A stretch of DNA of 64,000 nucleotides, from assembly GCF_024171865.1 (NCBI RefSeq), contig NZ_JAMTCN010000022.1, positions 1 to 64,000 on the forward strand, written 5' to 3'. The DNA comes from Prauserella aidingensis (lineage in GTDB: Bacteria > Actinomycetota > Actinomycetes > Mycobacteriales > Pseudonocardiaceae). Position numbers and translations under genes: made by a program. Shown piece by piece: positions 1-64,000 of this stretch; positions within the stretch are counted from its first letter, which is position 1; each line of letters starts with the position of its first letter. A model generated the notes under the pieces. That model was not told where the DNA came from. It saw only the letters and a list, made by a program, of their open reading frames with translations, and did not search any database.

Positions 1-2
1 CG

Positions 3-170
3 TTCATGGGCCTGCTCGGCGAGAAGTACCCGGAGGCGCAGTTCCTCGTCACGGGTGCGCTCGGGCCGGACTCGAACGCCCACGTGCCCGACGAGTGGCT
101 GCACGTCCCGCAGGCCACCCGGGTCACCGAGGCGGTCGCCCACTTCCTGGACGCCCACGCCCGCGGCTGA
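3..170 (+). CDS. M20-family metallopeptidase, C-terminal fragment
   Basis: The window opens inside this gene; only the last 55 codons and a TGA at 168-170 are present. The translated end contains GPDSNAHVPDEWLHVPQATR, which matches the C-terminal end of M20/M25/M40 dipeptidase-like enzymes, where a Gly-Pro-x-x-x-x-x-His segment contributes to the binuclear zinc catalytic domain. The protein would hydrolyse a peptide or acyl-amino-acid bond. Nothing can be said about its N-terminus or promoter. The gene converges on fxsA, with a 21-bp repeat array between them. Confidence 0.7.
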   Translation, partial: FMGLLGEKYPEAQFLVTGALGPDSNAHVPDEWLHVPQATRVTEAVAHFLDAHARG

Positions 171-182
171 CGAACACCGCGC

Positions 183-308
183 GTGTTGCGGATCCCCGGG
201 ACCGTGTTGCGGATTCCGGGGGTCGTGTTGCGGATTCCGGGGGTCGTGTTGCGGATTCCGGGGGTCGTGTTGCGGATTCCGGGGGTCGTGTTGCGGATTC
301 CGGGGGTC
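183..308. repeat. Tandem array of six 21-bp repeats (GTGTTGCG family)
   Basis: Six head-to-tail 21-bp units begin at 183, 204, 225, 246, 267 and 288. Each starts GTGTTGCGGATTCCGGGGG; the first unit is slightly degenerate and a partial seventh begins at 309. The array lies between the convergent M20 and fxsA genes. Open frames through it translate to short periodic peptides such as VLRIPGV and are taken as artefacts. A diverged array in the opposite orientation lies at 47521-47646. Confidence 0.9.
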
Positions 309-452
309 GTGTTGCTCCCACCCGTCACCCGGCCACCGCCCCTCAACGACGCGCTACCGCGCGACTGCGTTTTCCGGGCGGGCGGGCACGGAACCTGACC
401 GGCCTGCGACGTCGCGAGCCACGTGGCGTCGCAGGCCGGGACCGGCCCTCCG

Positions 453-1004
453 TCAGCCTTCGATGATGCGGGGCGGGCCGTCGTCTCGGTCGTCGTCGCC
501 GGAACGGCCACGCTCGCCGGAGCCGGAACGGCCACGCTCGCCGGAGGTGCCGTCCGCATCGGGTCCGTCGGACACGACCTCGCTGTCGACGACGATCACC
601 CGGCTGCGCATGCCAGGGCCGAACGGGCCTCGGCCGTAGGCGGCCCCGCCCACCGGCGCACGCTTCTCCGCACGGCGCAGCCATGCCCTCCGCACGACCT
701 TGCGCGTCGGCGGAATCAGGAACAGCAGGCCGATGACGTCGCTGACGAATCCGGGCAGCAGGATCACCATGCCGCCCACGCCGACGAGCATGCCGTCGGT
801 GATCTCCTCGTGCGGCGACTTCCCGGAACGCGCCGTCGCGCTGAACGCGCGCATCGCCTTGCCTCCCTCGCGGCGCGCCAGCCACGACCCGACGAACGCA
901 CCCGCGATCAGCAGTCCGATGGTCGGGAGGAAGCCGATGAGGGACGCCACCGTCCACACGGCGGCCACCTCGGCGATCACGTACAGCAAGAGCAGAACGG
1001 CCAT
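453..1004 (-). CDS. fxsA: FxsA family membrane protein
   Basis: This 183-residue protein matches the FxsA family. It has hydrophobic segments near residues 2-20 and 24-42, then a charged loop, then MLVGVGGMVILLPGFVSDVI near residue 72 followed by GLLFLIPPTRKVVRR. The C-terminal third is a charged, disordered tail rich in RGRSGSGERGR. E. coli FxsA relieves F-plasmid exclusion of phage T7; the role in actinomycetes is unknown. The ATG at 1004 places the first membrane segment at the N-terminus. The gene converges on the M20 gene and diverges from the VOC gene. Confidence 0.9.
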   Translation of the reverse strand: MAVLLLLYVIAEVAAVWTVASLIGFLPTIGLLIAGAFVGSWLARREGGKAMRAFSATARSGKSPHEEITDGMLVGVGGMVILLPGFVSDVIGLLFLIPPTRKVVRRAWLRRAEKRAPVGGAAYGRGPFGPGMRSRVIVVDSEVVSDGPDADGTSGERGRSGSGERGRSGDDDRDDGPPRIIEG

Positions 1005-1158
1005 ATCGGGTCAACGTACGGGACGTCCGTTTTGATCCTGGTCGTGATCACCGCGTGAAGCCCGGGCCCGCCACATCCGCCCAAACCGGTCATCTCCGGA
1101 CCAGCTCGACAGCACCGGGTATGGGTGGTCGACGGCGCATCCGGGGCGGGCACAATCG

Positions 1159-1632
1159 GTGACCATGACCGAAGCGAACGAACCCACCACCACCACCGAG
1201 GCCGAACGGACCGTGCCGCCGCAGATGAGCGTGGTCACGGTGGCCGCAGGCAACATCGGCGAGCTCCGCGAGTTCTACCGTGCGCTCGGCTGGGAGGAGG
1301 TGCCCGGCAGCAGCGACGACTGGGCCGGCTTCCTGCTCGGCGGTGTCGTGCTGGCGCTGTATCCGCGTGCGACGCTCGCCGAGGAGACGGGCGCCGGTAT
1401 GTACGGTTCCGGGTTCACGCTTGCCGTGAACGTCGACAGCCCCGAGAAGGTCGAAGAAGCCTACGAGACGGCCCTGTGGGCCGGCGCGGGAGCCGTCGCC
1501 GAGCCGCAGGAACGCAAGTGGGGCGGCAGGTCGGCCTACTTCGCCGATCCCGAGGGCAACCGCTGGGAGATCGCCTACAACGAGCGGGTCGCCTTCGGGG
1601 AGCGCGGCGAGATCGTCGCCTACGGCGAGTGA
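1159..1632 (+). CDS. VOC (glyoxalase/bleomycin-resistance) family protein
   Basis: This 157-residue protein has the paired beta-alpha-beta-beta-beta layout of the vicinal oxygen chelate fold. It begins MSVVTVAAGNIGELREFYRALGWEEV near residue 24 and ends with the usual YFADPEGNRWEIAYNE segment. Members bind a divalent metal and act as lyases, isomerases, dioxygenases or antibiotic-binding proteins; the substrate here cannot be predicted. Two starts are possible: GTG at 1159 and ATG at 1165. The TE-rich first 20 residues look disordered. It converges on the SCP2 gene with a 15-bp gap. Confidence 0.85.
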   Translation: MTMTEANEPTTTTEAERTVPPQMSVVTVAAGNIGELREFYRALGWEEVPGSSDDWAGFLLGGVVLALYPRATLAEETGAGMYGSGFTLAVNVDSPEKVEEAYETALWAGAGAVAEPQERKWGGRSAYFADPEGNRWEIAYNERVAFGERGEIVAYGE

Positions 1633-1647
1633 CGAGGTGAGCGGCTG

Positions 1648-2202
1648 TCAGGCCGCTCCGGGGAGGTCGAAGAAGCCGAGCATGCGCACGGCGGGCGTGT
1701 AGTCGCCCTTGACCTTGAGCCGTCCCCTCATGAACTGCGACGCCGGACGGGCGTTGCCGGTGGCCACGCGGAGGAAGTCCTCGAACTGCGCGGTGATCGT
1801 CGTGTCGGGCGTGAGCACGCAGTCGGCGGTCGACACGCAACGCCCGTCCTCGATGACCGTCTGGTAGCGGTCGAAGTCGTCGCCGTTGGGGAATCGCCAG
1901 GTCACGACGATGTCGGCGTCGCCGGCGCGTTCGGCGTTGAAGTGGTCGGCCATGCGACGGAACACCTCTTCGAGGAACAGCGCACGCAACTGCGGATGCC
2001 GCGCCAGCCCGCGGAGCTGCTCCTTCGACGCCCCGGCCACGACCTCGGCCAGCACCTCCGTGGACAACGAACTGAGCTCGATGCCCGACCCGGTGGCGTC
2101 CAGCATGTGCAGCGTCTCCAGCACGCGGAGGAACTGTTCGGTGCTCAGGACCCCCACGTCGATGCTGCGCGCGAACTCGTCGAGCACACTTCCCGTCGGC
2201 AC
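1648..2202 (-). CDS. SCP2 sterol-binding domain protein
   Basis: This 184-residue protein has an N-terminal helical region and a C-terminal SCP2-like domain. The domain shows alternating strands with WRFPNGDDFDRYQTVIEDGRC and ends ...ASQFMRGRLKVKGDYTPAVRML, the typical 'G-x-I/L-x-V-x-G' lipid-binding end. Such proteins bind acyl-CoA, sterols or other lipids. The GTG at 2202 is the first start after an in-frame stop; no strong Shine-Dalgarno is visible. It has its own promoter region and is not in an operon. Confidence 0.75.
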   Translation of the reverse strand: MPTGSVLDEFARSIDVGVLSTEQFLRVLETLHMLDATGSGIELSSLSTEVLAEVVAGASKEQLRGLARHPQLRALFLEEVFRRMADHFNAERAGDADIVVTWRFPNGDDFDRYQTVIEDGRCVSTADCVLTPDTTITAQFEDFLRVATGNARPASQFMRGRLKVKGDYTPAVRMLGFFDLPGAA

Positions 2203-2827
2203 GGCGTCAGGTTACTCAGGGGTATACAGCCCGGCAAATGCACCTGCCGGGTACTCCTGGCGCCGGGGATGACGCCGGGGAGAGTCGTCACGCGGCGTTA
2301 CCACCGGGTCGAGGCGCGTCGCGGGGCCGCTGTCGTCCCGGTCGGTTCCGTCACAGATCGCCCGTGTTCACCGGCGACGAATCCTGCGGAGGCATTCCCG
2401 AACCTCCCGACGAAAACCGGAGGAGAAGACCCTCACGCGCCCGCCGCACCCCTTTCAGGCAAGACATTTCTGACGAAAAGGTTCGCATCACAATACATTC
2501 CGGGGAGATGTACGGATTGCGACCGACCGGCCGGGGCCGGATTATTCTCGAATTCCGTACCGTCGATCACATCACGCCGGGACCCGAATGGCGGATGACA
2601 ACGAAAAGTGGTCGACTTAGTTTCGGACGGTCCGGATTTTCCGGAATGCCGCGCCGCCGGTCCGCTCGATTCTCCCCCTCGGCCGGCGATGCGGCGGAAG
2701 AGGCCTCGCACGCCCACCCTCCCCGCGACTGACCGGGCGTGCGGGGTCCTTCCACTTCACGGCCCGACACCTCCTCGACACCCCGGCGCCACTCGGGTCA
2801 ACACCACGGCGGTCAACACCACGGCGG
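2203..2827. other. Intergenic region, lower GC, no convincing gene
   Basis: These 625 bp hold no ORF with actinomycete-like codon usage. The stretch at about 2455-2640 is clearly less GC-rich than its surroundings (for example acgaaaaggttcgcatcaca and ggattattctcgaattccg). It could hold promoters or decayed acquired DNA. A threefold 15-bp repeat (ggtcaacaccacggc type) lies at about 2798-2842 and runs into the 3' end of the neighbouring small gene. Confidence 0.5.
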
Positions 2828-3124
2828 TCAACGCCACGGCGCCCGTTCCCTCGGTACGCAATGCGAACGGGGAGACTCCCCGGGGATGCGCACCAGCCGG
2901 GCCGTGACACCGGGGCCGCTGTAGAGGAACGGACCCGTGCGCACCCAGCCGGCGCGAACCAGCGCAGCGTCGACACCGTGTTCCCAGCTTTCCCATTCGT
3001 CGGCGTCCGGGATGTCCACGGCCTGCACCGGCGTGCGGTGCTCGTCGGTGGCAGGGATGATCCAGCCGGTGCGGCCGTCGGCCCCGGTGAGGTCGAGCTC
3101 GAACGTCGCGACACAGGTAGCCAT
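2828..3124 (-). CDS. Hypothetical protein, about 98 residues
   Basis: I do not recognise a named family. The ATG at 3124 gives MATCVATFELDLTGADGRTG, followed by an acidic/aromatic stretch (DADEWESWEHGVDAALVRAGW) and GPFLYSGPGVTARLVRI. This reads as a compact alpha/beta protein with good codon bias. The last 12 or so residues are encoded within a 15-bp repeat tract and may be a frameshifted or extended tail. An alternative upstream ATG at 3154 is less likely. The gene stands alone. Confidence 0.5.
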   Translation of the reverse strand: MATCVATFELDLTGADGRTGWIIPATDEHRTPVQAVDIPDADEWESWEHGVDAALVRAGWVRTGPFLYSGPGVTARLVRIPGESPRSHCVPRERAPWR

Positions 3125-3797
3125 CAGGACCCCGAAACAGTTCGTGGGGAACACATTCCGCTCTCCGCAGACACTCGGGCCACGTCCGGAATGCGGACAA
3201 CTGCGCCTGTGAAATCGGGCGCAGCAGGCGGCGTCCGGCCCACCTCGAAAAACCTGCCAACCGTGGGCGGAACCGCCTTCTCACAACGGTGGCGCAACAG
3301 CGCCCTCCTCGTCCGAATCAACGTACTCAGGAAGGGAGGTTCAAGCCGGTGCGCGGCCACATTTCAAGGCGCCACCAGGCGAAGAAGGGGCGAGACATTC
3401 TTCACCGATACAATTTTTGGCTGACCGGAAATTCTCGCCCGGAAACAGTTTCCGATAGTCGCACCGCCGTACGCAGCAGGTACCGTCACGTCGGCGGGCG
3501 GCGGATCCTCGCCACACGGCCGGGTCGAGGGGCGGGCGGCGCCGAGTCCCGTACCGCACGTTGGCGAGAGTCACTCGCAGTTCTCGCGGACACGGGTGGC
3601 AGGCGCCGCGTAAGGTTACGCAGCGGTCTGTCGCAGGGGTCTCGTCGCAGGGATCTCGTAGCGCGAGCACGAGCAGCGGTGCAGGGCCTCCTGCCGCAAC
3701 TGCACGGCACTGCACTGCACTGCACGGCACTGCACGGCACGGCACTGCACCGGGCTGCACTGGGCGACGCCGACGGGTACATCGACAGGGAGGAAGC
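3125..3797. other. Intergenic region upstream of the TetR gene
   Basis: No convincing gene. The part at 3150-3460 is relatively AT-rich and contains a perfect 7-bp inverted repeat, cggaaac-a-gtttccg, at 3440-3454 that could be an operator. The pentameric repeat at 3701-3760 occupies the leader just upstream of the TetR start. Confidence 0.45.
3701..3760. repeat. Pentanucleotide repeat (TGCAC/GGCAC), 12 units
   Basis: Twelve consecutive 5-bp units (TGCAC or GGCAC, one degenerate CGGGC) end 38 bp before the GTG start of the TetR gene. The 5-bp period means unit number changes shift the frame but not the DNA face. It could be slippage-prone regulatory DNA in the leader. Confidence 0.85.
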
Positions 3798-4448
3798 GTG
3801 ACGGAGAGCCGGCCGCAGGCGGAGAAGTCGAAACGCCTGCCGAGGGCGGTGCGGGAGAAGCAGATCCTCGACGCCGCCGTCACGGTGTTCGCCCGCCACG
3901 GCTACCACCCCGCATCGATGGACGAGGTGTCCGAGGTCGCGGGCGTGTCCAAGCCGATGATCTACAGCTACCTGGGCTCGAAGGAGGACCTGTTCCTCCA
4001 GTGCATCCGCCGCGAGGCGAACCGGTTGATCGACGCCGTGCAGACGGGCATCGACGTCGACGCCGCCGCCGACATGCAGCTCTGGACGGGACTGCGCGCG
4101 TTCTACGGATTCGTCGCCGAGCACCGCGCGTCGTGGACGGTGCTGCACCAGCAGGCGCTCGCCGTGGGCGGCACCTTCGCCTCGGAGATCAACGCGTTGC
4201 GCTCCCACGCGATCGAGATGGTGACCAAGCTCGTGGTGTCGGAGGGCTCTCGCAAGGGTCTCGGCGAGCAGGCGGAGTTCTCCGGCGAGGGCATGGCCGC
4301 CGCACTCGTGGGTGCGGCCGAAGCGCTGGCCGACTGGTGGCTGGACCACCCGGACCTGTCACCCGGCGTGCTCGCGTCCTGGCTGATGAACCTGACGTGG
4401 CTGGGCTTCAACGACCTCGTCGAAGGGCAGGTGTGGCGGCCCAGCTGA
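3798..4448 (+). CDS. TetR/AcrR family transcriptional regulator
   Basis: This 216-residue protein has an N-terminal TetR helix-turn-helix: REKQILDAAVTVFARHGYH near residues 20-38 and VSEVAGVSKPMIYSYLGSK near 45-63. The rest is an all-helical ligand domain ending near WLDHPDLSPGVLASWLMNL. The GTG at 3798 follows a clear AGGGAGGA Shine-Dalgarno. Upstream in-frame codons run through the pentamer repeat and are unlikely to be translated. The target genes are unknown; it may autoregulate. Confidence 0.9.
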   Translation: MTESRPQAEKSKRLPRAVREKQILDAAVTVFARHGYHPASMDEVSEVAGVSKPMIYSYLGSKEDLFLQCIRREANRLIDAVQTGIDVDAAADMQLWTGLRAFYGFVAEHRASWTVLHQQALAVGGTFASEINALRSHAIEMVTKLVVSEGSRKGLGEQAEFSGEGMAAALVGAAEALADWWLDHPDLSPGVLASWLMNLTWLGFNDLVEGQVWRPS

Positions 4449-4461
4449 CCGCCCCCTGTCG

Positions 4462-5040
4462 TCACGACCGGCGGATCCCGTCGAGGAGGAACGTGGTGCG
4501 GCGTTCGTAATCGGCCGCGGAAGGCCGGGTTCCGTACTTGAGTGCGAGCGCACCATCGTGGATGAGCGCCTGCAGATCGTCGGCCCGGAACTCCGGTCGG
4601 AGCTCACCCGACACGTGACCCGCGGCGATGACCTCGGCGTTGAACTCGCCTGCCACGTGGCAGATCGCCATGAGCTGCTGCGATTCGGGGTACATCTGAA
4701 GCAGCACGTCGTTGGCGGCGGGCTGGCGGTATTGGATTTCGCGAATCGCGGTGATGTAGTACGCGATCCGCTCACCCGCGTTCGCGATGGTCCTGGCGTG
4801 GTCGATGACGGCGTACAGCTCGTTCGCGACGAGTTCTTCGATGACGGCCTCGATGAGTCCGATCCGGCCGCCGAACCTGTTGAAGACCGTCGCCTTGCTC
4901 ACGCCCGCGGCCTTGGCCACGTCTTCCAGGGGAACGGCAAGGCCCCGGCCGCGGAACGCATCGATCGCGGCACGACGAATCTGCTCTGCGTTGCGCTTGG
5001 CATCGGCGCGCAGCCGAGACCCCTCAGGCGCGTCGGTCAT
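4462..5040 (-). CDS. TetR family regulator divergent from the NmrA reductase
   Basis: This 192-residue TetR protein has its DNA-binding domain at residues 15-60 (IRRAAIDAFRGRG, then LEDVAKAAGVSKATVFNRFGGR). The C-terminal half matches the TetR_C domain often seen in regulators of NAD(P)-dependent reductases. It is transcribed divergently from the NmrA-family gene at 5191. The 150-bp gap contains inverted repeats overlapping likely promoters, so it probably represses both genes and is relieved by a small ligand. It converges on the 3798 regulator. Confidence 0.9.
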   Translation of the reverse strand: MTDAPEGSRLRADAKRNAEQIRRAAIDAFRGRGLAVPLEDVAKAAGVSKATVFNRFGGRIGLIEAVIEELVANELYAVIDHARTIANAGERIAYYITAIREIQYRQPAANDVLLQMYPESQQLMAICHVAGEFNAEVIAAGHVSGELRPEFRADDLQALIHDGALALKYGTRPSAADYERRTTFLLDGIRRS

Positions 5041-5070
5041 GCCTCACCTCCCACCTCGACCGAACACCGC

Positions 5071-5139
5071 AAGTTGACCCGCTTCGTCAGTTTATCTACC
5101 GTTGACAGGCGAGACAAAACTGACCGACAGAGTCAAGTT
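5071..5139. promoter_or_regulatory. Probable TetR operator region between divergent genes
   Basis: The gap contains gtcagttt at 5086-5093 and its inverted copy aaactgac at 5117-5124. An outer, imperfect pair is aagttgac (5071-5078) and gtcaagtt (5132-5139). Nested symmetry between a tetR gene and its divergent partner is the usual operator arrangement. The AT-rich character also suggests the two promoters lie here. Confidence 0.55.
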
Positions 5140-5190
5140 ACAGGGGCGGGCCGATGGACCTCGGCGCGACCCCTGGGAAAGGTCGCCGGA

Positions 5191-6054
5191 ATGATCGTTG
5201 TGACGGGCGCAACCGGCACTCTCAACGGGGCCACCGTCGAGCATCTCCTCGACCGCGTACCGGCCGAAAACATCGGGGTCAGCGTCCGCGACGTCACCAA
5301 GGCGCAGCACCTCGCCGAACACGGCATACGGGTGCGGCAGGGCTCCTACGACGATCCTGTCGCGCTACGCGATTCCTTCGAGGGCGCCGAGCAGGTGCTA
5401 CTGGTGAGCTCCAGCGACATGTCGGCCGATGTCGTCGGCCAGCACCGCGCGGCGATCGAGGCCGCCGTCGCGGCCGGTGCCACCCGGATCCTCTACACCA
5501 GCCAGCAGAACCCCGTGGACACCTCGTACCCTCCGGCTGCCATGCACGCCGCCACCGAGGCCACCCTCGCCGGTGCCGCCCTCACCAATGCCGGGGTCAC
5601 GTGGACCGCGCTGCGCAACGGCTTCTTCGGCGACCTCGACCAGTTGCTGGGCCCATGGCGGCAGACCGGCGTGATCGCACAACCGGCCGCCGGCCCCATC
5701 CCGTGGACCGATCGCCGAGACCTCGCCGAGGCCGCAGCGGTCATCCTCGCCGGGGACCGTCCGTTCGACGGCCCCGTGACCCTCGCCGCGCCGCCCGTCA
5801 CCCTCCACGATTTCGCCGCGATCCTGACCGAAGCGACCGGCCGCACGATCGAACGCGTCGTCGTCGACGATGCGCAGTGGCTCGCCGGCCGGATCGCGGA
5901 GGGCATGCCGGAGTTCGTGGCCGAGATGACGCTCGGCATGTTCCGTGCCAGCCGGAACGGCTCCTACGCGGAGCCCGCCCCGCTGCTGGGCGACCTGTTC
6001 GGCCGCGAGCCCCGCAGCGCCGCCCAGCAGGTCATCGACCACATCGCGACCTGA
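5191..6054 (+). CDS. NmrA/SDR-like NAD(P)H-binding protein
   Basis: This 287-residue protein starts MIVVTGATGTLNGATVEHLL, a Rossmann motif with the TGATG.LG spacing of NmrA/atypical short-chain dehydrogenases. Related members include NAD(P)H:quinone oxidoreductase 2 and redox sensors. YTSQQNPVDTSYPPAAMHAATE near residue 100 fits the substrate loop. The ATG at 5191 begins exactly at the nucleotide-binding strand, so upstream in-frame codons are not part of the gene. Likely controlled by the divergent TetR regulator. Confidence 0.85.
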   Translation: MIVVTGATGTLNGATVEHLLDRVPAENIGVSVRDVTKAQHLAEHGIRVRQGSYDDPVALRDSFEGAEQVLLVSSSDMSADVVGQHRAAIEAAVAAGATRILYTSQQNPVDTSYPPAAMHAATEATLAGAALTNAGVTWTALRNGFFGDLDQLLGPWRQTGVIAQPAAGPIPWTDRRDLAEAAAVILAGDRPFDGPVTLAAPPVTLHDFAAILTEATGRTIERVVVDDAQWLAGRIAEGMPEFVAEMTLGMFRASRNGSYAEPAPLLGDLFGREPRSAAQQVIDHIAT

Positions 6055-6169
6055 CGTGCGTCACCCCTCGCCGGGTACGCGCATCGAACGCGGCACCGGC
6101 GAGGGGAACGTGCGCTGCGGATCGCAGGTGGCGGCCCAGGCGACCGCCGACCCGGCGACAGGTGCCGGT

Positions 6170-6817
6170 TCAGACCGCGGTGGCCCGCGCGGCCCGCCGA
6201 GCACCGTCGACGGCCGAGCTGCCCAGGTCGCCCTTCGGCAGGGGTTGCCGCGCTTCGAGTGCTCGGACCCAGTCCTCCGTCGAGGCGACGGCGGCCCAGT
6301 TGGAGTTGAGCAGCGTCATCAGTGTCGTGTGCACCGTCTCGGCGTCCGCCGCACCGGCGTCATTGGCCAGGTTGATCGCACCGGTCGCGTCCGCGAGCAC
6401 CTCGGTGGCGAATCCCAGGTACTCGGCCTCCACCGCGGAGGCCAGGACGCAGTTGTTGGTCATGTAGCCGACCAGGGTGACGGTGTCGACGTCGTGACCA
6501 CGCAACCAGTCGGCGACGTCGGTGCCGGCATAGATCGAGCTGTTCTGCTTGACGACGTGTTTCCAGCCGTCACCGCGACGGCGGGCGATCTCAGGGTGCA
6601 GCTGGTAGTCGGGCTGGGTCGGGTTGAACAGGGGCGCGTCCTCGCCCATGGTGTGCTGCACCGCGGCGACGGGGATCCCGCCGGCGTCGGCGGCGTCGAT
6701 GGCCTGGGTGACACGGGCCAGCGATTCCGTGTGCGGCGGGTACTGGATCTCCAACGGGCCGTCGAAGTAGACCTGCTGGACATCGATGACGACGAGGGCA
6801 CGTCGAGGGGTGGTCAC
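6170..6817 (-). CDS. Isochorismatase-family cysteine hydrolase
   Basis: This 215-residue protein carries the family's catalytic triad: D12 in ALVVIDVQQ, K90 in KHVVKQNSS and C123 in TLVGYMTNNCVLAS. Members hydrolyse isochorismate, nicotinamide or N-carbamoyl compounds; the substrate is not evident. The start is GTG at 6817, preceded by CAAGGAGGAC. A longer frame to 6934 lacks a ribosome site. It is divergent from the GlxA-type regulator at 6967, a common pairing in which the regulator controls the hydrolase. Confidence 0.9.
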   Translation of the reverse strand: MTTPRRALVVIDVQQVYFDGPLEIQYPPHTESLARVTQAIDAADAGGIPVAAVQHTMGEDAPLFNPTQPDYQLHPEIARRRGDGWKHVVKQNSSIYAGTDVADWLRGHDVDTVTLVGYMTNNCVLASAVEAEYLGFATEVLADATGAINLANDAGAADAETVHTTLMTLLNSNWAAVASTEDWVRALEARQPLPKGDLGSSAVDGARRAARATAV

Positions 6818-6966
6818 GGAGTCCTCCTTGGACCGGAATCGAGCTCGGACTGGTGTCGCTGCGCCGCTGAGGACGCCGCACAACCGATCGTCGCGATGTT
6901 GCCGCCGACCGGCGAGTGGCGTGAATGCCGACATACGATGAGTTCACGCCATTACGGAGGTGACGG

Positions 6967-7947
6967 GTGCGGATCGGGATCTACGCGTTCGACGACGTCA
7001 CGATGTTCCACCTCTCGGTACCGCAACTCGTCTTCGACGAGGTCGCCCATCAGGGCCTCGGAACCTGGACGACGTTCCTGTTCGGCGACGGCGCCCCCAC
7101 GATCCGCACCGCGGAGGGCTACCGCATCGGGGACCTGGCCGGACTCGACGAGGCCCGAGAGGCGGACGTCGTCGTGATGCCGTCCTGGTTCTTCGACGGC
7201 CGTCCGGCCGGCGCGGCCGTGCGCACGACACTGACAACCGCGCACGAGGCCGGCGCGACGGTCGTCGGGCTCTGCCTCGGCGCGATCCCCGTCGTCGACG
7301 CCGGTCTGCTCACCGGACGCGCGGCCGTCACGCACTGGCAGGCCTTCGACCTGCTGTCGCAGCGACACCCCGAACTCGATCTCGACGACTCCGTGCTGTA
7401 CATCGACCACGGCGACGTCCTCACCTCGGCGGGTACCGCCTCCGAGCTGGACGCGTGCCTGCACCTGGTCCGCTCGCGCCTCGGTGCGACCGCCGCCAAC
7501 AAGGTCGCCCGCAGCCTGGTCATCGCACCACACCGCGAGGGCGGGCAGGCCCAGTACATCGAACGCCCCATGCCTCCGCGGTCGGAAGGCGACGCGATCT
7601 CCCGCTCGATGGAGTGGGCCGAGCAGCGGCTCGCGGAACCGTTGCCGGTCGAGCGGCTGGCCGCCACCGTCCACATGAGCACACGCACGTTCGTGCGGGC
7701 GTTCCGCGCGGCGACGGGTGCGACCCCTGCCGCATGGGTGCGCACGCGCCGACTGGACGAGGCCCGCCGACTACTGGAGACCAGCGAGCTGCCGATCGAC
7801 CGGATCGCCGTGGACTGCGGCTTCGGCAGCGCGGTGACGATGCGGCAGAACTTCTCCGCCCGGTTCACGATCTCGCCCTCGCAGTACCGCCGACGCTTCC
7901 ACGCCACTGCGGACGGAACCGGGCCCGCGCCGACTACAGGTGCGTGA
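6967..7947 (+). CDS. GlxA/DJ-1-type AraC family transcriptional regulator
   Basis: This 326-residue protein has an N-terminal DJ-1/PfpI-like domain (residues 1 to about 170) with the nucleophile-elbow region VVGLCLGAIPVV around C103. The C-terminal AraC DNA-binding domain runs from about 215 to 315 (VERLAATVHMSTRTFVRAF, then IDRIAVDCGFGSAVTMRQNF). The GTG at 6967 follows GGAGGTGAC. The 149-bp divergent gap with the isochorismatase gene suggests it regulates that gene. Its 3' end overlaps the convergent MaoC gene by 14 bp. Confidence 0.92.
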   Translation: MRIGIYAFDDVTMFHLSVPQLVFDEVAHQGLGTWTTFLFGDGAPTIRTAEGYRIGDLAGLDEAREADVVVMPSWFFDGRPAGAAVRTTLTTAHEAGATVVGLCLGAIPVVDAGLLTGRAAVTHWQAFDLLSQRHPELDLDDSVLYIDHGDVLTSAGTASELDACLHLVRSRLGATAANKVARSLVIAPHREGGQAQYIERPMPPRSEGDAISRSMEWAEQRLAEPLPVERLAATVHMSTRTFVRAFRAATGATPAAWVRTRRLDEARRLLETSELPIDRIAVDCGFGSAVTMRQNFSARFTISPSQYRRRFHATADGTGPAPTTGA

Positions 7948-8779
7948 TCGTGCCCGACAGGTGCGGCTTCGGCTTGCGCGCGTTCCACACCTCGAAGGCA
8001 TTGCCGTCGTCGGTGCGCCAGGCCGTGAACGCCACCTTCGCGGGCAGCAGCACCGGCAGCTTGAACTTGACGTCGACCGTGTAGGCCTCGGGCAGCCTGC
8101 CCTCGAACGCGGCCAGCGCGCGGGCCTTCGTCCACATGCCGTGGGCGATCGCGGAGGGAAAGCCGAACGCCTTCGCCGTCAGCGGGTGCAGGTGGATGGG
8201 GTTGCGGTCGCCGGACACCTCGGCGTAGCGGCGCCCGATGTCACCGGGCACCCGCCAGATCGCACCGGGCGTCGGCGCCGCGAGCTGCTGCCCGCCGCCA
8301 CCGGAGCCGGAACCGCCGCCCCGCCGCAGGTACGTGCTCACGTCCGACCACACGACGTCGTCGCCCGCCAGCGCCTCGCTGATGACGTCGAACTGCGTGC
8401 CCTTCTCGTGCGGGCGCAGGTCGGCCACGCGCACGCGCAGCGTCACCGCCTCGCCGAGCCGGACCGGCCGGTACTGGGTGATGCGGTTGGCGACGTGCAC
8501 CATGCCGAGCAGGGGGAACGGGAAGGACGGTTCGGCCATGAGGGCCATCTGCATGCCGAACGCCTGGACGTGCGGGTAGGTGATCGGCAGTTCGTCGGAG
8601 AGCCGGAAGCCGCACACCTGGTTGTAGGCGGCGAGCTCGCCGGGGTCGGCGACGACACCGGTGCGCACGAACTCCACGTCCGGCAGCCGGTCGCCCCCGC
8701 TCTTGCGCAGTCCGCCGAGCACGACCTTCGGGTACAGCGCCGCCACGTTCGGGGCGCTGTCGAGCTCCTTGACCGTCAT
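7934..8779 (-). CDS. MaoC-like (R)-specific enoyl/3-hydroxyacyl-CoA dehydratase (HtdX-like)
   Basis: This 281-residue double-hotdog protein carries hydratase-2 residues D191, N193 and H196 in YAEVSGDRNPIHLHP. An N-terminal non-catalytic hotdog is joined by a Gly/Ser-rich linker (GGGSGSGGGG near 154-163). It resembles mycobacterial Rv0241c (HtdX), which hydrates trans-2-enoyl-CoA. One base separates it from the upstream fabG gene, and a divergent fadA2 completes a set conserved as Rv0241c-Rv0242c-Rv0243. Reaction order: thiolase condensation, ketoreduction, dehydration. Confidence 0.88.
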   Translation of the reverse strand: MTVKELDSAPNVAALYPKVVLGGLRKSGGDRLPDVEFVRTGVVADPGELAAYNQVCGFRLSDELPITYPHVQAFGMQMALMAEPSFPFPLLGMVHVANRITQYRPVRLGEAVTLRVRVADLRPHEKGTQFDVISEALAGDDVVWSDVSTYLRRGGGSGSGGGGQQLAAPTPGAIWRVPGDIGRRYAEVSGDRNPIHLHPLTAKAFGFPSAIAHGMWTKARALAAFEGRLPEAYTVDVKFKLPVLLPAKVAFTAWRTDDGNAFEVWNARKPKPHLSGTITHL

Positions 8780-8780
8780 G

Positions 8781-10127
8781 TCACGCCCCCAGGAACGCCT
8801 GGCCGCACACGCGCACGACGTTGCCGTTGACCGCGGCCGACGCCGGGTTGGCGTACCAGGCGATCGTCTCGGCGACGTCGATCGGCAGACCGCCCTGCGA
8901 CAGCGCCGACAGCCTGCGGCCGAACTCGCGGATCATGATCGGCACCGCGGCGGTCATCTGCGTCTCGATGAAACCGGGTGCGACGGCGTTGATCGTGGCG
9001 CCGTGGTCGGCCAGCCGCGGCGCCGTGTCGTCGACCATGCCGATGACGCCCGCCTTGCTGGCGGCGTAGTTGGTCTGGCCCACGTTGCCTGCGATGCCGG
9101 CCATCGAGGACACGCCGATGATGCGGCCGCCCGTGCTGAGCACCTTGTCGGCGACGAGCTTGTCGTTGACGGCGAGCTGCGAGACGAGGTTAACGCTCAG
9201 CACCGAGTCCCATGCCTTGTCGGTGAGGTTGCCGAGCGTCTTGTCGCGCGTGATGCCCGCGTTGTGGACGACGATGTCGACACCGCCGTGACGCTCGGTG
9301 AGGTACTCGGCGAGCTTTGCGGGCGCGTCGCCCGCCGTGATGTCGAGCTGCAGCGCGGAGCCGCCGATCTTGTTGGCGACCTGCGAGAGGTCGGCGCCCT
9401 GCGCCGGGATGTCGAGCACGACGACGTGGGCACCGTCGCGGGCGAGGGTCTCGGCGATCGCGGCGCCGATGCCGCGGGAGGCACCCGTGACCAGGGCCGT
9501 CTTGCCTTCGAGGGGTGTGTCCCAGTTCTCCGGCGCGGTCGCGGTCGTCACGCCGCCGGTGCCGACGCGGATGACCTGGCCCGCGACGAACGCCGACTTG
9601 GCCGACAGCAGGAATCGGATCGTCGACTCGGTGGCCTCCTCGGCACCTTCGGCGACGTACACGAGCTGGGCGGTCGCGCCGCGCTTGAGCTCCTTGCCCA
9701 CCGACCGGGTGAAGCCTTCGAGCGCGCGCTGGGCGATGCGCTCGCGGCCGCCGACCAGTTCCGGCGGCGTGCCGAGCACGACCACGCGCGCCGACGGGGC
9801 GACCTTGCGGATCACGGGCTGGTAGAAGGCGTACAGCTCCCGCAGCTGCTCCGGGTCCTTGATACCGGTGGCGTCGAAAACGAGCGCGCCGTAGCGGGTG
9901 TCGTCGCCCGCCGCCGCGGTGAGCACGTCGATGCCCGCGGCACCGATCTGCTTGGTGAGGGTCTTCTCGAGCCGGCCGCCGGGCGCCGCACCGAGCAACG
10001 CCGGGCCCGCCAGCGGCGGCTCACCCGGACGGTAGCGCCGCAGTTTCGGCGGGTTGGGCAGGCCGAGCTTCGGAACCAGGAACTTGCCCACCGCGCTCGT
10101 GGTGAACTCTTGATACTTGTCCGCCAT
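8781..10127 (-). CDS. fabG: High-molecular-weight 3-oxoacyl reductase (FabG4-like)
   Basis: At about 448 residues this is nearly twice the usual FabG length. The N-terminal ~200 residues form a degenerate flavodoxin/Rossmann-like domain. The C-terminal SDR half has TALVTGASRGIGAAIAE near 210 and a catalytic Ser~340, Tyr~354, Lys~358 (NYAASKAG). This matches the HMwFabG class (Rv0242c), which reduces 3-oxoacyl-CoA/ACP with NADH. I chose ATG at 10127; an in-frame GTG at 10139 is also possible. It forms an operon with the MaoC gene and shares its promoter gap with fadA2. Confidence 0.9.
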   Translation of the reverse strand: MADKYQEFTTSAVGKFLVPKLGLPNPPKLRRYRPGEPPLAGPALLGAAPGGRLEKTLTKQIGAAGIDVLTAAAGDDTRYGALVFDATGIKDPEQLRELYAFYQPVIRKVAPSARVVVLGTPPELVGGRERIAQRALEGFTRSVGKELKRGATAQLVYVAEGAEEATESTIRFLLSAKSAFVAGQVIRVGTGGVTTATAPENWDTPLEGKTALVTGASRGIGAAIAETLARDGAHVVVLDIPAQGADLSQVANKIGGSALQLDITAGDAPAKLAEYLTERHGGVDIVVHNAGITRDKTLGNLTDKAWDSVLSVNLVSQLAVNDKLVADKVLSTGGRIIGVSSMAGIAGNVGQTNYAASKAGVIGMVDDTAPRLADHGATINAVAPGFIETQMTAAVPIMIREFGRRLSALSQGGLPIDVAETIAWYANPASAAVNGNVVRVCGQAFLGA

Positions 10128-10172
10128 CGGCTGCGTCACCGCCTTCGTCTGAGTGCCTGTTGCCTCACACCC

Positions 10173-10194
10173 TAACCTACTCGCCAGTAAGTTA
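10173..10194. promoter_or_regulatory. 22-bp near-palindromic operator between fabG and fadA2
   Basis: Half-sites TAACCTACT (10173-10181) and AGTAAGTTA (10186-10194) are mirror images apart from one mismatch per arm. The site lies 46 bp before fabG and about 127 bp before fadA2. Its size and symmetry fit a TetR-family fatty-acid regulator. No regulator gene is adjacent. Confidence 0.6.
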
Positions 10195-10320
10195 CACTCG
10201 GACTCGCGAGGCCGAGAGCGCGACCCGACACTGACCAGTGCACAGGCCGCCCAGCGCCCACGACATCAGCGAAGCCCTGTACCAGCCAGCAGGAGCGAGC
10301 CCAGCCAGCAGGAGGAAGTC

Positions 10321-11649
10321 ATGACCTCAGCGGAGAAGCCGAGCGGCGGCAAGGCCCGGTCGAGCAAGCCGAAGGCGCCGACCGCGCGCAGGGTCGCGAT
10401 CGTCGGAGCGAACCGGATCCCGTTCGCACGGTCCAACGGCCCGTACGCGAACGCCTCCAACCAGGACATGCTCACCGCCACCGTCGACGGCCTCGTCAGC
10501 CGCTACGCGCTGCAGGACGAAGAGCTGGGCGAGGTCGCCGCGGGCGCGGTGCTCAAGCACTCGCGCGACTTCAACCTGGCCCGTGAGGTCGTGCTCGGCA
10601 GCAGGCTGGCACCGACCACGCCCGCGGCCGACGTGCAGATGGCGTGCGGCACCGGGCTGCAGGCCATCGTCAACACGGCGAACAAGATCGCGCTCGGCCA
10701 GATCGACTCGGCGATCGCGGGCGGCGTCGACACCACCAGCGACGCCCCGCTGGCCGTCAACGACGACCTGCGCCGCGTGCTCGTGAAGCTCAACTCCGCG
10801 AAGACGATGGGGCAGCGGCTCAAGCTGCTCGGCAAGCTCCGGCCCGGCCACATCGTCCCGGAGATCCCGCAGAACGCCGAGCCGCGCACCGGCCTGTCGA
10901 TGGGCGAGCACGCCTCGCTGACGGCGAACTCGTGGGACATCCAGCGCGCCGACCAGGACGAACTCGCCGCCACGAGCCACCAGCGCCTCGCGGCGGCCTA
11001 CGACGCGGGCTTCTTCGACGACCTGCTCACGCCGTTCCTCGGCCAGACGCGCGACCAGAACCTGCGCGCGGACTCGACGGCCGAGAAGCTCGGCAAGCTG
11101 AAGCCCGTGTTCGGCGGCAAGGACGGCACGATGACGGCGGGCAACTCGACGCCGCTGTCCGACGGCGCCTCCGCCGTGCTGCTCGCCACCGAGGAATGGG
11201 CCAAGGCGCACAACCTGCCCGTGCTGGCGTACCTGACGTTCTCGCAGACCGCCGCCGTGGACTACGTGCACGGCGACGAGGGCCTGCTCATGGCGCCCGC
11301 CTACGCGGTGCCGAGGATGCTCGACCGTGCCGGCCTGGCGCTCGGCGACTTCGACTTCTACGAGATCCACGAGGCGTTCGCGTCACAGGTACTGGCCACG
11401 CTGAAGGCGTGGGAGGACCCGACGTTCGCCAAGGAGAAGCTGGGGCGCGACGAGCCGGTCGGCTCGATCGACCGCGCGAAGCTGAACGTCAACGGTTCGT
11501 CGCTCGCCGCGGGGCACCCGTTCGCCGCCACCGGCGGCCGCATCGTGGGCACCCTCGCCAAGCTGCTGGCGGAGAAGGGCTCGGGCCGCGGCCTGATCTC
11601 CATCTGCGCCGCGGGCGGTCAGGGCATCACGGCGATCCTCGAACGCTAG
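10321..11649 (+). CDS. fadA2: Acetyl-CoA C-acetyltransferase / thiolase (FadA2-like)
   Basis: This 442-residue thiolase has the acyl-accepting Cys at C109 in VQMACGTGLQ, the HEAFA motif near 347, NVNGSSLAAGHPFAATGGR near 390 and the second active-site Cys in SICAAGGQG near 427. These define the two-domain thiolase fold. It condenses or cleaves 3-oxoacyl-CoA. The start at 10321 follows AGGAGG; upstream in-frame codons are unsupported. A basic, Ser/Lys-rich 20-residue N-terminal extension precedes the domain. Divergent from fabG/htdX, as in mycobacteria. Confidence 0.92.
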   Translation: MTSAEKPSGGKARSSKPKAPTARRVAIVGANRIPFARSNGPYANASNQDMLTATVDGLVSRYALQDEELGEVAAGAVLKHSRDFNLAREVVLGSRLAPTTPAADVQMACGTGLQAIVNTANKIALGQIDSAIAGGVDTTSDAPLAVNDDLRRVLVKLNSAKTMGQRLKLLGKLRPGHIVPEIPQNAEPRTGLSMGEHASLTANSWDIQRADQDELAATSHQRLAAAYDAGFFDDLLTPFLGQTRDQNLRADSTAEKLGKLKPVFGGKDGTMTAGNSTPLSDGASAVLLATEEWAKAHNLPVLAYLTFSQTAAVDYVHGDEGLLMAPAYAVPRMLDRAGLALGDFDFYEIHEAFASQVLATLKAWEDPTFAKEKLGRDEPVGSIDRAKLNVNGSSLAAGHPFAATGGRIVGTLAKLLAEKGSGRGLISICAAGGQGITAILER

Positions 11650-12047
11650 TCGACGGCGATGCTCACGGCGGCGACCCCCAGTATCGCGAGCAGGATGCCG
11701 ACGCCGACCCAGCCGAGCACGATGCCCGCCGTGGCCATCCCCTCGCCGCCCTCGTTCCGTTGCTTGATCTGGCTCTTCGCGATGTAGCCGAAGATCAGCG
11801 CGAGGATGCTGCCGAGCCAGTACAGCCACAGGATCCCGAGCACCATCGAGGCCACGGCCATACCGTTGGTCGGCCGCGGCGCCCACGCAGGCGGGTACGG
11901 CCCGTACGGCTGGCCCTGCGGATAGGGCCCGTACGGCTGACCCGGTGGGTACGGCCCGTACGGCTGACTCGGCGGTGCGGCGTACGGGTACGGCTGCGGC
12001 TCGGGCGGCATCGGGCCGCCGTACTGCGGCTCGTTCGGATCGGACAC
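11646..12047 (-). CDS. DUF4190 domain-containing membrane protein
   Basis: This 133-residue protein has a Pro/Tyr/Gly-rich cytoplasmic N-terminus with YGPYPPGQP repeats (residues ~30-50). Two hydrophobic segments follow, NGMAVASMVLGILWLYWLGS and GIVLGWVGVGILLAILGVAA, separated by GYIAKSQIKQRNEGG. This matches DUF4190, whose function is unknown; many occur near cell-envelope genes. The GTG start is at 12047. The 3' end overlaps fadA2 by 4 bp on the opposite strand. Confidence 0.85.
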   Translation of the reverse strand: MSDPNEPQYGGPMPPEPQPYPYAAPPSQPYGPYPPGQPYGPYPQGQPYGPYPPAWAPRPTNGMAVASMVLGILWLYWLGSILALIFGYIAKSQIKQRNEGGEGMATAGIVLGWVGVGILLAILGVAAVSIAVD

Positions 12048-12133
12048 GAACGGATCTTCTCACGGTGGACGGCGGCGTACCGCTCGGTACGGGCGCGGCC
12101 CGGTACGCCGCCGCGTGAGCCCGTTCCGAGGCA

Positions 12134-12167
12134 GCCACCCGTGGGTGTGGTCACACCCACGGGTGGC
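12134..12167. terminator. Perfect 16-bp-arm hairpin
   Basis: Arms gccacccgtgggtgtg and cacacccacgggtggc flank a 2-nt loop, without a T-tract. It lies between the DoxX stop and the DUF4190 start, both transcribed leftward. It most likely terminates the DoxX transcript. Confidence 0.65.
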
Positions 12168-12248
12168 GTCCGCGCTACGGCCACGACCGGTCGAGCGCGG
12201 GAGTAGGCGCCGGGGGTGGGTCAGCGGGGAGTGGGCGCCGGTGAGTGA

Positions 12249-12806
12249 TCAGCGGGCGGTGACGGCCTTGCCCGCCTTGTCGAGCTTGCTCTCGGCCTTG
12301 CCCTTCGCCTTGACGGTCGTGTGCTGCAACGAATCCGTGGTGTCGGCAACCTGCTTGCGCGCCTTGCGGGCGGCGCGCTTGGCGCGCCAGCCGACGGACG
12401 GTTTGCCCTCGGTGTCGGCCATCGCCAGGATCAGCCCGCCCGCCAGGCCGGCGTTCTTGAGGAACTGGACCTGTTCCTGAGCGCGCTCGCCCTCGTCGGT
12501 CTTCTCCCAGAACGGGTGTCCCGCCACGGTGGTCGCGGTGATGCTGGTGAGCAGCGCCAGCGACGACAACCTGCGGAACCTGCCGAGCGCGAGCATCGTG
12601 CCCGCCGCGACCTTCACCGCACCGTCGAACTTCACGACGGCCACGGGGTCGGTCTCCACGGGCAGCGCCTCGGCCACCGGCAGCACGTTCTCACTGAGGA
12701 ACGGCTCCGCGACCTGGGCGTGTCCCTCCGCCTGGCGGAGGGCGTTCAGTCCACCCGAGATGAAGACGGCGGCGAGCAGGGGCCGGGCCACACGGCGCAG
12801 GATCAT
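12249..12806 (-). CDS. DoxX family membrane protein
   Basis: This 185-residue protein matches DoxX: an N-terminal ILRRVARPLLAAVFISGGLN segment, a periplasmic-like acidic stretch, then two or three further hydrophobic helices (VAAGTMLALGRFRRLSSLAL, AGLAGGLILAMADT). The C-terminal ~50 residues are a highly basic Lys/Ala tail absent from short DoxX proteins. DoxX proteins are linked to respiratory quinone or redox functions. The ATG at 12806 follows CGGAGGAAC; a frame up to 12935 lacks support. Confidence 0.85.
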   Translation of the reverse strand: MILRRVARPLLAAVFISGGLNALRQAEGHAQVAEPFLSENVLPVAEALPVETDPVAVVKFDGAVKVAAGTMLALGRFRRLSSLALLTSITATTVAGHPFWEKTDEGERAQEQVQFLKNAGLAGGLILAMADTEGKPSVGWRAKRAARKARKQVADTTDSLQHTTVKAKGKAESKLDKAGKAVTAR

Positions 12807-12925
12807 CGGTGTTCCTCCGGTCGAACGGGGAGTCGCGCTGGGCGAACTTCTGGTCGGCTGAGATCTCTCTACGGATCTTCCGAAGATCTCTGTTCCAAAC
12901 CTACCCAGCGACACCCGTCTCCCGC

Positions 12926-12967
12926 TCTCTACCACTTTCTAGCGATGCGACTAGACAGTGGTAGAGA
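12926..12967. repeat. 42-bp interrupted palindrome
   Basis: The outer arms tctctaccact (12926-12936) and agtggtagaga (12957-12967) are perfect 11-bp inverted repeats. Inner ctag/ctag symmetry continues the stem. It lies about 120 bp upstream of the DoxX start. It could be an operator for DoxX or part of the 3' structure of the adjacent locus. Confidence 0.6.
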
Positions 12968-12980
12968 ACGGTATGGAGGA

Positions 12981-13033
12981 GCCCCCAGGGGCACATTGGT
13001 GGCACTCAACGCAACCAATGTGCCCCTGGGGGC
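12981..13033. repeat. Dispersed palindromic repeat, copy 1 (likely terminator)
   Basis: Perfect 20-bp arms, gcccccaggggcacattggt and its reverse complement, flank a 13-nt loop (ggcactcaacgca). It sits just past the original stop codon of the disrupted phosphodiesterase gene (13060, leftward), so it was probably that gene's terminator. Related copies are at 31910, 41665, 57122 and 59545. Confidence 0.9.
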
Positions 13034-13059
13034 GTCGTCAGGAGCGTCGACAGGACGTG

Positions 13060-13136
13060 TCAGCGGCGGTAGCGCTTCGGGAGTTTGAAGCCGTACTCCG
13101 CGGCCACCTCACGCAGCCGGTTCGGATAGTCACTGA
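13060..13136 (-). pseudogene. Stranded 3' end of the glycerophosphodiester phosphodiesterase gene
   Basis: Read leftward, 13136-13060 gives SDYPNRLREV followed by AAEYGFKLPKRYRR and a TGA at 13062-13060. The intact gene copy at 20166-21317 reads ISDYPNRLREV up to exactly the same point. This piece is therefore the original last ~25 codons of that gene, cut off by integration of the 7.1-kb element. It has no start or promoter of its own. Confidence 0.9.
13106..13136. other. attL, 31-bp direct repeat
   Basis: The 31-bp sequence beginning acctcacgcagccggttcgg and ending atagtcactga is repeated without mismatch at 20197-20227. It corresponds to codons for SDYPNRLREV near the 3' end of the phosphodiesterase gene. 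The next base differs on each side, which fixes the repeat length. Confidence 0.93.
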
Positions 13137-13239
13137 ATAGAACCGCGCAGTGCGGCTTGCTAATCACGTGTTGTTGCAGGTCGGCGAGCAGCGGCGATGG
13201 TGAACTATCCCGAACCAGGACCGGGGTCCTTGCGCTAAC

Positions 13240-13283
13240 AAGGCGGCCCCCGGTGGTGCTCACAACACCGCTCCGGGGGCCTT
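13240..13283. terminator. Hairpin near the left end of the element
   Basis: A GC-rich inverted repeat pairs ggcccccgg and ccgggggcc, with inner ggtg/cacc pairing. It lies just upstream of the first rightward gene of the element. It could insulate that gene from outside transcription or shape its leader. Confidence 0.5.
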
Positions 13284-13305
13284 GACCGAGAAGGGACCTC
13301 GGCCC

Positions 13306-13611
13306 GTGCTCACCATAGGTCTCGCGGTCGCGTGCGCACTACTCGTCGCGACTGCTCTCACGTTCGCGTTGCGTTCCCGCCACTGGCGACGCAAGGCCGA
13401 TGCGTACAAGGGCTTGATGGCCCATCACCAGCAGGGCGCCGGCGACGCCGTGACGCTGCACGAGCTCGACGTGCTGAGCCGCCTTGACGACGTGCGGGTG
13501 TTGGCGGCGCGGATGCAGCAGCACGCCGAGCCGGACGGGCTCACCGCGGCCGACGTGCGCGTGTTCGCCGCCAAGCTGCGCGTCGCCGCGATGGGCGGTG
13601 AGCAGCGATGA
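13306..13611 (+). CDS. Small membrane-anchored hypothetical protein (element)
   Basis: Not recognised. The ~101-residue product starts with a hydrophobic helix (VLTIGLAVACALLVATALTF), then RSRHWRRKADAYKG and a soluble helical part (AVTLHELDVLSRLDDVRVLAARMQQH). This suggests a single-pass protein with a cytoplasmic domain. I prefer the GTG at 13306, about 10 nt after AAGGGA; a TTG at 13282 would add eight residues. It is first in a tightly overlapping three-gene module (ATGA overlap with the next gene) just inside attL, where satellites often carry accessory genes. Confidence 0.6.
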   Translation: MLTIGLAVACALLVATALTFALRSRHWRRKADAYKGLMAHHQQGAGDAVTLHELDVLSRLDDVRVLAARMQQHAEPDGLTAADVRVFAAKLRVAAMGGEQR

Positions 13612-14009
13612 CCGGCGACGATCTGCACGCGCTGCGCGGCGAGCTCGACGCCGTCGAACGCCGGCTCTCCGACATTCGCGCACGCCTCGACGAGCACCGC
13701 GGTGCCCCTCCCGCCGGCGCCGGCGGCATCCGGTCCACCCACCTCAGCACCGGCGAGGCGCTGGAACGTGTCGAGGCGATGCACGAGGGCGGCACCGTGG
13801 CCTACCGCGTCACCGTCGACGGCGAGTGGGTCGGTTGGGTCGGTGACGGCGCCCCGTGGCGCGGCCACCGGTACGGCGGACGCCGCTGGTGGGCCTGCTG
13901 GCGGCAGGACGGCGACACCGCCGCCCGCTGGTCCTCCGAACTCGAATACCCGACCCGCAAGCGCGCTGTGGCCGCGCTGGTCGCCCGCATCGGGGGTGAT
14001 GGGTCGTGA
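13608..14009 (+). CDS. Hypothetical protein with N-terminal coiled coil (element)
   Basis: Not recognised. This 133-residue protein begins with a predicted coiled coil (LRGELDAVERRLSDIRARLDE, residues 7-28). A Gly/Pro linker follows, then a Trp-rich domain (VTVDGEWVGWVGDGAPWRGH, RRWWACWRQDGDTAARW). The Trp pattern suggests a small beta-rich domain. Its ATG overlaps the previous stop as ATGA, and its own stop overlaps the next GTG, so the three genes are co-translated. No homology-based function can be claimed. Confidence 0.65.
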   Translation: MTGDDLHALRGELDAVERRLSDIRARLDEHRGAPPAGAGGIRSTHLSTGEALERVEAMHEGGTVAYRVTVDGEWVGWVGDGAPWRGHRYGGRRWWACWRQDGDTAARWSSELEYPTRKRAVAALVARIGGDGS

Positions 14010-14215
14010 CGACATGGAAGTGCAGCCGGTGCCGCCGGCCCTACCGCGGCCGCGGTGACTGGAACATCACCGTCGAGGACGGCGTGGTCGTCGGGGCGTT
14101 GTGCCCCCGCTGCCAGACCGTCGACGAGAACACCGAAGCCGTGATCAACGAGGCCACGACGGACTACCTCGGCGCCGGCCCGGACGGCCGACTGAGGGGC
14201 CGCCCGAAGTCCTGA
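14006..14215 (+). CDS. Small zinc-ribbon protein (element)
   Basis: This 69-residue protein contains two CxxC knuckles, CSRC at residues 6-9 and CPRC near 33-36, separated by a short beta-like stretch (YRGRGDWNITVEDGVVVGAL). That is the layout of a zinc ribbon, usually a nucleic-acid- or protein-binding module. The GTG at 14006 overlaps the upstream stop. It is the last gene of the left module; a hairpin terminator follows at 14231. Confidence 0.65.
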   Translation: MTTWKCSRCRRPYRGRGDWNITVEDGVVVGALCPRCQTVDENTEAVINEATTDYLGAGPDGRLRGRPKS

Positions 14216-14230
14216 GCACCTGCCCGCAAC

Positions 14231-14263
14231 GTCGACGACGTCAGACCCGCTGACGTCGTCGGC
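14231..14263 (+). terminator. Terminator of the element's left module
   Basis: Ten-base arms gacgacgtca (14234-14243) and tgacgtcgtc (14251-14260) form a stable hairpin 18 bp after the zinc-ribbon stop codon. Confidence 0.7.
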
Positions 14264-14640
14264 CTTGTCGGCAGTGTGCCGGCGATTCCCGGTTTCCTTG
14301 ACACCGTCCGCCGGGATCACCGCCCGTTGCCGGTCGCCGTACACGACCGCGCGCGGGTAAGACGGGTCCGCTCGTAAACCACCCTGACGAGCGCAGGGCT
14401 CCCGGGCCGCAGGCCACGGCTCCGGGCGACATATCCGCACGCCGCGCGTCCACAGTCGACGCGCGGCCGGTCGTGCGGGCGGTGACGCGAATGGTGTGGG
14501 AACGTCCCGGCAGGGACCAGGGGAAGGGCCCTTCAGTGTGTCCAAATCCGGGCGAGCGGCAGGGGTACGCACCTCTGCGCACCCTCAACCCCCACAGTGC
14601 GCGTGTACGTTGCGCCGCCCGCCACGTGCGCGAGGTTTCC
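14264..14640. other. Non-coding part of the element's convergent centre
   Basis: No ORF with convincing codon bias is seen here. Frames that cross it have no ribosome site. The region lies between the 3' ends of two converging transcription units. It could hold a small RNA, a packaging site or replication signals, but I see no direct proof. Confidence 0.4.
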
Positions 14641-14775
14641 CTGTTTAGTAGACGGTGAAATCGTCGGTGCCGTCCCCGCGTGCGCGGGCACGAGGGGCAG
14701 GTGCGTCATATGACGCACCTGCGAGATCACGCCGTCCCCGCGTGCGCGGGCACGAGGGCCTGTTTACTAAACAGA
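14641..14775. repeat. Inverted ctgttta-type sites flanking the CRISPR-like pair
   Basis: At the left, ctgtttagtagac (14641-14653). At the right, ctgttta-c-taaacag (14760-14774) is itself a perfect 7-bp-arm palindrome whose reverse complement repeats the left sequence. The two sites bracket the pair of 28-bp repeats. They could be protein-binding sites or remnants of mobile-element ends. Confidence 0.55.
14669..14758. repeat. Two 28-bp type I-E CRISPR-like repeats with a palindromic 34-bp spacer
   Basis: Identical 28-bp units lie at 14669-14696 and 14731-14758. Each contains gtccccgcgtgcgcgggcac, a CCCGCG/CGCGGG stem typical of actinobacterial type I-E CRISPR repeats. The 34-bp spacer gives a 62-bp period, close to the 61-bp period of I-E arrays. 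The first 26 bp of the spacer (14697-14722) are a perfect palindrome, arms gcaggtgcgtcat and atgacgcacctgc. No cas genes are in the window. It may be a two-repeat mini-array carried by the element, or an unrelated structured site. Confidence 0.55.
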
Positions 14776-14799
14776 CCCCTCCGGTCGTTCGCGAGCGCC

Positions 14800-14826
14800 A
14801 AGGGTGTCCACAGTGGTGACACCCTT
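14800..14826. terminator. Hairpin in the convergent centre of the element
   Basis: aagggtgtccac and ggtgacaccctt form near-perfect 12-base arms around a 3-nt loop. It may terminate read-through from either converging unit. Confidence 0.5.
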
Positions 14827-14959
14827 TGCCGGCCGTGCCCTATCCACTACATATGTCACCGTTCTGGCGCTGAGCGTGTCTGTGCGGCCCGCAACCCCGG
14901 CGGCCAGGGGTTCACACCACCGCGCCACCGAACGGGCACACACGGCGCCAGCAGACGCG

Positions 14960-15007
14960 AAAGCGGCCACCCGCCCCCGGAGACAGTGGGGACGGGTGGC
15001 CGCCTTT
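14960..15007 (-). terminator. Terminator after the capsid gene
   Basis: aaagcggccacccg (14960-14973) pairs with cgggtggccgccttt (14993-15007), giving a strong stem with A/T ends on both sides. It lies 26 bp past the capsid stop codon and should work in both directions. Confidence 0.75.
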
Positions 15008-15032
15008 CTGTGCGCGCCTGCCAGGGTGCGCG

Positions 15033-16172
15033 TTACGCGGTGTCGAACGTGATCTCGGCGAAACCGTCCGGCTCGTCGACGGCGAGGTTCACCGCTTCCT
15101 CACCGAGGATGGTCACGATGTTGTTCTTCATCTGCGAGTACGGATCGACCATGAACGTCGGCGACAGTCCCACGACGAGCTGAGACGCCGCGCGCCACGA
15201 GCCCACCAGGGCGGTACCCGCGCCGACCGCCGACGACGGGTAGACCCGCAGACCGTGCAGCGTCAGCCGCAGCGCGTTCTCCGGGGACTCGCCGGACATG
15301 CCCACCGACCCGTCGAACACGTCGACGACGTCTTCCGGATTCATCACGATCACGTCGGGGTCGGCGCCCACCGCGGAGTCGACCACCATCGTCGCGCCGG
15401 CCAGCACGCTGGTCGTCTTGGACTCGCCACTGCCGGCGGTGTGGGTCTGGATGCCGTCCGTGCCCAGCGCCGTGGTGATCAGCAGCTCATCCTCCCGGCG
15501 CGCGATCAGCGCCGACAGCTTGCGCCGCAACCGGCCCTCGAACCCGCCCATCGAACGCAGCTGCATCGTCACATCGGTCCACGCGGCGATGATCTTCGGC
15601 GACGCGTCACCGGAGGTGATGTTGTCGTACTCGCCCTTCGCCGATCCCTCATCGGCGGTGGTGGCCGAACCGTCACCGAACACCGGGAACGTCACCCGCG
15701 ACCCCACGTCGACCGTTTCCGAGCCCAGCGCGGCGAACTCCGCCAGCCGGCGAATCGACACCGGCTGATTCTCCCGCACAGCCCACTGTTCCGAACTGCC
15801 CGCGTCGGCGGTGCCGACCGTGGCGAAACTCAACGCCGGCGTGCCCACCTTCAATGGCTGGCGCTGACTCGCCGCGCGGAACAGGCCAGCCATGTCCGAA
15901 CGGGTCGGCGTCAGACTCGGCACGCCTTCCATCACGCCGTAGTCGGCCAACGGGTCGCGGCGCTCACCGTCCCCCGGCAGCGGACGCGCCGTCGGATCGA
16001 CGAACCCCGGCCGCTGGTCCTGCTCGTCGCGCAACCGGTCGAGCTGATGCTCGATCTCCGAGAACCGCGTCGTCGCCTGCTCGTCGAGCGCGTCGCCGCC
16101 GGCGTCGGCAAGCAACTGCCGCGCCTCCACGATCAACCGCTCACGCTCCACCTCGGATGTCTCAGTACCCAT
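15033..16172 (-). CDS. HK97-family major capsid protein (element)
   Basis: This 379-residue protein has the HK97 capsid plan. The N-terminal charged, helical segment (ERERLIVEARQLLADAGG to LDRLRDEQDQR, residues ~8-55) is a scaffold-like delta domain. The mature subunit region begins near residue 75-90 and includes AAWTDVTMQLRSMGGFEGRLRRK and a C-terminal A-domain with VVGLSPTFMVDPYSQMKNN. It would form the icosahedral shell after cleavage by the adjacent protease. The protease gene overlaps its start by 11 bp. Encapsulin is less likely because of the delta domain and the linked protease. Confidence 0.9.
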   Translation of the reverse strand: MGTETSEVERERLIVEARQLLADAGGDALDEQATTRFSEIEHQLDRLRDEQDQRPGFVDPTARPLPGDGERRDPLADYGVMEGVPSLTPTRSDMAGLFRAASQRQPLKVGTPALSFATVGTADAGSSEQWAVRENQPVSIRRLAEFAALGSETVDVGSRVTFPVFGDGSATTADEGSAKGEYDNITSGDASPKIIAAWTDVTMQLRSMGGFEGRLRRKLSALIARREDELLITTALGTDGIQTHTAGSGESKTTSVLAGATMVVDSAVGADPDVIVMNPEDVVDVFDGSVGMSGESPENALRLTLHGLRVYPSSAVGAGTALVGSWRAASQLVVGLSPTFMVDPYSQMKNNIVTILGEEAVNLAVDEPDGFAEITFDTA

Positions 16173-16731
16173 GGATGAATCCCTTCTCGGCCAGGCGCAG
16201 CCGCAGCCGCGCCTGCATGATGTTCAGACCCTTGCGGTGCTCGCCGCTGCCGTCACCGGAGAACCCCGCACCCGCGAACGCCGGCTCGTTCACCAGCGAC
16301 ACCTCCCGCAGCCGGGCCTCGCTGTGCACCAGATCGCCCCGCCGGTCCTCGGTGAACCGCAACGGATCCACCCCCACCGACAAGCCGCTCACGTAGCCGT
16401 CGCGCACCAACTGCAACGCCTCATCACCCGAGGCGGTACTCGCGAACTCGAAACCGACCCGCAACCCCTCGGCGGTGTCGTCGAAATCCACCGCCCGCCC
16501 GATCGGCAACCGCTGCGTGTCGTGCTCCACGAACAGGCGCACCTTCGACCCCCGCTCGGAGATCGACCGTGCGAACGCGCCGGGCTGGAACCGGTGACGC
16601 TGCGGCTCGCCCTGAAACACGGTCGGAGAGGACGCCGTGCTGTACGGCACGGCCAGCCCCCGCAACATGCGGGACTGGCCGCCCTCATCCAGAGCGAACT
16701 CAGCAGAGAAGATCAGCAAATCGGCACTCAT
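16162..16731 (-). CDS. HK97-family prohead protease (element)
   Basis: This 189-residue protein matches HK97 gp4-type prohead proteases, a herpesvirus assemblin-like serine protease fold. The likely catalytic residues are H70 in RLFVEHDTQR and S118 in YVSGLSVGVDP; REVSLVNEPAFAGAG near residue 150 is also typical of the family. It would mature the capsid protein by removing the delta domain. The start is ATG at 16731, preceded by GGGAGA; an upstream frame to 16773 is not needed. Its 3' end overlaps the capsid gene by 11 bp, implying translational coupling. Confidence 0.9.
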   Translation of the reverse strand: MSADLLIFSAEFALDEGGQSRMLRGLAVPYSTASSPTVFQGEPQRHRFQPGAFARSISERGSKVRLFVEHDTQRLPIGRAVDFDDTAEGLRVGFEFASTASGDEALQLVRDGYVSGLSVGVDPLRFTEDRRGDLVHSEARLREVSLVNEPAFAGAGFSGDGSGEHRKGLNIMQARLRLRLAEKGFIHGY

Positions 16732-16839
16732 ATGGGCATCTCCCAGGCAGCAACGGACAACCGTTCGCCGCATGGCGACCCTTCCGTCCGGACGGCCCAG
16801 GGGAACCGGGCACCGGCGCCGGGGATGCCGAGCGCGCGC

Positions 16840-17049
16840 TCACCGATCATCGTAGCTCACCTCCGAGACCACAGCCGCCCCAGCCGACTGCCAGAACCCC
16901 GGCATGTAGTCCTCGGACTCGTGCGGGAACCGCGACGCGCGCTGATCACACGGCGCATGCGCCACCGCATCCCGCATACCCCCAGGACTGCGCAGCCGCC
17001 CGCACACCATGCAGCGACCTTCCCGGGTCTTCTCGTTGCTTTCGGACAT
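16840..17049 (-). CDS. Small cysteine/histidine-containing protein (element)
   Basis: This 69-residue product has CMVCGRLR near residues 13-20 and a later H-x-x-C (HAPC), a plausible zinc-binding set, plus an acidic C-terminus (FPHESEDYMPGFWQSAGAA). The ATG at 17049 follows AAAGGAACG. It lies upstream of the protease in the leftward series, separated by 108 bp. The function is unknown; small zinc proteins in this position may be transcription or assembly factors. Confidence 0.65.
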   Translation of the reverse strand: MSESNEKTREGRCMVCGRLRSPGGMRDAVAHAPCDQRASRFPHESEDYMPGFWQSAGAAVVSEVSYDDR

Positions 17050-17183
17050 GATCGTTCCTTTCCTGTTGAAAACCCCCGCCGACCCCGCGCAAAAAAACGG
17101 ACAGAGGGACGGGGGGTGTTCGGGGGTCCGGCTGTGGGGAAAACCGCAGGTCACAGCGCTACGATTCGTCGAGTTTGTGCTGG

Positions 17184-17309
17184 TCATGGGCTTACATGTC
17201 TGTCGTTTGTGGACGGTTTCGGGTCGAGGTGGTCGGCGACGAGTGCGGCGGCGTCGGCGAGTTGCCGCAGGGCGTCGGCGAGCAGCGCGGCCCGCTCGGC
17301 GCTGGTCAT
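17184..17309 (-). CDS. 41-residue helical small protein (element)
   Basis: The ATG at 17309 follows a strong GGAAGGAACACACC site and gives a short amphipathic Ala-rich helix (SAERAALLADALRQLADAAA). The start overlaps the stop of the upstream gene (17306-17309). That coupling and ribosome site support a real small gene despite its length. The function is unknown. Confidence 0.55.
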   Translation of the reverse strand: MTSAERAALLADALRQLADAAALVADHLDPKPSTNDRHVSP

Positions 17310-17575
17310 GGTGTGTTCCTTCCGGTGTCGTGTGCCCATACGGCGCGGCGCCGGCGGGCGGGGGACAGGTGGGGTTTGCAGATCAGGCACGGGCGCGGGC
17401 GCTCGGCGTCGCGGTCGAGCCAGCCGTGATCGCACTCGTGCGGCTCGGCAGGGGTGCGGCTACTGTCCGGCCCCTTCGACCACACATCCGTAGTGCGGAT
17501 GTCGTCTCCGGTGGCCGGATCAGTAGTCCGCTCGTCGTCGTCGAGGGGTTCGCCGTAGCGGTCGAGGCGGCTCAT
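17306..17575 (-). CDS. Small Cys/His protein (element)
   Basis: This 89-residue product starts MSRLDRYGEPLDDDERTTDP and contains EPHECDHGWLDRDAERPRPC followed by LICKPH, a C-x-H/C-x-x-C pattern suggesting one zinc site. Its ATG overlaps the stop of the replication-type gene by 4 bp and its stop overlaps the next start, so three genes are translationally chained. Similar small proteins are common in actinophage replication modules. The function is unknown. Confidence 0.6.
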   Translation of the reverse strand: MSRLDRYGEPLDDDERTTDPATGDDIRTTDVWSKGPDSSRTPAEPHECDHGWLDRDAERPRPCLICKPHLSPARRRRAVWAHDTGRNTP

Positions 17576-18345
17576 GCGGCGTGCCTCCGGCATCCGCGGT
17601 TGCCGCACGTGCCGTCGGGGTCGAGGTACATGCCGCACCCCGGGCACTCCGGAGCGCGCGGACGCGAGCCGGCCCGTTCTTCCCCTTCCGAGCGTTCTTG
17701 TTCGGCGTCGGGAGTCTCGCGCGCGCGGTCGGGACTCACGTGGGGAAGCCCCGATTGATCCTCCCGTGTTCCTGAGTGGTTCCTCAGTGGTTCCTGGGGG
17801 GCTACCTGAGGTGGCCCCGTTGCGACCCCTGAGGTAGCCCCGTCTGACACCTCAGGTAGACCCGTTGCGTCACCTGAGGTAGCCCCGTTGCCCGCTCCCG
17901 GGCGGCTCGCAGGTGCGAGCGTTTCGCGATCCTCTGTGGAGGGTGCGGGGGTAACGGGGTCACCTGAGGTGGTCCCGTTGCCGTTGCTCACGGGGCTACG
18001 TGAGGTGTCCCCGTCGAGGCGTAGCGCGTACTCGCCCTGACGCCCCGGGGCCGGCTTCACAACCGTCTCGATCGCCCCGGCGCGCGACAGGGCGCCGACG
18101 GCCTTCTTGACGTTCCGCGTCGCCCGGGCGTACTCCCGTTGCGCCTCGTCGTCGGACACGGTCGCCGGCACGGCGTACCCGAGCGCGTCGGCGAGCGCGT
18201 CGCGGCCACCGAAGTAGCGCCGCGCCGGTTTCCCCTCCCGCGGGGTGTCGAGCGCCGTCAACGCCATGTACGCCAGCAGCCGGAACGGGGCGTGATCGAG
18301 GTGCGACCAGCGGGCGTAGACGGCCGCGACGTTGCTGGCACCCAT
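17572..18345 (-). CDS. Winged-helix replication-initiator-type protein (element)
   Basis: This 257-residue protein has three parts. The N-terminal ~110 residues resemble a winged-helix DNA-binding domain (ARWSHLDHAPFRLLAYMALT, then YARATRNVKKAVGALSRAGA and a wing GRQGEYALRL). The middle (about 115-195) is a low-complexity linker encoded by repeats. The C-terminus is a CPGCG...CGNRGC zinc motif. Placement between the integrase-proximal genes and the structural genes, and the iteron-like repeats within the gene, suggest a replication initiator akin to lambda O, which binds iterons inside its own gene. This is inference; a pure transcription factor remains possible. Confidence 0.6.
   Translation of the reverse strand: MGASNVAAVYARWSHLDHAPFRLLAYMALTALDTPREGKPARRYFGGRDALADALGYAVPATVSDDEAQREYARATRNVKKAVGALSRAGAIETVVKPAPGRQGEYALRLDGDTSRSPVSNGNGTTSGDPVTPAPSTEDRETLAPASRPGAGNGATSGDATGLPEVSDGATSGVATGPPQVAPQEPLRNHSGTREDQSGLPHVSPDRARETPDAEQERSEGEERAGSRPRAPECPGCGMYLDPDGTCGNRGCRRHAA
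17802..18016. repeat. Six iteron-like repeats inside the replication-type gene
   Basis: Copies of an ~20-bp unit close to acctgaggtrgccccgttgc lie near 17803, 17827, 17848, 17871, 17961 and 17996. The core in most copies, ACCT(G/C)AGGT, is a 9-bp palindrome. The spacing is irregular, with a 70-bp gap after the fourth copy. In the protein they encode the variable linker (NGATSGDAT, SDGATSGVAT). They may be the element's origin of replication. Confidence 0.7.
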
Positions 18346-18426
18346 CAGCGGCCCCCGCTCGGCCGCGCGTGCTTGTCGGGGCGGGGAGTTACGCTGGTGT
18401 CAGACCTTCCGTCGTCGGTCTGCTGG

Positions 18427-18460
18427 GCCGCCCGGTTCTCCCGTGCCGGGCGGCCTTTCT
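18427..18460 (+). terminator. Hairpin with T-rich tail upstream of the replication-type gene
   Basis: gccgcccgg (18427-18435) pairs with ccgggcggc (18446-18454), followed by ctttct. It lies between the 18467 gene and the replication-type gene. The T-rich side faces rightward. Confidence 0.55.
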
Positions 18461-18466
18461 CTGCCC

Positions 18467-18739
18467 TCATGCCGCGTCACCGCCGGTGGTGCGGGCGCGG
18501 GAGGACTTGAACGCGAGCCGTTGCATGTGGAGCCGGCGGGCGGCCTCGGCGCGGCGGGAGAGTTCGGGCTCGACGATCTCTGGGTCGGCGTCGAGGACTT
18601 CGCGGCGGAACCGTTCGAGTAGGCCGGCCTGGCCGCGCGCGGCGTTGGCGCCGGGGGATTCCTTGGCCCAGCGTGCGAGCGCGGCGATACGCGCGCGTTG
18701 GGACCGTTGTTCAGGGGTGAGTGACGTGGACTTGGCCAC
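18467..18739 (-). CDS. Small basic helical protein (element)
   Basis: Not recognised. The 90-residue product is rich in Arg/Ala and Glu (TPEQRSQRARIAALARWAKE, then RRAEAARRLHMQRLAFKSSR) and should be almost wholly helical. Phages often encode such proteins as small DNA-binding or assembly factors, and an excisionase role cannot be excluded. The GTG at 18739 follows GAAGGAGTC. A 90-bp gap separates it from the zinc-ribbon gene upstream. Confidence 0.6.
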   Translation of the reverse strand: MAKSTSLTPEQRSQRARIAALARWAKESPGANAARGQAGLLERFRREVLDADPEIVEPELSRRAEAARRLHMQRLAFKSSRARTTGGDAA

Positions 18740-18829
18740 GGGCTGACTCCTTCGGGCAGCAAAAACTCACCACCGATGGGTGGTCTGCCCGTGAAGTTCT
18801 AGCGGCCCACGTCCCGCATCACCGGCATC

Positions 18830-19219
18830 CTACCGCAAGGCGGAGATGTCGAGTTCCGGCACGTCGTTCTCAGCCAGTGCGGTGAAGCACCGGCGCGCGG
18901 TTTCCTGCCGCATTGGCACGTCGCGGCCGCATTTCGGGCACTTTGGACGGAAGGTGTCGCGGATGGTCGGCCGGTCGCCGTCGGCCGCTTGTTTCATCGG
19001 TGACCCCGGCGCCCACGGCACAAACGCGATGGTGACTTCGGGAGCGTCGAGTGCCGTCGCGGGCTCGGTCTGCACGGACGTGTGTTGCGGGTTGTCGAGC
19101 CACGCGGCCATGTCCTCGGCCGATGGGGTGGCGATCGGCCGTTCCGCGGTGAGCCAACCGAGGTTGCGGGGTGGGTGCTGGCCACGGCCGGTGCAGACGA
19201 CCTTGACGCGTCCTGTCAT
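18830..19219 (-). CDS. Zinc-ribbon-containing hypothetical protein (element)
   Basis: The ATG at 19219 gives a 129-residue protein: MTGRVKVVCTGRGQHPPRNL, a middle acidic part with WLDNPQHTSVQTEP, and a C-terminal CPKCGRDVPMR motif followed by ARRCF. The cysteines suggest a zinc ribbon. Its start overlaps the integrase stop by 4 bp, so it is co-translated with the integrase. The function is unknown; a recombination directionality factor or phage transcription factor are candidates. Confidence 0.65.
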   Translation of the reverse strand: MTGRVKVVCTGRGQHPPRNLGWLTAERPIATPSAEDMAAWLDNPQHTSVQTEPATALDAPEVTIAFVPWAPGSPMKQAADGDRPTIRDTFRPKCPKCGRDVPMRQETARRCFTALAENDVPELDISALR

Positions 19220-20112
19220 CCGAAGTCTCCGAGGTTGAGCCGGCGGGCCTCGGCGTGCGCTCGTTGCTCGTTCGCGTGCTGCGCGTACCGGTCGATCATG
19301 TCGCGGCGCGACCATCCCGCCATCGACATGAGCGCGTTCTCGCTGCCGCCGTGCTGCAGCCATCGGGACGCGAACGCGTGACGGGTGCGGTGCAGATGAA
19401 ACTCAGCGATACCGGCCGATTCGGCGCGCTGTTTCATCGCCTTGGCGAGCCCGTCGTATCCGAGACCTTGCCCGCGCTCGCCGAGCCAGAACGTCGCTGA
19501 GCCGGCGAGCGTGTGCCGGCGGCGGGCGCGGCGATACCGGTCGATCGCCGCCCCGGTCGCCGGCCCGAACGTGACCGTGCGTCCCTTGCCACCCTTGCCG
19601 CGGCGGACGACAGCGAGGCCGCGCACGAGGTCCACATCATCGGTCGTCATGGCGATTACCTCGCCGGCGCGGAGTCCGCATTCGAGCAGCAGACGGGCGA
19701 TCGCTTCGTCTCGGCGGTCGCGGAATCCGTGGCCCTGGCATGCGGCCACGAGGTCGCGGCACTCCTCCTCGGTGAGCCCGTCGACCACCTTCTGGTCAAG
19801 CTTGGGCGGGGTGATATCGGTGAGCTCGTCCTGGGCGATCTCACCCTCACCGGCCAGCCACGCCGAGAACCGGCGGACGGCGAGTTGCCGCACACGAGCC
19901 GTCGCCGGTTCGTGGCCGGCCGCCAGGATCGAATCCGTGTAGCTGCTGACGCTGCGCCGATCGAGTGCCGGCTCGACGCCAGCCCGGGCGCAGTAGTCGA
20001 GGTACTGCTCGATGCCCCGCCGGTAGGAATCCAGCGTGTTGGCGCTCTTGCGCTCGGCCCGCAGCCGCAACAGCCACGAGTCGAGCAGCTCACGCAGCTC
20101 ATCAACGTCCAC
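19216..20112 (-). CDS. Tyrosine recombinase/integrase (element)
   Basis: This 298-residue XerC/D-like integrase has an N-terminal SAM-like core-binding domain (residues ~1-95). The catalytic domain carries R148 (CGLRAGE), a hairpin Lys in RGKGGKGR (173-176), H241-x-x-R244 (HRTR), W267 (AGWSRRD) and the nucleophile Y276 (DMIDRYAQ). It would recombine the 31-bp att core. The start is GTG at 20112. The 84 bp between it and attR contain no gene and could hold arm-type or promoter sites. It encodes the only complete recombinase in the element. Confidence 0.95.
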   Translation of the reverse strand: MDVDELRELLDSWLLRLRAERKSANTLDSYRRGIEQYLDYCARAGVEPALDRRSVSSYTDSILAAGHEPATARVRQLAVRRFSAWLAGEGEIAQDELTDITPPKLDQKVVDGLTEEECRDLVAACQGHGFRDRRDEAIARLLLECGLRAGEVIAMTTDDVDLVRGLAVVRRGKGGKGRTVTFGPATGAAIDRYRRARRRHTLAGSATFWLGERGQGLGYDGLAKAMKQRAESAGIAEFHLHRTRHAFASRWLQHGGSENALMSMAGWSRRDMIDRYAQHANEQRAHAEARRLNLGDFG

Positions 20113-20165
20113 AGCCTGTTATCTTGACTTAGACCGGCTTGCTATGCAAAGCTTCCCAGCGTTGG

Positions 20166-21317
20166 CTAGTAAAATGGCTGGTCAATGGCGTTAAGTACCT
20201 CACGCAGCCGGTTCGGATAGTCACTGATGATGCCGTCCACGCCGTGGTCGATGAGCTTGCGCATGGTCGGCTTGTCGTTGATCGTCCAGGGGATCACGTC
20301 GAGACCCTCGGCGTGCGCCTCGTCGACCAGTTCCTTCGTCGTGAACGGCACGTAGTCGGGATCGCCGACCGCACCGTCCTGCGGGTTGCCGTGCACCGGC
20401 GACAGCGCGCTCGCCCCGAACGACGCCGCCGCGCGCGCCGGGCTGCCGCCGAAGTCGTCGATGTCGAGACCGCCCAGCCACGGCGACGCACCCGGCTCGC
20501 CGACCTCGAGGAAGCCCGGTTCGGTCAGGGCGACGAGCGGCAGCTTCGGCATCCGCTCCTTCATGGCCATCAGCGCACCCCAGTCGAAGCTCTGGATGCT
20601 GACGTTCCGCGCCAGCCCACTGCGCTCGACCTCCGAGGCCACACGCTCGACGAACTGCTGCCGCGGCGCCGTCTCCTCGGGCGCGGCGGCCTCGACCTTC
20701 GTCTCGATGTTGAACTTCACGCCGTAGGCGCGGTGCTCGCGGACCAGCGCGAACAGCTCGGCGAGCGTGGGCATCGGTTCGCCGGGGGAGAGCACCTGAT
20801 CCGGGTGACGCGGGTCCTGCTGCGACCCGCAGTCGAGGGTGCGCACCTGCGCGAACGTCAGATCCTTGACGTACTTGCCCGCGTAGGGGAACTGCGGATC
20901 ACCCGGCGTCACCGGCTCGGTGTCGAGGCACTTGTCCGGGTCGATCCGCCGGTCGTGGGTGATCACTTCGCGGCCGTCGCTGGTGATCTGCACGTCGAGC
21001 TCGAGGGTGGTGACACCGAGGTCGAGTGCTCGGTCGAACGCCTTGAGCGTGCCCTCGACGGTCATGCCGATGCCGCCGCGGTGGGCCTGGATGTCGAAAT
21101 GAGGGTTGCCGTGGGGTGGGGTTCCGTGGGGCGCGGTCGCGTGGGCATCGCCGGTCGGTGTGGTGCCGCCCGCCGCCCCGGGTGCCTGCGCGGCGGCGGG
21201 CGCCGCGCCCAATGCCGTCATGAGTGCCGTCGCGCCGAGCGCGATGGCCGTCTTCACTGTCGTGGTCACGAGCTCCGACGGTGACACGGCAGAGTGAAGG
21301 GAGGGTGTCCTCGACAT
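20166..21317 (-). CDS. Glycerophosphodiester phosphodiesterase, C-terminus replaced by element integration
   Basis: This 383-residue secreted enzyme hydrolyses glycerophosphodiesters to glycerol-3-phosphate and an alcohol. It has a signal peptide (KTAIALGATALMTALGAAPA, residues ~22-41) and GDPD residues H79/R80 (QAHRGG), E106/D108 (ELDV) and H121 (THD), then IKFN-type strands ending VIPWTINDKPTMRKLIDHGV and ISDYPNRLREV. The last codons, VLNAIDQPFY, come from element DNA. The original tail EVAAEYGFKLPKRYRR is stranded at 13060-13136. The catalytic barrel is intact, so the hybrid is probably active. The ATG is at 21317; a GTG at 21269 is possible. Confidence 0.92.
   Translation of the reverse strand: MSRTPSLHSAVSPSELVTTTVKTAIALGATALMTALGAAPAAAQAPGAAGGTTPTGDAHATAPHGTPPHGNPHFDIQAHRGGIGMTVEGTLKAFDRALDLGVTTLELDVQITSDGREVITHDRRIDPDKCLDTEPVTPGDPQFPYAGKYVKDLTFAQVRTLDCGSQQDPRHPDQVLSPGEPMPTLAELFALVREHRAYGVKFNIETKVEAAAPEETAPRQQFVERVASEVERSGLARNVSIQSFDWGALMAMKERMPKLPLVALTEPGFLEVGEPGASPWLGGLDIDDFGGSPARAAASFGASALSPVHGNPQDGAVGDPDYVPFTTKELVDEAHAEGLDVIPWTINDKPTMRKLIDHGVDGIISDYPNRLREVLNAIDQPFY
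20197..20227. other. attR, 31-bp direct repeat
   Basis: Perfect second copy of the att core (first at 13106-13136). It lies within the phosphodiesterase reading frame, 84 bp beyond the integrase start codon. Confidence 0.93.
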
Positions 21318-21422
21318 GTAGACATACGGGCCCTTTCGGCCTGCGGCACGTCCGCAACACGCGGGTAGCGGTTTCTCGCGGAAAATCGGACCACCACTAG
21401 ACAACCCAATAGTGTTGTAGCG

Positions 21423-22616
21423 ATGGACCCCGTGCGGAACCCGTTCGCCCCCGGCGCAGGTCAGCGCCCACCCGAACTGGCGGGGCGTGAACGCGAACTG
21501 GACGCGTTCGACGTCGTACTGGAACGCGTCGCACGGGGCAGACCCGAACGCAGCCTGATGCTCACCGGCCTCCGCGGCGTCGGCAAGACCGTGCTTCTCG
21601 GCGAGCTGCGCTCGATGGCGATCCGCCGCCGCTGGGGTGCGGGGAAGGTCGAGGCGCGTCCCGACGCCGAACTCCGCAGGCCGCTCTCGGCCGCGCTTCA
21701 CCGCGCGGTCCGCGACCTGGCCGTCCGCCATCGCGCACCCGACCGCGTCGACGAGGTCCTCGCCGTCCTCAAGGCGTTCGCCCTCAAGTCCAACAAACCG
21801 GACGCCAAGATGCGCGACCGCTGGCAGCCCGGCATCGACGTCCCACCCGCACAGGGCAGGGCGGACTCGGGCGACATCGAGATCGACCTCGTCGAACTGT
21901 TCACCGAGGTCGCCGAGCTGGCCACCGACGTCGGCTCCGGGGTGGCGCTGCTGATCGACGAGATCCAGGACCTGAGCCCCGAGGACGTCTCCGCACTGTG
22001 CGCGGCGTGCCACGAGTTGTCGCAGTCCGGGGCGCCGCTCGTCGTCGTGGGTGCGGGCCTGCCGCACGTACCCGCGGTGCTGTCGGCGTCGAAGTCGTAC
22101 TCCGAACGCCTCTTCCGCTACACCCGGATCGACCGCCTGAGCAGGGAGGACGCCGACCGCGCCGTCCTGGCGCCCATCGAACGCGAAGACGCCGAGATCG
22201 CGCCCCACGCACTCGATGCGCTGCACACCGCGTCCGGCGGCTATCCCTATTTCATCCAGGCCTACGGCAAGGCGGCCTGGGACGCCGCACCCACGAATCC
22301 GATCACCGAGGAGGACGTGCGCGTCGCGGCACCCGAGGCCGAGGCCGAGCTCGCCGTCGGCTTCTTCGGCTCCCGCTACGAACGCGCCACGCCCGCAGAA
22401 CGCGAGTACCTGCGCGCGATGGCCGAGCTGACGCAGGGCAAGGACGAAAGCGCCGTCACCTCCGACATCGCCGTCTACCTGGGCCGCAAGCCCTCGTCGT
22501 TGTCACCCGCGCGCGACAGCCTGATGAAGAAGGGCCTCGTCTACTCCGCCGAGCGCGGGCACATCGCTTTCACGGTCCCGCACTTCGGCAACTACCTCCT
22601 CACCCGCGCCGACTGA
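21423..22616 (+). CDS. AAA/STAND-type ATP-binding protein
   Basis: This 397-residue ATPase has a Walker A motif, LTGLRGVGKTVLL (about residues 47-59), and a Walker B motif, VALLIDEIQDLSPE (about 175-188). A C-terminal winged-helix-like part follows (EYLRAMAELTQGKDESAVTS, ARDSLMKKGLVYSAERG). This is the layout of Orc1/Cdc6-like or STAND ATPases found singly in many actinomycetes. Targets are unknown; a regulatory or stress role is likely. It is divergent from the phosphodiesterase gene. The 105-bp gap contains ctagacaac...gttgtag symmetry just before the ATG. Confidence 0.85.
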   Translation: MDPVRNPFAPGAGQRPPELAGRERELDAFDVVLERVARGRPERSLMLTGLRGVGKTVLLGELRSMAIRRRWGAGKVEARPDAELRRPLSAALHRAVRDLAVRHRAPDRVDEVLAVLKAFALKSNKPDAKMRDRWQPGIDVPPAQGRADSGDIEIDLVELFTEVAELATDVGSGVALLIDEIQDLSPEDVSALCAACHELSQSGAPLVVVGAGLPHVPAVLSASKSYSERLFRYTRIDRLSREDADRAVLAPIEREDAEIAPHALDALHTASGGYPYFIQAYGKAAWDAAPTNPITEEDVRVAAPEAEAELAVGFFGSRYERATPAEREYLRAMAELTQGKDESAVTSDIAVYLGRKPSSLSPARDSLMKKGLVYSAERGHIAFTVPHFGNYLLTRAD

Positions 22617-23231
22617 GCGCGTCCGTTCTTCGGCACGCCCACTGCGGCACGCCCACTGCGGCACACCCGCGGCGGCACGTCCACAACCGACGCGTCCGAC
22701 ACCGGCGCAGGCAGCGCCCGTATCGACTCGGGTTCTCGACGTGTGCCGCCTGATCCTGGGACACCGGCGACGCCTCATAGCCGTCGATACCCGCATCTAC
22801 GGTCATATAGAGCCAGAGCTAGACAGTTCAAGACGGACCTAGCTTTCAATGTCACACGGATGGACCACGCGAAATGCGTAACGCTGCCGACGATCGTCCG
22901 GGAAGTAAGCCAGCTCACCGGATGATCAGTGGCGAAGACGGCGAAGATTGCGGATAATAAGTCATGTAGGGATCGAAGTCGAGAGGTGATCGGCCTTCCG
23001 TTCACACTCCGCCGGCGCGCAAGCGCCGACGACCCATCGATCAGCCACCGCCGGCCATCGCCATGGGGGCCGCGGCCGACGGGCCGCGAGCGGACATCCG
23101 GCCGTCGAAGGGTCCGCATCCGATCCCGACGTCGCGCAGCGGACCGCGCCGCGCGACGACACCGAGCAAGGCCGAACCACGGCCGCGACAGTCACAACCG
23201 AGTAGCTCTCGAAGGAGATGCCACACCACAG
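22617..23231. other. Intergenic region, about 615 bp
   Basis: No convincing gene apart from the small ORF that follows. It holds the 14-bp tandem repeat at 22631 and a lower-GC stretch at 22795-22990. A short agctag/ctagct inverted repeat lies at 22817-22844, perhaps marking a promoter area. Confidence 0.45.
22631..22682. repeat. 14-bp tandem repeat after the AAA ATPase gene
   Basis: Two exact 14-bp units (cggcacgcccactg at 22631 and 22645) are followed by a degenerate unit (22659) and a partial one (22673). Confidence 0.8.
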
Positions 23232-23393
23232 ATGTCGAACCTCGCCGCACGCCTCCGCGCCCGTCGAGCCCACACCCGCACCCGCCGCGCCGTCAGCAAG
23301 GCGATCGACACCGCCACCACGACGACGATGCGCGACGAGCTGATCACCCTCGCCCAGACACACGGCTACCAGAAATCCAAGCCTCGGGTGTGA
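23232..23393 (+). CDS. Small conserved-type basic protein, 53 residues
   Basis: The ATG at 23232 follows GAAGGAGATG and encodes MSNLAARLRARRAHTRTRRA, then SKAIDTATTTTMRDELITLA and a short tail. A basic N-terminal helix followed by MRDELI..AQ is, from memory, a pattern common in actinomycete small proteins of unknown function. A hairpin terminator follows at 23453. I cannot assign a role. Confidence 0.55.
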   Translation: MSNLAARLRARRAHTRTRRAVSKAIDTATTTTMRDELITLAQTHGYQKSKPRV

Positions 23394-23452
23394 CCTGAAT
23401 TACAATGGGTTTCAGGTGTAACGCCACCGGTACCGGTGTCGATATGCCTCAT

Positions 23453-23499
23453 GACCCCGCGGTGCTGGCGGACCCCCGACCTGGCAGCACCGCGGGGTT
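23453..23499 (+). terminator. Strong GC-rich terminator hairpin
   Basis: accccgcggtgctg (23453-23466) pairs with cagcaccgcggggt (23485-23498), followed by tttcc. It lies about 60 bp after the small ORF at 23232. Confidence 0.75.
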
Positions 23500-23746
23500 T
23501 CCATATGTCCAGACCCGCCACCGCACCACCTGCGACCTGCGGTTTTCTTGTAGTCGGGCCGAATTCGGCGGACAACCGCGTCGCGAGTGGACGAATCGGA
23601 CACCGCGACGACGATCAGTGGGCGATCTTCGCCGTCCACGATGGACGAAGCCGCTCACCAGCGACGATCACGCCGGTGACCCTGCCGACGAGCCGCTGCA
23701 CCCACTCCTACCGCCCGCCTGACATCACTCGATAGAGTGAGCCTCG
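23500..23746. promoter_or_regulatory. Promoter region of the septum-formation lipoprotein gene
   Basis: No gene seen. The sequence cactcgatagagtg ends about 10 bp before the ATG at 23747. The TAGAGT hexamer fits a -10 element so close that the message may be leaderless. The same cgatagagtg stands before the amidohydrolase gene at 53567. Confidence 0.4.
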
Positions 23747-24652
23747 ATGTCGAGATCAGGGCGAATCACGCTGGCCGCCTCCGCGGTGGCCGCCGCCCTC
23801 GTGCTGGCCGGGTGCGCGGAGACGACGATCGGCCTGGCCGAACCCGACCGCATGCGCTCCGCCGAGACGCCCAAGGCCACTCCCGGCGACGTCCCCGCAT
23901 CCGACGGCAGCGGCAACGACACCGCCCAGCGCACGATCGTCGCCGACGTCGGCGAATGCCTCGACGGTGACAACCCCGGCCCCGTCGAATGCTCCGACGA
24001 GCACACCGTGGAGGTCACCAAGAAGGGCACGTTCGGCGGCGACCTCGGTGCGACGCTGGAGGGCAGGCCACCGGAGGCGTCCACCGTGTTCCGCACCGTC
24101 TTCCCGCAGTGCCGCGAGGCCGCCGCCGACTACCTCGGCAGCGCATCCTTCGACGCCTCCACCCTCGGTGCCTGGCTCGTGTGGGCCGACGCCGAGGACT
24201 GGAAGGCCGGCCACCGCTGGTACCGCTGCGGTGTCGTCCAGCTCGACGGCCAGGGCGCTCCCGTCGAGCGCACCGGCTCGATCCGCCACGCGCTGGCCGA
24301 CGACTTCGACCGCTACCGCGTCTGCTCCGCGACCCGTCCGTCGGCGGAGCTCCCCGAGACCGTCCCGTGCAGCGAGCCGCACCTCGCCGAGGCGGTCGGC
24401 GTCGTGAACGCGGGCAAGGCCGACAAGGCGATTCCGTCCGAACGGGAGTTCAACGACAAAGCACGCACCCCGTGTGGCACGAAGGTGCACCGATTCGTCG
24501 GTGCGGACCGGCGCGACGTGGCACCTTCGTGGCGTTGGCCCGACAAGACGAATTGGCGGATCGGGTTCACCAACATCACGTGCTACGCCGAGTTGAACCA
24601 GGCCACGACGGGTTCGGTCCGTGGCATCGGCTCCTCTCCGATGCCCAATTAG
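23747..24652 (+). CDS. Septum-formation family lipoprotein
   Basis: This 301-residue exported lipoprotein has signal peptide RITLAASAVAAALVLAGC with lipobox LAGC and a lipidated Cys near residue 23. The rest matches actinobacterial septum-formation-family proteins: DVGECLDG, CSDEHTVEV, WYRCGVVQLDG, VPCSEPHLAEAVG and a final ITCYAELNQ, with paired cysteines probably forming disulfides. The family is associated with division or cell-wall processes. The start is ATG at 23747. Confidence 0.85.
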   Translation: MSRSGRITLAASAVAAALVLAGCAETTIGLAEPDRMRSAETPKATPGDVPASDGSGNDTAQRTIVADVGECLDGDNPGPVECSDEHTVEVTKKGTFGGDLGATLEGRPPEASTVFRTVFPQCREAAADYLGSASFDASTLGAWLVWADAEDWKAGHRWYRCGVVQLDGQGAPVERTGSIRHALADDFDRYRVCSATRPSAELPETVPCSEPHLAEAVGVVNAGKADKAIPSEREFNDKARTPCGTKVHRFVGADRRDVAPSWRWPDKTNWRIGFTNITCYAELNQATTGSVRGIGSSPMPN

Positions 24653-24757
24653 GACGCACGCGGCTGTCAAGTCCCGGTTTTCCCGACGATCGGCAGGTTG
24701 ATACCACCGTTCCGGCCCGCTTGAATGTCCCCGATCATTTCGAGATTGAGGGACTCC

Positions 24758-26434
24758 ATGACCATGACGACATTGCGGCGCAGCGTCGTCGCGGGATCGC
24801 TGGCGACCGCTCTGGTCGCCACGATCGCCCCCGCCGCCGGGGCCACCGACAGCACTCCCGAGGAACCGCCACGGCAGCGGGCGACCCCGCAGGCGACGAC
24901 CGCCCAGCCGGAGATCGCCCACGACGTCCCGGAGCGCTACGCCGAGCAGCGGCTGAGCTGGCACCCGTGTTCCGAGGACGAGCTCGGCTCTCCGCCACCG
25001 GAGCAGTACGATCTCGAGTGCGCCACCTACCTGACGCCCAAGGACTGGAACGAGGCCGACTCGGGCGAATCCATCACGATCGCCGTGAGCAGGCTGAAGG
25101 CCGAGGGCGAATCCACCGCGAGCGTGCTCACCAACCCGGGTGGCCCCGGGGCTCCCGGCCGTGACTTCCCGTTGCGCCTGGCCGAGCAGGACCGCCTGCG
25201 CAGGCATCAGGACGTCATCGGCTTCGACCCGCGCGGCACCGGTCACAGCACCAACATCACGTGTGGCGGGGCGATCGGCACGGGCGATTCCCTCGACCCG
25301 CGGGACCGCAGCCGCGAGAACCTCGACCTGATCCTCGACGCGACCGAGTACGCCGCGGACTCCTGCCAGGTCAAGTCCGGTGACCTCGGCCCGCTGATCA
25401 ACACGTTCCAGACCACGCACGACATGGATCTGCTTCGCACCCTGCTCGGGCGCGACAAGATCAACTGGGTGGGCTATTCGGCCGGTACGTGGCTCGGCGC
25501 GCACTACGCGCAGCGGTTCCCCGACCACACCGGGCGGTTCGTGCTCGACTCGTCGACCGAGTTCACCACGACGTGGCAGCGCTCGTTCGACTGGCAGCCG
25601 CTGGGCTTCGAACGCCGGTGGCGGGAGGACTTCCTTCCGTGGATGGCTCGCTACGACGAGCAGTACGGCTTCGGCGACTCCGGCGAGCGCGCCCGGCAGA
25701 CGTACGAGCAGGTGCGCGCGGCGCTGGCGGAGAAGCCCGTCGAGCTGGACGGACAGAAGGTCGGGCCGAACGAGCTCGACTCGGCGATCGCGGGCATGCT
25801 CTACAGCAAGTCGGCGTTCCCGTCGCTGGCCGAGTACCTGGTCTCGCTCCGCGAGCTGACCGGTAAGGACCGGCGCATCGCCTCGACAGCGGCGTTGGAC
25901 AACGTGCGCAAGCTGCTCGAGAACACCAAGGCACGCGGTCCGCAGCCGCTCGTCGTCGACAACGGTCACGGCGCGCAGCAGTACGACGACGCCTACGACG
26001 CCAGCTTCTGGACCATCCCCTGCAACGAGGGCCGCTGGTTCGGCAACCGGATGACCGCGACGTGGCAGTCCGAGCTGATGGGCCGCCAGTGGCCGCTGCT
26101 GGGCTGGGGATGGCTGATCCAGCCGTGCATCTTCTGGAAGGGCAAGCCGATCGACCTGCCGAAGCTGGACGGCGAGGGCGTGCCGCCGACCCTCATCGTC
26201 CAGTCGGAGAACGATCCGGCGACCCCGATCGAGGGCGCACGTCGTGCTCACGAGAAGTTCGCGGGCTCGCGCATGATCACCGTGACCGACGAGGGCGATC
26301 ACGGCATCTACGCGGGCGACAACCCTGCTGTGGACAAGGTTGTCGAGGACTACCTTGTCGACGGCATCGTGCCGGAGGACCAGAGCATTCCCGGCTCGCC
26401 GTTGCCCACACCGAACGGCACGAACGGATCGTGA
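24758..26434 (+). CDS. Secreted alpha/beta hydrolase, tripeptidyl-aminopeptidase type
   Basis: This 558-residue enzyme starts with a signal peptide (RRSVVAGSLATALVATIAPA). It contains NPGGPGAPGRD oxyanion-hole region, nucleophile S241 in WVGYSAGTWLGAHY, a TAP-like C-terminal domain, the acid in VQSENDPATPIEGA and the His in DEGDHGIYAG. Streptomyces relatives (Slp/Tap) remove N-terminal tripeptides outside the cell. I chose ATG 24758 after GAGGGACTCC; an ATG at 24764 is also possible and 24725 is less likely. It is monocistronic and followed by a terminator. Confidence 0.88.
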   Translation: MTMTTLRRSVVAGSLATALVATIAPAAGATDSTPEEPPRQRATPQATTAQPEIAHDVPERYAEQRLSWHPCSEDELGSPPPEQYDLECATYLTPKDWNEADSGESITIAVSRLKAEGESTASVLTNPGGPGAPGRDFPLRLAEQDRLRRHQDVIGFDPRGTGHSTNITCGGAIGTGDSLDPRDRSRENLDLILDATEYAADSCQVKSGDLGPLINTFQTTHDMDLLRTLLGRDKINWVGYSAGTWLGAHYAQRFPDHTGRFVLDSSTEFTTTWQRSFDWQPLGFERRWREDFLPWMARYDEQYGFGDSGERARQTYEQVRAALAEKPVELDGQKVGPNELDSAIAGMLYSKSAFPSLAEYLVSLRELTGKDRRIASTAALDNVRKLLENTKARGPQPLVVDNGHGAQQYDDAYDASFWTIPCNEGRWFGNRMTATWQSELMGRQWPLLGWGWLIQPCIFWKGKPIDLPKLDGEGVPPTLIVQSENDPATPIEGARRAHEKFAGSRMITVTDEGDHGIYAGDNPAVDKVVEDYLVDGIVPEDQSIPGSPLPTPNGTNGS

Positions 26435-26475
26435 TCGGGCGCCCGCACGCGTGACGCGGGCCGTTTTCGCAGCAC

Positions 26476-26521
26476 ACGAGGCCCGTCTCCCCGGTTCGAC
26501 GTAGGGGAGGCGGGCCTCGTC
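26476..26521 (+). terminator. Terminator after the secreted hydrolase
   Basis: acgaggcccgtctcccc (26476-26492) pairs with ggggaggcgggcctcgt (26504-26520), 17-bp arms with an 11-nt loop. Confidence 0.85.
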
Positions 26522-26601
26522 GCGCGCACCGGCCGGTCCGCGCCGGGTCGCACACGCGGTCCGCAGGCGCGCCGACCTCAGCCACCCACACGTACACAGC
26601 C

Positions 26602-26655
26602 TTGTGCACAGCCTCCCCACGTTTTCCACAGAGTTGTCCACAAGCTGTGTCCACA
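26602..26655. other. Cluster of DnaA-box-like nonamers
   Basis: ttgtgcaca (26602), ttttccaca (26622) and ttgtccaca (26634) lie within 41 bp on the same strand, followed by gtgtccaca near 26647. TTGTCCACA is the preferred actinomycete DnaA box. No dnaA, dnaN or rpmH is nearby, so this is not the chromosomal origin; it may titrate DnaA or regulate the neighbouring XRE gene. Confidence 0.6.
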
Positions 26656-26782
26656 CGTCGGGTCGGCGACCCGCGTTCGCGGGTTCGGGTTCGGGTTCTG
26701 CGAGCGCTGGTCCTGCGGGGTTCTGCGACCGGTCGACCGTCACCGACCCGCCGTCCGGGCGATCGGTATTACTATTGGCGCC

Positions 26783-27076
26783 GTGGTGCGAGTGCCGTTG
26801 AGCGAAGCCGAACGCCTGCGTGGCGAGCGACTCGGCGTCGCACTGCGCGGCGCCCGCGGCGACCGCAGCATGGTCGAGGTCGCCTCCGAGGCCGGTATCT
26901 CGGTCGAGACGCTGCGCAAGATCGAGACCGGGCGCATCCCGACGCCTGCGTTCTTCACCGTGCTGGCGATCGCCGACGCGGTCGGCCTACCACTCGACGA
27001 CCTGCGCACCGAGCTGGCCGAGACCCCGGGTGCCGACGGCGACACCGCCCTGTCCCGGAGCGCCGACGCCGGTTAG
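26783..27076 (+). CDS. XRE family transcriptional regulator
   Basis: This 97-residue protein is essentially one Cro/C1-type helix-turn-helix (LGVALRGARGDRSMVEVASEAGISVETLRKIETG, residues ~17-50, quoted in parts) plus a short helix (LAIADAVGLPLDDLRTELAE). Members of this size bind DNA as dimers. The tactat hexamer ~8 bp before the GTG at 26783 suggests a leaderless message. It is followed after 10 bp by the Nramp-like gene, so they may be co-transcribed and the regulator may control transport. Confidence 0.85.
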   Translation: MVRVPLSEAERLRGERLGVALRGARGDRSMVEVASEAGISVETLRKIETGRIPTPAFFTVLAIADAVGLPLDDLRTELAETPGADGDTALSRSADAG

Positions 27077-27086
27077 ATTGCTGCGC

Positions 27087-28385
27087 ATGTCCCCCGATCC
27101 CCGCCACGGTGAGGTGGCAGAACCCGAAGTCCCCGTCGGTCTGAAGGCGAAAGTGCGCCAGATCGGCCCCGGCATCATGGCCGCGGCGACCGGTGTCGGC
27201 GCCGGCGACCTCGTGGCCACGATGGTCGCGGGTTCGCGGTACGGCTACGCGCTGCTGTGGGCCGTGATCGTCGGAACGATCTTCAAGATCGCACTGGGTG
27301 AAGCCGTCGGCCGGTGGCACCTGACGTCCGGCCGCACGATGCTCTCCGGCTGGCGCACCCTCGGCCGCTGGGTCCTCGTCTACTTCGGCGCCTACGCCGT
27401 GGTGTGGGGCTTCGTCTACGGCGCCACGGCCATGTCGGCGAGCGGCCTGCCGCTGAACGCGCTCTTCCCCGCGATCGACGTGCGCTACTGGGCGATGATC
27501 TGCGGCGTCGCCGGGTTCGTGCTCGTGTGGTTCGGCCGGTACGCCGTGATCGAGAAGGTGATGACGATCCTCGTCGGCGTCATGTTCGTCGCCGTCGTCG
27601 GCACCGCCATCCTCGTGACGCCGAACCTGGTCGAGACCTTCGAAGGCTTCGTACCGCGGCTGCCCGACGGTTCGTTCGTGTACGTCCTGGGCCTGATCGG
27701 CGGTGTCGGCGGAACCATCACCATGGCCGCCTACGGCTACTGGACGCTCGCCAAGGGCTGGCGGTCGTCGGGCTGGCTGTCGATGATGCGCCTCGACAAC
27801 ACGACCGGCTACGTCACCACGGCGATCTTCGTCGTCGCGATGCTCATCGTCGGTGCGGAGCTGCTGGCGGGGCACAACGTCATCGACGGCGACGAGGGCC
27901 TGCTGATGCTCGGCAACACGCTCGCCGCCGACTACGGCCAGTGGGCACGCATCCCGTTCCTCGTCGGGTTCTGGGCCGTGTCGTTCAGCTCGCTCGTCGG
28001 CGTGTGGAACGGTGTCAGCCTGCTGTTCGCCGACTGGTGGCGCACGTGGCGGCTGCCCCGCTACACGGTGGGCGAAGCCGAGGAACTGTCCGACTACGAC
28101 CACCGCGCGGGCGTCGGCAGCCCCGTGTTCCGCGGGTACGTGGCGTGGTTGACGTTCCCGCCGATGGCGCTGCTGTTCCTCGACCAGCCGTTCCAGCTGA
28201 CCGTCGCCTACGGCGCGCTCGGTGCGCTGTTCATGCCGTTCCTCGCGGGCACGCTGTTGTTCCTGCTCAACTCCAACCGGGTCGACCGCGTCGGCCGGTC
28301 GGGCTGGCTGTCGAACACGCTGCTCACGGTCTGCCTCGGACTGTTCGGCTACCTGGCCGTGGACAAACTCATCGGCCTGTTCTGA
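27087..28385 (+). CDS. Nramp-family-like transporter with altered metal-binding motifs
   Basis: This 432-residue membrane protein has about 11 hydrophobic segments and clear Nramp-family character: PGIMAAATGVGAGDLVATM in TM1, then a KIALGEAVGRW helix. The canonical DPGN of TM1 is replaced by GAGD, and the TM6 MPH motif is absent (TITMAAYGYW). These motifs coordinate Mn/Fe in true Nramps. The cargo may therefore be different (for example Mg, as in Nramp-related Mg transporters) or the protein may not carry a divalent metal. The ATG at 27087 is chosen because upstream in-frame codons overlap the XRE gene. Confidence 0.8.
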   Translation: MSPDPRHGEVAEPEVPVGLKAKVRQIGPGIMAAATGVGAGDLVATMVAGSRYGYALLWAVIVGTIFKIALGEAVGRWHLTSGRTMLSGWRTLGRWVLVYFGAYAVVWGFVYGATAMSASGLPLNALFPAIDVRYWAMICGVAGFVLVWFGRYAVIEKVMTILVGVMFVAVVGTAILVTPNLVETFEGFVPRLPDGSFVYVLGLIGGVGGTITMAAYGYWTLAKGWRSSGWLSMMRLDNTTGYVTTAIFVVAMLIVGAELLAGHNVIDGDEGLLMLGNTLAADYGQWARIPFLVGFWAVSFSSLVGVWNGVSLLFADWWRTWRLPRYTVGEAEELSDYDHRAGVGSPVFRGYVAWLTFPPMALLFLDQPFQLTVAYGALGALFMPFLAGTLLFLLNSNRVDRVGRSGWLSNTLLTVCLGLFGYLAVDKLIGLF

Positions 28386-28391
28386 GCGCCG

Positions 28392-28425
28392 CCGAGCCGA
28401 TCGGCGACGGTCCCCATCAGCGCAG
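28392..28425. repeat. 34-bp duplicate of an ABC ATPase start region (scar)
   Basis: Identical to 30200-30233 at 32 of 34 positions. At 30200 it spans the LLM stop and the ATPase start (ctgcgctgatgggga on the minus strand). Here it spans the permease stop and a would-be ATG followed by MGTVADRLG, then unrelated sequence. It looks like the remnant start of a second, deleted ATPase gene. Confidence 0.7.
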
Positions 28426-29586
28426 CAACGCCCAGCCGGTGCTCGCGGCCGCCACGATCACGGCCGCGGGCGCCGGCAGCACCGCGATCAACACGCCGCC
28501 CAGCACGACGAGGTCGGGCCCGCGCACCAGCTGCGCCACCAGGTGCACCGGTGCTTGACCGAACGGCGTGTCGGTCGCACCAGGGGTGGCGTACTCGACC
28601 GGCGGACGCGTCGCGGTGCGTACCACGCCGGCCGCCACTACGGGCAGCAGCGGCAGCACGTCCGTCACGCTCGAATGGCCGCCGCCGGTCGCCGTGACGA
28701 CCAGTAGGAGCACCACCGCCCATCCCGCTGCGACGACGAGCAGCGCGGCCAAGGTCCAAGCCCGGAGGACGACATCCGATTCGTCCAGCCACCGCCGCAA
28801 TCCCGGGGAACGCCACAGCCACGCGGCACCGCCGCCGAACGGCACCAGCGCGACGAACGCACACACACCCACGACCACGGCGTCAGGAACGGCGGGTATC
28901 ACCGGACGGACCAGAGCCGCGATCACCGCACCGGCGACCGCAGCGGGTGCGAACCGCGCTCGGCCCACCACGCTCGCGACGACGAACGACCGCACCGAGC
29001 GCAAGCGCAGTCGAACGGGAGACGCGGGCGGAAACAGCAGCCCCGGGTCCAGGAACGTCACGCCCACCGCACGCACCACGTGTTCGCGCCAGCCTTCGAC
29101 AAGACGCGCCCGGCCTGCCCGCGCCGCCGCGGGCAGTCGCCACGGAACGCCGACACCCGCCGCGATCGCCCATGCGAGCAGGCCGCCTGCACCGACGACG
29201 GACGCCATCACCTGCCACGCCCACGACGGCACCTGCCACACGACACCGAGGAACGCCCCGACGTAGGACAGGCCCGCGAGGCGGGCGAGCCAGCCGAACC
29301 AGACACGATCGCTGACGGCCCGCGCGCGGTCGTGACGCGGGGCGAAGTCGCGCCACGTCAGCTCGGCGGGGTCGGCCCAGAGGAATCGCCGTCGCAGCAT
29401 CGAGGCCCAGACGGCGATCGCCGCCACACACACGAAGGCGACCACGCCGGCCGTCCGGGTACCCACATCGACGTCGAGGGCCTCACGCCACCAGTCGATG
29501 CGGTAGAAGGCGCTGACCAACCAGGCGCAGAGGAACAGGGCGAGGAGCGTGCTCGTGTCGCCACTGACGAGTTTGCGCAGTGTCAT
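28417..29586 (-). CDS. ABC transporter membrane protein (permease-like)
   Basis: This 389-residue polytopic protein has hydrophobic helices distributed throughout (LLALFLCAWLVSAFY, VVAFVCVAAIAVWASMLRRR, WAWQVMASVVGAGGLLAWAI, AGAVIAALVRPVIPAVPDAV, TLAALLVVAAGWAVVLLLVV and a final AVLPAPAAVIVAAASTGW). No conserved domain is obvious, but it lies 15 bp downstream of an ABC ATPase gene and is probably its permease. Codon use is normal. Confidence 0.75.
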   Translation of the reverse strand: MTLRKLVSGDTSTLLALFLCAWLVSAFYRIDWWREALDVDVGTRTAGVVAFVCVAAIAVWASMLRRRFLWADPAELTWRDFAPRHDRARAVSDRVWFGWLARLAGLSYVGAFLGVVWQVPSWAWQVMASVVGAGGLLAWAIAAGVGVPWRLPAAARAGRARLVEGWREHVVRAVGVTFLDPGLLFPPASPVRLRLRSVRSFVVASVVGRARFAPAAVAGAVIAALVRPVIPAVPDAVVVGVCAFVALVPFGGGAAWLWRSPGLRRWLDESDVVLRAWTLAALLVVAAGWAVVLLLVVTATGGGHSSVTDVLPLLPVVAAGVVRTATRPPVEYATPGATDTPFGQAPVHLVAQLVRGPDLVVLGGVLIAVLPAPAAVIVAAASTGWALLR

Positions 29587-29601
29587 GGACAGGCCTTTTC
29601 G

Positions 29602-30225
29602 CTACCGGGCCGATTCGAGTGCCCCGAGGTCGAGCACGTGGTCGGCCGCGTCGAGCAACGGCGGATGGTGCGTCGCGAGCACCACGACCGTGCCGTTTCC
29701 CGTCGCGCGCGTGATGACGTCGGTCAGCCACCGCTTTCCCGCGGCGTCGAGAGCGCGCTCCGGTTCGTCGAGCAGGAGCACGTCGAACGGCCTCGCCGTC
29801 GCGCCCAGCAGGAGCAACCGCCGCCGCTGACCCGCCGACAGCGACCCGGCCGTGACATCTGCGCGGTCGGCGAGCCCGGCGTCGTCGAGCAGCGCATCGA
29901 CGTCGAGGTCGACGCCGAACGAGCCCGCCATCAGTCGCAGGTGCTGAGTCGGCGTGCAGTCGGCGAAGAAGTCGGAGTCGTCGAACAGCACCGACACACG
30001 TCTGCGGAACCGGCGGTCCCGCTCGTCCGGCACGCCACCCCCGACGGTGACCGTTCCCTCGTCGGGTGCCTCCATGCCGTACAGGACGCGGAGGAGCGTC
30101 GACTTGCCGCTGCCGTTGGGCCCGGTGAGCACCAGACATTCGCCCGGCCGCACGCACAGGTCGACCTCGCGAAGCAGCCACACGTCACCGGCGCGAACAC
30201 CGAGCCGGTCGGCGACGATCCCCAT
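29602..30225 (-). CDS. ABC transporter ATP-binding protein
   Basis: This 207-residue ATPase has Walker A LTGPNGSGKSTLLR (about residues 34-47), signature SLSAGQRRRLLLLG, Walker B VLLLDEPERALD and H-loop ATHH. The signature reads LSAGQ rather than LSGGQ, a tolerated variant. It would power the downstream permease as a small exporter. Its ATG shares one base with the stop of the LLM gene (TGATG), indicating translational coupling. Confidence 0.92.
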   Translation of the reverse strand: MGIVADRLGVRAGDVWLLREVDLCVRPGECLVLTGPNGSGKSTLLRVLYGMEAPDEGTVTVGGGVPDERDRRFRRRVSVLFDDSDFFADCTPTQHLRLMAGSFGVDLDVDALLDDAGLADRADVTAGSLSAGQRRRLLLLGATARPFDVLLLDEPERALDAAGKRWLTDVITRATGNGTVVVLATHHPPLLDAADHVLDLGALESAR

Positions 30226-31064
30226 CAGCGCAGGCGTTCGATGACGTCGGCGAAGGCGGTCATGTCCTTCTCCAGCACGGTGATGTAGGTGAACCCGAAC
30301 CGTTCCCGCTGGGCGCGCAGCCGGTCGGCGATCTGCTCGGCCGTGCCGACCAGCAACACCGGCAGCTCGCCCAGTTCGTCCGCCGACCTCGTCGCGTCGT
30401 ACGGGCGGAGACGTTCCAGTGCGGCCGCCCGGTCATCGGTGACCTCGACGTGCTGGATCAACAGGTTCAGTTCGGGGTCCCGCTCGCCCGCCTCGGAGCG
30501 CACGAGCGCCACGCGTTCATCCAGTTCGGACGGATCGGCGAGCGTCGCACCGTCGCCGTCGCGGTTGAAGCGGGCGCCCGTGAACCCGACGACGTCGGCC
30601 TCCCTCGCCGCGATGCGCAGCATCCGGTCGCGCTGCCCGCCGAGCAGCACCGGCGGCAACGACCGCTCACCGTAGTGTTCCCGCAGCACGGTCAGGCACC
30701 GTTCGAGGTGGTCCAGACGTGCGCCGGGGCCTGGGAACGGCAGACCCGCCGCGTCGAACTCCGCCCTGGCGTACCCCGTGCCCAGACCGAGTTCGAGCCT
30801 GCCGTCGAGCAACTGGTCCGTGGTGTCGACGTCGCGGGCCAGCATGGTCGGGTTGTAGAACGCGGTGTTGACGACGAACGTCGCCAGCCGCACCCGCTCG
30901 GTCGCCTCCGCAGCGGCGACCAGTGACGGCAGCGGCGCGGGCATCCCCAGGTGATCGGGTACGGCGATGACATCGAACCCCAGACCCTCGGCCTTGCGGC
31001 ACTTGTCGAGCCACTGCGTCCGCTTGCCGGTTGCGCGCATGTTCACGCCGAATCGGAACCCCAT
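30225..31064 (-). CDS. LLM-class F420-dependent oxidoreductase (TIGR03621-like)
   Basis: This 279-residue TIM-barrel protein belongs to the luciferase-like monooxygenase superfamily, F420-dependent type: RFGVNMRATGKRTQWLDKCR at the start, DVIAVPDHLGMPAPLPSLVA, RLATFVVNTAFYNPTMLARD and LGLGTGYARAEFDAAG. The substrate is unknown. It is the first gene of an operon with the ABC ATPase and permease, suggesting an exported or modified metabolite. The ATG is at 31064. Confidence 0.88.
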   Translation of the reverse strand: MGFRFGVNMRATGKRTQWLDKCRKAEGLGFDVIAVPDHLGMPAPLPSLVAAAEATERVRLATFVVNTAFYNPTMLARDVDTTDQLLDGRLELGLGTGYARAEFDAAGLPFPGPGARLDHLERCLTVLREHYGERSLPPVLLGGQRDRMLRIAAREADVVGFTGARFNRDGDGATLADPSELDERVALVRSEAGERDPELNLLIQHVEVTDDRAAALERLRPYDATRSADELGELPVLLVGTAEQIADRLRAQRERFGFTYITVLEKDMTAFADVIERLR

Positions 31065-31171
31065 GACGGCACGCTACCGAAGTCGGGCGCCGAGCAGACC
31101 GCGCGAGCACCGGGTCCGCGACGGGCGAAATCCGTTCGCCGGTGTCGAGTGCCCGCTCGTACCCTCCGCGC

Positions 31172-31909
31172 ATGCCCGACGCGATCTTCGCCGACCCACG
31201 CCTCGCAACCCTCTACGACACGTTCGACGGCCCTCGCGACGACATCCCGCTCTACGTGGCCATCGCCGATGAGCTGGGCGCCCGCCGCGTGCTCGACGTC
31301 GGCTGCGGTACCGGCGAGCCGGCCGTGGCGCTGGCGGCGGGTCGGGAGGTCGTCGGCGTCGACCCGGCGGAGGCGTCGCTGGACATCGCGCGCGGCAAGA
31401 GCACCGACGTCACGTGGCTCTGCGGAAGTGCCGACGTGGTGCCCGCGCAGCTGCCGGAGTTCCGCGCCGATCTCGCCGTGATGACCGGCAACGTCGCGCA
31501 GGTGTTCCTCACCGACGAGGACTGGCACCGCACGCTCGGCGCTATCCACGACGCGCTCCGACCGGGCGGTCACCTCGCATTCGAGACACGCCGCCCGGAG
31601 GCACGCGCGTGGGAACGCTGGTCGCAGGCTCCGGCCGTGACCCGCGACGTGCCGGGGGTCGGCACCGTGACCGGACAGCTCACGGTTACCGACGTCGACC
31701 TGCCGCTGGTGTCGTTCCGGCACATGTATCGCTTCCCGGACGGCACCACACTGGCCTCGGACTCGACCCTGCGGTTCCGCGACCACGACGAGATCACCAC
31801 GAGCCTGCACTCCGCGGGGTTCGACGTCACCGACGTTCGCGACGCGCCCGATCGCCCCGGCATGGAGTACGTCTTCGTCACACAACGTGCAGACATCCCG
31901 GAGCCATAA
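31172..31909 (+). CDS. Class I SAM-dependent methyltransferase
   Basis: This 245-residue protein has motif I RRVLDVGCGTGEPAVALAA near residue 38, then VVGVDPAEASLDIAR, FRADLAVMTGNVAQVF and PGGHLAFETRRPEARAWERW. This fits ubiquinone/menaquinone-type and small-molecule methyltransferases; the acceptor is unknown. I chose the ATG at 31172. It is divergent from the LLM gene and converges on pckG, with a palindromic terminator between. Confidence 0.88.
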   Translation: MPDAIFADPRLATLYDTFDGPRDDIPLYVAIADELGARRVLDVGCGTGEPAVALAAGREVVGVDPAEASLDIARGKSTDVTWLCGSADVVPAQLPEFRADLAVMTGNVAQVFLTDEDWHRTLGAIHDALRPGGHLAFETRRPEARAWERWSQAPAVTRDVPGVGTVTGQLTVTDVDLPLVSFRHMYRFPDGTTLASDSTLRFRDHDEITTSLHSAGFDVTDVRDAPDRPGMEYVFVTQRADIPEP

Positions 31910-31940
31910 AAGCCCCCAAGGGCACTGCCCTTGGGGGCTT
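31910..31940. repeat. Dispersed palindromic repeat, copy 2, acting as bidirectional terminator
   Basis: Perfect 15-bp arms, aagcccccaagggca and tgcccttgggggctt, around a single C. It begins right at the methyltransferase stop and lies 39 bp from the pckG stop. It is a short, loopless version of the longer family. Confidence 0.85.
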
Positions 31941-31978
31941 GAAGGGGGTGACGGTGGTCGTCACCGCCTGTTACGGGG

Positions 31979-33808
<1,830 letters not shown>

Positions 33809-34267
33809 CTCTTCTCCTGTCTTCGACGACAAGAGCCCACACCGAACTTCAGCGTCCTGGTGCGGGCTCCGTTGCCGGCGACCGAAATGGCTTCACACAC
33901 CGCGGCCAAGCGGTGCGTGCGTTTCTTGGGGATTCCCAGAGACTAACGGCCGTATTGCGCCTTCAGGCAGGTCAGCGCTGTCGGTTCTCTCACAAGAACG
34001 ATCAGGGAATCGATTCAGTTGCAGCCGATCGGCCGAGTTGAAGGATGACTTTCGCCAGGTAGAAGCGGTGAACGCCGACGAAAAGGGCCGCGAACAACTC
34101 CGACCCGACGCCACATCGGACGTCGGGCCGGAGAAAGCCGTGGACACGCGCGGAAATGCCGCCACAGAGCCGACAATCCTCACCCGATCGGAGCAAATCC
34201 ATCGTTGCGCCGCCGATCCGGCGAGGTGGACCCACCCGTCAGCTCCGTGCGGGGGAGCCGCTGCCGG
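33809..34267. other. Intergenic region upstream of pckG
   Basis: 459 bp without a gene. The pckG promoter and leader lie at its left. The middle (33880-34060) is only moderately GC-rich and shows no ORF with good codon bias. It also carries the downstream end of the EF-hand-like gene (stop at 34268). Confidence 0.5.
33833..33869 (-). promoter_or_regulatory. Hairpin in the pckG leader
   Basis: gagcccacacc (33833-33843) and ggtgcgggctc (33859-33869) pair over 11 bp with one mismatch. The stem lies about 25 bp upstream of the start codon, next to the ribosome site, and could affect translation or be an operator. Confidence 0.4.
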
Positions 34268-34978
34268 TCAGTTCTGGCTGATCCACTGGCCGGTGGCCGA
34301 GTCGATCTTCGCCACACCCTCGACGCCTGCCCCTGCCGAAGCGCCCTCGCCCCACGGGTCGGCCGCCTCGGGGGCACGCGCGGCACCGGACGTGCCGCCG
34401 TAGCCACCGCCGGACCCTTCGGTCTCGGTCCACTCGCCGTCGCCGTCGCTCTCGAGCACGACCTCGTTGCCGTGCTCGTCGATGACCACGGCGATGTCCG
34501 CCTCGCCGTCACCGTCCGCGTCGGTGAAGGCGATCGTCTTGCCGTCCTCGGTCTCGACGATGGCGGTGTCGTTCGTGCCGTCCTCGTTGGTGTCGATCGT
34601 CGCCGGTCCGACTTCGACATCCCCCTCACCCAGGTCGGCGGTGATCATGCCGCCGGCACCGGCGTCCGTCTCGGGCGGCGCGTCGTCGGCGGAGCCTCCG
34701 CCCATCTCGATCCACTGCCCGCTGGACTCGTCGTACTTCGCCTCGACGGTCACGTTGCGGTCGGAATCCGCCGCCGCGTACTGGTCGGCGTCGCCGTCGC
34801 CGTCGGTGTCGACGAACAGCTGAGCCGAACCGTCCTCGTGCTCGATGAGCGCGGCGTCGTAGACGCCGTCACCGTTGACGTCCTGGTTCAGCTCGGCCGT
34901 GTACTCCTCACCGTCGACCGTCACCGTCATCTCTTCGGTGGTGGCCGTGGTGTCAGCGCTTCCGTCGTCGACCCACAC
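34268..34978 (-). CDS. Acidic protein with repeated EF-hand-like DxDxDG loops
   Basis: This 236-residue, strongly acidic protein has four Ca-binding-like loops at residues 33-41 (DVNGDGVYD), 57-65 (DTDGDGDAD), 129-137 (DTNEDGTND) and 153-161 (DADGDGEAD). They form two modules with loops 24 residues apart. No signal peptide or membrane helix is seen. It resembles actinobacterial DxDxDG-repeat proteins of unknown role and would be expected to bind Ca2+. The GTG at 34978 follows GGGGGAG. The C-terminal ~55 residues are Gly-rich. Confidence 0.75.
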   Translation of the reverse strand: MWVDDGSADTTATTEEMTVTVDGEEYTAELNQDVNGDGVYDAALIEHEDGSAQLFVDTDGDGDADQYAAADSDRNVTVEAKYDESSGQWIEMGGGSADDAPPETDAGAGGMITADLGEGDVEVGPATIDTNEDGTNDTAIVETEDGKTIAFTDADGDGEADIAVVIDEHGNEVVLESDGDGEWTETEGSGGGYGGTSGAARAPEAADPWGEGASAGAGVEGVAKIDSATGQWISQN

Positions 34979-35157
34979 TGCAAACTCCCCCTAGCTCAGG
35001 GCTGATGATCCTTTCGGCACCCGCCGGCCGCGCCGCGGACTCCCACGGCGATCACCGGCCTCCCCGGTGCTCCCGCCTTGCGCGGGTCTTGTCAGTGGGA
35101 CTCACGGTATGCCGGTTCGGTTCCCGCCACCAGACACCAGGGCCCGAACGCCGGACG

Positions 35158-37023
35158 TCATTCCTGTTCGCCGCCCCGGGGCCGGTCCCGTAGCGCCCGG
35201 ATCCGCCCCAGCAGCGTCTCGGCACGCTCCCGCCCGTCCGCGAGGTCCTTGACCCGCTTCGTCGCGACGGCGAGCTTCTGCTTGCGTTCCTGGGCGTCCA
35301 TCTTGATGCTCTTGTCGACCTCTTTGAGCTCGGCCTCGATCGACTCGATCCGCCTGCTCAACGCCTCGTCGAGCGCCAGTGACAACTGCTGTTCCGCCTC
35401 GATGAGCTGCTCGGACACGAGCTGGTCGAGCGTGGAGCGGGCGTCGGCGATCGACTCGACGAGCCACTGCTTCGAGTGCTGCTTGTCGGCCGAGTGCCTG
35501 CGCGTCCTGCCGACCCACCAGCCCGCGCCGAGACCGACGACGACCGTCGCGGGCAGCACGATCGGGTTGAACAGCGCGAACCCCGCCAGCGGCGCGGCCG
35601 CCAGTTTCGCCGCGCCGGCACCGCTGGTCAGACCCATGAACACCAGCAGCTTGTCCTCCGCCGACGACGGGCGCTTGTCAGGCGGCCGCAGCTCCACCGG
35701 CGGCGTCACCCCGCGCAGGAACTGCGACCGGATGACGGCCAGCTCCTCCTCGGAGAACAGCTCCGCCAGCGTCGCGTCGGCGACCTGGTTGAGCCGATGC
35801 GCCAGCATCGCCGAGATGTGCTGCGACGACGCCTGCAACACGGCGTCGACCTGTGCGGGCAGGTCCTTCAGGTCCTGTCGCCGCGCCCCGTCGATCTCCT
35901 GGCGGAACCGGGCCTGAGCATCCCGCATCCGCCGCGCCGACTCGTGCGTCAGATCGCTGCGGGCGCGCTGGATCTCCCCGCGCAGCTTGAGCTGCCACCC
36001 CCGCGTCGACGAACGACGCGCGGCGGTCAACTCGTCCCGGCGGGCACGCAGCGCGGCGGCCTCGTCCTCGCCGGACGTCAGGGCTCGCTGGTCGGCGACC
36101 GCCTTCGCCTGCCGCTCCGACAAGGCCGTGGCCAGGGAGCGCATCGTGTTCGCCTCGGACAGCATCGCCGCCCTGCCGACGAGCGTCTCCTGCAGGGCGC
36201 CCTGCAGCTCGGCGACCCCCGACTTCTCGCGCAGCGTCACCGCGGCCTGTTCGTTCGGCGCCTTCGCGGCCATCTCGAACATGCGCGCCGACACCGCGTG
36301 GAACGGTGCCTCGGCGAACCTGGGCGCGTGTTCGGCCAGCAGCCTGCGGTCGGCGTCGAGGATCTCCCGCCAGCCCCGGAACTGGTCGGTCTTGGCGAGC
36401 ACGAACAGCACGGTCTCGACGCGGTCGCTCATCTCGGACAGGAACCGCAGCTCGCTCGACGTGAACGGGGCGGACGCGTCGACGACGAACAGCAGTGCCG
36501 TCGCGTTGGCCGCAGCCTCCATCGCGAGGTCGGCGTGGCCCGCGTCCAATCCGCCGACGCCGGGCGTGTCGACCACCGTGATGCGCTCCAGCAGCGGCAC
36601 CGGGCCGTCGACCTGCACGTATCGCGGCGGCAGCTGCCCCGCGGGCAGTTCACGGGACGCGGAGGACCACGCGGGCAGTTCCTCCATCGGGAACCCCACC
36701 GGTGCGAGCTGCCCCGGGTAGCACGCCTTGGCGGACCACTCGTCGGCGTGATCGAAGACCAGGTACGTCGACGTCGCGACCTCGGCGTCGACCGGCGAGA
36801 GCCCCGGCGCCGCCAGCACGGCGTTGACCAGCGAACTCTTGCCCCGGTTCGTCTCGCCGACCACCACGACCGTCGGCTTGGCCGCAGCCGCCTTGCGCTG
36901 CTGTTCCACCCAGTCGGCGGACTCGGGGGCCTCGCCGCGCAGCAGCGTGAGCAGCGACTCCCGCGCCTGCTTCACCTGCGCGGGCAGCCCTGCCTTGCCG
37001 AGCGAACGTGTGGATGCCGTCAC
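35158..37023 (-). CDS. Dynamin-like GTPase B with membrane hairpin
   Basis: This 621-residue bacterial dynamin-like protein has G1 VVVVGETNRGKSSLVNA (~50-66), G3 VVDTPGVGGLD and G4 LAKTD. A long helical stalk with coiled coils follows (RARRDELTAARRSSTRGWQL; DAQERKQKLAVATKRVKDLA). A hydrophobic stretch (AAAPLAGFALFNPIVLPATV, continuing to GLGAGWWVG) resembles a membrane paddle or hairpin. It would remodel or tether membrane on GTP binding. The GTG at 37023 is preceded by 33 bp after the GrpE-like gene. Last gene of the dynamin operon. Confidence 0.88.
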   Translation of the reverse strand: MTASTRSLGKAGLPAQVKQARESLLTLLRGEAPESADWVEQQRKAAAAKPTVVVVGETNRGKSSLVNAVLAAPGLSPVDAEVATSTYLVFDHADEWSAKACYPGQLAPVGFPMEELPAWSSASRELPAGQLPPRYVQVDGPVPLLERITVVDTPGVGGLDAGHADLAMEAAANATALLFVVDASAPFTSSELRFLSEMSDRVETVLFVLAKTDQFRGWREILDADRRLLAEHAPRFAEAPFHAVSARMFEMAAKAPNEQAAVTLREKSGVAELQGALQETLVGRAAMLSEANTMRSLATALSERQAKAVADQRALTSGEDEAAALRARRDELTAARRSSTRGWQLKLRGEIQRARSDLTHESARRMRDAQARFRQEIDGARRQDLKDLPAQVDAVLQASSQHISAMLAHRLNQVADATLAELFSEEELAVIRSQFLRGVTPPVELRPPDKRPSSAEDKLLVFMGLTSGAGAAKLAAAPLAGFALFNPIVLPATVVVGLGAGWWVGRTRRHSADKQHSKQWLVESIADARSTLDQLVSEQLIEAEQQLSLALDEALSRRIESIEAELKEVDKSIKMDAQERKQKLAVATKRVKDLADGRERAETLLGRIRALRDRPRGGEQE

Positions 37024-37056
37024 AGCGCGCAGCCTATCGGGGACCGGCCACCGGGA

Positions 37057-37458
37057 TCAGCGACGCGTGTACACGGTGACGACGGGTGCGCGCAGCAGCC
37101 GGTCGTGGTCGACGAAGCCGGGCACCTCGGTCTCGGCGACCGTGCCTTCCAGCCGGGCCTCGTCGGTGCGCACGGCACCGCCCGCCTCGTGTTGCGCCGG
37201 GTCGAACCGCGCGCCGTCGGGCCGCAACGCGTGCACGCCGATGGCCGCGAGCCCCTTCTCGATGCGCTCGGCGACGCCGTCGCTGTGCGCACGGTCCATG
37301 GCGTACAGACAGAGCTGGATCAGCGCCTGGCGGTCGGCCAGTGCCTGCTCCGGCTCGATGCCGCTGGCGAGTGCTACTGGGTCCACATCGCATTCCGACG
37401 CGCTACGCGCCGGTACGGTTCCCTCGTCCCCGATCCCGTCGGCCACTCGGTCGCCCAC
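37057..37458 (-). CDS. GrpE-like protein between two dynamin genes
   Basis: This 133-residue protein carries the GrpE signature: GVHALRPDGARFDPAQHEAG and GTVAETEVPGFVDHDRLLRA, corresponding to the GrpE beta-domain (GVxxxxPxGxxFDPxxHEA ... Gxxxxxxx-G-Y/F-xxxxxxLRPAxV). It lacks the long paired coiled-coil N-terminus of true GrpE; only a short helix precedes. GrpE normally exchanges nucleotide on DnaK, yet no Hsp70 gene is adjacent. The GTG at 37458 is 3 nt after the dynamin A stop. Confidence 0.75.
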   Translation of the reverse strand: MGDRVADGIGDEGTVPARSASECDVDPVALASGIEPEQALADRQALIQLCLYAMDRAHSDGVAERIEKGLAAIGVHALRPDGARFDPAQHEAGGAVRTDEARLEGTVAETEVPGFVDHDRLLRAPVVTVYTRR

Positions 37459-37461
37459 GGG

Positions 37462-39351
37462 TCACCGGCCCTGTCGGCCGGGTCCCGCCGTGTGCGGAGG
37501 CGCGGCACCGGGACGGCCCGGCTGCGGCGGCGCCGATTGCGTGCGCGCCGGCTGTCGGGGAGCCCGTTGCGGGTGTGCCGGCTGAGGCGGAGGCGGTTGT
37601 GGGGGAGGCGGCTGTGGGGGAGCCGCCGGACGTGGCTGGGCGGCGGGACGAGGACCACCGGGCCGCGCGCCGGCGGCCGGCGCCTCGCCACCTCCCGCGG
37701 AGGCGGCACCGGCCTGGCTCGCCCGGGTCTTGAGCCGCTGCCACATCAGGAAGTACGCCCTGTGCACCACGTGCGCCACGCGGGCCTGGGCAGGCGTGGC
37801 ACCGAACGACGCGAACGACCGCCACCAGCCCGCGCGCTCCAGCGCGAACGACGACAGGTCCTCGGCCGACGCGCCGGGCATGCCGAGCTGGGAGTCGACC
37901 TCGGCGCTGCTGCCGACCCGCAGTACCTCGTCGGTCAGGTCCTGCGGCATGTCGACAGCACCGGACGTCACCAGCGTCAACGCCTCGAGCAGGCGCAGCT
38001 GGTGCGCCTCGGGCCGGGCGAGCAGCATCTCGATCGCGTCGTGCACCCGCTGTCGTTCCGCCTGGTCACCGGACTGGTGGGCGAACGCCGTGATCGAAGC
38101 CAGCGCCGCGGCGGCCTTGATGCCGTCGGCGCGCGCGGCGAACACGGTCGACAACCGCCGGTGCACCGCATCGAGCCCCGAGACGTCGAGCAGCCGCCGG
38201 TGCAGCGCACCGACCGTGATCCGCTCGTCCTCACGGATGATCTCGATCGCACGCCGGATGCCGAACAGGTCGAGCTTCTCCAGCAGACGCACCCGCACGC
38301 CCGCCGGAACGGCGCACTCCCACGAGGTGAAGATGTCGGCCGAGACGAGCATGACCTCCAGGTCGCCGTCGTCGAGGCCCGCGAGGGTACGGAGGGCATC
38401 GGCCTCGGTGCCGGTGAACGCCCCGGTCTCCGTCGACTCGGCGAGCAGGCCGATCACCGGCAGCACGTCGGCCACACGCGGCCGCAGCAGGCTCGCCTGC
38501 TTCTCGGCGAGCTTCGTCGCGGCGGCCCACACGTCGCCGTCGGCGCCGTCGACCGACTCCGGCGGGATCGTGTCGGCCTTGTTCAGCACCGCGATGGCGT
38601 TGACAGGGCCTGCCTCGCGACTCGCCGTCGCCGCGGTGAACGCCGCGAGGGCCTGCTGGTCGTCGGCCCGGATGCCCTGCGTCACGACGTACAGCACGGC
38701 CTCCGCGCCGACCAGCGCACTGCGGGACGTCTCGTCGAGCGTGTCGGCGTCCTCCGAGAACTCGGCGTCCTCCGAGGACCCGCCGTCGCCGGGCTGTGCG
38801 GGCTGTTCGACGGCGTCGTCGTCATCGTCGTCGGTGAGCGAACCGCTGAGTCGGGTCGCGCCGAGCGCCCGCTGCGTACGCGCCACCGACGACGTGTCGA
38901 GCGACCCCAACCCCGGGGTGTCGATCACGGTCATGTCCCGCAGCACGGCGTTCGTCAGGTACGCCTCGATGTGCGACACCCGGTCGATGTCGACGCCCAA
39001 CTCCGCCGGGATCCCGCCGTCGGGCGCAAACGGTTGCACCTGCTTGGTGCCGTCGGTGAACACGACCTCGATGCGGTCGACCGTGCCGTACTGGAACCGC
39101 GTGACCAGCCTCGTGCACTCGCCGACGGCCGTGGGCGCCACGCGCCTCCCGATCAACGCGTTGACCAGCGTCGACTTGCCGGACTTGATCCGCCCGGCGA
39201 CCGCGACCTGCAGCGGCGCCTCGAGCCTGCGCAGCACCTCGGTGAAGCCCGCCGCCGTGCGCGGGGACACCTGACCGCGCAGCCGGTTGCACAGATCCGC
39301 CACCGACTCCGAAAGCGGGCCGGCCGGTCTGCCTTCACCTGCCGCCGTCAT
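37462..39351 (-). CDS. Dynamin-like GTPase A
   Basis: This 629-residue protein has G1 VAVAGRIKSGKSTLVNALIG (~45-64), G3 TVIDTPGLGSLDTSSVARTQ and G4 IAVLNKAD. An acidic insertion of consecutive Asp residues and SEDAEFSEDADTLDE lies after G3. The C-terminal ~80 residues are Pro/Gln/Ala-rich, probably disordered. I set the start at ATG 39351, 4-5 nt after GGGGG; upstream codons to 39426 are not supported. It is upstream of the GrpE-like gene and dynamin B, and divergent from a histidine kinase. Confidence 0.87.
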   Translation of the reverse strand: MTAAGEGRPAGPLSESVADLCNRLRGQVSPRTAAGFTEVLRRLEAPLQVAVAGRIKSGKSTLVNALIGRRVAPTAVGECTRLVTRFQYGTVDRIEVVFTDGTKQVQPFAPDGGIPAELGVDIDRVSHIEAYLTNAVLRDMTVIDTPGLGSLDTSSVARTQRALGATRLSGSLTDDDDDDAVEQPAQPGDGGSSEDAEFSEDADTLDETSRSALVGAEAVLYVVTQGIRADDQQALAAFTAATASREAGPVNAIAVLNKADTIPPESVDGADGDVWAAATKLAEKQASLLRPRVADVLPVIGLLAESTETGAFTGTEADALRTLAGLDDGDLEVMLVSADIFTSWECAVPAGVRVRLLEKLDLFGIRRAIEIIREDERITVGALHRRLLDVSGLDAVHRRLSTVFAARADGIKAAAALASITAFAHQSGDQAERQRVHDAIEMLLARPEAHQLRLLEALTLVTSGAVDMPQDLTDEVLRVGSSAEVDSQLGMPGASAEDLSSFALERAGWWRSFASFGATPAQARVAHVVHRAYFLMWQRLKTRASQAGAASAGGGEAPAAGARPGGPRPAAQPRPAAPPQPPPPQPPPPQPAHPQRAPRQPARTQSAPPQPGRPGAAPPHTAGPGRQGR

Positions 39352-39595
39352 CGAACCCCCTGCCGGCCGTACCTGCCACCGCTGCTTGCGGGCACATCCT
39401 CCCACCCGGCCGCCCGCCCCGACCACCGCGGACGCGGGGACACGCCGGTGACGAACCGGACATCACGCCCGGAAGCGCCCGTCGCGCGGGGAGCGCGTCG
39501 TCCCGAGCGTGCTCCCGGGCGTCATCCCCCGCGACGACCCCGTGTGCGACCTCGGGGCGACGCGCGGGCACACCGTCGCCACCTACCGTGGGCGA

Positions 39596-40975
39596 GTGCG
39601 CCGGATCAGTCTCTGGATGAGGGCCCACCCCGCGGTGGGCGACAGCCTCATCGCCATCGTGTTGCTGGCACTCGACGTGCTGATCTACGGCCTGTTCGTG
39701 GCCTTTCCCGCGCCGGACGTCGCCACCCCGCCGTGGTACCTCGGCCTGCCGCTGATCGTGATCCTGCTGGGCGTCGTCCCACTGCGGCGCAAGTACCCGC
39801 TGGTCATGGCGTACTGGGTGCTCGTCTGGACGGTCCCGTACGTCGCCTCCGGGTTCGGCGACGTCGCGTTCAGCGTGGCCGTGGTCAGCTGCATCGCGCT
39901 GTACACGGTCGTGGTCTACAGCGGCCGCAAGCAGGCCGCGATCTACACCGCGTTGACGCTGGCCGTGAGCCTGGTGCACCAGGCGCTCCAGTACCCCGAC
40001 GACTGGATCGTCAACACGGTGACCGTCGTGCTGGCGCTGGCGCTGTGCTGGGTGCTGGGCGAGTTCGTCGGCGCGCGGCGCGCGTACCAGGCGGAGGTCG
40101 AGGCGCGGCTGCACCTGTTGGAGAACGAACGCCACCAGGCCACGCGCATCGCCGTCGCCGAGGAACGCGAACGCATCGCCCGCGAGCTGCACGACGTCGT
40201 GGCGCACGCCGTCAGCGTGATCGTGGTGCACGCCGACGGCGCATCCTTCGCGGTGCGCAGAGACCCCGACCTGGCGGAACGTGCGATCGGCACCATCTCC
40301 GACACGGGCCGCAGCGCGCTGAGCGAACTGCGGCGGCTGCTGGCGATCCTGCGTGACGACACGTCCGACGACGGCGGTGACGAACAGAGCGGTGTCGGCG
40401 GGGAAGGGGCACGGACCCCGCAGCCGACGGCGGCCGACCTCGTCGAGCTGGCCGAGCGCATCGAGACGGCCGGGCTGACGGTGCGACTCGACCTGGACGA
40501 GGGCATCGACGACCTGCCCGCAGGGGTGTCGCTCGGCGTGTACCGGATCGTCCAGGAGGCACTGACGAACAGCCTCAAACACGCGGGCGTGGGCACGCGC
40601 GCGCAGGTGACGGTGCGTTGGGACCGCGGCGGGGGCGGCGACGGGGGCCGGGACCACGCCGGGTCGGTGCTCATCGAGGTGGAGGACGACGGCGCGGGGC
40701 GCGCGAACCCGGTGCTGGCGGGCGAGGCCGCCGGAGGCGGAACCGCGGGCCGCACCCCGTCGGCGTCGACGTCGGCGTCGGGATCGGGGGCGCCGGGCTC
40801 GTCGGCAGCGTCGGCAGCGTCGGCGACGGGGGCGGAATCGGGGGCGTCGAGCGGGAACGGGCTGATCGGCATGCGGGAACGCACGAACGTCCACGACGGC
40901 ACCCTCACCGCCGGGCCCGCCCCCGGCGGAGGGTGGCGGGTGCGCGCCGAACTCACCGTTAGGTTGGGCGCATGA
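39596..40975 (+). CDS. NarL-type sensor histidine kinase (HisKA_3)
   Basis: This 459-residue kinase has an N-terminal membrane domain of about five hydrophobic helices (residues ~15-155). The dimerisation motif RERIARELHDVVAHAVSVIV carries phospho-acceptor H199. The ATPase region has RIVQEALTNSLKHAG, a VEDDGAG box and NGLIGMRERT. A Ser/Ala/Gly-rich stretch interrupts the ATPase region near the C-terminus. The start at GTG 39596 puts the first helix early; an earlier ATG at 39509 is possible. It pairs with the 40972 regulator (4-bp overlap). Confidence 0.92.
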   Translation: MRRISLWMRAHPAVGDSLIAIVLLALDVLIYGLFVAFPAPDVATPPWYLGLPLIVILLGVVPLRRKYPLVMAYWVLVWTVPYVASGFGDVAFSVAVVSCIALYTVVVYSGRKQAAIYTALTLAVSLVHQALQYPDDWIVNTVTVVLALALCWVLGEFVGARRAYQAEVEARLHLLENERHQATRIAVAEERERIARELHDVVAHAVSVIVVHADGASFAVRRDPDLAERAIGTISDTGRSALSELRRLLAILRDDTSDDGGDEQSGVGGEGARTPQPTAADLVELAERIETAGLTVRLDLDEGIDDLPAGVSLGVYRIVQEALTNSLKHAGVGTRAQVTVRWDRGGGGDGGRDHAGSVLIEVEDDGAGRANPVLAGEAAGGGTAGRTPSASTSASGSGAPGSSAASAASATGAESGASSGNGLIGMRERTNVHDGTLTAGPAPGGGWRVRAELTVRLGA

Positions 40976-41625
40976 TCCGGGTGCTCGTCGTCGACGATCA
41001 GGAACTGATGCGCGTGGGCTTCCGCATGGTGCTCGACGCGTCCGACGGCATCGAGGTCACCGGCGAGGCAGGCAACGGCGAGGAGGCGGTGCGGCTCGCC
41101 GAGGAGCTGGCCCCCGACGTCGTGCTGATGGACGTGCGCATGCCCGTGCTCGACGGCGTCGAGGCGACCCGGCGGATCGTGGCGGCCGCCGGCTCCCGTG
41201 TGCTGGTCATGACGACGTTCGACCTCGACGAGTACGTCTACTCGGCGTTGCAGGCCGGAGCTTCGGGTTTCCTGCTGAAGGACACGCCGCCGGACGACCT
41301 GATCTCGGCGCTGCGGTCGGTGGCGGGCGGCGACGCGGTCGTCTCGCCCGCCGTGACGCGGCGGCTGCTCGACCGCTTCGTCGGCACGGGAGCGATCGCA
41401 CCGCGGGACGAGAGCGCGCTGGAGGCGCTGACCGAACGCGAACGCGAGGTGCTGGTCCACGTCGCGAAAGGGCTGTCGAACACGGAGATCGCGGGGGAGT
41501 TGTTCCTGTCCGAGGCGACCGTCAAGACCCACGTCGGCCGTATACTCACGAAACTCGACCTGCGCGACCGTGTCCAGGCCGTCGTCCTCGCCTACGAGAC
41601 CGGCCTCGCCCGTCCCGGATCCTGA
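40972..41625 (+). CDS. NarL/FixJ family response regulator
   Basis: This 217-residue protein has an N-terminal receiver with phospho-acceptor D54 (VVLMDVRMP) and T/K switch residues (MTTFDLDEY, FLLKDT). The C-terminal LuxR helix-turn-helix (ALTEREREVLVHVAKGLSNT, then EIAGELFLSEATVKTHVGRI) follows a short linker. The cognate kinase overlaps it. Its targets are unknown; the nearest transporter set (43844-45603) is separated by an SDR/TetR pair. Confidence 0.95.
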   Translation: MIRVLVVDDQELMRVGFRMVLDASDGIEVTGEAGNGEEAVRLAEELAPDVVLMDVRMPVLDGVEATRRIVAAAGSRVLVMTTFDLDEYVYSALQAGASGFLLKDTPPDDLISALRSVAGGDAVVSPAVTRRLLDRFVGTGAIAPRDESALEALTEREREVLVHVAKGLSNTEIAGELFLSEATVKTHVGRILTKLDLRDRVQAVVLAYETGLARPGS

Positions 41626-41664
41626 CGCCCGCCGAAAATCTTCCGGAGCGAGCCGTGACTCCAA

Positions 41665-41718
41665 TGCCCCAAGGGCACCTTGGTCGCGTTGAGTGCCACC
41701 AAGGTGCCCTTGGGGGCA
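41665..41718. repeat. Dispersed palindromic repeat, copy 3
   Basis: The left arm, tgccccaagggcaccttggt, and the right arm, accaaggtgcccttggggg then ca, are 20/21 bp and differ by one C. They flank the loop cgcgttgagtgcc. It lies between the response regulator and SDR genes, which converge. Confidence 0.9.
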
Positions 41719-41758
41719 CTGCCGAAACGGGGCGGGGTGGAAAAGTTCCGGGAGGCGG

Positions 41759-42685
41759 TCAGCGGTACACCGACGTGTCGACCGTCTTCGGGTCGACGCC
41801 CGCCTGGAAGACCTCGCGAAAGTAGCGGCCGAAGTCGGGGCGGCTGCCGTCGACGTCGGTGACGTCGTACATCGGCGCCAGCGACCACGACGCGAGCGTG
41901 CGCCCCGCGAGCCGGCGCACCTCGGGATCCGCCGCCAGCGCCGCGACGCACCGCGCCAGGAACGCGGGCGTCTCCGACACGGCGAACTCCGGGCGCTCGT
42001 CGGTCACCGCGTCCCGCCAGTTCTCCTCGGTGACGCCGAACAGCTCGAGCATCGCCTCCGACCGCAGGAATCCCGGCGTGACCGACAACCCCGTGCAGTC
42101 GTGTTTCGCCAACTCCGCACCGAGAGCCCTGCCGATCGCCCGCACACCGCACTTGACGAGGTAGTACGGGATGCCGGCGCCGAGATACTCGTCGTCCTCC
42201 CCGTCGGTCACCTCGACGACCAGCCCACCCGGATTGCGCACCACGAGCGGCAGCAGCCGATGCAACGCGATCAGGTGCGTCTCCAGCCCACCGCGGACGA
42301 CCGTCAGCGCACTGTCCAACGACGACTCCCAGTACGGGTTGTCGAAGTCGACGTACGGATCGCCGCCCCACACGTCGTCGACGAGCACGTCGACCCGGCC
42401 GCCCGCTTCCGCCTCGACCCTGGCGACGAGTCCGTCCACATCGGCCGCATTCGAGACGTCGCACCGGACCGGGATCCCACGGCCGCCCAGCTCCTCGACG
42501 AGTTCGGCCGTCCCCTCGATGGTCTCGGGCCTGCCCATCGGCGACGCGTGCTCGCGCGTGGTCCTGCCCGCGGCGAACACGGTCGCACCGGCCCGTCCCA
42601 GTTCCACGGCGATCGCCCGGCCGCAGCCGCGCGTCGCACCCGTCACGACGGCGACCTTGCCCGCCAGTGTTCCGGCTCCCGTCAT
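41759..42685 (-). CDS. SDR-family oxidoreductase
   Basis: This 308-residue short-chain dehydrogenase has the Rossmann start KVAVVTGATRGCGRAIAVEL (~10-29) and the catalytic Y-x-x-x-K in GIPYYLVKCGVRAIGRALGA. The NAG motif is replaced by VLVDDVWGG, and an insertion of ~30 residues follows it. The C-terminus is long, with a mutase-like RYFREVFQAG. The substrate is unknown. Its start overlaps the TetR gene stop by 4 bp, so they are co-transcribed. Confidence 0.88.
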   Translation of the reverse strand: MTGAGTLAGKVAVVTGATRGCGRAIAVELGRAGATVFAAGRTTREHASPMGRPETIEGTAELVEELGGRGIPVRCDVSNAADVDGLVARVEAEAGGRVDVLVDDVWGGDPYVDFDNPYWESSLDSALTVVRGGLETHLIALHRLLPLVVRNPGGLVVEVTDGEDDEYLGAGIPYYLVKCGVRAIGRALGAELAKHDCTGLSVTPGFLRSEAMLELFGVTEENWRDAVTDERPEFAVSETPAFLARCVAALAADPEVRRLAGRTLASWSLAPMYDVTDVDGSRPDFGRYFREVFQAGVDPKTVDTSVYR

Positions 42686-43413
42686 GGCAGCCACCCCTTC
42701 ATGATCACGTCGATGGTTTCGGCGAGGCAGTCCCGTAGCGCGGGCCTGCCTCCCGTGTCGGCGGTCGCCGCAGCCTCCGGGGGCACAGCCTCCGGGTGTG
42801 ACGACGCCGCGTGGTTCGAACCGGCACCGTTCGAACCCGCGTCGTTCGAACCGGCACCGTTCGAATCGGCGTCGTCGGAATCCGCGCCGCCGCCCGGCAG
42901 AAGCGACCAGTCCAGCGCCGCGCCGTTGACCGCCGAGAGAAGTACGCGTGCGGCGACGTCGGGCTCCGGTCCACGCCACTCGTCCGCGGTGCCCGCCACC
43001 CGCAGCAACCCGGACAGCTCCTGTCGCAACGCCGCGTAGTGCAGACCGAGCAGTCCGCGCAGTTGTGGGTCGGCAAGGTCGGTGCCGAGCTGGGCCAGGT
43101 GGTTGGTCACTCCGGAGTCACCGCCGCTGTCCAGACCTGCGAACACCGCGAGCAGCGCCGCCCGGACCGCCGACTCCGGTGAGTCCGCCGCCTCGGCCGC
43201 CGACCGCATGCGCTCGACGGCCTGTACGCGTCCGGCCTCCGTCAACGCCCGCAGCAGCCCCGACTTCGACCCGAACCGCTGCGCGACGCTGCCGACAGCC
43301 ACACCCGCCTCGCGGGCGACCTGCGCCAGCGTGAACCCGGGCCCGGTCCGTTCGATGACGGCGGCGGTCGCCGCCAGAAGCCGTTCGTCGGTGATGGTCC
43401 GCGGTCTCGCCAC
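42682..43413 (-). CDS. TetR family regulator with repeat insertion
   Basis: This 243-residue protein has the TetR helix-turn-helix (LLAATAAVIERTGPGFTLAQ, VAREAGVAVGSVAQRFGSKS, residues ~12-52). The ligand-binding domain is interrupted by a Ser/Asn/Gly/Ala repeat (DSNGAGSNDAGSNGAGSN) encoded by 15-bp DNA repeats at 42814-42888. The start codon is GTG at 43413; a near-palindromic operator lies only 5 bp upstream. It probably represses itself and the downstream SDR gene. Confidence 0.9.
   Translation of the reverse strand: MARPRTITDERLLAATAAVIERTGPGFTLAQVAREAGVAVGSVAQRFGSKSGLLRALTEAGRVQAVERMRSAAEAADSPESAVRAALLAVFAGLDSGGDSGVTNHLAQLGTDLADPQLRGLLGLHYAALRQELSGLLRVAGTADEWRGPEPDVAARVLLSAVNGAALDWSLLPGGGADSDDADSNGAGSNDAGSNGAGSNHAASSHPEAVPPEAAATADTGGRPALRDCLAETIDVIMKGWLP
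42814..42888. repeat. Five in-frame 15-bp repeats inside the TetR gene
   Basis: Units begin at 42814, 42829, 42844, 42859 and 42874 with cores gttcgaa-ccggcacc and gttcgaa-cccgcgtc. The 15-bp length keeps the frame, so copy number can change linker length without breaking the gene. Confidence 0.85.
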
Positions 43414-43417
43414 CCCA

Positions 43418-43439
43418 TTAATGAACCATAGTTCAATAA
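43418..43439. promoter_or_regulatory. Probable TetR operator at the regulator's own promoter
   Basis: TGAAC and GTTCA (in tgaac-cata-gttca, 43422-43435) are perfect 5-bp arms, extended by tta/taa on the outside. It lies immediately upstream of the GTG start of the regulator, covering its promoter. Confidence 0.6.
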
Positions 43440-43843
43440 CTACCGCAAGCCGTGGTCACGTCTGTCGACACGCCTCCCGCCGCCCGCACCTCCGGGCCGG
43501 CGGCGCGCGGTTCAGGGGGAACTCAGGGTTGTCACCGATCGCGCACAGGCGCCCGATCCGCGAAGCTGTGAGCACCGGCGACAGCCTGGATCGACCCGAC
43601 CACCGACCGCCGCGTACGACCACGGGCCAACCCGATTTCGGTCTACAGGATGACGCGCGGGCGGCCGGGTAGCCGGAAAGATGAAGCGCACCACAGGCGA
43701 TGAATCCAGGCGACATCGCCGCACCGGGGACGACAACGACGTTCGACGGCCACCGCGGTGACCGGGGACCTGCCGGGGGCGGGTCCCGTGAAACCCGATC
43801 CGACCACACCGACGGCCGTCGCACGCCGCCACAGGAGGACACC
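43440..43843. other. Intergenic region between TetR and ABC ATPase genes
   Basis: About 400 bp without a gene of good codon bias. It holds the promoter of the ABC set at its right end. A Shine-Dalgarno (AGGAGG) sits at 43832-43837 for the ATPase gene. I see no repeat or riboswitch-like element. Confidence 0.5.
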
Positions 43844-44794
43844 ATGATCGAGGCGCAGAGCCTCACCAAGAGGTACGGCGACAAACTCGCCGTCGACGAC
43901 CTGTCGTTCACCGTCGAATCCGGACGCGTGACCGGATTCCTCGGGCCGAACGGCGCCGGCAAGTCGACGACGATGCGGATGATGCTCGGGCTCGACAACC
44001 CGACCGGCGGCGTCGTCACCATCGGGGGTAAGCGCTACTCCGAGCTGCACCATCCACTGCGGACGGTCGGCGCGCTGCTCGAGGCGCACTGGGTGCACCC
44101 CAACCGCAGCGCCCGCGCGCACCTGTCGTGGATGGCGAAGTCGAACAAGATCTCGCCGAAACGCGTCGACGAGGTGCTCGACATCGTCGGCCTGTCCGAG
44201 GTCGCGAACAAGCGCGCAGGCGGGTTCTCACTGGGCATGTCGCAACGGCTCGGCATCGCGGGCGCGCTGCTGGGCGACCCGGAGGTATTGCTCTTCGACG
44301 AGCCGGTCAACGGCCTCGACCCCGAAGGCATCCTCTGGATCCGCAAGTTCATGCAGCGCCTCGCCGAAGAGGGCCGCACCGTGTTCGTCTCCAGCCACCT
44401 GCTCTCGGAGATGGCGCTGACGGCCACGGACCTCGTCGTCATCGGCAAGGGCAAGCTGATCTCGCAGAGCACCACCGAGGAGTTCGTCGCACGCGCCACC
44501 GACAGCACGGTCAAGGTGCGCAGCCCGCACCTCGACCGGCTGCGTCCCGCGCTCGACCGCGTCGGCGCGACCGTGACGACCACCGACGACGGACTGCTCG
44601 TCGCGGGAGTCGCGGGCGAGAAGATCGGTGAGTTGGCGATGGAGAACCAGGTCACGCTGCACGAGCTCGCCCCGCAGCAGGGCTCGCTGGAGCAGGCGTT
44701 CATGCAGATCACGGGTGACTCGGTCGAGTACCACGCCGATCTCGAGACCGAAGCCGCCGAGCAGCCCGCCGGTCACGCGGCCGTCACGAACTGA
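43844..44794 (+). CDS. ABC transporter ATP-binding protein
   Basis: This 316-residue ATPase has Walker A LGPNGAGKSTTMRMMLG (~30-46), signature FSLGMSQRLGIAGALLG, Walker B VLLFDEPVNGLDPEG and H-loop SSHLLSEM. A regulatory C-terminal region (VRSPHLDRLRPALDRVGATV ... LEQAFMQITGDSVEY) is typical of DrrA-like drug or lipid exporters. It begins at ATG 43844 after ACAGGAGGACACC. It lies 47 bp upstream of its permease gene and powers that exporter. Confidence 0.93.
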   Translation: MIEAQSLTKRYGDKLAVDDLSFTVESGRVTGFLGPNGAGKSTTMRMMLGLDNPTGGVVTIGGKRYSELHHPLRTVGALLEAHWVHPNRSARAHLSWMAKSNKISPKRVDEVLDIVGLSEVANKRAGGFSLGMSQRLGIAGALLGDPEVLLFDEPVNGLDPEGILWIRKFMQRLAEEGRTVFVSSHLLSEMALTATDLVVIGKGKLISQSTTEEFVARATDSTVKVRSPHLDRLRPALDRVGATVTTTDDGLLVAGVAGEKIGELAMENQVTLHELAPQQGSLEQAFMQITGDSVEYHADLETEAAEQPAGHAAVTN

Positions 44795-44841
44795 CGGCGA
44801 CGGCCCACCGACCGCGCCACGAACCAACAGGGGACACCGAC

Positions 44842-45603
44842 ATGACTCTTCTCGCAGTCGAACGCATCAAACTGCTCAGCACCCGCTCACCGTGGTGGTG
44901 CGCGCTCACGGCGCTGCTGCTCACCGGCGGCTTCACCGCGCTTGTCGTGAGCCAGAGCAACGCCCAGTTCCCGGCCACCGTGTCGGCCACGCAGTACGCC
45001 TACAGCTTCGGCATGGCCGTGATCATGGTGCTGGCAACACTCGCCGTCACCACCGAATACCGGTTCGGCACCATCCGCACCACGTTCCAGGCGGTACCGA
45101 ACCGCGCCGCGGCGCTCTCGGCCAAGGCGGCCGTGATCGCGCTGGTCGCGCTGGTCATCGGCGAGATCATGGCCTTCCTGCCGTGGGGCCTGGCCACGCT
45201 GATCCAGCCGGAAGCCGACCTGGCGCTCAACAGCACGGCCGACTGGATCAACGTCGCCGGTGTGGGGCCCGCGTGCGCGCTGGCGGCCGTCGTCGCGATG
45301 GCGGTCGGCATCCTCGTCCGGCACAGCGCGGGCGCCATCTCGCTCGTACTGATCTACTTCCTCGCCGCCGAGAACCTGGTCACGCTGATCCCGGGGATCG
45401 GCGCCGACATCTTCAAGTGGCTGCCGTTCAACGTGCTGCACAAGTTCGTCACCGGCAACGGCGAGTCCGCGAACGGTGCGACGTACGGGCAGCCGCTGTC
45501 GACGTCGACGCTGAGCCCGTGGTGGGCACTGGCCTACTTCGCCGCGTTCGCCGTGGTGCTGCTGGCCATCTCGATCGTCACCGCGCGCAAGCGCGACGCG
45601 TGA
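44842..45603 (+). CDS. ABC-2-type permease
   Basis: This 253-residue membrane protein has about six hydrophobic helices, including WWCALTALLLTGGFTALVV, YAYSFGMAVIMVLATLAVTT, AALSAKAAVIALVALVIGE and a final WALAYFAAFAVVLLAISIV. It matches the ABC-2 exporter permeases paired with DrrA-type ATPases. The motif EYRFGTIRTTFQAVPNR after helix 2 is common in this family. The product is probably an exported drug, peptide or lipid. A terminator follows at 45723. Confidence 0.88.
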   Translation: MTLLAVERIKLLSTRSPWWCALTALLLTGGFTALVVSQSNAQFPATVSATQYAYSFGMAVIMVLATLAVTTEYRFGTIRTTFQAVPNRAAALSAKAAVIALVALVIGEIMAFLPWGLATLIQPEADLALNSTADWINVAGVGPACALAAVVAMAVGILVRHSAGAISLVLIYFLAAENLVTLIPGIGADIFKWLPFNVLHKFVTGNGESANGATYGQPLSTSTLSPWWALAYFAAFAVVLLAISIVTARKRDA

Positions 45604-45722
45604 CCGCGTGGGCGTCCTCGGGGGAGGGCGCCCACGCCGGGGAAGGACCGCCCACCCGCGAAAGGCGAACGGGACCGCCGCGGGGCCGCGGGTGGGCGGG
45701 ACCCCCGCAGAGGGGGAGCAAT

Positions 45723-45757
45723 GGGCCCGGGCCGCGTTTCGGGGGCGGCCCGGGCCC
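45723..45757 (+). terminator. Strong terminator after the ABC permease
   Basis: gggcccgggccgc (45723-45735) pairs perfectly with gcggcccgggccc (45745-45757), followed by cctt. Confidence 0.85.
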
Positions 45758-45953
45758 CTTCGCGTGCCCGGCCGGCATGATCGCGGGTGGACGTGCGACT
45801 GCGGCATTCGAGTGGACCGCGCCTCGTTTCCGGCGGAATTCGAGAATCAACCGCGGGTAAAACCTGGTGTGAGTACCCCCACGGAGGACGCGCGACGGCG
45901 ACGGTTCGGGGGATGCTGGATGTCAGCCCGTCAGGACTCTACGGAGGTGATCC

Positions 45954-46682
45954 TTGACGGTGTCCGATATTCAACAGGAGTTCCAGGCCCCGCGTCGGGA
46001 CGGCGGCACACCGCCGGAAGTCGGCGGACGACCGAACGGGGACCGACCGCGCAGCGGTGTCCCGGTGAGCGGTGCCCCGGTGAGCGGCGTCCCGGCTGAC
46101 CGCGCCTCGGGTGGCGGCCCACCGGGCGGTGCCGTCGGCGACGGTGCGGCGAACAGCGCCGACGACCCCTCGCTCAACCTCGAGCCGATGGCCGGCCTGG
46201 AATGGTCACAGGCCATCGAGCTGCCGCTCGTGAACGGCGACGCGGCGAGCCCGGCCGACCTGCGCGCGGCGTGGGTCCACCGCGCACCGCTCAGCCAGGT
46301 GCTGGCCGTCTACCGCGCGGCGGGCAGGTCCGGCGAACACGTGCCGTCACCGTGGTGGCTGCGCGCGCTCTCGGACGGCAAGCTCGAATCACGCGACGCC
46401 GGATTCCGCATCGAGGACCGCGTGCACAAGCTGCTCAACCGCCGCCCCGGGTGGGAATTCGTACCGTGGGCCGACGACGGCGAATCCGGATTCTGGGAGT
46501 TCCTGCCGTCCGAGGGAACCGGCGAGCACCGCCGAATGCCCACGACGATCGTCAACACGTCCCGCCACACCGGGTGGATCGACATGGTCCCCGCACACGA
46601 GTCCGTCTCGCCCGAGCCGGTAGCGATCGGCGGACTCGCCGCACTGCGCTCGCGCCTGGGGGAGATCGAAGCGGTCCGCTGA
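45954..46682 (+). CDS. Hypothetical actinobacterial protein
   Basis: The TTG at 45954 follows ACGGAGGTGATCC and starts a 242-residue protein. The first ~80 residues are a low-complexity Gly/Pro/Arg region (GGRPNGDRPRSG, VSGAPVSGVPADRASGGG). The rest is a folded domain: LEWSQAIELPLVNGDAASPA, LRAAWVHRAPLSQVLAVYRA, then GFRIEDRVHKLLNRRPGWEF and TIVNTSRHTGWIDMVPAHES. No known family is recognised. It sits 22 bp before trmB and may be co-transcribed. Confidence 0.7.
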   Translation: MTVSDIQQEFQAPRRDGGTPPEVGGRPNGDRPRSGVPVSGAPVSGVPADRASGGGPPGGAVGDGAANSADDPSLNLEPMAGLEWSQAIELPLVNGDAASPADLRAAWVHRAPLSQVLAVYRAAGRSGEHVPSPWWLRALSDGKLESRDAGFRIEDRVHKLLNRRPGWEFVPWADDGESGFWEFLPSEGTGEHRRMPTTIVNTSRHTGWIDMVPAHESVSPEPVAIGGLAALRSRLGEIEAVR

Positions 46683-46704
46683 GCCGCGGCTATCGTCGGC
46701 GTCC

Positions 46705-47400
46705 GTGGAGAGCGAAGGACAACCCCGGTTGCGCAGCGTCGTCAGCTACGTCAAGCGCGGCGGGCGGATGACGGTCGGCCAGCAGCGCGCGTGGGACACC
46801 CGGTGGCCCGAGCTGGGCCGGGCGGTGTCCGAACTCGAACCCGGACCGATCGACTTCGAGGCATGGTTCGGCAGGGCCGCACCCGTCGTGCTGGAGATCG
46901 GTTCCGGCATGGGTGAGGCGACGGCGCAGCTCGCGGCGGCCGCACCCGAGGTCAACTACGTGGCCATCGAGGTCTACGAGGCGGGCCTGGGCCAGCTGAT
47001 GCTGCGCGCCGACAAGCTCGGCGTGACGAACCTGCGGCTGCTGCACGGCGACACGGTGCCGTTGCTGCGCGACCACGTCGAACCCGGCTCGCTGGCGGGG
47101 GTGCGCATCTTCTTCCCCGACCCGTGGCCGAAGAAGCGCCACCACAAGCGGCGACTCGTGCAGCCCGCGTTCGGCGAGCTCGTGGCGTCGCGGCTGGCTC
47201 ACGGGGGCACACTGCACCTCGCGACGGACTGGCAGGACTACGCCGACCAGATGCTCGAGGTGTGTTCGGCGGAGACGTCGCTGGTCAACCGGTTCGACGG
47301 GTGGGCACCGCGACCCGAATGGCGTCCCGTGACGAAGTTCGAGCAGCGCGCCGAGGAGGAGGGCCGCGTTTCCCGCGACCTGATCTTCGAGAAGCGCTGA
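46705..47400 (+). CDS. trmB: tRNA (guanine(46)-N7)-methyltransferase
   Basis: This 231-residue enzyme methylates G46 in the tRNA variable loop using SAM. Motifs: VLEIGSGMGEATAQLAAAAP (SAM-binding, ~62-81), NYVAIEVYEAGLGQLMLRAD, and the family-specific FFPDPWPKKRHHKRRLVQPA (~135-154). A basic N-terminal extension with RLRSVVSYVKRGGRMTVGQQ precedes, as in other actinomycete TrmB. The start is GTG at 46705. It converges on the ABC permease gene at 47758. Confidence 0.95.
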   Translation: MESEGQPRLRSVVSYVKRGGRMTVGQQRAWDTRWPELGRAVSELEPGPIDFEAWFGRAAPVVLEIGSGMGEATAQLAAAAPEVNYVAIEVYEAGLGQLMLRADKLGVTNLRLLHGDTVPLLRDHVEPGSLAGVRIFFPDPWPKKRHHKRRLVQPAFGELVASRLAHGGTLHLATDWQDYADQMLEVCSAETSLVNRFDGWAPRPEWRPVTKFEQRAEEEGRVSRDLIFEKR

Positions 47401-47520
47401 CGGCCCGGGCCCGAGTCACGGCGGCGGGCGGTCCTGCCCCGGAAGCCCCGAGCGCCACGTGCTCCGAAGCGGGGCCGCGCGTAGCGCGTCGTCGGGCCGG
47501 TGGGTGGGCGACGGGAGTGC

Positions 47521-47646
47521 GCAACACAGGCCCCGGAAAACGCAACACGGGCTCCCGAGGGCGCAACACGGGCCCCCGAAGGCGCAACACGGGCTCCCGA
47601 AGGCGCAACACGGTCCCCGGGAGGCGCAACACGGCGGGGCGTCCCC
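47521..47646. repeat. Second array of 21-bp GTGTTGCG-family repeats, opposite orientation
   Basis: Units begin at 47521, 47542, 47563, 47584, 47605 and 47626 and read gcaacacgggctcccgaagg. The reverse complement gives GTGTTGC then a TTCGGG-containing tail, matching the array at 183-308 in length, core and convergent setting (trmB versus ABC permease). Confidence 0.88.
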
Positions 47647-47757
47647 CGATGAACGCCCCGCCGTGTCTCCCCTTGTTCCCCCGATTTCCCCGTTCCCCCT
47701 GGTCCCGGGGTTGTGGTTGCCGGGCCCCGAGACCCGGCGACCGGCTCTTCCCTGCGG

Positions 47758-49977
47758 TTACTCGTCGGCCAGGGGCTCGGCCTGCACGCGGCGCAGGGCC
47801 GGGCTGCACACCGACGACGCGATCAGCGCGACACCGATCCCCAGCACCACCGGCGCCGCGAGCCACGGCGTGAGCACCCTCGCGCCGTCGTCGACGACGA
47901 CGGCGAACAGCCCGATCCCGACGAGCGTCCCGGCCACGCCGGCGCCGACCGTCGCGACCAACGCGGGCAGCGCCGCCTCCGCGCGCAGTGCCCTCGCCAG
48001 CACCCGCACCGGCGTGCCTGCCGCCATGAGCGCACCGAACGTGCGCCGCCGGTCGAGCACCGATCCGGCCGTGCTCACGGCCGCGCTACATCCGCCGAGC
48101 ACCGCCGCCACGATCAGGCCGATCACCGTGACCCGCTGCAGATCGTCGAGCTGCGAGTTCTGCCCGGCGAGGCGCGCCTGCCTGCTCTGCACCTGCAGTC
48201 CGTCCGCGGCGGATGCCAGCGCCGTCCGGACGACGTCGACGTTGACGGGCGTCGACGGCACCGCAACCACACCCGTGCTCGGGGTGAAGTCCGAGGGGAT
48301 CACCGCCGAGTCGACGATCGCCTCGGGTGCCGCCTCGGACGTCGCCGTCATCGGCCGCACCGGCACGTCGGCGGCCAGCGATGTTCCGGGCCGATCGAAA
48401 TCCGCCGAAACGGTGAGCTCGCCCCGCGAAACACCCGGGTACGGCGTGTACACGCCCGGCTCGCCCTCGCACGCCCCGCGCATGTCGACCGCCAGGAGTT
48501 GCTCGGCCGCATCGCAGTCGACGACCTTGGCGAGGGCATGCTCGTCACCGAGGAAGACGTCGCCGATCGTCGCCGCACGCTCGTCCTGGCCGTAACGCGC
48601 CAGCGCGTCGTTGGTGTCGGCCGCGATCTGCCGCAGTGAGTCGTAGTCGGTCTCGACGTACAGCACGCCGTCGGCGTACTCCCGCAGCGCGCCCGCCTGG
48701 CCTTCGATGCTCGGCAGCACCGTCAGCGCCATCGAGCCGGTGAACACGGCCAGCACCACACCGGCGGTCGCCCGGTAGGCGCCGCGGGGATCGTCCCGCA
48801 GCCTGCGACCCGCCAACAACGCCGACGGCTTGCGCCAGCGCCGCACGAACAGACCACCGATCGCCGCGGTGATCCACGGGCCTGCGAGCGTCAGCGATCC
48901 GATCACCATCGCCATCGACAGCAGCAGCAGCGTCCCTTCGAACTGGCTGTCACCCGTCGCGACCAGGAAGGCGAACAGCGCGCCCGACACCGGCAACGGC
49001 ACCAGCCGCCACCAGCGCAGCGGCTTGGGCGTGTGCCCACCCGCGGCACCCAACGGTGCCGACAGCACCCGCCGCAGTCCGAGGACCGCGGCCAGCAGAA
49101 CCAGCACCGGCACGCCCACGACGATCGCCACCGTCGGCGCGGGGCCGAGCACGAAGTCGGCGGCCTGCCACGTGCCGCCGTTCCAGGGCACGACGGTGGC
49201 CGCCTGCCACAGCAGCGGGCTCACCGCCCAGCCGAGCAGTGCACCTCCGGCCGCGGCGATCGCCGTCTCGGCCGTGACCATGCCGATCACCTGACGTGGC
49301 GTCGCGCCCGCCAGCCGGAACGCGGCGAGCCTGCGCTCCCTGCGCGCTGCGATCAGCCTCGCCGACGACGCGACCAGCACCATGCTCGGCACCGTCAGCA
49401 CCACCACCCCGACACCCGCGAGCAGGCCGAGAAACGGGTCGGCACCCTGCCCGGAGGGGTTGAACCCGTCCTGCGGCATCGCCGTCCCGGGCAGGTCACC
49501 GGGCGTGTGGCCGACCAACGCGACCAGCTGCTCCGGATACTCCAGCGCGTCGTCACCGAGTACCCCCGCCTTCTCGCCGAACCGCTCACCTAGCTGCGAA
49601 CCGGGCGTGTGGTCGACCACGTCGGCCAGCTCGGGAGACAGCAGCGTCTCGCCGGGTGCGGGCAGCCGGTCGATGCCGGGTGGAAGGTCGATCTGCGTGG
49701 GGTCGGCCAGGGCGGCGACGTCCACCCGCTGGATCTCCCTGCCGTCCGGCGCCACGTCGTCGCTGACGGCCAACTTCAGTGACGCCCCGTCCTCCGACAG
49801 CTCGCCGTACTGCTGCCACGCGGCCCGGTCCGCGCGCGTCTCGGTGGCGCCCGGCAACGCGACGAGCAGCAGCACCAGGGCCGTCGCGACGGCCACGCCG
49901 ACGGCGATCAGGATCGCCGAGACGCGGGTGCGGCCGTCGGTGCGCAACACGCGCAGCGCGAGCTGGAAGCTGTTCAC
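47758..49977 (-). CDS. FtsX-like ABC transporter permease
   Basis: This 739-residue protein has two FtsX domains and about ten transmembrane helices. The first block is VSAILIAVGVAVATALVLLL then GVGVVVLTVPSMVLVASSAR, with ERRLAAFRLAGATPRQVIGM after it. The second follows PSALLAGRRLRDDPRGAYRA and includes VTVIGLIVAAVLGGCSAAVS and DRRRTFGALMAAGTPVRVLA. This MacB/LolC-like type usually works in envelope stress or antimicrobial peptide handling. The GTG at 49977 overlaps the ATPase stop by 4 bp. Confidence 0.9.
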   Translation of the reverse strand: MNSFQLALRVLRTDGRTRVSAILIAVGVAVATALVLLLVALPGATETRADRAAWQQYGELSEDGASLKLAVSDDVAPDGREIQRVDVAALADPTQIDLPPGIDRLPAPGETLLSPELADVVDHTPGSQLGERFGEKAGVLGDDALEYPEQLVALVGHTPGDLPGTAMPQDGFNPSGQGADPFLGLLAGVGVVVLTVPSMVLVASSARLIAARRERRLAAFRLAGATPRQVIGMVTAETAIAAAGGALLGWAVSPLLWQAATVVPWNGGTWQAADFVLGPAPTVAIVVGVPVLVLLAAVLGLRRVLSAPLGAAGGHTPKPLRWWRLVPLPVSGALFAFLVATGDSQFEGTLLLLSMAMVIGSLTLAGPWITAAIGGLFVRRWRKPSALLAGRRLRDDPRGAYRATAGVVLAVFTGSMALTVLPSIEGQAGALREYADGVLYVETDYDSLRQIAADTNDALARYGQDERAATIGDVFLGDEHALAKVVDCDAAEQLLAVDMRGACEGEPGVYTPYPGVSRGELTVSADFDRPGTSLAADVPVRPMTATSEAAPEAIVDSAVIPSDFTPSTGVVAVPSTPVNVDVVRTALASAADGLQVQSRQARLAGQNSQLDDLQRVTVIGLIVAAVLGGCSAAVSTAGSVLDRRRTFGALMAAGTPVRVLARALRAEAALPALVATVGAGVAGTLVGIGLFAVVVDDGARVLTPWLAAPVVLGIGVALIASSVCSPALRRVQAEPLADE

Positions 49978-50711
49978 GCCGGCACCACCGCTCCCGTACG
50001 CGTGTCGGCGTCGATCCGGCCGTCCCGCAGGCTGACGGTGCGCGGCACCGACGCGGCCAGGTCCCGATCGTGCGTCACGACCACCACCGCCGCGCCGGAT
50101 CCGGCCGCCGCGTCGAGCAGTGCCTGCATGGTTTCGCCACCGGTTCGGGTGTCGAGCGCTCCGGTCGGCTCGTCGGCGAAGATCACGCTCGGCCGATGCG
50201 CCAGCGCCCGCGCGATCGCCACGCGCTGTGCCTGCCCGCCGGACAGTTCGCCGGGGCGGTTGCGTTCCTTGCCGGAGAGGCCGAGGTGTTCCAGCCACCG
50301 GCGCGCCTCGGCCAGTGCCTCCCTGCGACCGGTGCCCGCCAACAGCGTGGGCAGCGCGGCGTTCTCCTCCGCCGACAGCTCGCCGACCAGCATGCCCGAC
50401 TGGAACACGAAGCCGAACTCGGTGCGCCGCAGCTCGCTGCGTTTGGTCTCGCCCAGCGAGTCGATACGCCTGCCGCCGAGCGCCACCTCGCCGTCGTCGG
50501 CGGGAAGGATGCCCGCGAGCACGTGCAGCAGCGTCGATTTGCCGGACCCGGAGGGCCCGACGATCGCCATCGCCTCACCAGGCGTGACGTCGATATCCAC
50601 TCCGGACAACGCGTACTGCGTGCCGTACCGCTTGCTGAGGCCGCGGCCGCTCAGCGCGGGCCGGGCCCGATTCTCCGATGAGGGTGGTCGTTCCGAGGTC
50701 CGTGTCGTCAT
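49974..50711 (-). CDS. MacB/LolD-type ABC transporter ATP-binding protein
   Basis: This 245-residue ATPase has Walker A VGPSGSGKSTLLHVLAG (~51-67), Q-loop GFVFQSGMLV, signature LSGGQAQRVAIARALAHRP, Walker B VIFADEPTGALDT and H-loop VTHD. It pairs with the FtsX-like permease. The ATG at 50711 is the first start in a frame that otherwise overlaps the divergent kinase gene. The gap to the kinase is 145 bp, so the two-component pair likely controls this transporter. Confidence 0.92.
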   Translation of the reverse strand: MTTRTSERPPSSENRARPALSGRGLSKRYGTQYALSGVDIDVTPGEAMAIVGPSGSGKSTLLHVLAGILPADDGEVALGGRRIDSLGETKRSELRRTEFGFVFQSGMLVGELSAEENAALPTLLAGTGRREALAEARRWLEHLGLSGKERNRPGELSGGQAQRVAIARALAHRPSVIFADEPTGALDTRTGGETMQALLDAAAGSGAAVVVVTHDRDLAASVPRTVSLRDGRIDADTRTGAVVPA

Positions 50712-50856
50712 GGCTGTGCAGCTTGCCGTGGGCGGACGGCCGCCCACTTCGGACGGACGGCCGGAACGGTCCGGTGGGGCATCGGCCGATCGGCCGACCC
50801 GACGCGAGCCGTCCGGCCGGGCCGCACCCGGAACCGGCTCGACTACCGTCCGCGGC

Positions 50857-52716
50857 ATGCCCGACACGTCCCCGGTCCGCGACCGCGCCACCCGGCTGCT
50901 GCGCCAGGTCGATCCCGCGGACATGGTGCTGCTCGCCGCCGTGCTGGCGGACCTCGCCGTGCTGCTGCCCGCGTCGGTCGACGGCGCGGGCTCGCCCGGC
51001 CTCGATCTGCTGCCACTCCCGGGAATCCTGCTGCTGGTGGCCTGTGCGGTGACCGGCAAGTCCAGACCCGTGCTCGCGGGCTGGTCCGGCGCCTGCGTGC
51101 TCGGCGCGAACTCGGTGCTGATCGACTTCGTCGACGCCCCGACGTTCTCGACACTGCTGCCGGAGACGTCGTTCGCCGAATGCGTCGCCGGCATGCTGCT
51201 CGTCTACTACTGCGCGCGGTCGGCGCCCGCCCCGATGGCGATCGTGACGATCTCCGCGCTCGTGGCGGCCGAACTGGCGACCGCGGTGCTGCGCGATGCG
51301 AACGTGCACCTACTGCAGCTGGCCGGTATCGGACTGGTGCTGCTGGTCGTGTCCGTCGTTCCCGGCGCCAGTGCCCGCCAGGGGATCGGCGACGGCGCGC
51401 TGGGCACGCTGCTGCGACAGCGGTGGCTGCTCGTCGGCGTGCTCGCGGTGGCGCTGTTCTTGGACGCATCGATCATGCTCTCCGAGCTGTGGCCCGAGCT
51501 GGTGATGGCCGTGCCCGCGATCGTCGCCGCGGTGCTGGCGCTCCGCGCGCCGAACTCGCCCCTGCGATCCGCGTTCGGCTTGGCCGGTGTGGTCGTGGCA
51601 ACCACGGTGCTGGCGGTGGCGGTCGACACCGACCGGTACGTCTCGTTCGGCGGACTGCCCGTCGCGGCCACCGTTTCGGGCATGATCGTCACGGCGCTGC
51701 TGGTGCGCCTCGAATCGCCGTGCCGTGCCGTCACGGCCATCATCACGCTCGCCGTTGCGGTCGCCGCAGGGACGATCGCGCAGGTCGTGACGTTCATCGA
51801 ACCGGCCGTGTACGGGACAGGTCTACGGGCCGAGCTGCTGAACGGCATGAGCATGTTCGCGGTGCTGCTGCTCGGCATCAGCGTGGCGGTCGGCCTGTTC
51901 CTGCGAGCCCGCGACTCCGAACGCAAGACCACCGTCGAAGCCGCGGTCGCCGAGGCGCAGACCGCCGAGCGGATGGCGCTGGCCCGCGAACTGCACGACG
52001 TCGTGGCACACCACGTCACGGGCATCGTGGTGCAGGCGCAGGCGGTGCGGATCGTCGCCGAGCAGAATCCGCACGTCGTCGCCGATTCGCTGGGGCAGAT
52101 CGAGCACGCCGGCACCGAGGCGCTCGCGGCGATGCGACGTCTCGTGCGCAGCATGCGCGGGGAGACGGGCGAAACGGGCGAGTCCGCCACCGGGGAGCAG
52201 CCTGCGGCATCCGGGGAGCAAGCGACCACGAACCTCGATGCCGACCTGCGCAAACTCGCCACCTCGGCGGCACACGGCATGCCGGTGGAACTCGACGTCG
52301 AGGTGCCGCCGGAACTACCGCAGGAGGTGGCGCGCTCGGCACTGCGCATCGTGCAGGAGGCGCTCACCAACGTCAGCAAGCACGCCGCGGGTGCCTCGGC
52401 GGTCTGGGTGAGCGTGCACGGCGAAACCGGGGACGGCTTGCCCGGTGGCGATTCCGGTGGTGATTCCGGTGGTGATTCCGGTGGCGGCCCCGGCAGCGGA
52501 GCGCGCGACCTGCTGCACATCCGGGTGGCCGACGACGGCGCACCCGGCGACCCGGGACCGCTGGCTGCGGTCGGCGGCTACGGTCTGGTGGGCATGCGCG
52601 AGCGGGTAGAACTGCTCGGTGGCACGCTCAGCGCCGGCCGGATCGATGACGGGCACGGCAGCGGCTGGGTCGTCGAAGCGTCGCTGCCGTTGCGGGGAGA
52701 GGGAGAATCGCAGTGA
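50857..52716 (+). CDS. Membrane NarL-type sensor histidine kinase
   Basis: This 619-residue kinase has an unusually long N-terminal membrane domain of about ten hydrophobic helices (residues ~25-345). HisKA_3 follows, with H380 in LARELHDVVAHHVTGIV, then an ATPase domain (RIVQEALTNVSKHAAG; VADDGAPG; GYGLVGMRERVELLGG). A Gly-Asp-Ser-Gly repeat (GGDSGGDSGGDSGG) inside the ATPase domain comes from 12-bp DNA repeats near 52441. The start is ATG 50857. It lies divergent from a MacB-like transporter and overlaps its regulator by 4 bp. Confidence 0.92.
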   Translation: MPDTSPVRDRATRLLRQVDPADMVLLAAVLADLAVLLPASVDGAGSPGLDLLPLPGILLLVACAVTGKSRPVLAGWSGACVLGANSVLIDFVDAPTFSTLLPETSFAECVAGMLLVYYCARSAPAPMAIVTISALVAAELATAVLRDANVHLLQLAGIGLVLLVVSVVPGASARQGIGDGALGTLLRQRWLLVGVLAVALFLDASIMLSELWPELVMAVPAIVAAVLALRAPNSPLRSAFGLAGVVVATTVLAVAVDTDRYVSFGGLPVAATVSGMIVTALLVRLESPCRAVTAIITLAVAVAAGTIAQVVTFIEPAVYGTGLRAELLNGMSMFAVLLLGISVAVGLFLRARDSERKTTVEAAVAEAQTAERMALARELHDVVAHHVTGIVVQAQAVRIVAEQNPHVVADSLGQIEHAGTEALAAMRRLVRSMRGETGETGESATGEQPAASGEQATTNLDADLRKLATSAAHGMPVELDVEVPPELPQEVARSALRIVQEALTNVSKHAAGASAVWVSVHGETGDGLPGGDSGGDSGGDSGGGPGSGARDLLHIRVADDGAPGDPGPLAAVGGYGLVGMRERVELLGGTLSAGRIDDGHGSGWVVEASLPLRGEGESQ

Positions 52717-53372
52717 TCCGGGTACTGATCGCCGATGACCAGGACATGGTGCGCACCGGCTTCCGCATGATCGTGGACGCCTCCGAGGACATGGAGGTCG
52801 TGGCCGACGTGGCGGACGGGATCGACGCCGTGAGCAAGGCACGCGAGCTGCGCCCGGACGTGTGCCTGCTCGACATCCGCATGCCCGGCATGGACGGCCT
52901 CGAGGTCACGCGGCACCTGGCGGGCCCCGGCGTCGCCGACCCGCTGAAGGTCGTGGTCGTGACGACGTTCGACCTCGACGAGTACGTCCACAGCGCGCTC
53001 ACCGGAGGGGCGTCGGGATTCCTGCTCAAGGACGCCGGGCCCGCACTGCTGCTGGAGGCGATCCGCGCGGCCGCGCGCGGCGACGCCCTGGTGTCGCCGC
53101 AGATCACGGTGCGGCTGCTGCAGCACTTCGCCGACGCCCCTGCCGACGATGCGCCCACAGTGGAGGAGCCTGCGGAACCGCTGACGGCGCGGGAACTCGA
53201 CGTCGTCCGGGCTGCGGCCCGCGGGCACACGAACACGGAGATCGGGGAGGAGCTGTTCCTGTCGCTGTCGACGGTGAAGACGCACCTCGCCGCGGTGCAG
53301 AACAAGATCGGCGCCCGAAACCGGGTCGAGATCGCCGCATGGGCCTGGCGGAGCGGCATCGTCGCCGACTGA
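52713..53372 (+). CDS. NarL/FixJ family response regulator
   Basis: This 219-residue regulator has phospho-acceptor D54 (VCLLDIRMPG), switch residues in VVTTFDLDEY and FLLKDA, and a C-terminal LuxR helix-turn-helix (PLTARELDVVRAAARGHTNT, then EIGEELFLSLSTVKTHLAAV). It overlaps the kinase by 4 bp. The neighbouring MacB-type ABC transporter is the likely target, judging by gene arrangement. Confidence 0.95.
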   Translation: MIRVLIADDQDMVRTGFRMIVDASEDMEVVADVADGIDAVSKARELRPDVCLLDIRMPGMDGLEVTRHLAGPGVADPLKVVVVTTFDLDEYVHSALTGGASGFLLKDAGPALLLEAIRAAARGDALVSPQITVRLLQHFADAPADDAPTVEEPAEPLTARELDVVRAAARGHTNTEIGEELFLSLSTVKTHLAAVQNKIGARNRVEIAAWAWRSGIVAD

Positions 53373-53566
53373 GCTGCACCCGGCCACGCGATTGGTGACA
53401 GTGTGTCTGATCGAACGTGGCGTGGAGGGGTGGCGATGGCTCGACCTGGCCTCGCTGTCGATGTCGCTGATCAAACCGCATGCATGGCCGGGGCTCGCTC
53501 GGAGCGGCTGTATAGCTGAGGACACAAGACCCGGGTGACGGGCGAGTCGCTCGATAGAGTGGGCAC

Positions 53567-54877
53567 ATGATCCACCGCCTGACAGCGCCCGTGGTACTGC
53601 CCGCCGATCCGGAGTGTTCCGTCATCCGCGATGGCGCCGTCGACATCGACGAACACGGCCGCATCACGTACTGCGGACCGGCGAGCGAAGCCCCGGCGAC
53701 GGCCGCGACGACCACCGCCAAACAGGGAATCCTGCTACCTGGTCTGGTCAACACGCACGCGCACAGCCCGATGGTGCTGCTCCGCGGCATGGGCGGCGAC
53801 CTCCCGTTGCTGCGCTGGCTCCGCGAGGTCATCTGGCCCACCGAGGCGAAGCTCCAGCCCGCCGACGTGCACGCCGGCATGGTCCTGGGATCGGTCGAAA
53901 TGCTCCGCCGCGGCGTCACGACCAGCGCGGAAATGTACTTCCACGCCGAACAGCTGGCCGACGCAGTGCTCACCACGGGCGCACGCGGCGTCATCGGCGG
54001 TCCGATCATCGACCTGCCCGGCCTCGACTGGCGCGCGCTGCTGGCCGACGCAAGCAAGTGGATCGACGCCGACGGCCTGCGCTTCGGGCCGGGCGAGCGC
54101 ATCGAGCTGTCGTACGCGGGCCACTCGGCGTACATGCTGCCCCCGGAGGCGCTCGGCGCGATCGCCGACGAAGCCGCCGCGCGCGATGCCCTGGTGCAGA
54201 TTCACGTCGCCGAAGCCGCGGACGAGGACGCCGCGCAGCGCTCCGCACACGGTTCGGTGCCGAAGCTACTCGACGAGGTCGGCCTGCTGCGCGGCAGGAT
54301 CGTGGCTGCCCACGCGGTTCATCTGTCCGATGAGGACATCACACTGCTGGCCGACCGCGGCGCCGGTGTCGCCCACTGCCCCGGATCGAACGCCAAGCTG
54401 GCTTCCGGCATCGCCCGGCTGGCCGACCTTCGCGCCGCGAACATCCGCATCGGACTCGGCACCGACGGCCCTTCCAGCAACGACGACCTCGATCTGTGGG
54501 AAGAGGTGCAGCTGTCGGCGATGCTCGCACGCCTCGCCGAAGGCGACGCCACTGCGCTGACGGCGTCGGCGGCTCTGCTGCTGGCCACCCGCGGCGGTGC
54601 CGACGCCCTCGGCCGCGACGACATCGGCGCACTCGAACCCGGCCGCTGGGCGGACGTCGTGCACGTCGACGTCGACGATCCGGCGTTCGCCACGGGCCTC
54701 GACGTGCCCGACGACCAGCTCCTCGGCAACCTCGTGTGGGCCGCGGGGTCCCGCCGGGTGCGGGACGTGTGGGTCGCGGGCGAACAGGTCGTCGCCGACG
54801 GCGAGTCGTCCCGTGTGGACCGTGGCCGGGCGCAGGCCGACGTCGCCGCCGCGGCACAGCGTCTCCGAACCACCTGA
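53567..54877 (+). CDS. Amidohydrolase (MtaD/SAH deaminase-type)
   Basis: This 436-residue metal-dependent hydrolase has the HxH motif in LVNTHAHSPMVLLRGMGGDL (~57-76), HVAEAADED for the third His, VAAHAVHLSDEDI for the fourth and GLGTDGPSSNDDLDLWEEVQ for the catalytic Asp. This resembles 5'-methylthioadenosine/S-adenosylhomocysteine deaminases of the ATZ/TRZ family. The ATG at 53567 lies ~9 bp after a gatagagtg -10-like box, suggesting a leaderless transcript. It is monocistronic. Confidence 0.88.
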   Translation: MIHRLTAPVVLPADPECSVIRDGAVDIDEHGRITYCGPASEAPATAATTTAKQGILLPGLVNTHAHSPMVLLRGMGGDLPLLRWLREVIWPTEAKLQPADVHAGMVLGSVEMLRRGVTTSAEMYFHAEQLADAVLTTGARGVIGGPIIDLPGLDWRALLADASKWIDADGLRFGPGERIELSYAGHSAYMLPPEALGAIADEAAARDALVQIHVAEAADEDAAQRSAHGSVPKLLDEVGLLRGRIVAAHAVHLSDEDITLLADRGAGVAHCPGSNAKLASGIARLADLRAANIRIGLGTDGPSSNDDLDLWEEVQLSAMLARLAEGDATALTASAALLLATRGGADALGRDDIGALEPGRWADVVHVDVDDPAFATGLDVPDDQLLGNLVWAAGSRRVRDVWVAGEQVVADGESSRVDRGRAQADVAAAAQRLRTT

Positions 54878-54895
54878 GTCTCCGAACCACCTGAG
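54862..54895. repeat. 17-bp perfect tandem duplication over the amidohydrolase stop
   Basis: tctccgaaccacctgag occurs at 54862-54878 and 54879-54895. The stop (TGA) lies in the first copy, so the duplication adds no residues. Confidence 0.9.
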
Positions 54896-55049
54896 GCGGC
54901 GGCGCCACCTGAGCCTCCGCGTCTCCAGAGGTGCCGGCGCCACCTGCGGGTTCGCACCACCAGCGGCTCCGCACCGACTGAGCGTTCGCCCGGACAGCGT
55001 TCTCCCCGTTACCGGAAAGCCGCGTGCGCCCGCTGATTCATCGGGCCGG

Positions 55050-55751
55050 TCACGGAACCGCGCGACGGCTGGTCGCGTAGGTCGCCGCCGCCAGCACCGC
55101 GGCGATCACCGCCGGATAGACGGCGAACAACACCAGCGTCGACGTCTCCGCGAAGAAGTCGAAGACCGGCTGCCACCAGTCCTGCCAGCCGATCAGCGCC
55201 AGTAGCCCGACGAGCAACGCCCCGAGCGACAGCATCAGCACCCACACGCCCGGCTGTCCCCAGCGTTGGTAGACGATGCCCGTCCACAGTCCCGCGAAGG
55301 ACAACAGCAGGAACGGCCCCGTGTAGACGAGGATCTGCGTCACGACGTTGCTCTGCTGCAGGAACGCCAGGTCGAACATCGCGAGGTCGAGGCCCCAGCC
55401 CCCGGTGGCGCCCTCGATCAGCGACATCACCCAGATGATCACCCCGTACAACAGGGCCTGCCCGACGACGACGAGTCCCGCCGAGGCCACGAAATCCCGT
55501 CGCGTGATGCTGAGGCCGAGCGCGAACGGGAACATCTGCGTCATCGTCTGGACGTGCGTCACCAGCGTGACGATGTAGACCGAGATCAGCGCGCCCGTCA
55601 TGGGGGCATCGCCCGGTGACTCGGGGGCCTGGATCGCCATGAAGATGACGATGTTCGCCGCCAGTACGCAGGCGAGCACCAGCAACGGCAGGCCGAGCAC
55701 CATGCGCGCGTTCACCAGTTGGATCCGCGCGACTTTCACGAGCTGTGTCAT
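55050..55751 (-). CDS. ABC-2-like permease
   Basis: This 233-residue membrane protein has six helices: RMVLGLPLLVLACVLAANIV, GALISVYIVTLVTHVQTMTQ, VASAGLVVVGQALLYGVIIW, VTQILVYTGPFLLLSFAGLW, WVLMLSLGALLVGLLALIGW and LFAVYPAVIAAVLAAATYAT. No specific family signature is seen, but it follows an ABC ATPase gene with a 4-bp overlap. It would form an exporter regulated by the GntR protein upstream. Confidence 0.82.
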   Translation of the reverse strand: MTQLVKVARIQLVNARMVLGLPLLVLACVLAANIVIFMAIQAPESPGDAPMTGALISVYIVTLVTHVQTMTQMFPFALGLSITRRDFVASAGLVVVGQALLYGVIIWVMSLIEGATGGWGLDLAMFDLAFLQQSNVVTQILVYTGPFLLLSFAGLWTGIVYQRWGQPGVWVLMLSLGALLVGLLALIGWQDWWQPVFDFFAETSTLVLFAVYPAVIAAVLAAATYATSRRAVP

Positions 55752-56668
55752 GACCGGTCCCCCTTGCCAGTGCCGTTGCTGTTACCGGGGCCGTTGCCCG
55801 CGCCCGCGAGCTCGGCGTCGTGGAACTGTGTGGTCCGGACGACGAGCTGCTGCAGCGACACCGGTTCGACCTGCAGGCTCGCCGTCTCGCGTTCGCTGGG
55901 AACGCCTGCGAGCAGCACGCGGGTGAAACCGCCGAGGTCCTCGCGGTGCAGCACGTCGTGTCCGTCGGAGAACTGTTCGACCGCCTTCGTCGGACCGCTG
56001 ACGGTCACCGCCTGGCTGCGCAGGTTCTCGGACGAGTCGTCCATGACGATCCGGCCGCGGTCGATCACCGTGACGTGCTCGATGATGTCGGCGACCTCGT
56101 CGATCAGGTGTGTCGAGAGCACGATCGTGCGCGGGTGTTCGGCGTAGTCGGCGATCAGGTGGTCGTAGAACGCCTGGCGTGCCACGGCGTCCAGTCCCAG
56201 GTACGGCTCGTCGAACAACGTCAGCGGCGCACGCGCCGCGAGGCCGATGATCACGCCCACCGACGAGAGCTGCCCGCGCGACAGTTTCCTCACCCGCTGC
56301 TTGAGCGGCAGTCGGAACTCGTCGACCAGCCGGTCGGCGAAGTCCTGGTCCCAGTTCGGGAACACCATCGCCGCCGCCTCGAGCGCGTGCCGGGCGATGA
56401 AGATGTCCGGGTAACGCTGCGATTCCTTGATGAAGCACACCCGTTGCAGCACGTCGGCGTTCTCGTACGGGTTCTCCCCGAACACGCGGATCCGGCCCGA
56501 CGTCGGGACCTCCTGTCCCGTGAGCATCCGCATCGCCGTGCTCTTGCCAGCCCCGTTGCGGCCGAGCAGGCCGTGGATGCGGTTCTCGTGCAGGTCGAAG
56601 GAGACGTCGTCGACAGCCCTGGTCTCGCCGTAGCGTTTCGTCACCCCCTGCAGACTTACCACGCTCAT
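55748..56668 (-). CDS. ABC transporter ATP-binding protein
   Basis: This 306-residue ATPase has Walker A LLGRNGAGKSTAMRML (~33-48), signature KLSRGQLSSVGVIIGL, Walker B LTLFDEPYLGLDAVAR and H-loop STHLIDEV. The signature LSRGQ deviates from LSGGQ. This pattern recalls YtrB/BcrA-like exporters in GntR-led operons. The C-terminus is a short Gly/Asn-rich tail. The ATG at 56668 overlaps the GntR stop by 4 bp; the permease follows with another 4-bp overlap. Confidence 0.9.
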   Translation of the reverse strand: MSVVSLQGVTKRYGETRAVDDVSFDLHENRIHGLLGRNGAGKSTAMRMLTGQEVPTSGRIRVFGENPYENADVLQRVCFIKESQRYPDIFIARHALEAAAMVFPNWDQDFADRLVDEFRLPLKQRVRKLSRGQLSSVGVIIGLAARAPLTLFDEPYLGLDAVARQAFYDHLIADYAEHPRTIVLSTHLIDEVADIIEHVTVIDRGRIVMDDSSENLRSQAVTVSGPTKAVEQFSDGHDVLHREDLGGFTRVLLAGVPSERETASLQVEPVSLQQLVVRTTQFHDAELAGAGNGPGNSNGTGKGDRS

Positions 56669-57024
56669 TGTTCGTCCCTCCAGGCGTCGATCATCTTCTT
56701 CACGTCCTCGGCGTCCATTTCGAGTCGTTTCGCCTCGGCGAGCAGCGGAGCGATGTACGACCGGCCGAACGCCTCCTGCCTGCGCTCGACGAGCTTTTCC
56801 CTTGCTCCCGCCTGCACGAACATTCCGACTCCCCGTTTCTTGTAGAGCAGGCCGTCGGCCACGAGCTGATTGATGCCGTTCGCCGCGGTGGCCGGGTTGA
56901 TCCGGTGGAACGTGGCGAGCTCGTTCGTGGACGGCGCCCTGCTCTCCTCCGGCAGGGACCCATCGATGATCGAGTCCTCGATCTGTTCCGCGATCTGCTG
57001 GAACAACGGCCGCGGGTCGTCCAT
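56665..57024 (-). CDS. GntR family regulator (YtrA-like)
   Basis: This 119-residue protein has the GntR winged helix (PLFQQIAEQIEDSIIDGSLP, then APSTNELATFHRINPATAAN and LLYKKRGVGMFVQAGARE) but almost no effector domain, as in the YtrA subfamily. It is the first gene of an operon with an ABC ATPase and permease, which it probably represses. I chose ATG 57024; a GTG at 57027 would also follow the GGGGGAGG site. Confidence 0.9.
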   Translation of the reverse strand: MDDPRPLFQQIAEQIEDSIIDGSLPEESRAPSTNELATFHRINPATAANGINQLVADGLLYKKRGVGMFVQAGAREKLVERRQEAFGRSYIAPLLAEAKRLEMDAEDVKKMIDAWRDEQ

Positions 57025-57121
57025 CACGATCGCCTCCCCCTGAACCACACCGGTTCATTAGTCATGTAGGTAACCATGTCACCAGGGCGCTGGGGTGTCA
57101 ACTCACCGCGACGCGGAAGAC

Positions 57122-57174
57122 GCCCCCAGGGGCACCCTGGTCGCATTGAGCGCAACCACAGTGCCCTTGGGGCT
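57122..57174. repeat. Dispersed palindromic repeat, copy 4
   Basis: gcccccaggggcaccctggt pairs imperfectly with accacagtgcccttggggc around a tcgcattgagcgca loop. Unlike the other copies it lies between divergent genes (GntR and the YwaF-type gene). Confidence 0.85.
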
Positions 57175-57220
57175 ACGGAAGGGGCGGCCACACACGGCGG
57201 GCACAGTTAGGGTCCGCAAC

Positions 57221-57931
57221 GTGATAGCGGTCACGACTGCGGGAGAGTTCTCCCCGTACGGGTTGTCGCACTGGCTGGCCGTGGGAGTCTTCGCGGTCGG
57301 CGCGCCGCTGGTCGTCCACCTGGGCCGAACGCAGCGGACAACGGCCCGGGCGCAACTCTTCAGCCGGGTATTCGCGGCGACGATCGTGGTCGTCAGCGGG
57401 GCGGACCTGGTGTACGAGGCGGTCCCTCCGACTCTCGAACGCTCGGTGCCGTTGCACCTCTCCGACCTCGTGCCGCTGGTCGCCGCCTACGCGTTGTACT
57501 TCCGGCGCGCGTGGGCGCACGCCCTCGCGTACTACTGGGGGCTGGTGCTGAGTACCCAGGCGCTGATCTCACCCGCGCTGACCGGCCCGGACTTCCCGCA
57601 CGCCAACTACCTGCTGTTCTGGGGGAGCCACCTACTGGCCATGCTGGCCGCGATCTACCTCACCTGGGGCCTGGGGATGCGCGTCGACTGGCGCGGCTAC
57701 CGCCTCGCGGTGGCCGTCACGCTGGCGTGGGCGGCCGTGACGATGACCTTCAACGGCGTTGCCGGCACCAACTACGGCTTCCTCAACGGCACGTCGGACA
57801 CGGTCTCGATACTGGACGTGCTCGGCCCGTGGCCCTGGTACCTCCTGCCCGTCGCCGCGCTGTTGCTCGCGGTGTGGGCACTGATGACCTGGCCGTGGGT
57901 ACGGCTCCGCGATCGCGACCGCGCACCGTGA
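57221..57931 (+). CDS. TIGR02206/YwaF-type integral membrane protein
   Basis: This 236-residue protein has about seven hydrophobic helices (HWLAVGVFAVGAPLVVHLGR, FAATIVVVSGADLVYEAVPP, LSDLVPLVAAYALYFRRAWA, LFWGSHLLAMLAAIYLTWGL, RLAVAVTLAWAAVTMTFNGV, GPWPWYLLPVAALLLAVWAL). It matches the TIGR02206 family by its H-L-S-D-L-V-P segment and NYGFLNGTSDTVSILD. The function is unknown. The GTG at 57221 lies just after a possible -10 element. Confidence 0.85.
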   Translation: MIAVTTAGEFSPYGLSHWLAVGVFAVGAPLVVHLGRTQRTTARAQLFSRVFAATIVVVSGADLVYEAVPPTLERSVPLHLSDLVPLVAAYALYFRRAWAHALAYYWGLVLSTQALISPALTGPDFPHANYLLFWGSHLLAMLAAIYLTWGLGMRVDWRGYRLAVAVTLAWAAVTMTFNGVAGTNYGFLNGTSDTVSILDVLGPWPWYLLPVAALLLAVWALMTWPWVRLRDRDRAP

Positions 57932-58018
57932 GGCGCCGCCGGACCACGCCGCCGGACCGGGCCGCCGGCCGCGGAACAACCCGGCCGTGGCACCGATGCC
58001 CACCGGCCCTGGCCAGGA

Positions 58019-58711
58019 CTACCGGTGGGGCCGGGGGCGGACGGTGATGTCGGTCAGGTGGGCGTCCGGGCCCGCCAGAACGGCCGCGGACACCGCACCG
58101 GCGACCGACTCCGGGCGCAGGTACTTCTCCGGCCGGTACTCGCCGCCCTCGGCCGCGACGACGGCCTGCTGCATCTCGGTGTCGGTCCGGCCGGGGTACA
58201 CCGACGTCACCCGCAGGCCGCGCGGCTCCTCCTCGGCACGCAGCGCGTCCGCGAACGCGCGGGCGCCGAACTTGCTCGCCGCGTACGGCCCCCAGCCCTC
58301 ACGGGCGGCGAGCCCCTGCCCGGAGTTGATCACGACGACGTGGCCGTGGGCGCTGCGCAGGGCGGGCAGCAGCAACCGCGTCAGCTGGCCCACAGCGACG
58401 ACGTTGACCTCGAAGTCGGCGCGCCACGCCTCGGCGGGCGAATCCGCCACATCACCGAGCCGGGCGACACCCGCGGAATGGACGAGCACGTCGAGGTGGT
58501 CGATCCGCGCGGCGGCGTCGGCGACGGCCGCCTCGTCGGACAGGTCGACGGGCCAGGGCCGGGCGTCGGGCAGTTCGGCCGCGAGTGCGGACAGCGCTGC
58601 GGAATCCCTGCCGCCGAGCAGCACGCGGTGGGTGCCGGCGAGACCACGGGAGACGGCAGCGCCGATGCCGCGGGAGGATCCGGTGACGAGTGCGAGTGGG
58701 CGATCGGTCAT
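58019..58711 (-). CDS. SDR-family oxidoreductase
   Basis: This 230-residue classical SDR has the Rossmann start LALVTGSSRGIGAAVSRGLA (~6-25), LVHSAGVARLG in place of NAG, and the catalytic YAASKFGARAFADALRAEE. The substrate is unknown. The start is ATG at 58711; the hydrolase gene at 58782 is divergent, with 70 bp between them holding both promoters. Confidence 0.9.
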   Translation of the reverse strand: MTDRPLALVTGSSRGIGAAVSRGLAGTHRVLLGGRDSAALSALAAELPDARPWPVDLSDEAAVADAAARIDHLDVLVHSAGVARLGDVADSPAEAWRADFEVNVVAVGQLTRLLLPALRSAHGHVVVINSGQGLAAREGWGPYAASKFGARAFADALRAEEEPRGLRVTSVYPGRTDTEMQQAVVAAEGGEYRPEKYLRPESVAGAVSAAVLAGPDAHLTDITVRPRPHR

Positions 58712-58781
58712 GACGGCCACGGTAGTGCGCATGTGCCACGCTGGTGCCACGAGATCAACGACGATCGAGGAGGAACACGGC

Positions 58782-59525
58782 ATGCGGAAGGTCGGCAGCG
58801 GCGAGCACATCGTCATCGCACTGCACGGATGGTTCGGCTCGAGCCGGGCGTGGACGGCGTTCGAACCCCACCTCGATCGCGAACGGTTCACCTACGTCTT
58901 CCACGACTACCGCGGCTACGGCGATCGTCGAGACGAGTCCGGCGACCACAGCATCGCGGAGGCGGCCGCCGATGTGCTGGCACTGGCCGACGAGCTCGGC
59001 GCGGAACGGTTCTCGCTGATCGGGCACTCGATGGGCGGCAGCGTGATGCAGTACGTCTGTGCCGAGGCGCCCGAACGCGTCCGCGCGATGGTCGGCATCT
59101 CACCCGTTCCCGCGAGCGGCGTGCCGCTCGACGAGCAGAGCAGGCAACTGTTCGCGGGCGCCGCGGACTCGGCCGACAACCGGCGGTCGATCGTCGACTT
59201 CACCACCGGCAGCCGTCTCACCGGCACGTGGCTCGACGCGATCGTGCGGCACTCGCTCGAGGCCGACCGCGACGCCGTCGCCGCCTACTTCGAAGCGTGG
59301 AGCGGCACCGATTTCCACGAGCGCATCATGGGAAGCGACGTTCCGATCAAGGTGATCGCCGGTGAACACGACCCGGCGCTCGGCCCGGACACGATGAAGG
59401 CGACGTTCGCCGAGTGGTACCCGAAGGCCGAGCTCGAAGAACTGGCCAACGCGGGTCACTACGGCATCGACGAGACGCCGGTCGCCCTGGCCACGTCCGT
59501 GGAACGGTTCCTCGCCGAGGCGTGA
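58782..59525 (+). CDS. Alpha/beta hydrolase
   Basis: This 247-residue enzyme has oxyanion region VIALHGWFGSSRAW, nucleophile elbow FSLIGHSMGGSVMQYV (Ser ~87), acid in VIAGEHDPALGPDTM and His in LANAGHYGIDETPV. It resembles small esterase or haloperoxidase-type hydrolases; the substrate is unknown. The ATG at 58782 follows GAGGAGGAACACGG. Divergent from the SDR gene; they could form a functional pair. Confidence 0.92.
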   Translation: MRKVGSGEHIVIALHGWFGSSRAWTAFEPHLDRERFTYVFHDYRGYGDRRDESGDHSIAEAAADVLALADELGAERFSLIGHSMGGSVMQYVCAEAPERVRAMVGISPVPASGVPLDEQSRQLFAGAADSADNRRSIVDFTTGSRLTGTWLDAIVRHSLEADRDAVAAYFEAWSGTDFHERIMGSDVPIKVIAGEHDPALGPDTMKATFAEWYPKAELEELANAGHYGIDETPVALATSVERFLAEA

Positions 59526-59544
59526 CGCCGCGTAGGCAGCGACG

Positions 59545-59694
59545 TGCCCCCAAGGGCACCCTGGTTGCGCCCACCCGTCGGCCACCACCCACACGTTCGT
59601 ATCGAACGCGCCGAGTAGTCGCATGCCCAGTTGGCCGTTGCGACCGCCTCGGATGGGCGGAGGTGGGAGACGGGCGGGCGTGCCCTTGGGGGCA
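59545..59694. repeat. Dispersed palindromic repeat, copy 5, with a long interior
   Basis: The outer arms, tgcccccaagggcac and gtgcccttgggggca, match the other copies but are separated by about 120 bp instead of 13-15. The interior has further partial symmetry (cccacccgtc / gacgggcggg). It lies between convergent hydrolase and PhoX genes. Confidence 0.75.
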
Positions 59695-59719
59695 GAACCG
59701 CGTTACCTGATCGAGAGGG

Positions 59720-61789
59720 TCAGGCGCCGATGCGGCCGCCGTCGGCCTTACGCACCGCGACGATCGCGGGCCGCGCGTGGCCGCCGTCGGGCCAGCTCGA
59801 CCCGGGCTCGCCGCCCTCACCCGGGTGCTGCACCGCGACGAGCACGAGGTCGTCACGCACCACGGGACCGCACGTCTCGGCGCCCACCGGAACGGTGAGG
59901 AACTGCTTCACCTCACCGCGGTTCGGGCCCGTGACCGGCACGGAGAACAGTCCGTCGTTCGAGCCGAGCGCGTTGCCGTCGGTGGAGACCCACAGGTTGC
60001 CGTAGCCGTCGAAGGCCACGTTGTCCGGACACGAGATCGGGCTGACCTGGCTCTTGTCGAACCCGCCGAAGTACGTGTCCGCCGCCTCCGGGTCGCCGCA
60101 CACGAGCAGGAGCCGCCACACGAACTTCGTCTCGGTGCCGTCCTCGTCCCACTCGAGGACGTGGCCGTTCTTGTTGCCGTTGCGCGGGTTCGGCTCGTCG
60201 ACGCCCGCCTTTCCGCTCGCGCCGCGGTCGGTGTTGTTCGTCAGCGCGGCGTAGATCCGGCCGTTCACCGGGTTGGGCTCGATGTCCTCGGGACGGTCCA
60301 TCTTGGTCGCGCCCACCTTGTCGGCGGCCAGCCGCGTGAAGACGTAGACCTCCTCCGCGGTGAATCCGTCCACGAACGACTCGTCACCGCTGGCCAGCGG
60401 CAGCCACTCGCCGGTGCCGTCGAACTCGCCGTCCGAGGGGAGCCGGCCGCTGCCGTCGATCTCGCTCGCCGGGCTGTTCCCGGTGAACTTGGCGACGTAC
60501 AGCGTGCCCTCGTCGAGCAGCGCCATGTTGTGCCTGCGGGCGTGCGCGCTGCGGCCCGGCTTGAACCGGCCCTTGGAGACGAACTTGTAGATGTAGTCGA
60601 ACCGCTCGTCGTCACCCGAGTACACGACGACCCGGCCGTCACGCGCGATCTTCACGTTCGCGGCCTCGTGCTTGAACCGGCCCAGCGCGGTGTGCTTGAT
60701 CGGCTTGGCGTTCGGGTCGTTCGGGTCGATCTCGACGACCCAGCCGAAGCGGTGGACCTCGTTCGGTTCCTGCGAGACGTCCCAGCGCTTGTCGAACCGC
60801 TCCCACTTGCGGCTGGTCTCGCCGCCGGCGAGGCCGTACCGCTCGAGCCGCTCGGCCTGCGCCGGGTCGGTGACCCGCTCACCGTGGGCGAAGTACTGGT
60901 GGAAGTTCTCCTCACCGGACAGCACCGTGCCCCACGGCGTGACACCGCCCGCGCAGTTGTTCTGCGTGCCGCGGACGACCGTGCCCGTCGGCTCGGCCGA
61001 CGTCTTCAGCAGGTCCGAACCCGCGGCCGGGCCGCGCACCTCGAACTCGGTGTCGATCGTGATGCGGCGGTTGTACCGGCTGGGCTTGACCTCGAGGCCG
61101 CCGTCGCGGGTGCGGTCGGCCTGGACCACCGACAGCCCGTGCGCGGCCCACGCGATGCGCACCTGCTCCTCGGTCGGGTTCGCCGCGTCGTAGGTGCCTT
61201 CCGGGAACATCTCCGTCTCGGTGGTGTACTCGTGGTTGACCACCAGGAAGTTGCGCTTGCCGGAGCCGTCCTGCGGGATGAGGCCGACGAAGTCGTTGTT
61301 GTAGCCGAACTGCTTCGCCTGCGCCGCCGCGGTCTGGTTGTTCAGGTCGAACTCGGGGGCGCCGGGCACCACCGGGTCACCCCAGCGGATGACGACCTGC
61401 TGCTCGTAGCCGTCCGGGACCGTCACCGCGTCACGGGTGTTCGGGGCGACGGGCGCGAAGTCCGTGCCGGGCACGGCGCGGCCGCCCGGGCGCCCGTGAC
61501 CGTGGCCGTTGCCGCGGCCGGGGTTCGCGGCCAACGCGGGCACCTCGGCCGCGGCGGTACCCGCCATGGCCGCGAACCCGGCGGCCGTCGCAGCCATGAC
61601 GCCACCGGCACGCAGCGCGCCGCGGCGGGACACGACGTTACGGACGACGTCGCCGAAGTATTCGTTCTCGGAGGTGTTCGGGGCGGGGTGGGAACACTGA
61701 TTGCCGCACCGGTATTCGCACGTCACCGGCGAACGGCCGGTTCGGTGGGTAGTCAGCAGTGGGAGAAAACGCCCAGGCTTGGCGGACAC
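59720..61789 (-). CDS. PhoX-family (DUF839) phosphatase, Tat-exported
   Basis: This 689-residue enzyme has a twin-arginine signal (VVSRRGALRAGGVMAATAAG, ~48-67) after the conserved cysteine-containing CEYRCGNQCSHPAPNTSENE head. Downstream are PhoX motifs such as FLVVNHEYTTETEMFPEGTY, VKIARDGRVVVYSGDDERFD, RPEDIEPNPVNGRIYAALTN and SPISCPDNVAFDGYGNLWVS. PhoX uses Fe-Ca cofactors to cleave phosphate esters outside the cell. I chose GTG 61789 after GGAGG; an ATG at 61804 would extend it slightly. Confidence 0.9.
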   Translation of the reverse strand: MSAKPGRFLPLLTTHRTGRSPVTCEYRCGNQCSHPAPNTSENEYFGDVVRNVVSRRGALRAGGVMAATAAGFAAMAGTAAAEVPALAANPGRGNGHGHGRPGGRAVPGTDFAPVAPNTRDAVTVPDGYEQQVVIRWGDPVVPGAPEFDLNNQTAAAQAKQFGYNNDFVGLIPQDGSGKRNFLVVNHEYTTETEMFPEGTYDAANPTEEQVRIAWAAHGLSVVQADRTRDGGLEVKPSRYNRRITIDTEFEVRGPAAGSDLLKTSAEPTGTVVRGTQNNCAGGVTPWGTVLSGEENFHQYFAHGERVTDPAQAERLERYGLAGGETSRKWERFDKRWDVSQEPNEVHRFGWVVEIDPNDPNAKPIKHTALGRFKHEAANVKIARDGRVVVYSGDDERFDYIYKFVSKGRFKPGRSAHARRHNMALLDEGTLYVAKFTGNSPASEIDGSGRLPSDGEFDGTGEWLPLASGDESFVDGFTAEEVYVFTRLAADKVGATKMDRPEDIEPNPVNGRIYAALTNNTDRGASGKAGVDEPNPRNGNKNGHVLEWDEDGTETKFVWRLLLVCGDPEAADTYFGGFDKSQVSPISCPDNVAFDGYGNLWVSTDGNALGSNDGLFSVPVTGPNRGEVKQFLTVPVGAETCGPVVRDDLVLVAVQHPGEGGEPGSSWPDGGHARPAIVAVRKADGGRIGA

Positions 61790-61896
61790 GCGGCCTCCAG
61801 TCACTCGGTCAGGGGAACAGTCGTGACGTTAGGTGCCGAACTTGAGTGACTCCCATCCGCGAAGTGAACGACGGGAGAACGGGCGGACTCCCTTGT

Positions 61897-63108
61897 TCAG
61901 ACCTCCTCACCCACCAGAGCCGCTTCCGTGGGCACCCGAGTGGAGTCCTTACCGCCGCGCGGAACGAGGAGCAACCCGGCGGCGATCGCCGACAGCACGG
62001 CCGCGGCCAGGAACGGCGCGCGGTCGAAACCGAACCACTCCGCCACGTGGCCCACGAGCGTCGCCGCCGCGGCACCGCCGAGCCAGCGGCAGAAGTTGTA
62101 CCCGGCACTGGCGACGGGACGGGGCGCCTCGCTGATCGACATCGCCGTCCCGGTGAACAACGTGTTCAACAGCCCGGAGATCAGGCCGCTGACGACGATC
62201 GCGACCACCAGCAGCGGCTTGCTGGGCACCGCCATGACCAGGAGCAGCACGGCGTAGCCGGCGACGGCGAGTGCCGTCGCGTGACGTTCGCCCAGCCGCG
62301 CGGCCAACCGCGGCGCGAGCACGACACCCGCGATCGCCACGCACAGTCCCCAGCCGAAGAAGATCAGCCCGATCTCGATCGCACCCCATTCGAGCACGAA
62401 CGGCGACCACGCCAGCACCGCGAAGAACCCGGCCGTGTAGAGGGCCGATCCGATGGACGTGCGCAGCAGGCCACCGTGGCCGAGCGCGCGCAACGGATCG
62501 AGCAGCTTCACCCGCGGCCGCGCCTGCCCCGCGTCGCTGTTCAGGAACACCGCGCACAGCACCAGCGCCGCACCCATGAGCACGGCCGTACCCATGAACG
62601 GGCCGCGCCACGACAGGTGCCCGAGCAACGCACCCAGCAGCGGCCCGACCGACAGGCCCAGCCCGAGCGCCGCCTCGTACAGCAGGATCGCGCCCGCCTG
62701 ACCACCCGCGGCCGCGCCCACGATCACCGACAGCGCCGTCGCGATGAAGAAGGCGTTGCCGAGTCCCCACACCGCGCGCAGTCCGATCAGCTGCTCGATC
62801 GAACCCGCCGCGGCGCACAGCGCGGTCGCCAGCACGATCAGCGTCAGCCCCACGACGACGGTGCGTTTGGCGCCGAACCGCGCGCTCGCCGCACTCGTGA
62901 ACAACATCGCGACCACCTGGATCGCCAGGTACGACGAGAACAGCAACGTCGTCTGCTGCGGCGTCGCGTCGAGGCCGTCGGCGATCGACAACAGGATCGG
63001 GTCGACCAGTCCGATCCCCATGAAAGCGATGACCGCGGCGAACGCGGTGATCCAGACCTGTTTCGGCTGACCCTTGACGGCCGACAGCAGCGAATGCTGC
63101 TCACTCAT
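61897..63108 (-). CDS. MFS transporter
   Basis: This 403-residue protein has about twelve helices and an MFS loop after helix 2 (ASARFGAKRTVVVGLTLIVL). Typical segments include WITAFAAVIAFMGIGLVDPI, LGLGLSVGPLLGALLGHLSW and PRPVASAGYNFCRWLGGAAA. The C-terminal half matches drug/H+ antiporter MFS members. The start is ATG 63108 after GGAGGTTCGCGCC; a frame to 63243 is not supported. The substrate is unknown. Confidence 0.9.
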   Translation of the reverse strand: MSEQHSLLSAVKGQPKQVWITAFAAVIAFMGIGLVDPILLSIADGLDATPQQTTLLFSSYLAIQVVAMLFTSAASARFGAKRTVVVGLTLIVLATALCAAAGSIEQLIGLRAVWGLGNAFFIATALSVIVGAAAGGQAGAILLYEAALGLGLSVGPLLGALLGHLSWRGPFMGTAVLMGAALVLCAVFLNSDAGQARPRVKLLDPLRALGHGGLLRTSIGSALYTAGFFAVLAWSPFVLEWGAIEIGLIFFGWGLCVAIAGVVLAPRLAARLGERHATALAVAGYAVLLLVMAVPSKPLLVVAIVVSGLISGLLNTLFTGTAMSISEAPRPVASAGYNFCRWLGGAAAATLVGHVAEWFGFDRAPFLAAAVLSAIAAGLLLVPRGGKDSTRVPTEAALVGEEV

Positions 63109-63417
63109 CGGCGCGAACCTCCAGACACGGATATCGATGTGACGACCGGTTCGTGACGGCCGGTCGAGATTCCGGTTCGTCGTGGCGCAGTTGCATTCGG
63201 CGCGCAGTGGTGTTCGGTGCCGTAGTGATCGGGGTGCCGGCACGCGGTGGATGCGGCCGCGGGCGGCAGTGGCCGTAGCGGTGGCCGTGGCTCGACGGTG
63301 AACCGCACTACGCGACGTTCCAATTAGCTATGCTAATCAAACTAACTTAGCCATGCGAAGTAAGTTCGCTCACGCGCCGGAGCGATATCCGGGACTCACC
63401 GCGGCTACGATCGGGGC
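63109..63417. other. Intergenic region with possible operator
   Basis: About 310 bp between the divergent MFS and HAD genes. The left part is coding-like only by chance. The right part (63315-63360) is AT-rich and holds the inverted repeat at 63323. Promoters for both genes should lie here. Confidence 0.45.
63323..63337. promoter_or_regulatory. Perfect inverted repeat near the MFS promoter
   Basis: attagc-tat-gctaat is a perfect 6-bp-arm palindrome in an AT-rich stretch; a related half (ctaacttagcc) follows at about 63341. It could be a MarR- or TetR-type operator for the MFS transporter, though no regulator gene is adjacent. Confidence 0.5.
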
Positions 63418-64000
63418 ATGCAGGCGGTCGTGTTCGACATGGACGGAGTGCTCGTCGACTCGGAGCAGCTGTGGGACGAGGTGCGGCGACAGGTCGCGGC
63501 CGCCCACAGCGGCACCTGGAACGACGAGGCCACCCGCGCGATGCAGGGGATGAGCACTCCGGAGTGGGCCGAGTACCTCGTCACCGAGGTCGGCGTGCAG
63601 CTCACGCCCGACGAGGTCGCCCGCACGGTGATCGACGAGATGCGCAACCGCTACGCCGGCGCACCTCCGGTACTGCCCGGCGCGCCCGATGCCCTGGGCA
63701 AGGTCGCGGAGCGCTACCCGGTCGCGATCGCCAGCTCGTCACCGCCGGTGCTCATCGAGTCGTTCCTGACCGCGACAGGCCTCGCCGACCGCGTTCCGGT
63801 CGCCGTCTCCAGCGAACAGGTCGCGAAGGGCAAACCGGCACCCGACGTCTACCTCGAAGCGGCCTCACAGCTGGGAGTCGACGCGGAGGAGTGCGCGGCC
63901 GTCGAAGACTCGACCAGCGGGCTGCAGGCCGCGCTGGCCGCGGGCATGACCGTGTACGCGGTCCCCAACCCGCACTACCCCCCGGACGAGACGGTCGTCG
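63418..64000 (+). CDS. HAD-family hydrolase (partial at the window end)
   Basis: From ATG 63418 the frame is open to the window end (194 codons). Motif I is FDMDGVLVDSEQLWDEV, motif II AIASSSPPVLIESFL, motif III the Lys in KGKPAPDVYLEA, and motif IV EDSTSGLQAALAAG. This is a subfamily-I HAD phosphatase/phosphoglucomutase-like enzyme. The final residues seen, VPNPHYPPDETVV, are also typical. The 3' end is outside the window. Confidence 0.92.
   Translation, partial: MQAVVFDMDGVLVDSEQLWDEVRRQVAAAHSGTWNDEATRAMQGMSTPEWAEYLVTEVGVQLTPDEVARTVIDEMRNRYAGAPPVLPGAPDALGKVAERYPVAIASSSPPVLIESFLTATGLADRVPVAVSSEQVAKGKPAPDVYLEAASQLGVDAEECAAVEDSTSGLQAALAAGMTVYAVPNPHYPPDETVV

Follow-up and report, generated by a model that had tools for sequence, protein, structure and literature searches.

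A 7.1-kb integrated element of Prauserella aidingensis with its own capsid protein and prohead protease: a probable phage satellite

The phage-like elements phiRv1 and phiRv2 hold a protease and a capsid gene without a known portal. Both are included among the candidate mycobacterial PICIs, which the available text of PMC10654092 describes as regions of phage character that carry a capsid gene and the machinery for integration. Capsid-carrying satellites of such architecture have already been proposed for mycobacteria. The definition of cf-PICIs quoted in the accessible part of PMC10690885 includes a portal, head-tail connectors, terminase subunits and an HNH nuclease, and the same text describes two capsid-encoding satellites of Streptomyces, MulchRoom and MiniFlayer, with terminases, portal and scaffold and no primase homologues.

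The window analysed here, a 64-kb stretch of Prauserella aidingensis DNA, contains an element that resembles the mycobacterial candidates in joining an integrase to a major capsid protein within an integrated actinobacterial element (some of those candidates also have replication genes), and it has the two features, machinery for integration and a gene for a major capsid protein, by which the available text of PMC10654092 recognizes a phage-like region as a candidate PICI. It differs in its site, which is the 3' end of a protein-coding gene; those examples with tyrosine integrases that are drawn there, three in number, are integrated at tRNA genes. In the accessible portion of that paper no mention was found of a structured non-coding region with a repeat array, and the likeness to phiRv1/2 is one of description. 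Like cf-PICIs, as portrayed in the text available from PMC10690885, the element is an integrated island that encodes both a capsid protein and a protease for head maturation and lacks tail genes; a portal, head-tail connectors, terminase subunits and an HNH nuclease were not found in it and, for want of portal and terminase, it falls outside the definition quoted there. With MulchRoom and MiniFlayer it shares the encoded capsid and the actinobacterial host, but it has only a capsid plus a protease and a putative initiator (PMC10690885, available part). The original prediction that this could be an actinobacterial example of a capsid-forming satellite is supported, although elements with an integrase and a capsid had already been proposed as PICIs (PMC10654092, in the part available).

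A perfect 31-bp direct repeat brackets the 7.1 kb, its left copy at 13106-13136 being identical at 31/31 positions to the right copy at 20197-20227, and the boundaries first proposed thus hold. The right copy lies within the 3' end of a host gene (20166-21269, minus strand) that we take, from its sequence, to be of GDPD type; the element has replaced this 3' end, giving the gene an in-frame new C-terminus, and the native 3' end sits to the left of the left copy. The integrase gene is located just inside the right copy. When the element was left out and its flanks were joined by script, the resulting 437-nt junction found a match spanning the core in 6/6 other genomes of the genus, over its full length in L151 (88%) and L153 (81%) and over 259-271 nt around the core (84-95%) in L150, L152, L154 and L155. 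The site is hence occupied in one of seven species of the genus, and the element, like PICIs in general, is a chromosomal island that has att sites at its borders and whose site is unoccupied in relatives.

Twelve proteins are encoded by intact frames in a compact arrangement, as originally described, with start/stop overlaps at six junctions (integrase/zn129, 257-aa gene/zn89, zn89/p41, protease/capsid, R109/R133 and R133/R69). The predicted integrase, prohead protease and major capsid protein are all borne out by family matches. The 298-aa tyrosine integrase (19216-20112, minus) matches PF00589 (E=2.9e-26) and PF02899 (E=4.5e-7). The 189-aa S78/HK97 prohead protease (16162-16731, minus) matches PF04586 (43.7 bits, cut-off 21) and TIGR01543 (77.3 bits, cut-off 59); His70, Ser118 and Glu143, presumably its catalytic residues, are invariant in three elements, and a search of its profile against the PDB returned nothing relevant. 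The 379-aa capsid protein (15033-16172, minus) matches PF05065 (33.5 bits, cut-off 24.2) and PHROG 10 (E=1e-11), and its profile matches HK97 gp5 (2gp1, E=4.4e-4). Its AlphaFold model has an overall pLDDT of 33 and is unreliable outside the N-terminal helices (residues 4-24 and 31-52, block-mean pLDDT 61-79), a hairpin that forms a putative delta domain. No relative was confirmed by peptide-pattern scans, run with the protease alignment in viral contigs and with the capsid in viral and genome contigs; a tblastn search of phage records with the capsid yielded five records (three phages, two recorded twice), all below 32% identity. Three of seven capsid matches lent no support: L014 is a complete prophage, and inspection by eye showed no phage genes in L013 or L015.

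The remaining products are small. On the minus strand lie zn129 (129 aa, 18830-19219), which is 57-58% identical in the relative L011, where it likewise adjoins the integrase; p90 (90 aa, 18467-18739), a three-helix protein common beside related integrases and aligned (A6) with sequences from 17 further loci, of which BLAST supplied 14 and inspection by eye three (L012, L039 and L041); zn89 (89 aa, 17306-17575); p41 (41 aa, 17184-17309), 76% identical over 34 aa in the relatives L010 and L011 (E=0.004); and p69 (69 aa, 16840-17049), 62-66% identical in the same two. On the plus strand are R109 (13306-13611), with an N-terminal hydrophobic segment, which starts at GTG 13306 by homology or at TTG 13282; R133 (133 aa, 13608-14009), 92% identical in L012 and, over part of its length, 91% in L037; and R69 (69 aa, 14006-14215). 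Both zn89 and R69 are open reading frames encoding CxxC proteins. The zinc-ribbon proteins seen in the original prediction are recognizable by eye from CxxC motifs, including those of zn129 and p69, but no family exceeded its cut-off where they were scanned: in PHROGs, Pfam and NCBIfam zn129 matched nothing significantly and zn89 nothing, and in PHROGs and Pfam R69 had no significant match. No significant family match was found for R133, nor a Pfam match for p41. Structure prediction gave a confident fold for p90 (pLDDT 89.4), but no known fold matched the model at E<=0.001. A promoter scan found none, and four terminator-like sites compare with 2.4 expected.

No portal, terminase or tail match above chance was obtained for any of the 12 proteins in PHROGs, two tail matches (E=0.37 and 0.55) being judged chance, in agreement with the claim that no other virion gene is recognizable. 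Apart from the integrase, the 257-aa protein and the capsid, no product is longer than 210 aa, which leaves no room for a portal, a large terminase or a tape measure. Neither a terminase small subunit, a capsid-size factor nor a known cos/pac site was identified in the element, and divergent small connectors or a very divergent terminase small subunit may be concealed among its small proteins. Neither a PF04860 portal nor a PHROG-9 terminase is present in the host genome, so that any helper is now absent or of another type; no other S78 protease was found there either.

The 257-aa gene (17572-18345, minus), predicted to be of replication type, occupies the position of the O-like initiators of L010 and L011, the former with a PHROG match at E=1e-10. 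It also contains a putative origin (17781-18001) with five copies of a 40-nt family, and all four occurrences of ACCTSAGGT in the window fall inside this interval. From this position and these internal repeats we infer a replication gene, although family searches gave no support (the best PHROG match has E=0.11, Pfam gave none and no NCBIfam match exceeded its cut-off). Similarity to the L010 initiator was not significant (blastp E=0.38), and hhalign against the L010/L011 profile gave a probability of 4% (E=0.009 over 54 residues); an apparent identity of 36% to these initiators was discarded as the product of a forced three-row alignment. The L010 initiator gene also carries repeats, but different ones.

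Between the convergent operons lies a conserved structured non-coding region of ~330 nt (14216-14545, plus; covariance core 14362-14510), present in five elements with covarying helices. At its 5' end lies a long hairpin (14220-14274, plus; fold z=-6.9), and a hairpin is retained in 5/5; the folding energy of the whole region favours neither strand (z -1.5 and -1.8). Rfam searches over 13000-20400 gave no match in the region, and two below-threshold miRNA matches elsewhere were set aside as chance. The covariance model (R1) matched 5/390 family genomes, the five used to build it; weak matches in L012 (second place), L127, L110 and L128 (E 0.005-0.007, 18-22 bits) were judged chance. In a sequence search of 120 genomes, 69 had matches at E<=0.01, of which only G000, G049, G001 and G004 fell below E=1e-13, the next best being 2.5e-5; the others were taken as GC-rich chance, and phage records gave short matches only (E 0.2-3). 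Downstream, two copies of a 28-nt repeat (14669-14696 and 14731-14758, both plus) stand 62 bp apart with a 26-nt perfect palindrome (14697-14722) between them, and three of the five elements have such an array with 61-62 bp spacing. Within three mismatches, these two copies are the only ones in the host genome. A CRISPR array was considered and rejected, the repeat of the host Cas1 locus being different. The 'spacer' between the repeats has a counterpart in a 40.9-kb viral contig, with 33/34 positions alike, but no exact match was obtained for three pieces of L010/L011 spacers. Region and array together would form a cis-acting module serving replication or packaging or encoding a regulatory RNA; the structured region is new and may be an RNA or a packaging/replication site.

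The search for the same gene order in related genomes was productive. L010 (genome G081) and L011 (G049), of another genus, have the same layout at other loci, with the common chain integrase, zn129 (L011 only), p90, (initiator), p41, p69, protease and capsid. They differ from the window element by an extra gene of ~180 aa, other flanking genes and integrases 37% and 51% identical to its own; the proteases are 73-74% identical and the capsids 33%. In L012 a capsid gene is present and no protease was seen, in L037 the converse, and in none of these four relatives was a portal, terminase or tail gene seen. The variation represented by L012 and L037 is compatible with loss of modules and also with design. 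No att repeat of L011 or L012 was clearly above the shuffled null (best 17/24 versus 14-17), and none was found for L033, L035, L036, L038, L039, L041 and others.

Taken together, this makes it probable that the element is an intact integrative phage satellite, PICI-like and of the capsid-carrying kind. It occupies an attB within a host gene, has a conserved gene chain and intact frames, and is under selection; helper use and packaging are deduced. Upon infection by, or induction of, a tailed helper, the element would excise, replicate (the repeats within its 257-aa gene being the probable origin) and make its own HK97 shell from its capsid protein and maturation protease, with the portal, terminase and tail of the helper used to package and deliver it. 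With a shell of its own, the satellite would be more likely to form a head matched to its small DNA.

An unlikely alternative is an island that interferes with virion assembly, in which capsid and protease would serve mainly to poison head assembly of a competing phage as a dominant-negative defence, with little or no self-packaging. Retention of the shell genes alone, and of the capsid gene alone in L012 and the protease alone in L037, would be consistent with this, and inhibition of virion or tail assembly encoded by prophages or PICIs has been published (PMC11364771 and PMC10884400, in their available parts). However, the integrase, att sites and repeats in the putative initiator gene suggest a mobile cycle, and synteny of the shell pair extends over three elements, with selection evident for the most part.

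That the element is the remnant of a full prophage deprived of portal, terminase, tail and lysis genes, the main alternative in the original prediction, is quite improbable. Full prophages of the same bacterial family do have protease-capsid pairs of the same family, and two relatives retain just one of the two genes. A survey for the protease found 28 places in 26/297 family genomes, the three best being the window, L010 and L011 elements. Twelve of the other 25 were fetched and comprise L110 (protease and capsid, no terminase or portal seen, a serine recombinase by eye, borders undefined) and 11 longer phage regions, in which blastp found TerL in 8/11, a putative portal in 10/11 and a tape measure in 9/11 and whose protease homologues are 29-38% identical. 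In the protease tree, the small elements are not all in one clade (three changes). Selection at the amino-acid level is apparent from dN/dS values of 0.11-0.50 in 9/12 gene pairs, including 0.25 for the protease (window-L011), 0.21 and 0.11 for capsid and initiator (L010-L011), 0.13 and 0.26 for p90, 0.34 for R133 and 0.32 for zn129; the capsid against L010/L011 gave 0.73, near synonymous saturation, and two other pairs 0.54 and 0.56. A satellite is favoured over decay because the same reduced layout recurs in three elements of two genera, overlapping frames are intact and under purifying selection, the att repeats are perfect, attB is empty in all six congeners and the closest protease homologues lie in small elements outside prophages. 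The original argument against decay is thereby upheld, with neither broken frames, relaxed selection nor lost att sites found. Neither of the observations that the original prediction named as refuting it was made among L010, L011, L012 and L037 and the closest homologues. Finally, an encapsulin-like nanocompartment or other domesticated, non-mobile shell, to which a weak family 3 encapsulin match of the capsid might point (E=0.004, 16.3 bits versus a cut-off of 180), is barely credible given the prohead protease partner, N-terminal helical hairpin, HK97 gp5 profile match, integrase and att sites.

These observations allow a tentative and rather speculative generalization, that actinobacterial satellites of 7-11.5 kb form a family in which each overrides a single module of the helper virion, carrying only the part to be changed and borrowing the rest, and in which a dedicated non-coding RNA or packaging site, supported by covariation, is common to the shell types of two genera and is followed in 3/5 by a repeat array with dyads. 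The parts concerned are shell components here (capsid and/or protease) and a tape measure in other att-bounded relatives, one with a terminase small subunit. At 7.1 kb without portal or terminase, the element represents a very small layout for a capsid-carrying satellite, raising the question of whether a foreign portal and terminase can be fitted to a satellite shell. For capsid-carrying satellites, the conserved structured non-coding region supplies a definite cis or RNA element that is open to testing, and the relatives suggest a gradation of satellites, each replacing one part of the virion.

The element is best read as a PICI-like satellite that overrides a helper's shell: it would replace the helper phage's shell with its own and then be packaged, using the helper, in small heads. 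Its borders are a perfect direct repeat of 31 bp (13106-13136 and 20197-20227), the right copy of which lies inside the 3' end of a minus-strand GDPD-type gene present in all seven genomes of the genus, the native end of the gene being found beyond the left copy. When its two flanks were joined by script, the 437-nt junction matched across the core in all six other species compared (over its full length in two, over 259-271 nt in four), and the element is thus an insertion for which attB is empty in those species. A 23-bp inverted repeat directly outside the left border (12981-13033, 96% complementary) is the host's, since it is also found at the empty site of genome G006 (L151), and is perhaps a terminator.

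From the right border, the minus strand encodes the integrase, zn129, p90, a 257-aa protein, zn89, p41, p69, an S78 prohead protease and an HK97-type capsid protein, and from the left border the plus strand encodes the small proteins R109, R133 and R69. The original prediction of an integrase, an HK97 prohead protease and a major capsid protein was borne out, all three scoring above Pfam cut-offs and being matched by PHROGs, with the protease also above its NCBIfam cut-off and the capsid profile matching HK97 gp5 in the PDB (2gp1, E=4.4e-4). In line with the predicted lack of portal, terminase and tail, PHROGs revealed no packaging or tail gene among the 12 proteins. Since no unassigned protein exceeds 257 aa, size excludes a portal, a large terminase and a tape measure, whereas connectors or a terminase subunit of the small kind may be among the small proteins.

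Of 200 related genomes searched with the capsid, its own included, seven matched: its own; G049 and G081, both strongly; G004 at E=2e-11; and, weakly, G001, G075 and G089. The integrase was matched in 199 of 200, mostly distantly, and 26 neighbourhoods were fetched. The G075 match (L014) was rejected as a small relative, being a full prophage, as were the weak matches in G001 (L015) and G089 (L013), where phage genes are absent by eye. Two elements from another genus, L010 (G081) and L011 (G049), repeat this gene chain with an extra ~180-aa gene, without zn89 and with zn129 in L011 only; identity to the element is 73-74% for the protease, 62-66% for p69 and 33% for the capsid, and the integrases are different. 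L010 is att-bounded at tRNA-Met (19-bp repeat, copies 6,955 bp apart); no att repeat was resolved in L011 or L012. Within the genus, L012 (G004) shares R109 and R133 (92% for R133) and a capsid at 26% identity; no protease was seen in it. L037 (G001), att-bounded at 7,225 bp, shares p90 (84%) and R133 (91% over part) and has a protease by PHROG 2263 (E=4e-10); a capsid gene was not seen there. The element is conserved and under selection: dN/dS, computed for 12 gene pairs, was 0.25 (window-L011) and 0.54 (L010-L011) for the protease, 0.73 and 0.21 for the capsid in the same order, 0.11 for the initiator, 0.50 for the ~180-aa gene, 0.34 for R133, 0.32 for zn129, 0.26 and 0.13 for p90, and 0.56 and 0.33 for the integrase.

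Searched over 297 family genomes, a three-sequence protease alignment matched 26 at 28 places, the best three being the window, L010 and L011 elements. Twelve of the other 25 places were fetched. One of them, L110, may be another small element: it has a serine recombinase by eye, a 38% identical protease and a capsid by PHROG (E=4e-47), with borders not defined and no terminase or portal match. The others are 11 longer phage regions with proteases 29-38% identical. By blastp, the terminase of L046 or L014 was matched in 8 of these 11, the putative portal L014_11 in 10 and a tape measure in 9, counts that rest on the two best matches shown and include a region, L114, that stops at a contig end; the L046 terminase and the tape measures were identified by PHROG, whereas only position or homology identifies L014_11 and L014_13. 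In a 19-row protease tree with several very long branches, the window, L010, L011 and L037 group together (support 80/91) and 10 of the 11 prophage rows lie across a weak split (68/100), the exceptions being L034 among prophages and L014 among small elements. The only S78 protease of the host genome is the element's own, and neither a PF04860 portal nor a PHROG-9 terminase was found there.

The convergent R69 and capsid genes are separated by 817 non-coding bases, the first ~330 of which (14216-14545) are conserved in the window, L010, L011, L012 and L037 (blastn identity 74-81% over 190-310 nt), although the integrases and capsids of these five elements differ; indel lengths are not multiples of three. 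All five keep a 5' hairpin (z -3.7 to -7.2), both stem sides having changed, by eye, between the window, L012 and L037. In a 149-position core (14362-14510), both-side changes affect 11 of 45 pairs; shuffles gave 5.4 +/- 1.7, none of 500 being as high, and slid controls no more than 3. Pairing holds in 93.7% of cells, versus a comparison maximum of 49%. These figures come from five sequences, two of them close, and from a structure that was itself drawn from this alignment. Folding of single sequences does not distinguish the strands, and Rfam gave no match at E<=1 in the region. At E<=0.001 its covariance model R1 matched 5 of the 390 family genomes searched, precisely those used to build it, under stricter filters that lose weak matches.

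Beside this region lies an array (14669-14758) in which two 28-nt repeats, spaced 62 bp, flank a perfect 26-bp palindrome. Related GC-rich repeats, spaced 61-62 bp, number two in L010 (6283-6370) and four in L011 (minus strand); two of the five spacers (window, L011) hold a perfect dyad by script, and by eye the remaining three hold dyads that are shorter or imperfect. Such even spacing, close to six helical turns, would suit a protein-binding site. Within three mismatches, the window repeat occurs twice in its own genome, and the host Cas1 locus has another repeat. The window spacer matches the 40.9-kb viral contig IMGVR_UViG_3300049273_000020 at 33/34 positions, and one further viral contig and two genome contigs of unrelated phyla also contain the palindrome core. 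The repeat core CGCGGGCRCGAG retrieved viral contigs L127, L128, L129 and L130, in which there are CRISPR-like arrays, L127 and L130 having six repeats each with sequence in common and L128 also having capsid, protease, putative portal and rep-like genes (blastp). The host CRISPR-Cas locus (L147, G000:C24, about 2097-13500; Cas1 by PF01867; repeat starting GTTGCTGCGCCTACGGGCGCAGC) is type I-G-like by eye.

The 257-aa gene (17572-18345, minus strand) sits in the position that an O-like replication initiator takes in L010 and L011 (PHROG E=1e-10 in L010), and contains five copies of a 40-nt repeat family as well as all four ACCTSAGGT motifs of the 64-kb window; the repeats inside the L010 initiator gene are different. 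In lambda, the origin lies inside the initiator gene O. By analogy, the 257-aa gene may be an initiator gene with an internal origin, from which the element would replicate. The replication-type gene originally predicted here gains from position and internal repeats and not from homology, the protein having no family match in PHROGs or Pfam and no significant similarity to the L010 initiator; this slightly lowers confidence in the satellite reading.

The main rival explanation is that the element interferes with phage assembly without packaging itself. As a PICI-like satellite, it would resemble the candidate PICIs known from mycobacteria, phiRv1/2 among them, which combine integrase and capsid (PMC10654092). 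It does not belong to the cf-PICI class as defined, since cf-PICIs, as quoted in PMC10690885, also encode portal and terminases; closer to that type is L046 (2920-12357), an att-bounded 9.4-kb relative encoding a large terminase subunit, a portal and a capsid protein (PHROG E=9e-90, 4e-97 and 4.5e-42). A survey of actinobacterial prophages (PMC10023795) notes that elements smaller than 15 kb may be satellites and that their experimental validation is lagging. Another att-bounded element, of 8.7 kb, has neighbouring 283-aa (PHROG capsid E=5e-25) and 111-aa genes with similar N-termini (L040, 5785-6999).

Three further att-bounded relatives of 8.4-11.5 kb with an integrase, L043 (4112-12484), L045 (1742-13003) and L048 (660-12198), encode tape measure proteins of 506, 900 and 1260 aa (PHROG E=2e-35, 5e-51 and 2e-107), and the 11 proteins scanned gave no capsid or portal match. 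L043 and L045 have p90; L045 also has a minor-tail match (E=2e-16) and, by eye, a transposase-like insert, and L048 has a small terminase subunit (E=9e-25) along with an FtsK-like protein (E=6e-20, with a weaker TerL match at 2e-5). Neither the structured region nor tape-measure satellites were met in the literature searched, mainly at the level of listings, which does not prove their absence from print. Satellites carrying their own tail-length ruler would be unusual.
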